Below, piece after piece: positions 1 to 32,535 of a stretch of 32,535 nt of DNA. Made by a program: the position numbers and the translations under genes. Origin of the DNA: Marinitoga litoralis (GTDB lineage: Bacteria; Thermotogota; Thermotogae; Petrotogales; Petrotogaceae); assembly GCF_016908145.1 (NCBI RefSeq), contig NZ_JAFBDI010000026.1:1-32535 (forward strand), in the 5' to 3' direction. Positions within the stretch are counted from its first letter, which is position 1. The number at the start of each line of letters is the position of its first letter. Below the pieces are notes generated by a model. It was not told the origin of the DNA, did no database searches, and worked only from the letters and a program-made list of their open reading frames with translations.

Positions 1-25
1 TGAATTTTAAATATTTATACCGTTC

Positions 26-43
26 TAGTCATTATTATGACTA
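26..43. terminator. Weak stem-loop at the left edge
   Basis: A perfect 7-bp inverted repeat (TAGTCAT / ATGACTA, loop TATT) is followed on the plus strand by a T-rich stretch. It lies about 50 bp past the stop of the minus-strand gene ending at 93, where no good T-run follows in that direction. It could end a plus-strand gene left of the window. The stem is AT-rich and short, so confidence is low. Nothing else is recognisable in the first 92 bases. Confidence 0.25.
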
Positions 44-92
44 ATTATCTTTATTTTTCTCTTTTTTATTCATTTGACTGTTTACCGGAAAT

Positions 93-497
93 CTATAATA
101 ACCATGGGTTAATTAAATGTATTAATAATAGGATAATTAATATAAATCCTAAATATCTATGCCATTTAATCCAGTTTTTTTTAAATAACTCTATTCTACC
201 TAATAAATATAATGAAAACATTAATACAATACTTAACCATAGTATTAACCCGGTATGTAATTGTAAATTCTTATTTAAAGCAATATATCCGTGAATAATG
301 CCATTAATAACTAATAATATACCAGATAACTTATGATACTTTTTCAATACATTCATAACTACCACAAAATATTTTGCAATCTTTGATTTCTTATCTTTGA
401 TAAAATTTTTATATATTCTTCTTGAAATAAATAATGAAAGATTAAATACTAATAAAAATACATTAATCCAACCTAATATTTCAACTACTTCTTTCAC
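93..497 (-). CDS. Small ferric-reductase-like (bis-His heme b) membrane protein
   Basis: The 134-aa protein has about four hydrophobic segments (roughly 8-25, 56-74, 82-100, 114-132). Two His pairs show the same H-x13-H spacing, H55/H69 and H113/H127, in two different segments, with an extra H81 between them. In NADPH oxidases and ferric reductases such pairs hold two stacked hemes, so this is probably a heme b electron carrier or a stripped-down ferric reductase transmembrane domain. No flavin or NAD domain is attached. The start is GTG, chosen because GGGGT sits 7 nt upstream and the overlapping ATG is out of frame. It begins 15 bp after the osmoprotectant binding protein gene, so it is probably co-transcribed with that operon, although a functional link is not obvious. 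Heme binding is inferred from residue spacing only. Confidence 0.65.
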   Translation of the reverse strand: MKEVVEILGWINVFLLVFNLSLFISRRIYKNFIKDKKSKIAKYFVVVMNVLKKYHKLSGILLVINGIIHGYIALNKNLQLHTGLILWLSIVLMFSLYLLGRIELFKKNWIKWHRYLGFILIILLLIHLINPWLL

Positions 498-512
498 ATT
501 AATACCCCATAA

Positions 513-1397
513 TTATTTAATTAATCCTAATCCTCTTAAAAAATTTCTAGCTACTATTTCTGGTTCTATACCTTCAACATCTACTAAATAATTTAACCTA
601 ATAATTATATTTTCATTTAAATAAAGAGTTAAGGGTTTCAAAATTTCTTTGATTTCTGGATATTTATTTAAAACTTCTTCTCTAACCAATACAGCTGGGT
701 TATATAATGGAAAAAAGCTCTTATCATCTTTTAATACAGTTAAGTTATATTTTAATAATTTAGCATCTGTTGAATAAACCATTGCAACATCTATTTTTCC
801 TGCAGATACAGCTTCATATGTTAAACCAGCCTCCATAGTTTTTACATATTTTTTAGGAACATCCATACCATATGCTTTTGCCATTGCAAAAAAACCATCT
901 GCTCTTTCATAAAATTCTGGATTAACACCAAATATGACCTTATTTCCTTCATTTACAAATTTTGCTAAATCAGAAAGTGTTCTGATATTATTTTTTTCTG
1001 CAAATTCATTTCTAACTGCCATAGCATATGTGTCATTAAAAGGAATCATATTTATCCATACAATTTTATTTTTTTCATAATCTAATTTAGCTACTTCATT
1101 AAATAATTCATATGGATCATATATGTTTTTTGTTTGTTTAAAATATGCAGCCCATGCTGTTCCAGTGTATTCGGAATAAATGTCCACCTGTCCATTTTCT
1201 ATAGCAGCTCTTAATGGAAATGAGGTTAAACCAAATTGTTCTTCAACCCTAAATCCTGCATTTTTTAAAAGTTGTGATATCATATTTGCCAAAACATATC
1301 CTTCTGTAAACATTTTTGCTCCAACAACTACAGTTTTAGCAGCAAAAACATTTAAACTTAAAATAACTAATAATAATATTACTCCAATTTTTTTCAC
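513..1397 (-). CDS. opuCC: Glycine betaine/choline-type ABC transporter substrate-binding protein
   Basis: The 294-aa protein belongs to the OpuAC/OpuCC/ProX-type binding protein family, which captures quaternary ammonium osmoprotectants (betaine, choline, carnitine) outside the membrane and delivers them to the permease. It has a clean signal peptide (about residues 1-19, ending VFAA) and no lipobox cysteine, so it is probably free in the periplasm. The family patterns FTEGYVLANM near residue 31 and VDIYSEYTGT near residue 76 are present. The start is GTG with a strong AGGGGGGAT ribosome site. It is the fourth gene of a minus-strand operon with two permeases and an ATPase. The exact substrate cannot be read from sequence alone. 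Confidence 0.9.
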   Translation of the reverse strand: MKKIGVILLLVILSLNVFAAKTVVVGAKMFTEGYVLANMISQLLKNAGFRVEEQFGLTSFPLRAAIENGQVDIYSEYTGTAWAAYFKQTKNIYDPYELFNEVAKLDYEKNKIVWINMIPFNDTYAMAVRNEFAEKNNIRTLSDLAKFVNEGNKVIFGVNPEFYERADGFFAMAKAYGMDVPKKYVKTMEAGLTYEAVSAGKIDVAMVYSTDAKLLKYNLTVLKDDKSFFPLYNPAVLVREEVLNKYPEIKEILKPLTLYLNENIIIRLNYLVDVEGIEPEIVARNFLRGLGLIK

Positions 1398-1411
1398 AAT
1401 GATCCCCCCTC

Positions 1412-2059
1412 TTAAATTTCTGTAATTAAACCTTTAGAAACTGATTTTTTTTCTAAAATGCCTAAAATAGTATCTACTAATATTGCTAAAATTGAAACTG
1501 GTAAAACACCAGCAAAAATAATAGGTGCATTATAATGAGATAAACCTGTAAATATTATTACTCCCAAACCACCTCCACCAATAACTGAGGCTACTGTAGC
1601 AGTAGCAATATTGATTATAGCAGAGTTTCTAATTCCAGAAAATATTGCTGGTAATGCAATAGGTACTTCTACTTTGTATAATATATCCTTTTCATTCATT
1701 CCCATACCTTCAGCAATTTCAATTATTTTTGGACTTATACTTATAATACCCGATGTAGTATTAAATATTATTGGGACTAATCCGTATAAAAACAAAGCGG
1801 TTATAGCTGTAAGTTTTCCTATTCCCATGAACAAGAATATTAAAGCTATTACAGCAATACTAGGTACAGATTGTGTTATACCTGTTATTGAAAGAGCTAA
1901 ATTAGTATATTTTCTTCTTTTTTTTCTAGTAATATATATTCCGATAATAACACCAAATATTACAGAAAGAGACCAAGATATAAGAAATATTATTAAATGT
2001 TCTATTGTTCTTTCAATAACAATATTAAAATTATCAATAAAATAAGAGAAAATATACAT
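1412..2059 (-). CDS. Osmoprotectant ABC transporter permease (OpuCB/OpuCD-type)
   Basis: This 215-aa integral membrane protein has about five or six hydrophobic segments. It carries the binding-protein-dependent transporter permease signature: an EAA-type loop near residue 140 (EIAEGMGMNEKDILYKVEVP), where the ATPase docks, followed by ALPAIFSGIRN and a GGGGLG turn. It follows the ATPase gene by 1 bp, and its GGAGG ribosome site lies inside the ATPase 3' end, which suggests coupled translation. With the second permease (3116-3775) it should form the heterodimeric channel of an OpuC-like importer. Which one corresponds to OpuCB or OpuCD is not decided here. Confidence 0.9.
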   Translation of the reverse strand: MYIFSYFIDNFNIVIERTIEHLIIFLISWSLSVIFGVIIGIYITRKKRRKYTNLALSITGITQSVPSIAVIALIFLFMGIGKLTAITALFLYGLVPIIFNTTSGIISISPKIIEIAEGMGMNEKDILYKVEVPIALPAIFSGIRNSAIINIATATVASVIGGGGLGVIIFTGLSHYNAPIIFAGVLPVSILAILVDTILGILEKKSVSKGLITEI

Positions 2060-2060
2060 T

Positions 2061-3098
2061 TTATTCCTCCATTAAAGAATCATATTTTAATACTCCTATG
2101 ACTTTATTTTCTTTTAATACAGGTATATAATGAATGTTATTTTTAAACATAATATTTAGGCCTTCCAAAACACTATCATTATAATTAATATACTCTTTTC
2201 TTACAATTTTATTATCGTTTTTTATATCATTTTCAATTAAAAAGCCTTCATATTTGTTGTTATATAATATATAACATGAAGAATTAAGATTATTAATCTC
2301 ATCAATAGTGCTTATAATTGTAAAGTCTTTTGTAATAACTTTTTCAGCTTTAACAAATTCTAAAAAATTTAATTCTGCACTTTTTCCTAATAACTCTTTA
2401 ACAAAATCATTTTTTGGCTTTTTGATAATATTTAAGGTATTATCATACTGTATTAATTCTCCATTATTAAAAATAGCTATTTTATCTCCTAATTTAATGG
2501 CTTCTCTAATATCATGAGTAACAAATACTATAGTTTTTTTTAATTTATTTTGTATTTCTAAAAACACATCTTGTAAAACTTCCCTATTAATTGGATCGAT
2601 TGCTCCAAATGGTTCGTCCATTAATAATATTTTTGGATTAGCAGCTAATGCCCTAGCAACACCAATTCTTTGTTGTTGACCACCAGATAATTCCATAGGG
2701 AATTTATTTATTACTTCTTCATATTTTAAATTTACTAATTCTATAAGTTCCTTTACCCTATTTTCAATTTTTTTCTTGTCCCATCCTAATAATCTTGGAA
2801 CAACAGCTATATTATCAAAAACATTATAGTGAGGAAATAATCCTATTTCTTGAATAACATATCCAATATTTCTTCTTAATTGTATTTTATCTATATTATC
2901 TATAGGAACTCCATCAAATAAAATATCACCAGATGACCTTTCAATAAGTCTGTTAATCAGTTTTAATGTTGTGGTCTTGCCGCACCCAGAAGGACCAATT
3001 AAAACTGTTATATTACCATCATCAATTTTTAGATTTAAATCTCTTACAGCATATTTTTCATTATATTTTTTTGATATGTTTTTAAGTTCAATTGCCAT
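2061..3098 (-). CDS. opuCA: Osmoprotectant ABC transporter ATPase with CBS region
   Basis: This 345-aa OpuCA/ProV-type ATPase powers quaternary-amine uptake. It shows a Walker A GPSGCGKTT (about residue 34), the ABC signature LSGGQQQR (about 137) and Walker B ILLMDEPFGAIDP (about 157). After residue 245 there is a C-terminal regulatory region in which the second CBS motif is clear (IHYIPVLKENKVIGVL) and the first is degenerate. In OpuA/OpuC relatives this CBS pair senses ionic strength or cyclic dinucleotides; whether this divergent pair still does so is unknown. The gene follows the first permease by 17 bp, with a GGGGGAT ribosome site. Confidence 0.93.
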   Translation of the reverse strand: MAIELKNISKKYNEKYAVRDLNLKIDDGNITVLIGPSGCGKTTTLKLINRLIERSSGDILFDGVPIDNIDKIQLRRNIGYVIQEIGLFPHYNVFDNIAVVPRLLGWDKKKIENRVKELIELVNLKYEEVINKFPMELSGGQQQRIGVARALAANPKILLMDEPFGAIDPINREVLQDVFLEIQNKLKKTIVFVTHDIREAIKLGDKIAIFNNGELIQYDNTLNIIKKPKNDFVKELLGKSAELNFLEFVKAEKVITKDFTIISTIDEINNLNSSCYILYNNKYEGFLIENDIKNDNKIVRKEYINYNDSVLEGLNIMFKNNIHYIPVLKENKVIGVLKYDSLMEE

Positions 3099-3115
3099 AT
3101 AATCCCCCTAAAAAA

Positions 3116-3775
3116 TTAATTATTTCTTATTTTTAGACCTTTAGGAGTTATTAAATCTTCAATTTTAAGCATTAAATAATTAAGACCAATACCTAATAAA
3201 GCTAATAATATAACTCCTGTAATTATCATCTCATAGCGCCCTCTACTCAAACCAGCAAAAATAAAATACCCCAATCCTCCAGCAGCAATATAGTATCCAA
3301 TAGTAGCTACCCCAACACCCATTACAACAGAATTTCTAATTCCTGACATGATAATAGGTATGGATAAAGGAATTTTGATTTTAAATAAAATTTGAAATTC
3401 TGTCATCCCCATTCCTTTTGCAGATTCTATTATTTTTTTATCTAATGTATGTATTGCAACTAAAGTATTTCTAATCATAGGGAGGAGAGAGTAAATTACT
3501 AAAGCAATAATAGCAGGAGGTCTTCCTAGACCCATATTGAAAGGCGCAAGGATTATTACCATAATACCAAATAAGGCGGGACTTGGTATTGTCATTAATA
3601 TTCCAGCAATATATAATATTATTTTTGATAAGTTTTTATTTTTAGAAATTAATAATCCAACACCAACACCAATTATTATAGCAAACGGCAAAGCGGTTCC
3701 TATTATTCTTAAATGATTAATCAATTCTTTTATTATTTTTTCATAATTATATGATAAATATTCATAATAATTCAT
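3116..3775 (-). CDS. Osmoprotectant ABC transporter permease, first gene of operon
   Basis: The 219-aa membrane protein has several hydrophobic helices and an EAA-type loop near residue 135 (IIESAKGMGMTEFQILFKIK), followed by IPLSIPIIMSGIRNS and AAGGLGYFIFAG. It is homologous to the permease at 1412-2059, consistent with a heterodimeric OpuCB/OpuCD pair. It is the first gene of the operon permease, ATPase, permease, binding protein, membrane protein. The more common OpuC order starts with the ATPase. A good promoter lies 32-60 bp upstream. The ribosome site (GGTGAT) is modest. Confidence 0.9.
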   Translation of the reverse strand: MNYYEYLSYNYEKIIKELINHLRIIGTALPFAIIIGVGVGLLISKNKNLSKIILYIAGILMTIPSPALFGIMVIILAPFNMGLGRPPAIIALVIYSLLPMIRNTLVAIHTLDKKIIESAKGMGMTEFQILFKIKIPLSIPIIMSGIRNSVVMGVGVATIGYYIAAGGLGYFIFAGLSRGRYEMIITGVILLALLGIGLNYLMLKIEDLITPKGLKIRNN

Positions 3776-3806
3776 AATATCACCAAATTTGTATTATTCT
3801 TTTAAT

Positions 3807-3835
3807 ATTATATCAAAAAAATGTAATTATTCCAA
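3807..3835 (-). promoter_or_regulatory. Promoter of the osmoprotectant transporter operon
   Basis: On the minus strand TTGGAA (3830-3835) and TATAAT (3807-3812) are separated by exactly 17 bp. TGA precedes the -10 box, giving the extended -10 form TGATATAAT. It lies directly upstream of the first permease gene. Confidence 0.7.
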
Positions 3836-3846
3836 ATTTATAAAAG

Positions 3847-4452
3847 TTAAATACTAAACTCATAATTATGAGTAATTTCATATATATGATTTTGATCATA
3901 TTCAAAGCTCTTTATCTTTGCTGGTATTCCAGCTACTAAGCAATCAGAAGGAACATTTTCCAATACAACAGAATTTGCAGCTACAACTGAATTATTACCA
4001 ATAACAATATCTCCTAAAATTTTTGATCCAGCTCCTAATATCACATTTTCTCCAATATCAGGGTGCCTTTTTCCTTTTTTTATATGTTTTGCTCCTAAAG
4101 TAACTTGATGATATATTAATGTTCCTTTACCAACTGTAGCTGTTGAACCTATTACTATTCCAATACCATGATCGATTACTATTCCAGGTGATAATTTTGC
4201 AGCTGGATGAATATCCATTGAATATAATATTTTACTTAGCATATATAAGAAATATGACAATGGATAAATCTTATACTTGTGAAAAAAATGATATATTCTA
4301 TAATATACCAAACCATGAAATGCAGTATTAAATAAAATTATTCCTAATTTCTTATTTGAAGCTGGATCCTTCTTTAAATATTCATTCAAATCCATATTTA
4401 AGTCAGAAAATATATTAAAAAAATCAAGAAAAAATCGTATTATTTTATTCAT
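3847..4452 (-). CDS. cysE: Serine O-acetyltransferase
   Basis: The 201-aa left-handed beta-helix acetyltransferase makes O-acetylserine from serine and acetyl-CoA, the first step of cysteine synthesis. An alpha-helical N-terminal half (about 1-80) is followed by hexapeptide repeats. The CysE hallmarks are visible: DIHPAAKLSPG, the catalytic-site IDHGIGIVIG, and YHQVTLGAKH, then VVAANSVVLENVP near the C-terminus. It is shorter than the E. coli enzyme (about 270 aa) and matches the short EpsC/CysE forms common in thermophiles and Firmicutes. It has its own promoter and a GAGGTG ribosome site. The cysteine synthase partner is not in the window. Confidence 0.93.
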   Translation of the reverse strand: MNKIIRFFLDFFNIFSDLNMDLNEYLKKDPASNKKLGIILFNTAFHGLVYYRIYHFFHKYKIYPLSYFLYMLSKILYSMDIHPAAKLSPGIVIDHGIGIVIGSTATVGKGTLIYHQVTLGAKHIKKGKRHPDIGENVILGAGSKILGDIVIGNNSVVAANSVVLENVPSDCLVAGIPAKIKSFEYDQNHIYEITHNYEFSI

Positions 4453-4488
4453 ATGCTCACCTCAATTAAGATAATTTTTATCATATTT

Positions 4489-4497
4489 ATTATAACA
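4489..4497 (-). promoter_or_regulatory. Extended -10 promoter for cysE
   Basis: TGTTATAAT on the minus strand is an extended -10 element about 37 bp upstream of the cysE start. A weak -35 (ATGACT) lies further upstream with a spacing of about 19 bp. It sits just downstream of the suf terminator. Confidence 0.5.
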
Positions 4498-4545
4498 TAT
4501 ATTGGATAAAAAAAGTCATATTTAAATTAAAAATATGTAAAGAAA

Positions 4546-4567
4546 TAGTGCAGCATAAGCTGCACTA
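4546..4567 (-). terminator. Terminator of the sufC-sufB operon
   Basis: A perfect 9-bp inverted repeat (TAGTGCAGC / GCTGCACTA, loop TTAT on the minus strand) begins 17 bp after the sufB stop codon. It is followed on the minus strand by the T-rich TATTTCTTT. Confidence 0.7.
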
Positions 4568-4583
4568 AATTAAAAACTATTAT

Positions 4584-5549
4584 TTACTTTAAAATTCCTT
4601 TTATTATTAATTCTGTAGCTTCATCTTCATCTAATCCTTTAGCCATTAATGTTTCTAATTGTTGAGGATTTACTCTTCCTACTGATGCTTCATGAGTTAA
4701 TTCTGATAGATCGTTTTTTACTCTTAAAATAGGTATTGTACTAATATTTACATTTGATCCTTTACTAATTTCTGTACATTCTATATGTCCTTTAGAATAT
4801 GGGGCGTTTCCATATGCTTCATTTATTACTTCTGCTTTTGTTGAGTCTTGTGCAAAAATATATGTTTTAGCAATACCAGAAGAGTTTTCACCATTAAGAT
4901 TTACTATTTCTCTTATTTCTAGATCATCATCTTTTTTCCCCCATACTTTTGATTCTAATAATGCTTTAGAATTTTCTTCTAAATCAACTGTCATATTTAT
5001 TTTTAATTTTCCGGCTCTTGATTTTGTTAACTTAAATCTGCTATCAAAAACAGAATTTTCCCCAACTTTAGTATAATAATTTGTTTCTAAAAAGATTCCA
5101 TCTTTTTCATTATGAAAATGTTCATCTTCCATAAATACTACAGAATTTTCTCCGATTATCATTTTTGAATCCATTTTATGATGAATTTTTCCATATGGAA
5201 ATGAACAATGAGATAAGAACCTTACATCACAATTATTACCAATTTTATATTTTGCATTAATATACTGTTCTCCTTGATTTTTTAAGAATCCAACACACAT
5301 ATGTATTGGTTTTTCTAATTTAATATTATCTTGAATAATCATTTCATATTCTACTACTCCATTTTCAGACTTTTTTACTATTATATCAATTCCTTCTACA
5401 GTATTTTTCCCTAATATTTTATCACCACTAATAATAATTGAAACTATATCTTTACTTAATAATTTACTGACATCTCCTCCTGCTTGTTCATATGCTTTTT
5501 CTATCATTTCAAACTCTTTTGCGTAATTTTTTTCTATTTCTAAACTCAT
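4584..5549 (-). CDS. sufB: Fe-S cluster scaffold SufB/SufD-type protein
   Basis: The 321-aa SufB/SufD-family beta-helix protein, with SufC, builds and transfers iron-sulfur clusters. The C-terminus carries the family signature THEASVGRVNPQQLETLMAKG. GHIECTEI matches the conserved GHxEC segment with Cys258. Other cysteines (84, 107, 114) lie in the N-terminal half. It is shorter than classic SufB (about 470 aa) and is the only SufB/D paralogue here, so it fits the minimal SufBC/SmsCB type known from archaea and anaerobes rather than the SufBC2D complex. Its ATG overlaps the sufC stop (ATGA), implying coupled translation. No sufS, sufU or sufA is adjacent. Confidence 0.92.
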   Translation of the reverse strand: MSLEIEKNYAKEFEMIEKAYEQAGGDVSKLLSKDIVSIIISGDKILGKNTVEGIDIIVKKSENGVVEYEMIIQDNIKLEKPIHMCVGFLKNQGEQYINAKYKIGNNCDVRFLSHCSFPYGKIHHKMDSKMIIGENSVVFMEDEHFHNEKDGIFLETNYYTKVGENSVFDSRFKLTKSRAGKLKINMTVDLEENSKALLESKVWGKKDDDLEIREIVNLNGENSSGIAKTYIFAQDSTKAEVINEAYGNAPYSKGHIECTEISKGSNVNISTIPILRVKNDLSELTHEASVGRVNPQQLETLMAKGLDEDEATELIIKGILK

Positions 5550-6289
5550 AGTTTCACCTCATTTTGAATGAATTCTACAGGAACATTAATATGAGCACAA
5601 TTATCACAGGTAGTCTTATATACTTCTGAAACTTTTTTAGGATCTCCCTGTGATTTGATTTTTCCTGAACATATTAATAATGCTTCATCAGCAATTTCAG
5701 CGATTTCTTCTCTGTGTGTAATACTTAAAACAGATCCACCATTAGCTGTAATTATTTTAAAAATTCTTTCTATCATAATATTAGACATCATATCAATACC
5801 AGAATCAGGTTCATCAAAAATAGCGAATTTTGGTTTTAATATAATCAATGATGCTAATTCTATTCTTTTTCTTTCACCGCCAGAAAGTGTTTTATCTACT
5901 TTTCTATGTAAATAAAATGGGTTTAATCCTACTAAATTTAATATTTCAATTAATTCGTTTTCACTTAAATTAATTCTTTTTCCTAATGTTAAGTATTCTC
6001 TTACCCCTAAACCCTCAAATCTTGCAGGTTCTTGCCAAGCCATTGTAATTCCGAGTTTAGCTCTTTCAGTTATACTCATATATGTTATATCATTTCCTTC
6101 AAAATATATTTTTCCACCATGATTACCAAAATAACCATTTAATCCCATTATTATTCTTGCTAAAGTTGATTTACCAACACCATTGTTTCCTAAAATAGCA
6201 TATATTTTTCCTTTTTCAAAATTATATGAGATGTCTTCCAATATTTTTCTTGATCCAGTAATAAAACTAATATTTTTCAATTCAAGCAT
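5546..6289 (-). CDS. sufC: Fe-S assembly ATPase SufC
   Basis: The 247-aa ABC-type cytosolic ATPase is the partner of SufB. It shows Walker A GNNGVGKSTL (about 34), the signature LSGGERKRIEL (about 136) and Walker B FAIFDEPDSGIDM (about 154), with the SufC-typical DEPDSGID wording. It is oddly extended at the C-terminus by a segment containing CDNCAH, a CxxC that ordinary SufC proteins are not known for. It is first in a two-gene operon with sufB and has a strong AAGGAGG ribosome site. Confidence 0.95.
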   Translation of the reverse strand: MLELKNISFITGSRKILEDISYNFEKGKIYAILGNNGVGKSTLARIIMGLNGYFGNHGGKIYFEGNDITYMSITERAKLGITMAWQEPARFEGLGVREYLTLGKRINLSENELIEILNLVGLNPFYLHRKVDKTLSGGERKRIELASLIILKPKFAIFDEPDSGIDMMSNIMIERIFKIITANGGSVLSITHREEIAEIADEALLICSGKIKSQGDPKKVSEVYKTTCDNCAHINVPVEFIQNEVKL

Positions 6290-6320
6290 AATTTTTCCTC
6301 CTTGACTTTAATCTAATTTT

Positions 6321-6329
6321 ATTCTATCA
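6321..6329 (-). promoter_or_regulatory. Extended -10 promoter for sufC-sufB
   Basis: TTGATAGAAT on the minus strand, an extended -10 (TGATAGAAT), lies about 30 bp upstream of sufC in a divergent intergenic region. No convincing -35 is seen. Confidence 0.4.
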
Positions 6330-6375
6330 AAATTATGTAAATTTTATTCCTACAAAAGTTCAATACTATAAGATT

Positions 6376-6404
6376 TTGTAAAAAAAAGATTAATATGCTA
6401 TAAT
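6376..6404 (+). promoter_or_regulatory. Promoter for the metalloprotease/AlaX pair
   Basis: TTGTAA (6376-6381) and TATAAT (6399-6404) are separated by 17 bp, with TGC before the -10 giving TGCTATAAT. It is divergent from the suf promoter. Confidence 0.65.
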
Positions 6405-6459
6405 TTTATATCAGAATTATATATATTTAGTGCTTAAAAATTAAATCTAGAGGTGTATT

Positions 6460-7155
6460 ATGAATATAATAAAAACTCAATATTTCGATATAACATATTC
6501 TATTATCAAATCAAAAAGAAAAACACTATCTATAATTATTGAAGATAATGGAAATGTAATAGTAAGAGCTCCTAAATTTCTATCTGATTATGAAATAAAA
6601 AAATTTGTATTTGATAAAAGTGATTGGATTATTTCTAAATTATTGAATATAAAAACGATAGAAGAGAAAAAATATATAGATGGAGAAAAATTTTTATACC
6701 TAGGGAAAAATTATAAACTTATAACAATTGAAGGAAATTATGATGTAGGAATATTAAATGATTATATATATATTTCATTAAAAAAGGATTTTTTTAAAAA
6801 TATTGAATTAAAAAAAGAAATGATTTTAAAATGGTATAAGAAAGAAGCAAAAAGAATTATATTTGAGAGATTAGAATATTATTCTAAAATAATGAATTTA
6901 AAATATGGAAAGGTATATATAAGAGATCAAAAAACACGCTGGGGAAGTTGTTCAGGAAAAAATAACTTGAGTTTTAATTTTAGAATAATAATGGCTCCTA
7001 TAAGAAAATTAGATTATATAATTATTCATGAATTAGCTCATATAGTGTATAAAAATCATAAAAAGGAATTTTGGAATTATGTAGCAAAATATTGTGATGA
7101 TTATTTGGAATCAAGAAAATGGTTTAGAGAAAATGGATATAAATTATCGCTTTAG
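6460..7155 (+). CDS. YgjP-like zinc metallopeptidase (M48/DUF45 type)
   Basis: The 231-aa protein of the YgjP/DUF45 family is a presumed cytosolic zinc metallopeptidase of unclear substrate. The zinc motif IIHELAHIVYKNH (HExxH plus a downstream His, about residues 188-200) is intact. The family segment TRWGSCS lies about 20 residues before it. There is no signal peptide or membrane segment. The start is supported by GAGGTG 6 bp upstream and a well-formed promoter. It is followed by the AlaX-like gene, probably in one transcript. The biological role of this family is poorly defined. Confidence 0.88.
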   Translation: MNIIKTQYFDITYSIIKSKRKTLSIIIEDNGNVIVRAPKFLSDYEIKKFVFDKSDWIISKLLNIKTIEEKKYIDGEKFLYLGKNYKLITIEGNYDVGILNDYIYISLKKDFFKNIELKKEMILKWYKKEAKRIIFERLEYYSKIMNLKYGKVYIRDQKTRWGSCSGKNNLSFNFRIIMAPIRKLDYIIIHELAHIVYKNHKKEFWNYVAKYCDDYLESRKWFRENGYKLSL

Positions 7156-7189
7156 ATTATTGTTAGACAGAAAATTAAGGAGGGGTAAA

Positions 7190-8296
7190 ATGATAAGTAT
7201 ATTAGATGTAAAAAAAGAAAAAAAGAAAATTTATGCTATTTCAAAAGACTCACCTTTTTATCCAGATGGGAAAGGCGGACAATTAGGTGATAGGGGGAAA
7301 ATAGGAAATGCTAATGTATTATTTGTAGAATATAAAGATGAAGAATATTATCATTTAATTGATAAAGAAATAGAACCAGGAGAATATGAATATGAAATAG
7401 ATTTTAATAGAAGAAGAGATATAGCTCAACAGCATACTGCGCAGCATATAATATCTGCAGTTTTTGAACAAATTGCTGATATGGATACATTAGGTTTTAG
7501 AGTGGGAGAAGAATATACAACTATTGATTTAGATTATAAATCCGAAAAATATGTTGACGAAGCTGAAAGAATTTCGAATGAAATAATTCAAAAAGGTATT
7601 GATGTAGAAGAAGTTTTTACTACAGTAGATAAAATACATGAATATAATTTAAGAAACCCTTTAAGTGAAAAAGTTAAAGGGACTGTAAGATTAATAAAAA
7701 TTGGAGACTTTGATATTAATCCTTGTGGAGGATTTCATGTAAAAAATACTGGAGAAATTGGTTTAATAAAATTAATAGACAGAGAAAAAATCAAAGGAAA
7801 TCTAATTAGATATTATTTTGTAGCAGGAAATAGAGCTTTAAAAGATTATGATGAAAGAATAAAAATAACAAAAACTATTTCTAATTTAATGACTTCAAAA
7901 ATAGAAGAAACTCCTAAAAGAGTAGAAGAAACAATAAATAAAATGAAGGAATACAAATCAAAATATGAAAAATTAAATGAAAAATATGCAGAATTAATAT
8001 CTAAAGATATTATAAATAATTCGGAAATAATTAATGGAATCAAATTTATATATTTAGATACAAATGAAGATTATGTTTCTTATTTGCCAAAATTTTTACC
8101 TATGGAAGAAGTATTTTTTGTGGTGAAAATAGACAATAGATTTGAAATTTCTTCAAAGAAAGTAAATTGTAAAGAATTAATCAATAATATTAGAAAAGAT
8201 CATCCTGAGTTAAAAGGTGGTGGAGGAGAACATAGGGGTAGTATAATCGGTAATATATCTGTTGAAGAAATAAAAAAATTTTTAAGAAAATTATAA
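7190..8296 (+). CDS. AlaX-type alanyl-tRNA editing protein with DHHA1 domain
   Basis: The 368-aa AlaX-like trans-editing protein is expected to hydrolyse mischarged Ser- or Gly-tRNA(Ala). The editing-site zinc ligands are visible: HTAQH in the first motif (about residues 83-87) and CGGFH in the second (about 181-185). A helical linker (about 230-265) and a C-terminal DHHA1 domain with a glycine-rich GGGGEHRG stretch follow, as in long AlaX or the C-terminal half of AlaRS. The reading frame is open 96 bases further upstream, but AAGGAGGGG lies 4-12 bp before the ATG at 7190, so I take that start. Confidence 0.88.
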   Translation: MISILDVKKEKKKIYAISKDSPFYPDGKGGQLGDRGKIGNANVLFVEYKDEEYYHLIDKEIEPGEYEYEIDFNRRRDIAQQHTAQHIISAVFEQIADMDTLGFRVGEEYTTIDLDYKSEKYVDEAERISNEIIQKGIDVEEVFTTVDKIHEYNLRNPLSEKVKGTVRLIKIGDFDINPCGGFHVKNTGEIGLIKLIDREKIKGNLIRYYFVAGNRALKDYDERIKITKTISNLMTSKIEETPKRVEETINKMKEYKSKYEKLNEKYAELISKDIINNSEIINGIKFIYLDTNEDYVSYLPKFLPMEEVFFVVKIDNRFEISSKKVNCKELINNIRKDHPELKGGGGEHRGSIIGNISVEEIKKFLRKL

Positions 8297-8317
8297 TGAA
8301 TAATAAATAATAAATAT

Positions 8318-8347
8318 AAAAGAAAGCCAGAACTCTGGCTTTCTTTT
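8318..8347. terminator. Bidirectional terminator between convergent genes
   Basis: A 13-bp perfect stem (AAAAGAAAGCCAG / CTGGCTTTCTTTT, loop AACT) has T-runs on both sides. It lies between the stop of the AlaX-like gene (8296) and the stop of ogg, overlapping the latter by two bases. It can serve both converging transcripts. Confidence 0.85.
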
Positions 8348-8972
8348 ATTTATCAACACTTTTTTTAACTAAATACCATAAATAAAGATCCAATTTCCCT
8401 ATAGGTTCATTGAAATGTTTTTCCAAAGCATTTTTTAGTCTTTTCTCATAATCAAGATATCTGTTTTTTGTCCAGCCTTTTGGAATAGAGTCTATTAAAT
8501 TATTTTCTACCATTAATCTTAATATATGTTTATCAAGTATTGCAACTTCTCCATAACCTACATTTCTCAAAAAGTGACTAGATTCTTTCCAACCTATACC
8601 TTTAATATTTTTTACTAAAAATTCTCTAATTTGATAATATGGTAAAAGAAATAAGTGTTTTAAAGATCTTACTACCCATCTGTTAGATACTATGTATTGA
8701 GCTCTTGCTTTAGGGAATCTATGTCCTACTTTTCTTAATGCATATTCTAATTCATCAATTTCTAAATTTAAAAAACCATCAGGTCCAATTTCGTGTTGTG
8801 CTTTTATACCACCTTTGGCACTCCAATTAGCTGTTAAAACGCAAAAACATAGTTCTGAAAACAATTCTTTTTCATCTCCGTTTTTTCCTAATTCAACAAA
8901 TTCTTGCCATCTATTTTCTACTAATGGTTTTGCTTCATCATATATTTCTTCAATATCTTTAATTAATTTCAT
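8346..8972 (-). CDS. ogg: 8-oxoguanine DNA glycosylase/AP lyase (Ogg2 type)
   Basis: The 208-aa HhH-GPD DNA repair enzyme belongs to the archaeal/thermophile Ogg2 family, which excises 8-oxoguanine and nicks the abasic site. The helix-hairpin-helix segment IKGIGWKESSHFLRNVGY contains the catalytic lysine. The catalytic aspartate follows 18 residues later in AILDKHILRL, the same spacing I recall for the Methanocaldococcus enzyme. The length is typical for the family (about 205-210 aa). It has a GAGGTG ribosome site and starts 9 bp after the DUF554 gene, so it is the third gene of that operon. Confidence 0.93.
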   Translation of the reverse strand: MKLIKDIEEIYDEAKPLVENRWQEFVELGKNGDEKELFSELCFCVLTANWSAKGGIKAQHEIGPDGFLNLEIDELEYALRKVGHRFPKARAQYIVSNRWVVRSLKHLFLLPYYQIREFLVKNIKGIGWKESSHFLRNVGYGEVAILDKHILRLMVENNLIDSIPKGWTKNRYLDYEKRLKNALEKHFNEPIGKLDLYLWYLVKKSVDK

Positions 8973-8981
8973 TTTTTCACC

Positions 8982-9650
8982 TCACTTAAAAAGGGATACA
9001 ATCCAAACCAAAATAGGAGAAACAAACAATGCAGGTAAAAAATTTCCTACTTTTGTATCTTTTATCTCTAATATTTTTAATCCTATTCCCAATACCATTA
9101 TACCACCAACTGCAACTAAATCATTTAAATAAATTTCATTTGTCAAAAACGACAATTGAGAGGCTAATAAAACAATACTACCTTGAACAACAAGTACAGA
9201 ACCTGAAGATACCATTACTCCTAACCCATATATAGATGCTAATACAGTAGAAGATATACCATCTAATAATGATTTTGTATATATGAGCGTACCATCATTA
9301 GTTAAACCAGCATTAATTGAACCTATAATGGTTAATGGACCTACAAGAAATAATATAGATGACATAACAAATCCAGTAGAGAAATCCCCCTCTTTCATAT
9401 TATCGCCTATTCTTTTCAAAAAACCTTCTATATCAAGTAATTCTCCAATTAATCCACCTAAAGCCATGGAACCTAAAACAATTAAAAAATTATTAGCTGA
9501 CATAGACATATTTATCCCTATCCCTAAAGTAGTTAAACCAACAGCATAGAATAAAATGATTTTTAATCTTTCTGGGATTCCTTTTTTAGCTAATAATCCT
9601 AGTAAACTTCCAATTATTACAGCAAAAGCATTTACAATTGTAGGAATCAT
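8982..9650 (-). CDS. DUF554 family membrane protein
   Basis: The 222-aa polytopic membrane protein has about six or seven hydrophobic, glycine-rich segments and the DUF554/YdfK look: N-terminal IPTIVNAFAVIIGSLLGLL and an internal LGIGINM followed by GLIGELLDIEGFLKRIG. The molecular function of the family is unknown. The frame is open seven codons further upstream, but a GGGAGGG ribosome site sits 5-10 bp before the ATG at 9650, and the longer form would run into the preceding gene. It lies between a lipid kinase and ogg in one operon, with no obvious common theme. Confidence 0.88.
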   Translation of the reverse strand: MIPTIVNAFAVIIGSLLGLLAKKGIPERLKIILFYAVGLTTLGIGINMSMSANNFLIVLGSMALGGLIGELLDIEGFLKRIGDNMKEGDFSTGFVMSSILFLVGPLTIIGSINAGLTNDGTLIYTKSLLDGISSTVLASIYGLGVMVSSGSVLVVQGSIVLLASQLSFLTNEIYLNDLVAVGGIMVLGIGLKILEIKDTKVGNFLPALFVSPILVWIVSLFK

Positions 9651-9651
9651 C

Positions 9652-10575
9652 TTATCCCTCCCCAAAAACATTTAATGCATTTTCAATTATTTCAAATTCT
9701 ATAGGAGAATGTCCTAAATTTTCACCGTCTACTTCTAAATATATTTTATCTTTAGAAGTTAATTTTACATTTTTAGCTTTAAATTGCTTTACCCACTTTA
9801 GCTCTACAAAAGATCCATCAAAGATTTTCTTAATATGTCTTATTACTTGAATTTTAGGTAAGTCTTTAATAATCATTACATCAAATAGGCCATCATTTGG
9901 AATTGCATTAGGTAGCATTTTCATCCCACCACCGCTATATTTACAAATACCCACAGCCATGGTAAATATCTTTTCTTTTATTATTTTTCCATCAATATTT
10001 ATTTCAGCTTTTTGAGATTTATAATTAAATAATGTGGATAATAGATTTAAAAGATATGAAAATGTTCCACTTTTATTTTTATCTTTTGACTTATTGGTGT
10101 TTTTTGTAACTACTGCATCAAAAAACATCCCAGCTATATTTACAAAATATCTTTCTTTTTTTTCATTATTTTCATAATATATTACTTTACCAACATCTTG
10201 TTTAATTATAATGCCATTTTTAATAACTTCTATTGCTTGAATATAATCATTGGGTATTCCAATTGTTTTACCCCAATCGTTTCCTGTTCCTGTTGGTATT
10301 ACACCCACAACAATATCTTTTGTATCAACATAATTTTGATTGAAAATACCATTTATTATTTCATTAGCAGTTCCATCTCCACCAACACCAATAATTTTCC
10401 TAAATCCTTTTTTTATTGCATCTATAGTGATATTATATGCATCCATTTTTCCTTTTGTTAATTCATATTCAAAATTTAAACCTTCTTTTTCTAAAGTGTC
10501 TTTAATAATTGGCCAAAGTTTAATTGCTTTTGAACCTGATGAGTGCGGATTTACAATAAAAAAATATTCTTTCAT
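9652..10575 (-). CDS. Diacylglycerol kinase family lipid kinase (YegS/DgkB-like)
   Basis: The 307-aa cytosolic or membrane-associated kinase phosphorylates diacylglycerol or a related lipid and recycles it into phospholipid synthesis. The DAGK catalytic motif GVGGDGTANEIINGI (about residues 63-77) and the nucleotide-site PTGTGNDW (about 94-101) are intact. The C-terminal beta-sandwich includes GGGMKMLPNAIPNDGLFD. The N-terminus MKEYFFIVNPHSSG is typical of the family. It is the first gene of the operon with DUF554 and ogg, with a GGGGGAA ribosome site. The substrate cannot be told from sequence. Confidence 0.92.
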   Translation of the reverse strand: MKEYFFIVNPHSSGSKAIKLWPIIKDTLEKEGLNFEYELTKGKMDAYNITIDAIKKGFRKIIGVGGDGTANEIINGIFNQNYVDTKDIVVGVIPTGTGNDWGKTIGIPNDYIQAIEVIKNGIIIKQDVGKVIYYENNEKKERYFVNIAGMFFDAVVTKNTNKSKDKNKSGTFSYLLNLLSTLFNYKSQKAEINIDGKIIKEKIFTMAVGICKYSGGGMKMLPNAIPNDGLFDVMIIKDLPKIQVIRHIKKIFDGSFVELKWVKQFKAKNVKLTSKDKIYLEVDGENLGHSPIEFEIIENALNVFGEG

Positions 10576-10622
10576 TTTATTCCCCCAAAAGTTATTTTAT
10601 TTTACTAATATTTTACCACAAA

Positions 10623-10644
10623 AAATAGGCCATTTGGCCTATTT
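10623..10644 (-). terminator. Hairpin terminator upstream of the lipid kinase gene
   Basis: A perfect 9-bp stem AAATAGGCC / GGCCTATTT (loop of 4) is followed on the minus strand by a T-run. It lies downstream of no confirmed minus-strand gene, which suggests a short transcript or small gene just upstream (10643-10771) on that strand. Confidence 0.6.
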
Positions 10645-10771
10645 ATCTTAAAATAAGTTTATTAATTTTTATTTTATCTTTTGAATTTATTTCAAAAATT
10701 TCAGCGGAATTTGCAACTGTAATATATCCTTTTCTAAGTCTATAAGAATTTTCAAAAAATTTAATTTTCAA
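10643..10771 (-). CDS. Possible 42-aa small protein or gene remnant
   Basis: This is an open minus-strand frame with sensible amino acid composition (for example NSYRLRKGYITVANSAEIFE) that ends with TAA immediately at a hairpin terminator. The only plausible start is TTG at 10771, with no good ribosome site and no ATG. The frame remains open upstream to about 10807. I recognise no family. It may be a real short gene with a weak start, the 3' end of a decayed gene, or chance. The terminator and the lack of stops are the only support. Confidence 0.25.
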   Translation of the reverse strand: MKIKFFENSYRLRKGYITVANSAEIFEINSKDKIKINKLILR

Positions 10772-10812
10772 AAATAATACTTTTAATGTTAAGATTTTGC
10801 ATTGAATTTAAT

Positions 10813-10841
10813 TTGCTTTACGAATTATTTTATGATATAAT
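10813..10841 (+). promoter_or_regulatory. Promoter for the amidohydrolase gene
   Basis: TTGCTT (10813-10818) and TATAAT (10836-10841) are spaced 17 bp, with TGA before the -10 (TGATATAAT). It lies 69 bp upstream of the ATG, which has an AAAGGGGAG ribosome site. Confidence 0.75.
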
Positions 10842-10909
10842 TTATTAAATCAGTAGTTAAAAAAATCATATATTCATAATATATTTGAAAAAGAAAGGGG
10901 AGTAAAAAA

Positions 10910-12046
10910 ATGAAAACATTATTTAAAAATGCTAATATCTATCCAATCACTTCAGAACCTTTCAAAGGAGACTTATTAATTGAAAATGGTAAAATCAAAA
11001 AATTAGCTAAAAACATCAGAGCAAAAACAGATGAAGTTATTGATGTTGAAGGAAAATATATTTTCCCAGGTTTTGTGGATGCCCATTCTCACATAGGAGT
11101 TTTTGAAGAAGGCGTTGGTGAAGGTTATTATCAAGATGGAAACGAAATGACAGATCCTAATACTGCACAAGTTAGAGTTATTGATGCATTTTATCCTGAA
11201 GATGCAGCAATAAAAAGAGCTTTAGAAGGTGGAGTTACTACAGTAATGGTTGTTCCAGGAAGTGCAAATCCAATTGGGGGACAAGGAGCAATTTTAAAAT
11301 TCAAATCTAAAATTGTTGATGAAATGATTATTAAAGAACCAGCAGGATTAAAAATGGCAATGGGAGAAAATCCAAAAAGAGTATATGGTTCTCAAAAGAA
11401 ATTACCTTCAACAAGACTTGGTAGTGTCTCTGTTATTAGAGAATTTTTCTTAAAAGTACAAAATTATATGAAAAAGAAAGAAAAAGGAGATTTTTATGAT
11501 TTTGATTTAAAAATGGAAATTGGTGAAAAGGTATTAAAAAGAGAAATACCAGCAAGAATTCATGCACATAGAGCTGATGATATTATAACAGCTATTAGAT
11601 TATCAGAAGAATTTGAATTTGATTTAGTAATAGAACACGCTACAGAAGCATATAAAATTGCCGATTATATAAAAGAAAAAGGTGTTCCTTTAGTGTTAGG
11701 TCCTTTGTTCGGATTTAGAACAAAATTAGAATTAAAGGATATGTCATTTGAAGCTTTAAGAATAATTAATGAAAAAGGTATATTAGCTGGATTAATGTGT
11801 GATCACCCTGTATTGCATTTAGAACATGCTAATGTACAAGCTGCCCTTGGGATGAGATATGGAGCAAAAGAAGAAGATTTGATAAAAATGTTAACTATAA
11901 ATCCAGCGAAGATATTAAAAATAGATGATAGAGTTGGATCTCTAGAAGTTGGTAAAGACGCAGATATTGCAATATGGAATTATCACCCATTTGATATAAG
12001 AGCAAAAGCTGAAAGTGTATATATTGAAGGTAAAAAAGTATTATAA
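10910..12046 (+). CDS. Metal-dependent amidohydrolase (imidazolonepropionase-like)
   Basis: The 378-aa amidohydrolase-superfamily TIM-barrel enzyme hydrolyses C-N bonds in cyclic amides or similar compounds, probably in the cytosol. The small N-terminal beta-domain (about 1-50) ends in the family hinge IFPGFVDAHSHIG, whose His59 and His61 are first metal ligands. Further ligand candidates are His218/His220 (ARIHAHRAD), His243 (IEHATEAY) and Asp298 (CDHPVLH). The C-terminal TINPAKILKIDDRVGSLEVGKDADIAIW part is the classic closing beta-domain. It is monocistronic with its own promoter and terminator. The substrate is unknown; relatives are often annotated imidazolonepropionase or dipeptidase without proof. 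Confidence 0.88.
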   Translation: MKTLFKNANIYPITSEPFKGDLLIENGKIKKLAKNIRAKTDEVIDVEGKYIFPGFVDAHSHIGVFEEGVGEGYYQDGNEMTDPNTAQVRVIDAFYPEDAAIKRALEGGVTTVMVVPGSANPIGGQGAILKFKSKIVDEMIIKEPAGLKMAMGENPKRVYGSQKKLPSTRLGSVSVIREFFLKVQNYMKKKEKGDFYDFDLKMEIGEKVLKREIPARIHAHRADDIITAIRLSEEFEFDLVIEHATEAYKIADYIKEKGVPLVLGPLFGFRTKLELKDMSFEALRIINEKGILAGLMCDHPVLHLEHANVQAALGMRYGAKEEDLIKMLTINPAKILKIDDRVGSLEVGKDADIAIWNYHPFDIRAKAESVYIEGKKVL

Positions 12047-12056
12047 TATATATTTC

Positions 12057-12083
12057 TAGCTCCCTGAGGGGAGCTATATTTTT
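12057..12083 (+). terminator. Terminator after the amidohydrolase gene
   Basis: An 8-bp perfect stem TAGCTCCC / GGGAGCTA with loop TGAG, followed by TATTTTT, lies 11 bp after the stop codon. Confidence 0.85.
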
Positions 12084-12090
12084 AAATTTA

Positions 12091-12113
12091 TGTTATAATT
12101 TTAATGATATAAT
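12091..12113 (+). promoter_or_regulatory. Two stacked extended -10 elements upstream of the Rieske gene
   Basis: TGTTATAAT (12091-12099) and TGATATAAT (12105-12113) are both extended -10 matches. The second ends only 21 bp before the ATG at 12135, leaving a very short 5' leader. No good -35 is seen for either. Confidence 0.5.
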
Positions 12114-12134
12114 ATTAATACAGGGAGGGAGATT

Positions 12135-13118
12135 ATGATAAAAAATCAATGGTATATAATATTGTCTTCTGAAGAATTACCTAAAGGAAAATTAATTGGA
12201 ATAACCAGATTTGGTGAAAAATTAGCTCTATGGAGAGATGAGAAAAATAACATAAGTTGTATATCAGATATATGTTGTCATAGAGGTGCATCTATTTCAC
12301 ATGGGAAAATATTAGATAATGGAGAGAGAGTAATGTGTCCTTTCCATGGATTTGAATATGATTCAAATGGGAAGGTACAAGTAATTCCAGCAAATGGCAG
12401 AACTACTCCTGTACCAGATAATTTTAAAGTAAATTCTTATTATACATATGAACTGGCTAATTTTATTTGGGTTTGGTATGGCGATGGAAAACCAGATCAT
12501 AATCCATCCTTTTTTGAAGATATTGATAATGAATTGACATTTGTTGAATTTAATGAATTATGGAATGTTCATTATAGTAGAGCTATTGAAAACCAATTAG
12601 ATCCTGTTCATGTACCTTTTGTTCATTATAATACTATTGGTAAGGGTAATAGAACAATCATGGATGGACCAATATTAAAATGGGAAAATAACACTATGTT
12701 TTATTATTACATGAGAAGTAGAATTGAAGATGGCACTCCTGCTAAAAAGCCTAATGAATTATCACAAGAAGAAGTTAGCAAAGTTTATTTAGAATTTAAA
12801 TTTCCTAATTTTTGGGAAAATCATATTGATGAAAAAATAAGAGTAGTTGCAGCCTTTGTTCCAATAGACGAAGAACATACTAAGATATATTTGAGGTTTT
12901 ATAATAAATTTACAAAATCAAAATTATTAAATAAGATAATTGGTAAATTTGCTATACCTTTTAATAAAAAAGTTTTAAATCAAGATAAAGAAGTTGTAGA
13001 AACTCAAATTCCCAAAAAGAGTGAATTAAAAATGAAAGAAAATTTAATCACAGGAGATTTACCTATATTAGAATATAGGAAAAAAAGAGATGAATTAAAA
13101 AATGGAGTGATTAAATGA
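12135..13118 (+). CDS. Rieske non-heme iron oxygenase (alpha-subunit-like)
   Basis: This 327-aa Rieske-type oxygenase is related to the pheophorbide-a-oxygenase/vanillate-demethylase alpha subunits, which oxidise an organic substrate with O2 and electrons from a reductase. The N-terminal Rieske [2Fe-2S] domain is intact: C47-x-H49 and C68-x2-H71. The mononuclear iron site N153-x2-D156-x2-H159-x4-H164 is also complete. Despite the anaerobic look of the organism, no key residue is missing. No ferredoxin or reductase gene is next to it. It is coupled by an ATGA overlap to the tocopherol-cyclase-like gene, so the two probably act on the same hydrophobic compound. It has a strong GGGAGGGAG ribosome site. 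Substrate is unknown. Confidence 0.88.
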   Translation: MIKNQWYIILSSEELPKGKLIGITRFGEKLALWRDEKNNISCISDICCHRGASISHGKILDNGERVMCPFHGFEYDSNGKVQVIPANGRTTPVPDNFKVNSYYTYELANFIWVWYGDGKPDHNPSFFEDIDNELTFVEFNELWNVHYSRAIENQLDPVHVPFVHYNTIGKGNRTIMDGPILKWENNTMFYYYMRSRIEDGTPAKKPNELSQEEVSKVYLEFKFPNFWENHIDEKIRVVAAFVPIDEEHTKIYLRFYNKFTKSKLLNKIIGKFAIPFNKKVLNQDKEVVETQIPKKSELKMKENLITGDLPILEYRKKRDELKNGVIK

Positions 13119-14086
13119 TTTTTAATATATGGCATCCTGAGAATTTCCATGGAATGAATAAAAAGAATTTTTTTGAAGGGTGGTATTTTAAAAATACAGA
13201 TTCTCAAAAAAAATATGTTTTTGCAGTTATTCCAGGGGTATCTATTGGTGATGATTCACATTCATTTATTCAAATAATTGATAATAATAATTTTTCGAAA
13301 TATTATAGGTTTAAATTAGAAGATTTTAAATATACAAATAATCCATTTAGTGTTACTATTGGTAATAATTTCTTCTCATTAGAAAAATTAATTTTAAATC
13401 TTGATGATATATCTGCTGATTTGAATTTTGAAAATATAAAACCTTGGCCTGTAAATTTATTTAATCCCGGAGCAATGGGACCATATGGATTTTTGAATTT
13501 TTTAGAGTGCTATCATGGAATATTAAGTTTTAATCATAATATAAAAGGATCAGTTATTGTTAGAGGAGAACAGAAAGATTATGAAAATGGAAATGGATAT
13601 ATAGAAAAAGATTGGGGAAGATCATTTCCAAAATCATGGATATGGGCTTCATCTAATGATTTTGAAGATTATGATGCTTCTTTTTCATTGTCAATAGCAA
13701 ATGTTCCATTTGGAAAAAGTTATTTTGTAGGATTTATAATGGGATTATATTTAAATGGAGAAATATATAAATTTACAACATACAATGGAGCAAAAATATA
13801 TGATCTCATGATTAAAGAAAATATTATTACTTTTAAAGCAAAAAGAAAAAATTATTATCTTGATGTAAGTATAAAAAAAGGAGAAGGGAATATATTATTA
13901 GCTCCAAAAAATGGAAATATGACAGGTAGAGTGAATGAAAGTTTAAATTCAGAAATTAGTATTGTTTTTAAAAAAGATAATAATATAATTTTCTCATCTA
14001 AAGGAATTCATGCAGGTTTAGAAGTAAATGGGGATATATTAAAAGATATAGAAAATGATAAAAAAGGTAAAGTATATTTAAAATAA
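13115..14086 (+). CDS. Tocopherol-cyclase-like protein
   Basis: The 323-aa lipocalin-like protein is of the tocopherol cyclase/carotenoid hydratase-like family. The family patterns are visible: an N-terminal WHPENFHG and FFEGWYFKN, then PWPVNLFNPGAMGPYGFL, and the strongest, YIEKDWGRSFPKSWIWASSN near residue 165. Plant and cyanobacterial members close the chromanol ring of vitamin E. Bacterial relatives outside phototrophs have no settled function, and I do not claim tocopherol synthesis here. There is no signal peptide. Translation is coupled to the upstream Rieske oxygenase (4-bp overlap, GGAGTG ribosome site), which suggests successive steps on one lipid-soluble substrate. Confidence 0.82.
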   Translation: MIFNIWHPENFHGMNKKNFFEGWYFKNTDSQKKYVFAVIPGVSIGDDSHSFIQIIDNNNFSKYYRFKLEDFKYTNNPFSVTIGNNFFSLEKLILNLDDISADLNFENIKPWPVNLFNPGAMGPYGFLNFLECYHGILSFNHNIKGSVIVRGEQKDYENGNGYIEKDWGRSFPKSWIWASSNDFEDYDASFSLSIANVPFGKSYFVGFIMGLYLNGEIYKFTTYNGAKIYDLMIKENIITFKAKRKNYYLDVSIKKGEGNILLAPKNGNMTGRVNESLNSEISIVFKKDNNIIFSSKGIHAGLEVNGDILKDIENDKKGKVYLK

Positions 14087-14118
14087 GAGTTTTAATATAA
14101 AGTATGGATTTTTAGAAA

Positions 14119-14209
14119 TTGGATTATACTCAAAATTTTTTATATAATTTTTGGAGTTTATTCTAAAAAATAATATAATTTTATATGATATTTGGATTAT
14201 ATTCCAAAA
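14119..14209. repeat. Three degenerate palindromic repeats
   Basis: Three related sites lie at 14119-14135, 14151-14168 and 14191-14209. The best is TTTGGATTATATTCCAAA, a perfect 6-6-6 dyad. The others keep the form TTGGA-n-TCnAAAA. The first and second are each followed about 8 bp later by TATAAT. They sit in the 261-bp gap between the tocopherol-cyclase-like gene and the phospholipase D gene. They may be operators for a dimeric regulator or remnants of tandem duplication. Confidence 0.5.
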
Positions 14210-14347
14210 ATGAGGTAAATACAAAGTAATCTTGCTAAATATTTCAGGAATAAAATAAAAAAGCCCGTTTCTAAAATAATATATATGCAGATGAAATAGA
14301 AAAAAAATATTTTATTATGAATATTTATGAAAGGTATAATAGAAAAT

Positions 14348-15466
14348 ATGAAAAAGATTATATTATTATCTATAATTTTATTGCTTTTTATTAACTTGTT
14401 TTCTATATCGGAATGGATTGTTTCTTCAAAAAAATTGGATTTGCCAGGAGAATATTTTGATGGAGAAAAATATTTTTGGAGAGCGTATTATCATCTTTTA
14501 GAAGATTCAACATCATTAACTTTTGAAAAAAATAATATTACAGATGATTCTACAGTATTATTTTTTGATGAAGGAAATAATGAAATAATAAATTGGAAGT
14601 ATATAAAATCTTTATTGGATAATGCTCAAAAATTTGTGTGGGCTGCTATATATGATATTGATTATAATCCATTTATTGATGAGTTAAAAAAAATAAAAGA
14701 AAAAGGAATAGATGTAAAAGTTGTGTATGAAACAGATAATTTAAATTCATATATAAATGAATTAATAAAGATTGGAATAGATGTAAAATATGATAAAAAT
14801 TATAAATTAATGCATAATAAGTTTATAATTATAGATGGATACTGTGTTATAACAGGGAGCACAAATTTTACAAATAATGGATTTAAATATAATTCTAATA
14901 ATTCAATAGTTGTTTTTTCAAATGAACTTGCTCAAGATTATATGAATGAATTTAATGAGATGTATGAAGGATATTTTGGAAAAAATTCTCTAGATAATAA
15001 GCCTTTTAAACAAGTAGAGTTTGATAGTGGATTAATTGAACCATATTTTACTCCTGAAGATAATTTAACAGATAGAATTATAGAATTAATTAATAATGCA
15101 AAAAAATCAATACATGTTATGATTTTTACATTTAGCAAAAAAGAAATTGCAGAAGCATTAATTCAATCTAAAAATAGAGGTATAGATGTCAAAGTTATAG
15201 CTGAAGAATATCAATCAAATTATAATTGGGCACAAATAAATTATTTAAAAGAAAATGGAGTTAATGTAATTTTAGATAAAAATTATAAAACATTTCATCA
15301 TAAAACAATGATAATTGATGAAGAAATTACAATTACAGGATCGTTTAATTTTACTAATTCAGCTCAATATTATAATGATGAAAATTCTCTAGTTATTCAT
15401 AGTGAGTATATATCAAAAGTATATGAAAAAGAATTTAAAAGATTGTGGGAAAAATATACAAAATAG
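14348..15466 (+). CDS. Exported phospholipase-D-family protein with two HKD motifs
   Basis: The 372-aa protein has two PLD catalytic motifs: H156-x-K158-x4-D163 followed by GSTNFTNNG, and H317-x-K319-x4-D324 followed by GSFNFTNS. Two motifs on one chain form one active site, for phosphodiester cleavage of lipid or nucleic acid or for transfer (cardiolipin-synthase-like). Starting at this ATG gives a textbook signal peptide (MKKIILLSIILLLFINLFS), so the enzyme is exported. An ATG seven codons upstream (14327) is in frame but has no better ribosome site and would bury the signal. It is closed by its own terminator, so it is separate from the large operon that follows. Substrate unknown. Confidence 0.85.
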   Translation: MKKIILLSIILLLFINLFSISEWIVSSKKLDLPGEYFDGEKYFWRAYYHLLEDSTSLTFEKNNITDDSTVLFFDEGNNEIINWKYIKSLLDNAQKFVWAAIYDIDYNPFIDELKKIKEKGIDVKVVYETDNLNSYINELIKIGIDVKYDKNYKLMHNKFIIIDGYCVITGSTNFTNNGFKYNSNNSIVVFSNELAQDYMNEFNEMYEGYFGKNSLDNKPFKQVEFDSGLIEPYFTPEDNLTDRIIELINNAKKSIHVMIFTFSKKEIAEALIQSKNRGIDVKVIAEEYQSNYNWAQINYLKENGVNVILDKNYKTFHHKTMIIDEEITITGSFNFTNSAQYYNDENSLVIHSEYISKVYEKEFKRLWEKYTK

Positions 15467-15513
15467 TTCAAATTAGAAACTATTCATATAATAGCACTCG
15501 TAGAATCAACGAT

Positions 15514-15535
15514 ATCCCCTTAGGGGGATTTTTTA
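15514..15535 (+). terminator. Terminator after the phospholipase D gene
   Basis: A stem ATCCCC / GGGGAT (loop TTAG) followed by TTTTTTATTTA lies about 50 bp after the stop codon. It separates the PLD gene from the downstream operon. Confidence 0.8.
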
Positions 15536-15576
15536 TTTATATAGTAAAAAGCATATATATTTATTTGTTTAAAAGT

Positions 15577-15604
15577 TTGATTATAAATATTTTTATGATA
15601 TAAT
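15577..15604 (+). promoter_or_regulatory. Promoter of the five-gene defence-like operon
   Basis: TTGATT (15577-15582) and TATAAT (15599-15604) are 16 bp apart, with TGA before the -10 (TGATATAAT). It lies 62 bp upstream of the first ATG and is the only convincing promoter before the 16.6-kb gene cluster. Confidence 0.7.
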
Positions 15605-15665
15605 TTAAATATATATGTTAAATTTTTGTGTAAAAGATTAAAAGTAAATATCAGGGGGAATAAAA

Positions 15666-17396
15666 ATGAATAAATCAACTGTAGTTTTTAATCAAAAAAC
15701 TTATCAACTTCATAACTTAGTAATTGATATTGATAGTGGAATTATAGCATTGCCAGATATACAAAGACCATTTGTTTGGGATTCTAGTAAAGTTAGGGAT
15801 CTTGTAGATTCATTATATAAAGGATTGCCAGTGGGAAATTTAATACTTTGGGAGGTTTCTGATATTGATAATTTTCATTCTATTGGAATAGATAAAAAAA
15901 GATCTCCAAAATATTTAGTTATAGATGGGCAACAAAGGCTTACTTCCCTCTATTCAATTTTAATGAATAAACCTGTGAAAAATAAAAATTTTAAAGATAT
16001 AAAAATAAAAATTGCATTTAATCCATTAGAAGAAAAATTTGAGGTAACCAATGCAGCTTTAGAAAAAGACCCTGAGTGGATAGGAGATATTAGTGAGTTG
16101 TTTTCTACTAGTTCCTATGATTTTATTGAAGAATACAAGAATAGATTAAAGAAAAAAAGGGAAGATATAGTAAATAAAGAATTTTCATTAATCGCTTCAA
16201 AGATACAAAGATTAGAAAATATTAAAAATTATACATTTTCTGTTTTAGAACTATCTTCTGAATTGGATCCTGAAGAAGTTGCAGAAATATTCGTTAGAAT
16301 AAATAGTAAAGGTAAAACTTTAAATCAATCTGATTTTATATTAACTTTAATGTCAGTGTATTGGGATGAAGGTAGAAAAGAAATAGAAGAATTTTGTAAA
16401 AAAGCTCATTATTTTTCCAATGAAAACACATCTTTTAATTTAATTAATCTAAAACCAAGTCCAGAACATTTAGTTAGAAGTATTGTTGGATATTCATTCT
16501 TTAGAGGAAGATTAAAATATGCTTATTTAATACTAAAAGGAAGAGATTTTGAAAATAGAATTTTTTCAGAAGAATTAAAAAATAAAAATCTAGAAATTTT
16601 TAAAAATGGGCATAAAAAAGTTCTAGATTTAGTAAATTGGCACGATTATATTAAAATAATATATGATGCTGGATTTGTAAATGATAATATGATTAGCTCT
16701 AAAATAGCATTTTTTATTACATATGTATTATATTTAATTGGTAAAGAAAGAATAAACTTTAGAAATCTAGAAAGAATAATTAGAAAATGGTTAGTTTTTT
16801 CATTATTAACTCAAAGATATACAGGTTCTCCAGAAAGTATTATAGAAAAAGATTTATTAAGCATAAAGAATAATGATTTTTTAGAAACATTAGATAGTAT
16901 TATGAAAAATGAATTAACAGAGAGTTTTTGGAAAATTACATTACCTAATGAAAAACTTGTAACTTCAAATACTTCAAATATATTACCAATATATGATGCG
17001 GCATTAATTTATGAGGACAAATTTATACCTTTTTCAAAAAGTAAAATACGTGAAAGAAAAAGTGTTTTAGTAAATGAAAAGAAAAAAACTATTGAAAGAC
17101 ATCATATATTTCCAAAAAACTATTTACATAAATTAGGAATAAAAGATGTTAAAGATGTAAATCAAATTGCTAATTTAATGTTTTTAGATTATAAAAATAA
17201 TATTGATATTAGTGATAAACCACCATCTGAATATTGGAATTTACTTACAAAAGAACTTTCTGACGATGAAATAAACAAAATATATATTGATTACGATTTA
17301 CCAAAAGATTTTTGGGATATGGATTATTTCAAATTTTTAAAAGAAAGAAGATATTTGATGGCAAAAAGAATAAGAAATTATTTTGAAAGTTTGTAA
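15666..17396 (+). CDS. DUF262 NTPase-like and HNH nuclease protein (GmrSD/SspE-like)
   Basis: The 576-aa protein has an N-terminal DUF262 domain: PDIQRPFVW at 30-38, and the ParB-fold motif IDGQQRLTSL from residue 86, whose DGQQR is the expected nucleotide-binding signature. A long helical middle follows, then a C-terminal HNH/DUF1524-type nuclease site ERHHIFPKNYL with His479-His480 and a following Asn near 499. Proteins of this layout include the type IV restriction enzymes GmrSD/BrxU, which cut modified DNA, and SspE of phosphorothioate defence. It is the first gene of the operon, with an AGGGGGAA ribosome site, 26 bp before the SNF2 helicase gene. Nuclease activity and target modification are inferred. 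Confidence 0.85.
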   Translation: MNKSTVVFNQKTYQLHNLVIDIDSGIIALPDIQRPFVWDSSKVRDLVDSLYKGLPVGNLILWEVSDIDNFHSIGIDKKRSPKYLVIDGQQRLTSLYSILMNKPVKNKNFKDIKIKIAFNPLEEKFEVTNAALEKDPEWIGDISELFSTSSYDFIEEYKNRLKKKREDIVNKEFSLIASKIQRLENIKNYTFSVLELSSELDPEEVAEIFVRINSKGKTLNQSDFILTLMSVYWDEGRKEIEEFCKKAHYFSNENTSFNLINLKPSPEHLVRSIVGYSFFRGRLKYAYLILKGRDFENRIFSEELKNKNLEIFKNGHKKVLDLVNWHDYIKIIYDAGFVNDNMISSKIAFFITYVLYLIGKERINFRNLERIIRKWLVFSLLTQRYTGSPESIIEKDLLSIKNNDFLETLDSIMKNELTESFWKITLPNEKLVTSNTSNILPIYDAALIYEDKFIPFSKSKIRERKSVLVNEKKKTIERHHIFPKNYLHKLGIKDVKDVNQIANLMFLDYKNNIDISDKPPSEYWNLLTKELSDDEINKIYIDYDLPKDFWDMDYFKFLKERRYLMAKRIRNYFESL

Positions 17397-17422
17397 TAGA
17401 TAAACTATATGGGGGGATATAT

Positions 17423-20400
17423 GTGGGAAAATTAGAAATTCCTGAAGTAGGAAAATTATTAAATGTTAGAAATAGAATATATCAAATAAATGAAATTGAA
17501 AAATACGACAATGTAAAAGGACCAGAATATTTTTTATCTTTGGAAGATATTGAAACTTCTAAATCTCTTCAAATAATATTAAGATCTGAAAAAGAAATTG
17601 AAATATCTCCAACATTTATTAAATTTAATGATTTTTTTTCAGAAATAAAAAATATAGATTCACCAGAAGTCTTTGATGCATTTATTAAAGCTTTAAAATG
17701 GTCAGTAAATTCAATTTTCTATTCTGATGCAATAAAATCTCCATTTTATTCAAATATTAAATTAAATTACTTCCAACTTGATCCTTTAATTAGGGCTTTA
17801 ACCATGCCAAAAATAAGTTTATTAATTGCAGATGATGTGGGTTTAGGAAAAACAATTGAAGCTGGTTTAATTATACAAGAATTGACTCTAAAAAATAAAA
17901 TAAAAAGGACATTAATTGTTTGCCCTGCAGCTTTGCAAGAACAGTGGCAGAGAGAAATGAAAGAAAAGTTTTCGATGGATTTTAAAATTATGAATTTAAA
18001 AGAAATAACAAAAATCTTCAAAGAATATGGAGTAAATGTTAATCCTTGGACTACTTATCCAAGATTAATAACTTCAATGGATTTTATTAAACAAGAAAAA
18101 TATTTAAATATGTTTAGAGCTACTACTTCTGGTGAGAAAAATATTAAATGGGATTTTTTAGTAGTAGATGAAGCACATAACATAATGCCAAAGCCAACAA
18201 ATGAATATTATCTTGATTCTGATAGAACAAAGGCTATTAGAGAGTTATCTAAAATATTCCCACATAAAGTTTTTTTGACAGCAACACCTCATAACGGGAA
18301 TACAAGATCATTTATAGCGTTATTAGAAATGCTTGACCCTAAATATTTTAATAGAGGCCAAAGTAAATTAGATAATATTTCTAAAAAAAGATTATATGAA
18401 ATAATGGTAAGAAGACTAAAAAATGAAATAAATGAATGGAATTTTATAGAAGATAGTAAATTTCCTGAAAGATTTATACATGAGTTTGAATTAAATTCAG
18501 AAGAAGATGAAATGAAATTATTTAATTATTTAAATGCTTATATACATAGAATGAATGATTTTCAAAAAACACTGAGTTCTAAAGAAAAAATTAATTTGGA
18601 TTTTACTTTAATGGTATTAAAAAAGCGTTTACTATCTTCTTATTATGCATTTTATAATTCTTTAGAAAAATATATAAATAAAAATTATGAAAATGTTATT
18701 GATGAAAAGTTTATTGATTTTACTATTAATAAATTAGAAAATGAAAATTATGATAATGATTTTGATAAAGATGAAGATGAAAAATTATTATTATCTGGGA
18801 TAATTGAAAATTATACAAATGATGAAATAAATAAAAAATTAATATATGATATGTATGAACTATCCTCAAAATTAAAAAATGAAGATGAACAAAAAATAAA
18901 AAAAATATATACTTTTATTGAAAATAAATTATTAGAAAATGGTTCATTTAATAATGAGAGATTAATTATATTTACAGAATATAAGGATACATTAGACTAC
19001 ATTGTGGAAAAACTAAAAAAAAGATATGGAGAAAATAGAGTTTTATCTTTATATGGTGGAATGAATTATAACGAGAGGGAAATTGTTAAGAAAAAATTTG
19101 AATCAGATCCATATAAAGAAGAGGCTAGAATTTTAGTAGCTACTGATGCGGCGAGTGAAGGTATAAATTTGCAATATTATTGTCATTCTCTTATTCATTA
19201 CGATATTCCATGGAATCCTATAAGGTTAGAGCAAAGAAATGGTAGAATTCACAGAGTTGGTCAAGATAAAGATGTACATATATATCACTTTATATATAAC
19301 AATAACGAAGATTATATGATATTAAAAAATGTAATAAAAAAAATAGATACTATAAAAGAAGATATAGATTCTTTGAACTCGCTAATTTCTGAAGAAACTC
19401 ATATGGCAATAAAAGAAAAATTACTATTAAAAGAAGACGAAATTTCTTTTGATTTAAAAATAAAATCAACTTTAGTTAAGCAAAAAATATTAATGAAAAA
19501 TGAAATTTTGCATAAATTTGATGAAATGAAAAAGAAGGTCCAATATTCCTTAAATGAAACTAAATACAAATATGAAATTACTCCTAGTAATAAAAAACTG
19601 GTACTATCTTCAGCTTTAAAAATATTAACAGGAAAAAATCAACTTGAAAAATATCCTGATGAAAAGAATATATATTATATTAAAGAACTTCCAAAAAACT
19701 GGGATAATTTAAAATCGTATATTAAAGATGAAAAAGGTGTATCAAAAAAAATATCTTTTGATAGTAAAGAATTAAAGAGTTCAAAAGAACATATTCATTT
19801 ATCTCATCCTTTAATGAAAAGGAGTATTAATTTTTTTAAATCTCAAATTTGGAATTTTAATAATAAAAAGATAAATAAGTTTACTATAAAAACTTCTGAA
19901 TTATTAGAAGATCCTTTAGTAAGAATATATTTAAAAACGTCAGTAAATGACAATAAGTTAGATAAAATTACTGAAGATATAGATATAATTAATGGTTATT
20001 TAATAAATAATACTTTTATAGAAGCAATAGAAGGTGAAAAAATTGTAGCAAAAAATATTGATAAAGAAAATATATTATTTGAATTATCAAAAAAAATCCA
20101 AATGCTTCTTAGAAAAAATGAAAACACTATAAACACAATAATAGAAAAAAGAAAAGAAAAATACATAGAAAAAGTAATTGAGTTATGGAATGAAAAAAAA
20201 GAAAAAGAAATAAAGAATTTAGAAAAGATATTAATAAATCAACTGAATGAAATAGATATATTAATAAATGAACTAAATAAAATGATAAATAAAAGAAAAA
20301 AATCAAATAAAAATCTAATATCATTATTTGATAACGAAATTACATTAAATGAGGAAATTAAAACTATAAAGGATGATATTGCTTATTTACAAAGAAAAAA

Positions 20401-20536
20401 AGAACTTTTGAAAGAAGAAATAAAAGAAAATATAAAAGAGTTAAAAAATAGAGTAATAAATAAGGAAATACATATGCTTCCTATTGCAGTAGAGGTTATA
20501 ATACCTGAAAGCTTTTTATCTGGAGGGATAATATGA
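17423..20536 (+). CDS. SNF2-family helicase, RapA/DrmD-like
   Basis: The 1037-aa superfamily 2 DNA translocase has motif I DDVGLGKTIEAG (from residue 137), motif II VVDEAH (DEAH 249-252), motif III FLTATPHNG (284-292), motif V ATDAASEGINLQ (573-584) and motif VI QRNGRIHRVGQ (604-614). Its length and wording match the DISARM protein DrmD and also DpdE of the Dpd system. The last about 170 residues are Lys/Glu-rich and predicted coiled coil, ending in a short hydrophobic tail. The start is GTG: the overlapping ATG two bases upstream is out of frame and hits a stop. GGGGGG lies 7 bp upstream. It overlaps the methyltransferase gene by 4 bp (ATGA), so the two are co-translated. DrmD identity is likely but unproven. 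Confidence 0.88.
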   Translation: MGKLEIPEVGKLLNVRNRIYQINEIEKYDNVKGPEYFLSLEDIETSKSLQIILRSEKEIEISPTFIKFNDFFSEIKNIDSPEVFDAFIKALKWSVNSIFYSDAIKSPFYSNIKLNYFQLDPLIRALTMPKISLLIADDVGLGKTIEAGLIIQELTLKNKIKRTLIVCPAALQEQWQREMKEKFSMDFKIMNLKEITKIFKEYGVNVNPWTTYPRLITSMDFIKQEKYLNMFRATTSGEKNIKWDFLVVDEAHNIMPKPTNEYYLDSDRTKAIRELSKIFPHKVFLTATPHNGNTRSFIALLEMLDPKYFNRGQSKLDNISKKRLYEIMVRRLKNEINEWNFIEDSKFPERFIHEFELNSEEDEMKLFNYLNAYIHRMNDFQKTLSSKEKINLDFTLMVLKKRLLSSYYAFYNSLEKYINKNYENVIDEKFIDFTINKLENENYDNDFDKDEDEKLLLSGIIENYTNDEINKKLIYDMYELSSKLKNEDEQKIKKIYTFIENKLLENGSFNNERLIIFTEYKDTLDYIVEKLKKRYGENRVLSLYGGMNYNEREIVKKKFESDPYKEEARILVATDAASEGINLQYYCHSLIHYDIPWNPIRLEQRNGRIHRVGQDKDVHIYHFIYNNNEDYMILKNVIKKIDTIKEDIDSLNSLISEETHMAIKEKLLLKEDEISFDLKIKSTLVKQKILMKNEILHKFDEMKKKVQYSLNETKYKYEITPSNKKLVLSSALKILTGKNQLEKYPDEKNIYYIKELPKNWDNLKSYIKDEKGVSKKISFDSKELKSSKEHIHLSHPLMKRSINFFKSQIWNFNNKKINKFTIKTSELLEDPLVRIYLKTSVNDNKLDKITEDIDIINGYLINNTFIEAIEGEKIVAKNIDKENILFELSKKIQMLLRKNENTINTIIEKRKEKYIEKVIELWNEKKEKEIKNLEKILINQLNEIDILINELNKMINKRKKSNKNLISLFDNEITLNEEIKTIKDDIAYLQRKKELLKEEIKENIKELKNRVINKEIHMLPIAVEVIIPESFLSGGII

Positions 20537-23500
20537 ATTTAAATGCAAGAATGTCAGGATTAGTGTTTTCAGAAAAAGTTTTAGATAAAATAAAAAGAAA
20601 TTATGATATTGAAAATTATAAGTTTAATAAATATAATCTTCTATTAAAAAAATTAGAATCAACAAATAAAGAATCTTCTGATATAAAAAAATTTATAATA
20701 TCATTCTTTTCTGAAATTTTAGGATATGAGAAAGATTCATTAATTACAAATATACCGGAAACTGAGAAAGTATATTTTGAGGATGCCCTTCAATATGAAA
20801 AACCACATATAGTATATAAATTTAATAATAAATCAGATAAAAAATTTTATTTTTATATTATACCTTCAAATAAAAAAATTGATGAAAAAGATGATACAAG
20901 CGGTAGATTAAAGATATCTTATTATGGAAAATTTGAAAGAGTATTAAGAGAAAAGAATGTAAAATATGGTTTTATTACAAATGGAGAAATTATTAGATTT
21001 GTATATGCTGAATCAGGACTTATTACATCATATATAGAATGGGATTTATATGATTTTAAAGAATATGAGAATCTAAATTTGTTCTATAATCTTTTTAGTA
21101 TAAATAGATTAAGAGATAAAGAATCATTATTCGAATTAATAAAAAGATCACAGGAAGAACAAAGCGAAATTACAGAAGAGTTATCAAGACAAGTTTTGAA
21201 TTCAATTAATATATTAGTAGAAAAAATAAATGAAGTAGAAGATAAAATTGAGTTGGATACATTTACAATATATGATTTTTTTGTAAAAACAGTTATGAGA
21301 ATGATATTTTTGCTATATGCAGAAGAAAATGGGGTTTTCCCACATGGTGATCCTATATATGATGAGAATTATGGTATTATATATCTTTCAAATAAATTAT
21401 TTGAAAGAGAACGATATGATATTGAAAATTTGAAAGAATCATTTGATGCATGGCCAAGAATATTAGCTTTGTTTAATTTAGTATATTATGGCTCTAAACA
21501 TCCCAAACTTGGAATTGTTGCGCATGGTGGAGATTTATTTGAACCAAAGGTAACTGAATTTTTAAGTAAAATACCAATTGATAATTATTCATTAACTCAA
21601 ATTTTTAAAAATCTATTATATTTAAATAGTCATAGAGTAACATATAGAGTTTTTTCAGTAGAACAAATAGGATATTTATATGAAGGTCTATTGAATTATA
21701 ATATTAAGACTAAAAATGGGAAATATTATTTGAATATTTCAAATGATAGAAAATCATCTGGAAGTTATTATACTCCTCCACAATTAGTAAGATATGTTGT
21801 AGAAAAAACTTTTGATAATTTAGTAATTAATAAAAGTTCTGAAGAAATATTAAAATTAAAAATAGTTGATCCTACTATGGGAAGCGGTGCATTTTTAGTC
21901 CATAGTGTAAGATACCTTGCAGAACATTTAGCAAAAGCATGGCAAAATGAAAATAAATATAATCATTTAAATTATGAAGAAAAAATTAAAGAGGCTAAAA
22001 GACATATTGTAGAGTTTTGTATATATGGAGTAGATATTAATCCTATGGCTGTTGAATTGGCAAAGGTTAGTCTTTGGTTAGAAACTTTATCAAGTGATAA
22101 ATCATTTTCTTTTTTGGATCATCATTTAAAGGTAGGGAATTCATTACTAGGTGTATGGAATGATGACAATATATATGAGGTACCTAAAGAAGTTTTTAAA
22201 TTAAAGAATGATTTATATTCAAAAGAATATAAAGATATAATAAAAAATATTAAAAAGGAAAATGATAAAACAAATCATTTCTCAGGCTCTCTATTTAATG
22301 CGATAAATTTATCTTCAATTTCTTATGATATTGAAACTATTTCAAAAAAAGCTTTACAAATTAATGATTATGAATTTTTAGAACAAGAATATAAAAAAAT
22401 AGCTTTGAATAGTGAAATAGAAAAGGAAAAAATAAAAAGAGATTTATGGTTGTCTAATTGGTTTGCTAATGAAATAGATAATGTTTATCCTATTAATTCT
22501 GAAAAAATAATGGATTTATATTCAAAAATAGATAAAAATGATTTAGAAGACCCATTTATTATTTGGAGTAGAAAAATGTCTGAAGAATTAAAATTTTTCC
22601 ATTGGGAATTAGAATTTCCTGAAGTATTTAAAGAAAAAGGTTTTGATGCAGTAGTTGGTAATCCACCTTGGGAAGTTTTGAAATTAAAAGAATTAGAATT
22701 TTTTAAAGATAAAGATGAAAGTATTGCATCTATACATAAAGCTAATAAAAGAAAAAAGGAAATAGAAAAATTAAAAGAGACTAATTTTGAATTATACAAT
22801 CGATATATTAGAGAAAAACAAGTATTTGAAAAAACGGGGAATTATATTAGAACAAATAAAAGATTTAAACTAACTTCTAAAGGAGAAATAAATCTATATC
22901 AATTATTTGCTGAGTTATTTTTAAATTTAACCAAAGAAAATTTTGGTATTGTTGTTCCAACGGGTTTATTTACAGATAATAATAATGTTAATTACTTTAA
23001 TTATTTGGTTGATAATAAACAAATATATGAAATAAATGATTTTGAAAATAAAAATAAAATTTTTAAGAATGTTGATGGAAGAATCCGTTTTTCGTTATTT
23101 ATATCTAAAAAAACACATACAATTAATATAAGAATACTTTTAACCAGAATTAGCGAATTATATGAAAAAGAATATATTAATATTTCAATAGAAGATTTAA
23201 AACTTTTTAATCCTAATACAAAAACATTACCAATGTTAAAAAATAATAATGAATATAAGATAATTAAAAAAATATATGAAAGATCAGAAGTAATAAAAAA
23301 TGAATATAAAGGATCAAGTTTTATTGATAATATATTTAATATATATCACATGTCAAATGATTCATATAAATTTGTTAGAAAAAATGAATTAATTGAAAAA
23401 GGATATAAAAAAGAATGGTACATGTATGTAAAAGATGATGAAATTTATTTGCCTCTTTTAGAAGGGAAAAGTTTCTTTATATTAAACTCTAGATATAGTG

Positions 23501-24228
23501 AAATTTTAGAAGATGGAAATGGAGTTAATGTTACTATAGAAAAATTAAATGATCCATACTTTTTTCCAGATACAAGATATTATGTAAAAAAAGATATTTT
23601 TGAAGAAACATTAAAAAATAAGAAATTTAATATAAATAAAAATTACTTTTTTGTCTTTAGAAATATTACCAATTCAACTAATGAAAGAACCTTTATCATA
23701 TCACTTTTACCAAAATTACCAGCAGGTAACTCTATAAACATTTTTGATACAAAATTTTTAATTGAATTTTTAACGATGTCATCACATATAATTGATTTTT
23801 CTATAAGAAAAAAAATACAAGGAGTGAATTTGAATCACTTCATTTTTTACCAATTCCTTATTCCTAAACCAAATTCTTTTATAAAATATTCAGGTATAAA
23901 TGGTGATGAAACATTAGAAATATCTCTTAGAAAAATATTTATTAATTTATTAAATTATTCGTATGATATGGAAGGAATAGTTAGAGATTTAGGTGGAGAA
24001 ATTCAACCAAGAGAATGGGACGAGAAAGAAAGAATTGATAATTTTGCAAAATTAGATGCTATTATGGCTATATATTATGATATGAGTAAAGATGAATTAA
24101 AATATATTTTTAGTGATTTTGAAGTTGAAAGGAAAAATCAAAAATCACAATATGGGCAGTATCTATCAGAAATATTAGCTTTAAAATATTATGATTTATT
24201 TAAATCGCAAATTAAATTATTGGGGTGA
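20533..24228 (+). CDS. Large class I adenine-specific DNA methyltransferase (PglX/DrmMI-like)
   Basis: The 1231-aa protein is a gamma-type N6-adenine methyltransferase. Motif X region GSYYTPPQLVRYVV (410-423), motif I VDPTMGSGAFLVH (445-457), GVDINPMAVELAKVSLWLE (499-517) and catalytic motif IV NPPW (710-713, preceded by FDAVVG) are intact. The long C-terminal part (about 930-1220) looks like a target recognition domain of the type in PglX, LlaGI and DrmMI. The N-terminal 180 residues recall the front of type IIG/ISP enzymes (YGFITNGEIIRF), but I see no complete PD-(D/E)xK site, so it probably does not cut. Likely role: methylating host sites to protect from the system. It overlaps the SNF2 gene by 4 bp and ends 4 bp before the next gene. 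Confidence 0.9.
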   Translation: MNLNARMSGLVFSEKVLDKIKRNYDIENYKFNKYNLLLKKLESTNKESSDIKKFIISFFSEILGYEKDSLITNIPETEKVYFEDALQYEKPHIVYKFNNKSDKKFYFYIIPSNKKIDEKDDTSGRLKISYYGKFERVLREKNVKYGFITNGEIIRFVYAESGLITSYIEWDLYDFKEYENLNLFYNLFSINRLRDKESLFELIKRSQEEQSEITEELSRQVLNSINILVEKINEVEDKIELDTFTIYDFFVKTVMRMIFLLYAEENGVFPHGDPIYDENYGIIYLSNKLFERERYDIENLKESFDAWPRILALFNLVYYGSKHPKLGIVAHGGDLFEPKVTEFLSKIPIDNYSLTQIFKNLLYLNSHRVTYRVFSVEQIGYLYEGLLNYNIKTKNGKYYLNISNDRKSSGSYYTPPQLVRYVVEKTFDNLVINKSSEEILKLKIVDPTMGSGAFLVHSVRYLAEHLAKAWQNENKYNHLNYEEKIKEAKRHIVEFCIYGVDINPMAVELAKVSLWLETLSSDKSFSFLDHHLKVGNSLLGVWNDDNIYEVPKEVFKLKNDLYSKEYKDIIKNIKKENDKTNHFSGSLFNAINLSSISYDIETISKKALQINDYEFLEQEYKKIALNSEIEKEKIKRDLWLSNWFANEIDNVYPINSEKIMDLYSKIDKNDLEDPFIIWSRKMSEELKFFHWELEFPEVFKEKGFDAVVGNPPWEVLKLKELEFFKDKDESIASIHKANKRKKEIEKLKETNFELYNRYIREKQVFEKTGNYIRTNKRFKLTSKGEINLYQLFAELFLNLTKENFGIVVPTGLFTDNNNVNYFNYLVDNKQIYEINDFENKNKIFKNVDGRIRFSLFISKKTHTINIRILLTRISELYEKEYINISIEDLKLFNPNTKTLPMLKNNNEYKIIKKIYERSEVIKNEYKGSSFIDNIFNIYHMSNDSYKFVRKNELIEKGYKKEWYMYVKDDEIYLPLLEGKSFFILNSRYSEILEDGNGVNVTIEKLNDPYFFPDTRYYVKKDIFEETLKNKKFNINKNYFFVFRNITNSTNERTFIISLLPKLPAGNSINIFDTKFLIEFLTMSSHIIDFSIRKKIQGVNLNHFIFYQFLIPKPNSFIKYSGINGDETLEISLRKIFINLLNYSYDMEGIVRDLGGEIQPREWDEKERIDNFAKLDAIMAIYYDMSKDELKYIFSDFEVERKNQKSQYGQYLSEILALKYYDLFKSQIKLLG

Positions 24229-24232
24229 AATT

Positions 24233-27200
24233 ATGGCTTTAAATCCTATTTTGTTTTCAAAAGATGTTTTTTCTGCTTATACTGAATTTTTAATTAATTT
24301 TATTAATTTTCAAGACCCTGATTTAGAAAAAGACTTAAAAGAATTGATTAAATTTGACTTAATTAAGGGGTCAAGACTTATAAAAGGACCATATATTTCT
24401 CTTAATAAACCATATAAAATAGGTAAAAATTTAGAAGAATTAAGTAAGAGTTATAAAATACATAGTTTTTTAAAAAATAAGATAAACTTTAATTTGTACT
24501 CCCATCAAGAAGAAGCTTTTAAAAAAATTACCGAAGAAAATAATGTTGTTATTTCAACAGGAACAGGTTCAGGGAAAACAGAATCTTTTTTATTTCCTAT
24601 TCTAAATAAATTATTATTAAATGAAAGTAAAGGATTAAAAGTTTTGATTATTTACCCTATGAATGCATTAGTAAATGATCAGATGATTAGAATTAAAAAA
24701 TTATTTTCAGGAAGTGGTATAACATTTGGTAAATATACAGGCGAAACACCACAAAAAAATATTAATATTAAAAGATTTGAAAGACCAACAATTATTAAAG
24801 GTAATGATGAAGAAGCAATTGAAAAAGGTGAAATAATTCCATTTGAAGAAAAAGATTCTAGAGAAGAAATACAAAATGATCCTCCAAATGTGTTAGTTAC
24901 TAATTATTCTCAATTAGAGTATTTATTATTGAGGGAAGATGATTTGAAAATATTTAAAGATATGGATCTAGAATATATAATTCTAGATGAAATACATACT
25001 TATGTTGGAGAACAAGGATCAGAAGTTGCTGCATTATTAAGGCGGATTAAAGCATTGGCGAAAAATCCAGAAAAAATAAAATTTATTGGAACGTCAGCAA
25101 CTATTGCCTCAGGAAATAAAGAAGAAAAAGAAAAGAAAATAGAAAATTTTGCAAAAAAATTGTTTGGTGTAGATAATATTTCGAGCATTTTTGAAGAATA
25201 TAGTGATATTAATACTAATGATGTTTTATATGAACCTAGTTTAGTCAAAAATTCTTTGTATATATTAAATGATATTATAGAAAATGAATTAAATAGTGAA
25301 AATTATTATTATTTAACAGGGAAAAATAATGTTATTTTTAAAGAAGATATTATAAATAATGCAGTATTTCGTTGGATTATTGATTTTTTAAAAGAACCAA
25401 TGTCTTTAGAAGAAGTTGTTAATGCTTTTAAAAAGAAGTTTAATAGAAATAATTCTGATAATGAAATCGCAGCTGAAATATATTCATATTTGCTAGCTGG
25501 AATAGAAATAAAAAATGATGATGATTACCCATTAATAAGACCTAAAATGCATTTTTTTGTTAAAGGAATAAATAATCTTAGAGCTTATTTTAAAAATGGA
25601 AAAAGATACGTTACATTAGATGAGGATAAAGGATATCATTTATATTCATGTAGGAATTGTGGGCAACATTATTATAAAGGATTTTTTGAAAAAGAGAAAT
25701 TAACTATTAAAGGTATTATCTCTCAAAGAGCTATTTCTGAGATTACATCGAATGAATATGAAGAAATTTTATTTACTGATAGTAATATATTCTTTTCTGA
25801 TGAGAGTGAAAAAAATTATGATTTAGCATATTTATGTGAAAAATGTGGAACTATACATTATGAACCTGCTGGAAAATGTGTAAATTGTGAAAGTAAAAAT
25901 ATAATAGAGATTTTTATTTTAAATGAAAATAAAAGATGTTTATCATGTAATAGTTCTCTTGAAAACAATAAACAAAAAAATCTAGTTAAATCATCTTCAT
26001 TTGAACCAGTTGATTTGACTATTTTAACAGAAAATATTTTATCTTTGGCCGACAATCCAAAAATAATTATTTTTACAGATAATAGACAAGAAGCATCTTT
26101 TTTAAATGGATTTATGGAAGTAACATCTAAAAGATTTATATATAGGGATAGATTATATAAGTTTTTAAAAAATCATAATATTTTTTATAACTTAAATGAA
26201 TTAACGGAAAAGTTTTTCTATTATTTATTTGAAAATGGTGATTTAGAAAAAATTAATAGTAAAGATGTATATACTGAAAAATCTAAGGAATTAGATGAGT
26301 ATATTTACTTAGAATGGTTTATTTATGAAGAATTTTGTTCTCAAATTTCTCAAATAAAGAAAAATTCATTAGAAAAATTGGGTTTGTTGAATATTGATTA
26401 TGATTTATTTAATGAAGAAAATAAATGGTTTCTTTTGGAATGGAGTAATAAGTTAAATATCGACATAAATTCTTTGAAAGGTATTATTTACAAAATATTA
26501 GATTATTTCAGAAGAAGAAATACAGTTGATTTGCCAATATTAGAAAAAGTTGTAGGTAATCAAAGAAACAAATATAAAACAAAATTAAATCTTCCTGAAT
26601 ATATAAATATGAGTTCAATATCTAAAAATAGTGATTTGAATTCTTTAGCATTTATATCTCGAACAAATAGAACGTATCCTCAAGTCTTATTGCAAAAGGA
26701 AATTGGTTCTATTAATGACGAATTTTTAGAAGAATTATTTCATTTTTTAAAAAAGAATATATTTGTTAAAAAAGAAATAGGAAGACAAAAATATATATTA
26801 TTAGATCCTAATAAAATTATTATTGAATTAAACAAAGAAAAAAAATATCTTGAATGTAAAACTTGCGGAGAGAAATCTTTATTGAACAGAAAGACAAAAA
26901 ATAATTCATGTACAAATTATAGATGTAAGTCATCTTTTAAAGAAAATGAAATATTATATAATTATGATGTTAAGAGGTATTTGAATGAAAGTTCTAGATT
27001 TGAATTAAAACCAATGGAACATACAGGACAAATAAAAAAATCCGATAGAGAAGCTGCTGAAAGAAAATTTAAAAATGGAGATATTAATGTTATAGTGGCT
27101 ACTTCAACTTTAGAACTAGGTATTGATATTGGTGATTTGGATTTTGTGTTAATGAGAAATGTTCCTCCTTCACCAGCAAATTATGATCAAAGGGTAGGAA

Positions 27201-29209
27201 GGGCTGGAAGGAGATTGAAAATTGGCGTAGCTATTACTTATTGTGGTTATTCAAACCATGATCAAAGATTTTTTGAATCTCCCCAAGAAATGATTAAAGG
27301 GGAAATAAAAGAACCTATATTCTCAACAAAAAATGAACCTTTATTTATAAGGCATATTCATTCTTTTATTTTTACTTCTTTATTCTTAAATTCAACAGAA
27401 AAAGATTTTGAATTATTAAAAAAGGCTATTCCGAATAAAATTTCAAATTATTTATTTGATGAGTTAGTTCCTGATTATAAAAGAATTGAGTATATAAGTG
27501 ATGATCTAGGAAAATATTACAGGAAATTAATTAGTGAAAAAAAAGATATTTTGGTTAATGAAATAAAAAGATATTTTAGATTTTGGTCAGATACTATTGA
27601 ATACTTTACTAAAATTTATAATATTAGCGAAGATGACTTAGCTAAGAAATATATTGAAGGTTCTGCAAAAGAATTAGAAAAAATTTTAAAATATACAAAA
27701 GATCTATATTTATATTGGCTTAAAAAAAGAGATGAAGTGCATAAAAATATGGCTTATTATAATCCTTATAATCAAATTATAAATGATTTTATTCAAGGAA
27801 ATGATGAGTATTATACTTTGAATTATTTAAAAAATCATGGTTTTTTACCAGGATATAATTTAGTAAAACCTGGAGTTACAATTTTTCATATTCCAGATGT
27901 AGAGTTTTTCAGACCTTATTCAATAGCTTTGAGAGAGGCATCACCTTTTTCTACGGTTTATGTGAATGGAAAGCAATATAAAATAAAAGATTATATAATT
28001 TATTCTACAAAAAGTAAAGACTTTATCAAAACATTTCATATTCATGATCCTAATGGTTCAAAAGATATTTTTGCAATGCATATTACTGATGTAGAATTAG
28101 AAAAAGGAGAAAAAATTAGAAGTAGCGATACTGGAAGAAAAGTTAATTCATATGTCATGGCAACTGATTTTAATAAAAACAGTGGTCATTTGGGAGGAAA
28201 AAAATACATAACTAGTGGCGGAATAAATATAGAATTTTATAAAAATGCGACATTTTATTTAATAAATACAGGTGTAAAAGATAGAGGCAATATAGAACAT
28301 TTTTATGTTTGCCCTGAATGCGGTTATACTTCTAATAAGAATACAGAAGAAAAAAATAAAAAAAATTTTTTAAAACATATTAAAGAAAAACATAATAATA
28401 AAAACTCTATCCTAAGAGAGTATACAAAAAATATAGAAGAAGGTGGAATTTCAATTTATTCAAAACATAAATCAGACATAATATTAATTGGAGGATTTGA
28501 GAAAGATTCTGAAGCTGCAAGTGTTGGTGAAGCCATTAAATTAGGAGCATCTTTAATAACGGATATTTCAGAAAATGATTTATCATTTGATTTGGAATAC
28601 AAAAATGGAGTATATAATGCAATAATATATGAAGATATTCCGGGTGGAAGCGGATATGTTGAATTTATTTTCGAAAAGATAGAAGATATCATTGAAAGTA
28701 GTATTAATTATTTAAAAAAATGCAAGTGTGAAAAAGCTTGTTATAAATGTTTATTAAGTTATTGGAATCAGCATTTACATGATAAATTAGACAGAAATAT
28801 ATCTATTGAAAAATTAGAAAAAATGAAAATTATTAAAAATATAATTACAATACCACCTGCAGTAGAAGTTGAGGAGGAAGATAATGATATGGAAGAATCA
28901 CTTTTAGAAAAAGAATTTTATAAATATTTAAAAGATAATGGATTTCCTTTACCAGAAAAACAATATGAAATAACATCACCTGTAAATACGCGTATTGATT
29001 TTGCATATTCAGATAAAAAAATAGCTATATATCTTGATGGCAAACCTTATCATAATGACCCTAAAAAAATTAGACAAGACCAAATAATTACTTTGAAGTT
29101 AGAAGGAGATGGATGGAAAGTTTTAAGGATTTCTTCAGATGATTGGAATGATGAAGATTTAAAAGTTTTAAAAATTAATAAATTAAAACGATTTTTAGAT
29201 GAAAGATAA
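24233..29209 (+). CDS. Giant DUF1998 helicase with zinc clusters and Vsr-like nuclease end
   Basis: The 1658-aa superfamily 2 helicase is of the MrfA/DUF1998 group, as in DISARM, Druantia DruE and DpdJ. In order: Q-like motif LYSHQEEAF (about 88); Walker A GTGSGKT (110-116); DEIH 252-255; GTSATI (286-291). A long insertion has cysteine pairs at 473/476, 535/538, 549/552, 569/572 and 875/878/893/898. The second RecA lobe has TLELGID (959-965) and QRVGRAGRR (986-994). A C2H2-like finger follows (C1360, C1363, H1382, H1387), then the DUF1998 cysteine cluster C1497, C1499, C1503, C1506. The C-terminal 130 residues match a Vsr/DUF559 nuclease fold: D1589, IYLDGKPYH (to H1607), D1616 and GWKVLR. 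The start is placed at 24233, with GGGGTGA just upstream; the frame is open 14 codons earlier. Confidence 0.88.
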   Translation: MALNPILFSKDVFSAYTEFLINFINFQDPDLEKDLKELIKFDLIKGSRLIKGPYISLNKPYKIGKNLEELSKSYKIHSFLKNKINFNLYSHQEEAFKKITEENNVVISTGTGSGKTESFLFPILNKLLLNESKGLKVLIIYPMNALVNDQMIRIKKLFSGSGITFGKYTGETPQKNINIKRFERPTIIKGNDEEAIEKGEIIPFEEKDSREEIQNDPPNVLVTNYSQLEYLLLREDDLKIFKDMDLEYIILDEIHTYVGEQGSEVAALLRRIKALAKNPEKIKFIGTSATIASGNKEEKEKKIENFAKKLFGVDNISSIFEEYSDINTNDVLYEPSLVKNSLYILNDIIENELNSENYYYLTGKNNVIFKEDIINNAVFRWIIDFLKEPMSLEEVVNAFKKKFNRNNSDNEIAAEIYSYLLAGIEIKNDDDYPLIRPKMHFFVKGINNLRAYFKNGKRYVTLDEDKGYHLYSCRNCGQHYYKGFFEKEKLTIKGIISQRAISEITSNEYEEILFTDSNIFFSDESEKNYDLAYLCEKCGTIHYEPAGKCVNCESKNIIEIFILNENKRCLSCNSSLENNKQKNLVKSSSFEPVDLTILTENILSLADNPKIIIFTDNRQEASFLNGFMEVTSKRFIYRDRLYKFLKNHNIFYNLNELTEKFFYYLFENGDLEKINSKDVYTEKSKELDEYIYLEWFIYEEFCSQISQIKKNSLEKLGLLNIDYDLFNEENKWFLLEWSNKLNIDINSLKGIIYKILDYFRRRNTVDLPILEKVVGNQRNKYKTKLNLPEYINMSSISKNSDLNSLAFISRTNRTYPQVLLQKEIGSINDEFLEELFHFLKKNIFVKKEIGRQKYILLDPNKIIIELNKEKKYLECKTCGEKSLLNRKTKNNSCTNYRCKSSFKENEILYNYDVKRYLNESSRFELKPMEHTGQIKKSDREAAERKFKNGDINVIVATSTLELGIDIGDLDFVLMRNVPPSPANYDQRVGRAGRRLKIGVAITYCGYSNHDQRFFESPQEMIKGEIKEPIFSTKNEPLFIRHIHSFIFTSLFLNSTEKDFELLKKAIPNKISNYLFDELVPDYKRIEYISDDLGKYYRKLISEKKDILVNEIKRYFRFWSDTIEYFTKIYNISEDDLAKKYIEGSAKELEKILKYTKDLYLYWLKKRDEVHKNMAYYNPYNQIINDFIQGNDEYYTLNYLKNHGFLPGYNLVKPGVTIFHIPDVEFFRPYSIALREASPFSTVYVNGKQYKIKDYIIYSTKSKDFIKTFHIHDPNGSKDIFAMHITDVELEKGEKIRSSDTGRKVNSYVMATDFNKNSGHLGGKKYITSGGINIEFYKNATFYLINTGVKDRGNIEHFYVCPECGYTSNKNTEEKNKKNFLKHIKEKHNNKNSILREYTKNIEEGGISIYSKHKSDIILIGGFEKDSEAASVGEAIKLGASLITDISENDLSFDLEYKNGVYNAIIYEDIPGGSGYVEFIFEKIEDIIESSINYLKKCKCEKACYKCLLSYWNQHLHDKLDRNISIEKLEKMKIIKNIITIPPAVEVEEEDNDMEESLLEKEFYKYLKDNGFPLPEKQYEITSPVNTRIDFAYSDKKIAIYLDGKPYHNDPKKIRQDQIITLKLEGDGWKVLRISSDDWNDEDLKVLKINKLKRFLDER

Positions 29210-29229
29210 TTTTGTAGTGGGGGATGGGT

Positions 29230-32200
29230 ATGATAGATATAAAATTAAGGAAATTAAATTACTTGAAAAACAGAATAAATGAAATTTTTGATATGGGTTT
29301 TAATATTTTAATTTTTGAAGAATATAATGAGTACTTAAAAAATGACTTTATTTTTTTACCAGATAACTTAAGTGATATTGATAAAGAAATAGAAATTTTA
29401 AAAACGAAAAGTTTTGAAGACTTTAATTATTTGTCAAAATATACTAAAAATAAAATAATAATTCATCCAAAGTTATTTTTTTATATTTATGAAAATTATA
29501 AATTTTTGTTTTCAAATAAAAAAATAGCATATTTAGTTAATGAAAAAAATAAATATGATTATTTATATAACAATTTTGAAATAAAAATATTCAATTATTT
29601 TAGAGAAGTAGAAAAAATAGTCATTTCTGATGAAGAAGCTTTAAGAAATTATATAAAAAATAAAAAAATTTTACTTTTAGAAAAAAATGAAACTTTAATA
29701 AAATTTTTAAGTGTTGAAAATATTAATTTTGTTTTTGATGAAAAAAAATTATTAGAAGAAGAGAAAGTAGTAATTTTAATAAAAAATGATTCAAAATATT
29801 CAGAAGCATTGAAGTTAATTAATTTTTTCCCAGAATTATCTTTAGAAATTGTAAGTTTTGTTGGTGATTTTTTAGACCCTAAATTAAAAAATATTGATTT
29901 AAACGTTTTATTGAAAGAATATTTTAATTTTTCAAATTTCAAAGTTTATGATATATACACTAGTGGTGATTTAAAACAGACTAAAATATCACAAGAGTAT
30001 ATAATTAAAAGTATTTTAAATAAGATTTATAGTAAAAATAAAAATGACTTTATTTTTGTAGCTTCGACTGGAAGTGGGAAATCGTTGATTTATCAATTTA
30101 TATCAAAAATGTTACACGATGATGGATTAATTACTATTGTTATATCTCCATTGAAAACATTAATGGAAGATCAAGTAAACAAATTAAGGAAAAATGAAGT
30201 TTTTAAAAATATGGTTGCTTTAATAAATTCTGACACATCACAATTTGAAAGAGAAAATATATATAAAAAAATAAATGATGGAATAATTTCTTTAATATAT
30301 TTGTCTCCTGAATATTTAGCAAAAAATAACATAAAAAATTTATTTAAAAAAAGAAAAATTGGATTGGTAGTAATAGATGAAGCTCATGTTGTTAGCACTT
30401 GGGGAAACACTTTTAGAGTTGATTATGGATATTTGGGAGAATATTTAGATATATTGCAAAAAGAAAATGCACCATTTGTAAAACTTGCTTTAACAGCCAC
30501 TATGATAAGTGATGGTTTTTTAAATACAAAAAAAGAAATAATAGATTATCTTAAATTAAAAGATCCACAAATATTTTACACCGTATTAAGAAAAGAAAAT
30601 ATTAATTTTAATGTAAAAAAATTAAATTCAGAGACAAATACTCAAAATATAGAAAAACTATGTAAAGAAGAGGTTCTCAAAAAAATTATTAATAATATTG
30701 AAAAAGAGGTAAAAACAGTTATATATTGTTCTTATAAAAGTGAAGTATCAGAACTTTTTTTTGATCAATCATTAGAAAAATATAGAAACAAAATAGCTTA
30801 TTTAACAGGAGATTCAGAGTTGAAAGAGAGAGACAAAATACATAAAAAATTCAAAAGAGGAGAAATTAAAATAATTATATCTACAAAAGTATTTGGAATG
30901 GGAGTTGATATTTCTGATATTAGAGAAGTAATACATTATAATCTACCTAATTCATTAACAGAATATGTGCAAGAAATTGGTAGAGCCGGGAGGGATGGGA
31001 AACCATCATTTGCAACTGTATTTTATAATAATAAATCTTTGTTAAATTCATATAGATTAGAAAATATGAGTATTCCTGCAAAATGGCAATTAAAACATGT
31101 ATATAATTATATATATAAAAAATCTTTAAAAGCAAAAGGAAAATCAAAAAAAATTCAGATATCTATAGAAGATTTAGCTCATATATTTAAAACTAATAAT
31201 TTTGACGAAGCTACTAAAAAAGTAAGAATATCTTTTTTTATTATTGAAAAAGAATTAGAGAGAATTTTTCCAAATAAATTATTAAAAAAAACATATGAAG
31301 GAAATTTAAAAATATATTTTAGAAGTTTAGATGATAATGTTAAAGAAAAAATTCCATTAGCATATGAAGAATATAAAAATACTCTTCGTTTTAGTGAAAA
31401 TGGGGACGAAATTAAAGGAAATAAAAGTATATATAAACTTAATCTTGCTGAATTTTTAGAAAGAAAGTCAGAACTTTCTTATGGTGAGTTTATATATAAA
31501 TTCTATAATAATAAGAGCAAAGAAATTATTGGAATAGCAATGGATCCAGTTATTATTTATAAAATAAATTTAAATAAGGAATTTTCTGAAGTTTTAGATA
31601 GATTTAAAAATGTTATGAATATTATAAAAGATTTTATATATGGATTCGATAGTTCTTTTGCAACATTTGTATTAAAAGGGAATTTGATAAAAAGAGATAT
31701 GTTTGATGAATATTTGAATAAATATATTGAAAAAAAGAGCAATTATTTAGAATGGTTAAATATAAAAGACAAACGTGAATTATATGGAAAATTAAATACT
31801 ATTTTTAATAGTTTTTTTATAAAAAGCAATTTTAAAAATCCTTCATATGCATTAATATATAATAAAAAATTCGGATATAATGTAATAAAGAATGGAAATA
31901 AAAAATTGGATAATCTAATTAATTTATTTAGAAAAGCTTTTTATGAAAAATTAGAATGTACAACAATTACACCCTATGCAGAATTTAAAAGTAGCCCTAT
32001 TAGTACATTAGGTGGTATTTTAGAAATATTGAATTTAGCAGATATTGAGATAAAAGGTGGCGAGTACGGATTAATTGAATATAAAATAAATGGTTATTTG
32101 CCTGAAAATATCAAATTTGATATACCTAAACTATTAAGAGAAAGAATAAAGAAAGAAAATGCTTATTCTAAATATTTTTTTAATAATATTGATATCATTA

Positions 32201-32253
32201 AAGATAAATGGGAATTCCTTGAGAAGTACTTTCATGGATTATTGGATTTATAA
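29230..32253 (+). CDS. RecQ-family helicase with novel N-terminal domain
   Basis: The 1007-aa protein has a RecQ-type motor in the middle: Walker A ASTGSGKSLIYQF (from 278), DEAH 383-386 followed by VVSTWGNTFRVDYGYL (RecQ usually has a tryptophan-containing aromatic loop here), LTATM, TKVFGMGVDIS, and motif VI QEIGRAGRDGKPS (581-593). The first about 250 residues match no family I know. The C-terminal 400 residues lack the four-cysteine RecQ zinc domain and an obvious HRDC domain. DpdF of the Dpd system is also a RecQ-like helicase. It is the last gene of the operon, 20 bp after the DUF1998 helicase. I take the second of two ATGs (29230) because GTGGGGG then has 6-bp spacing; 29224 is the alternative. 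Confidence 0.85.
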   Translation: MIDIKLRKLNYLKNRINEIFDMGFNILIFEEYNEYLKNDFIFLPDNLSDIDKEIEILKTKSFEDFNYLSKYTKNKIIIHPKLFFYIYENYKFLFSNKKIAYLVNEKNKYDYLYNNFEIKIFNYFREVEKIVISDEEALRNYIKNKKILLLEKNETLIKFLSVENINFVFDEKKLLEEEKVVILIKNDSKYSEALKLINFFPELSLEIVSFVGDFLDPKLKNIDLNVLLKEYFNFSNFKVYDIYTSGDLKQTKISQEYIIKSILNKIYSKNKNDFIFVASTGSGKSLIYQFISKMLHDDGLITIVISPLKTLMEDQVNKLRKNEVFKNMVALINSDTSQFERENIYKKINDGIISLIYLSPEYLAKNNIKNLFKKRKIGLVVIDEAHVVSTWGNTFRVDYGYLGEYLDILQKENAPFVKLALTATMISDGFLNTKKEIIDYLKLKDPQIFYTVLRKENINFNVKKLNSETNTQNIEKLCKEEVLKKIINNIEKEVKTVIYCSYKSEVSELFFDQSLEKYRNKIAYLTGDSELKERDKIHKKFKRGEIKIIISTKVFGMGVDISDIREVIHYNLPNSLTEYVQEIGRAGRDGKPSFATVFYNNKSLLNSYRLENMSIPAKWQLKHVYNYIYKKSLKAKGKSKKIQISIEDLAHIFKTNNFDEATKKVRISFFIIEKELERIFPNKLLKKTYEGNLKIYFRSLDDNVKEKIPLAYEEYKNTLRFSENGDEIKGNKSIYKLNLAEFLERKSELSYGEFIYKFYNNKSKEIIGIAMDPVIIYKINLNKEFSEVLDRFKNVMNIIKDFIYGFDSSFATFVLKGNLIKRDMFDEYLNKYIEKKSNYLEWLNIKDKRELYGKLNTIFNSFFIKSNFKNPSYALIYNKKFGYNVIKNGNKKLDNLINLFRKAFYEKLECTTITPYAEFKSSPISTLGGILEILNLADIEIKGGEYGLIEYKINGYLPENIKFDIPKLLRERIKKENAYSKYFFNNIDIIKDKWEFLEKYFHGLLDL

Positions 32254-32387
32254 AATAGTATCAAATTAATACTTTTTAAAAATATAATTTTTATACAATA
32301 TAGTTTTTATATTATATTAATGATATATATTAATATATATAAATCCTTTTAAAACCCATAAAATAAGTTTTTTAATATATAAATATC

Positions 32388-32423
32388 AATTAAACAACAC
32401 CTTGTGGTGTTGTTTAATTTTTA
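32388..32423 (+). terminator. Strong terminator of the five-gene operon
   Basis: A perfect 14-bp inverted repeat AATTAAACAACACC / GGTGTTGTTTAATT with loop TTGT is followed by TTTATAT. It lies about 135 bp after the RecQ-like gene. The AT-rich stretch between them (32254-32387) shows nothing else I can name. Confidence 0.85.
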
Positions 32424-32427
32424 TATA

Positions 32428-32436
32428 TGATATAAT
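32428..32436 (+). promoter_or_regulatory. Extended -10 promoter for the last gene
   Basis: TGATATAAT lies 18 bp upstream of the ATG, with a possible TTGTTT -35 embedded in the right arm of the terminator (15-bp spacing). The next gene therefore seems to be transcribed independently of the operon. Confidence 0.5.
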
Positions 32437-32454
32437 TATAATGGAGGTGAAATG

Positions 32455-32535
32455 ATGAAAAGATTTTGTACTTCTGGACCTGTTGATAAGAACACTTGTT
32501 ATTATGTTGAAAGACCAGAATTAATGAAAGAAGCA
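32455..32535 (+). CDS. Start of a probable AAA-like ATPase gene (partial)
   Basis: Only the first 27 codons are in the window. The N-terminus MKRFCTSGPVDKNTCYYVER resembles the opening of AAA-like ATPases in which a 'FxTxGPVxPxxHYxV' strand precedes the nucleotide-binding domain. GGAGGTGA is well spaced for this ATG; another ATG one codon earlier (32452) is possible. The gene has its own promoter and lies beyond the operon terminator, so its relation to the defence-like cluster is open. Confidence 0.6.
   Translation, partial: MKRFCTSGPVDKNTCYYVERPELMKEA

What the first reader, a model, noticed from the sequence alone, without database searches (positions are those of the whole stretch)
15577..32423. 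Candidate composite anti-phage system: DUF262-HNH, SNF2, methyltransferase, DUF1998 helicase, RecQ
Seen: five large co-directional genes (gaps 26, -4, 4, 20 bp), one promoter and one strong terminator, about 16.6 kb. Known: DISARM class 1 combines a SNF2 helicase (DrmD), an adenine methyltransferase (DrmMI) and DUF1998/helicase proteins (DrmA/DrmB); Dpd systems use SNF2 (DpdE), RecQ (DpdF) and DUF1998-type (DpdJ) helicases; GmrSD/SspE use DUF262-HNH. Inference: this operon merges these themes, with one methyltransferase, three different motors and two nuclease-like domains, but lacks DrmC, PglZ, HsdS and deazaguanine enzymes. I do not know a named system with exactly this composition, though DISARM-related variants have been explored and one may cover it.
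Basis: partly seen in the sequence, partly recalled or inferred. Interest (0 to 1): 0.88.

Follow-up and report, generated by a model that had tools for sequence, protein, structure and literature searches.

The report
ARMADA defence operon with two extras
A heat-loving bacterium (phylum Thermotogota) carries a recently described kind of anti-virus operon, ARMADA, flanked in one apparent transcription unit by two extra defence genes; the core is a known kind of system, and only the particular combination is unusual.

Summary
The five large co-directional genes are real. The middle three, SNF2 helicase, adenine methyltransferase, and DUF1998 (YprA-like) helicase with a C-terminal Vsr-type nuclease, are not an unnamed composite. 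In a tree of 89 YprA homologues, the window protein falls among those with SNF2 and methyltransferase neighbours, apart from Druantia-like ones, in a well-supported subclade with four other Thermotogota. The core order recurs in Thermosipho (55-56% identity), Oscillospiraceae, Sulfurospirillaceae, Thermococcus and others. The first gene (DUF262-HNH, GmrSD/BrxU-like) and last gene (RecQ-like, about 1,000 aa) are not part of this conserved set. Across 103 Thermotogota genomes neither co-occurs with the core more than chance predicts, and neither adjoined it in any of about 20 other core loci. Relatives of each sit in other defence loci: type III restriction, BREX, type III CRISPR, type I restriction. 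Best reading: a Type I-like ARMADA with two accessory genes, a type IV-like nuclease and a helicase where ARMADA Type II has a different fourth helicase. All catalytic motifs checked are present. The function of this five-gene set is untested and no second example was found.

The parts
15514..15529 (+). intrinsic terminator separating the upstream PLD gene from the operon
   Evidence: ATCCCCTTAGGGGGAT followed by TTTTTATTTA
15577..15604 (+). candidate sigma-70 promoter (TTGATT-16-TATAAT, extended -10)
   Evidence: a consensus match only, not above shuffled expectation, but it lies in the only long gap before the operon
15666..17396 (+). accessory gene 1: DUF262 (GmrS-like, IDGQQR) plus C-terminal HNH-type (HHIFP) predicted NTP-regulated endonuclease, GmrSD/BrxU-like
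   Evidence: PF03235 123.6 bits, PF07510 19.7 bits (below cut-off 23); motifs; PDB 7p9k (DUF262 protein) 1.3e-8
17423..20536 (+). ArmA-like SNF2/BrxHII/DrmD-type helicase
   Evidence: PADLOC DrmD 806 bits; NCBIfam DISARM_DrmD 782 bits (cut-off 610); 55% to the Thermosipho homologue; 28% over 544 aa to E. coli ArmA
20533..24228 (+). ArmB-like (PglX/DrmMI/Eco57I-type) adenine-N6 DNA methyltransferase; motif I DPTMGSG, motif IV NPPW
   Evidence: 55-56% to the Thermosipho homologue
24233..29209 (+). ArmC-like YprA-family helicase: DEAD helicase core, zinc-binding CxxC motifs, MZB/DUF1998, C-terminal MTES_1575/Vsr-type nuclease (likely start ATG 24233; the longest ORF begins at 24191)
28529..28753 (+). 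DUF1998 (MZB) domain of the YprA-like helicase, the only one in the genome
28907..29206 (+). C-terminal Vsr/MTES_1575-type PD-(D/E)XK nuclease domain (E1573, D1603, DGKPYH 1616-1621)
   Evidence: PF18741 2.9e-9 (37.3 bits, just under the 38.2 cut-off); motifs
29230..32253 (+). accessory gene 2: RecQ-core SF2 helicase with about 250 aa N-terminal and 390 aa C-terminal family-specific regions (PADLOC C3a193); likely start ATG 29230
   Evidence: PDLC01089 431.8 bits over 208-1005; AlphaFold model with 15 sequences pLDDT 80.7, Foldseek to the RecQ core 1e-22
32388..32419 (.). bidirectional intrinsic terminator closing the operon

Best explanation
A chromosomal ARMADA (Type I-like) anti-phage operon whose core, SNF2 helicase (ArmA), adenine methyltransferase (ArmB) and YprA-like helicase with Vsr nuclease (ArmC), is apparently transcribed together with two separately acquired accessory genes. 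Inferred mechanism: ArmB marks or inspects DNA by adenine methylation. ArmA translocates on or remodels duplex DNA. ArmC loads on incoming or replicating DNA that has exposed single strands and lacks the mark, unwinds it, and its Vsr domain cuts it. The DUF262-HNH protein adds a second layer, as BrxU does inside a BREX locus: NTP-gated cleavage of phage DNA carrying base modifications. The RecQ-type helicase probably makes or extends single-stranded tails or processes broken phage DNA, occupying the place after armC where Type II ARMADA has a different helicase (ArmD, UvrD/GajB-like). Shown here: gene content, order, intact motifs, phylogenetic placement, conserved core, non-conserved flanking genes. 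Inferred: every biochemical step, and that the two accessory genes act with the core.
For: Family hits: DrmD, DrmMI, DruE-like, GmrSD_N and RecQ/C3a193. PMC12458937 defines ARMADA as a YprA-like helicase plus BrxHII/RapA-like helicase plus PglX-like methylase, with a C-terminal Vsr nuclease; the SNF2-MTase-YprA order occurs in Type II and in many archaeal and cyanobacterial Type I loci, and all four Type II genes are needed for defence. Tree: the window's YprA lies in the half of the tree that holds every locus with SNF2+MTase neighbours (0.984), with subclade support 1.0; E. coli Druantia III DruE lies in the other half and E. coli Type II ArmC outside the window's half. The core recurs across phyla. 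YprA and MTase genes co-occur in 6 Thermotogota genomes, expected 0.48, P 3.4e-8. Catalytic motifs are present in all five proteins. DUF262 relatives lie inside a type III restriction locus, a BREX locus and others; RecQ relatives lie beside type III CRISPR, PglX and type I restriction genes. BrxU inside BREX is the precedent for a complementary type IV layer. DruE, a YprA-family relative, loads on 3'-tailed DNA and cuts DNA.
Against: NCBIfam would name the SNF2 protein DrmD of DISARM. Tight gene spacing could mean that all five genes are one functional unit here, which sequence alone cannot exclude. No methylation, transcription or phage data exist for this operon.
Confidence: 0.82

Rival explanations
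1. A distinct five-gene ARMADA variant: the RecQ protein is a true fourth component replacing ArmD, the DUF262-HNH protein a true fifth, and all five are required together.
For: All five genes are co-directional between two terminators, with overlaps or gaps of 26 bp or less. In Type II ARMADA the gene after armC is also a helicase and is essential.
Against: None of about 20 other core loci has either gene next to the core. No full-length relative of the RecQ protein was found in 27 genomes whose YprA falls in the ARMADA half of the tree or beside core genes in 8 Clostridia loci. Co-occurrence in Thermotogota is at chance level. The closest homologue (Thermosipho, 55-56%) has no RecQ downstream.
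Confidence: 0.15
2. A DISARM class 1 system (DrmD, DrmMI, a fused DrmAB) with accessory genes.
For: The SNF2 protein passes the NCBIfam DISARM_DrmD cut-off; the MTase best matches DrmMI.
Against: DISARM has separate helicase and DUF1998 genes plus a PLD nuclease DrmC. Here they are fused, the best PADLOC matches are DruE rather than DrmA (392 vs 52 bits), the genome has no other DUF1998 protein, and the upstream PLD gene is a genus-conserved exported protein.
Confidence: 0.05
3. An inactive or decaying island: genes co-directional by accident, no longer giving protection.
For: Defence islands decay often; in one relative the nuclease core is partly missing (L080) and in another the RecQ homologue carries stops (G045).
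Against: All five window frames are intact and every catalytic motif is present.
Confidence: 0.05

Closest known systems
ARMADA (Type I, in its SNF2-MTase-YprA gene order; PMC12458937)
   Same: YprA-like helicase with C-terminal Vsr nuclease, BrxHII/DrmD-like SNF2 helicase and PglX-like methyltransferase; order as in many archaeal and cyanobacterial Type I loci
   Different: flanked in the same apparent operon by a DUF262-HNH gene and a RecQ-like gene; neither is mentioned for ARMADA in the preprint (DUF262, GmrSD and RecQ do not occur in its text)
ARMADA Type II (E. coli NCTC 12900, ATCC 8739)
   Same: same core order, followed by a helicase gene
   Different: fourth gene is a GajB/UvrD-type helicase with a RelE-like domain, not RecQ; core proteins only 20-30% identical; ArmC lies outside the window's half of the tree
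DISARM class 1
   Same: DrmD-type SNF2 helicase and DrmMI-type methyltransferase
   Different: DUF1998 fused to the helicase, C-terminal Vsr nuclease, no DrmC
Druantia III (DruE, DruH)
   Same: YprA-like helicase with zinc modules and C-terminal nuclease
   Different: no DruH; a SNF2+MTase pair instead; separate half of the tree
BrxU / GmrSD type IV restriction
   Same: DUF262 with DGQQR plus C-terminal HNH-type domain, sitting inside a methylation-based defence locus
   Different: HNH motif is HHIFP rather than DHIYP, and the C-terminal Pfam model is below its cut-off
RecQ-like 'C3a193' family (PADLOC, possible alternative Cas3)
   Same: full-length relationship over residues 208-1005; relatives sit next to type III CRISPR, PglX and type I restriction genes
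   Different: here it follows an ARMADA core

Membership tests
ARMADA | YprA-like helicase belonging to the ARMADA clade, not DISARM/Dpd or Druantia | tested here: met
   groups (0.984) with loci having SNF2+MTase neighbours; Druantia III DruE in the other half; DISARM/Dpd not included in the tree but DrmA and DpdJ scores are far lower than DruE
ARMADA | BrxHII/RapA-like (DrmD-like) SNF2 helicase gene in the operon | tested here: met
ARMADA | PglX-like adenine methyltransferase gene with NPPW motif | tested here: met
ARMADA | C-terminal Vsr-type nuclease fused to the YprA helicase | tested here: met
   MTES_1575 match (2.9e-9, just below the curated cut-off); D/DG..YH motif
ARMADA | BrxA-like helical insertion and beta-barrel/MarR-like zinc modules in the helicase | tested here: inconclusive
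   CxxC motifs in the expected region; the BrxA-like fold was not modelled
ARMADA Type II | fourth gene: GajB-like helicase with N-terminal RelE-like domain | tested here: not met
   the gene after armC is RecQ-type SF2
ARMADA Type I | YprA placed in the Type I subclade | tested here: inconclusive
   window subclade (1.0) is sister to archaeal and YprA-first loci, apart from E. coli Type II ArmC, but that branch is weakly placed and the published Type I reference was not available
DISARM class 1 | separate DrmA (helicase) and DrmB (DUF1998) genes | tested here: not met
   fused in one 1,672 aa protein; only DUF1998 protein in the genome
DISARM class 1 | DrmC PLD nuclease in the operon | tested here: not met
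   the upstream PLD gene has weak partial DrmC matches only (90 bits or less), a signal-like N-terminus, lies beyond a terminator and is conserved in congeners lacking the operon
Druantia | DruH or other Druantia partner genes beside DruE | tested here: not met
   none among the five genes
Dpd | 7-deazaguanine insertion genes | tested here: not met
   no such gene among the five operon genes or the ten flanking genes scanned; the rest of the genome was not searched
GmrSD/BrxU type IV restriction (gene 1) | DUF262 domain with DGQQR and DUF1524/HNH domain | tested here: met
   PF03235 123.6 bits; HNH part weak (19.7 vs 23 cut-off) but HHIFP and downstream Asn residues present
GmrSD/BrxU type IV restriction (gene 1) | cleavage of modified DNA | not testable with these tools
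   needs biochemistry
ARMADA | anti-phage activity | not testable with these tools
   needs plating assay

The most novel reading that the evidence does not exclude
The operon is a functional ARMADA variant in which a RecQ-type helicase has taken the place of Type II's ArmD and a type IV-like DUF262-HNH nuclease has been built in, giving one operon that attacks both unmodified and base-modified phage DNA.
Probability: 0.15. Interest if true: 0.6.

Novelty: new member of a known kind. Interest (0 to 1): 0.36.

Why it matters
It adds a Thermotogota branch to ARMADA with intact frames and motifs, showing that the SNF2-MTase-YprA/Vsr core is the conserved unit. It also suggests that DUF262-HNH nucleases and C3a193-type RecQ helicases are exchangeable plug-ins: each was found with several unrelated defence systems. 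That supports modular assembly of large defence operons and gives a testable pair of accessory functions. It also warns that automated naming (DrmD, DruE) would split this locus among three different systems.

Tried and rejected
The protein-only genome scan with the YprA helicase found nothing; the alignment scan then gave 80 loci. Plasmid searches gave only distant or RecQ-core matches. The viral-contig scan gave nine loci, none with the core. The first RecQ model with four sequences was poor (pLDDT 56.9) and was discarded; the second (pLDDT 80.7) matched only the RecQ helicase core, so the N- and C-terminal regions remain without a fold assignment. I considered the upstream PLD gene as DrmC and rejected it. 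No clean empty site was obtained: in congeners the sequence downstream of the PLD gene differs. Rfam gave no match and repeats nothing diagnostic. The first tree attempt timed out.

Full report
Observation. The five genes exist as described: long uninterrupted + strand frames, closely packed, between a terminator at 15514-15529 and one at 32388-32419. The window is a whole contig of a 2.29 Mb genome; the 103-genome phylum it belongs to is Thermotogota, since one member found again in the named collection is a Thermosipho MAG. The genus was not confirmed.

What the proteins are. Gene 1 is a DUF262 (GmrSD_N) protein with IDGQQR and a C-terminal HHIFP HNH-like motif. Gene 2 is an SNF2 helicase of the DrmD/BrxHII kind; it passes NCBIfam's DISARM_DrmD cut-off. 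Gene 3 is a DrmMI/PglX/Eco57I-type adenine methyltransferase with NPPW. PADLOC scores it as DruE (392 bits), far above DrmA (52 bits) or DpdJ (108 bits). Gene 5 is a RecQ-core helicase with about 250 extra N-terminal and 390 extra C-terminal residues. PADLOC places it in a family labelled C3a193, 'possible alternative Cas3'. A 15-sequence AlphaFold model (pLDDT 80.7) matches RecQ catalytic cores and nothing else of note.

Identification of the core. Bell et al. 2025 (PMC12458937, a bioRxiv preprint) define ARMADA as operons of a YprA-like helicase with a C-terminal Vsr nuclease, a BrxHII/RapA-like helicase and a PglX-like methylase, with Types I and II. Type I often has the YprA gene first, but many archaea and cyanobacteria have the SNF2-MTase pair first, as here. 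[quoted passage not shown] An E. coli Type II system blocked phages, and each of its four genes was required. The window's three middle genes fit this definition.

Conservation. In Thermotogota, relatives of the YprA and methyltransferase genes at E <= 1e-30 occur in seven genomes each, six of them shared (expected 0.48, P 3.4e-8). In G084 (Thermosipho) all three core genes are adjacent in the same order at 55-56% identity; G006 and G086 carry the core too, partly on split contigs. The alignment scan of 84,980 species returned 80 loci. The ordered core, or YprA followed by SNF2-MTase, recurs in Oscillospiraceae, Sulfurospirillaceae, Thermococcus, ANME archaea, Pseudomonas and others. In the tree, all loci with such neighbours fall in one half with the window (support 0.984) and Druantia-like loci in the other. 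The window sits in a subclade (1.0) with four other Thermotogota and an Oscillospiraceae MAG. E. coli ATCC 8739 supplied Type II ArmC and Druantia III DruE as anchors; ArmC lies outside the window's half but on a weakly supported branch (0.479).

The two outer genes. Neither is part of the conserved set. Full-length relatives of the RecQ protein occur in 7 of 103 Thermotogota genomes and DUF262 relatives in 16; each meets the core only in the window's genome, which is chance level (0.41 and 0.93 expected). None of about 20 other core loci has them next door, and the Thermosipho core is followed by other genes. That contig ends just upstream of the SNF2 gene, so absence of DUF262 there cannot be judged. 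A profile of the RecQ family found only RecQ-core matches in 27 genomes whose YprA falls in the ARMADA half of the tree. In 8 of 341 Clostridia that carry the full-length family, none of the neighbours is an ARMADA core gene; one locus is a type I restriction operon. In Thermotogota, relatives lie near type III CRISPR genes (G030, G025, G033), near a Cas3 gene (G020), and directly after a PglX gene (G045, frame broken). DUF262 relatives lie between the methyltransferase and restriction genes of a type III system (L088), near BREX PglZ and BrxL (L090), upstream of a different SNF2 plus type IIG-like pair at 66% identity (L085), and beside an SNF2/HmaC-like locus (L087). Both are therefore best seen as mobile accessory modules. 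A GmrSD homologue embedded in a methylation-based locus is known: BrxU lies between brxC and pglX in a BREX island and protects against modified phages while BREX covers unmodified ones, and GmrSD genes are enriched beside type I restriction genes.

Mechanism. The core most likely works as described for its relatives. DISARM's DrmAB discriminates by DNA structure and possibly methylation (PMC9142583). DruE loads on 3'-tailed DNA, oligomerises on single strands and cleaves (PMC13192584). Here ArmB would mark self DNA, ArmA translocate or remodel, and ArmC unwind and cut through its Vsr domain; these steps are inference. The DUF262-HNH protein would add modification-dependent cleavage and the RecQ protein 3'-to-5' unwinding that supplies or processes tails; the positional parallel with Type II ArmD is suggestive only.

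Alternatives. DISARM is rejected: helicase and DUF1998 are fused, there is no DrmC, and the upstream PLD gene is an exported host protein conserved at 76-79% in four congeners without the operon and insulated by a terminator. Druantia is rejected by neighbours and tree. No deazaguanine genes were seen among the genes scanned, and the genome has no PglZ. A five-gene obligate system remains possible but unsupported, because the combination is a single case.

Verdict.

Noticed in passing
L225, L226, L227, L228 (Clostridia): The RecQ family of gene 5 is often preceded, with overlapping or nearly touching ends, by a sigma-70-like gene that matches the C-terminal part of PADLOC's MzaA, a recurrent pair that may be a small defence unit of its own.
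   Followed up: partly
L187:9607-11997 (G045, same family): A 41% identical RecQ relative lies directly after a PglX-like methyltransferase but its reading frame carries nine stops.
   Followed up: partly
L080:1584-6638 (G005): This YprA homologue lacks about 36 residues of the Vsr nuclease core that the window protein has, so its nuclease may be inactive.
   Followed up: no
window 14327-15466: Exported protein with two PLD domains, 76-79% conserved in four congeners that lack the operon; a host gene, not DrmC.
   Followed up: yes
window 32454-32535: Start of a further gene after the terminator (MKRFCTSGPVDKNTCYYVERPELMKEA), cut by the contig end; resembles the start of AAA-ATPase-like proteins (from memory, not tested).
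   Followed up: no
L188:1669-25696 (E. coli ATCC 8739): ARMADA Type II, Druantia III and Zorya II array located and usable as a reference; PADLOC 2.0.0 labels its ARMADA genes DruE, type IIG and DrmD.
   Followed up: yes
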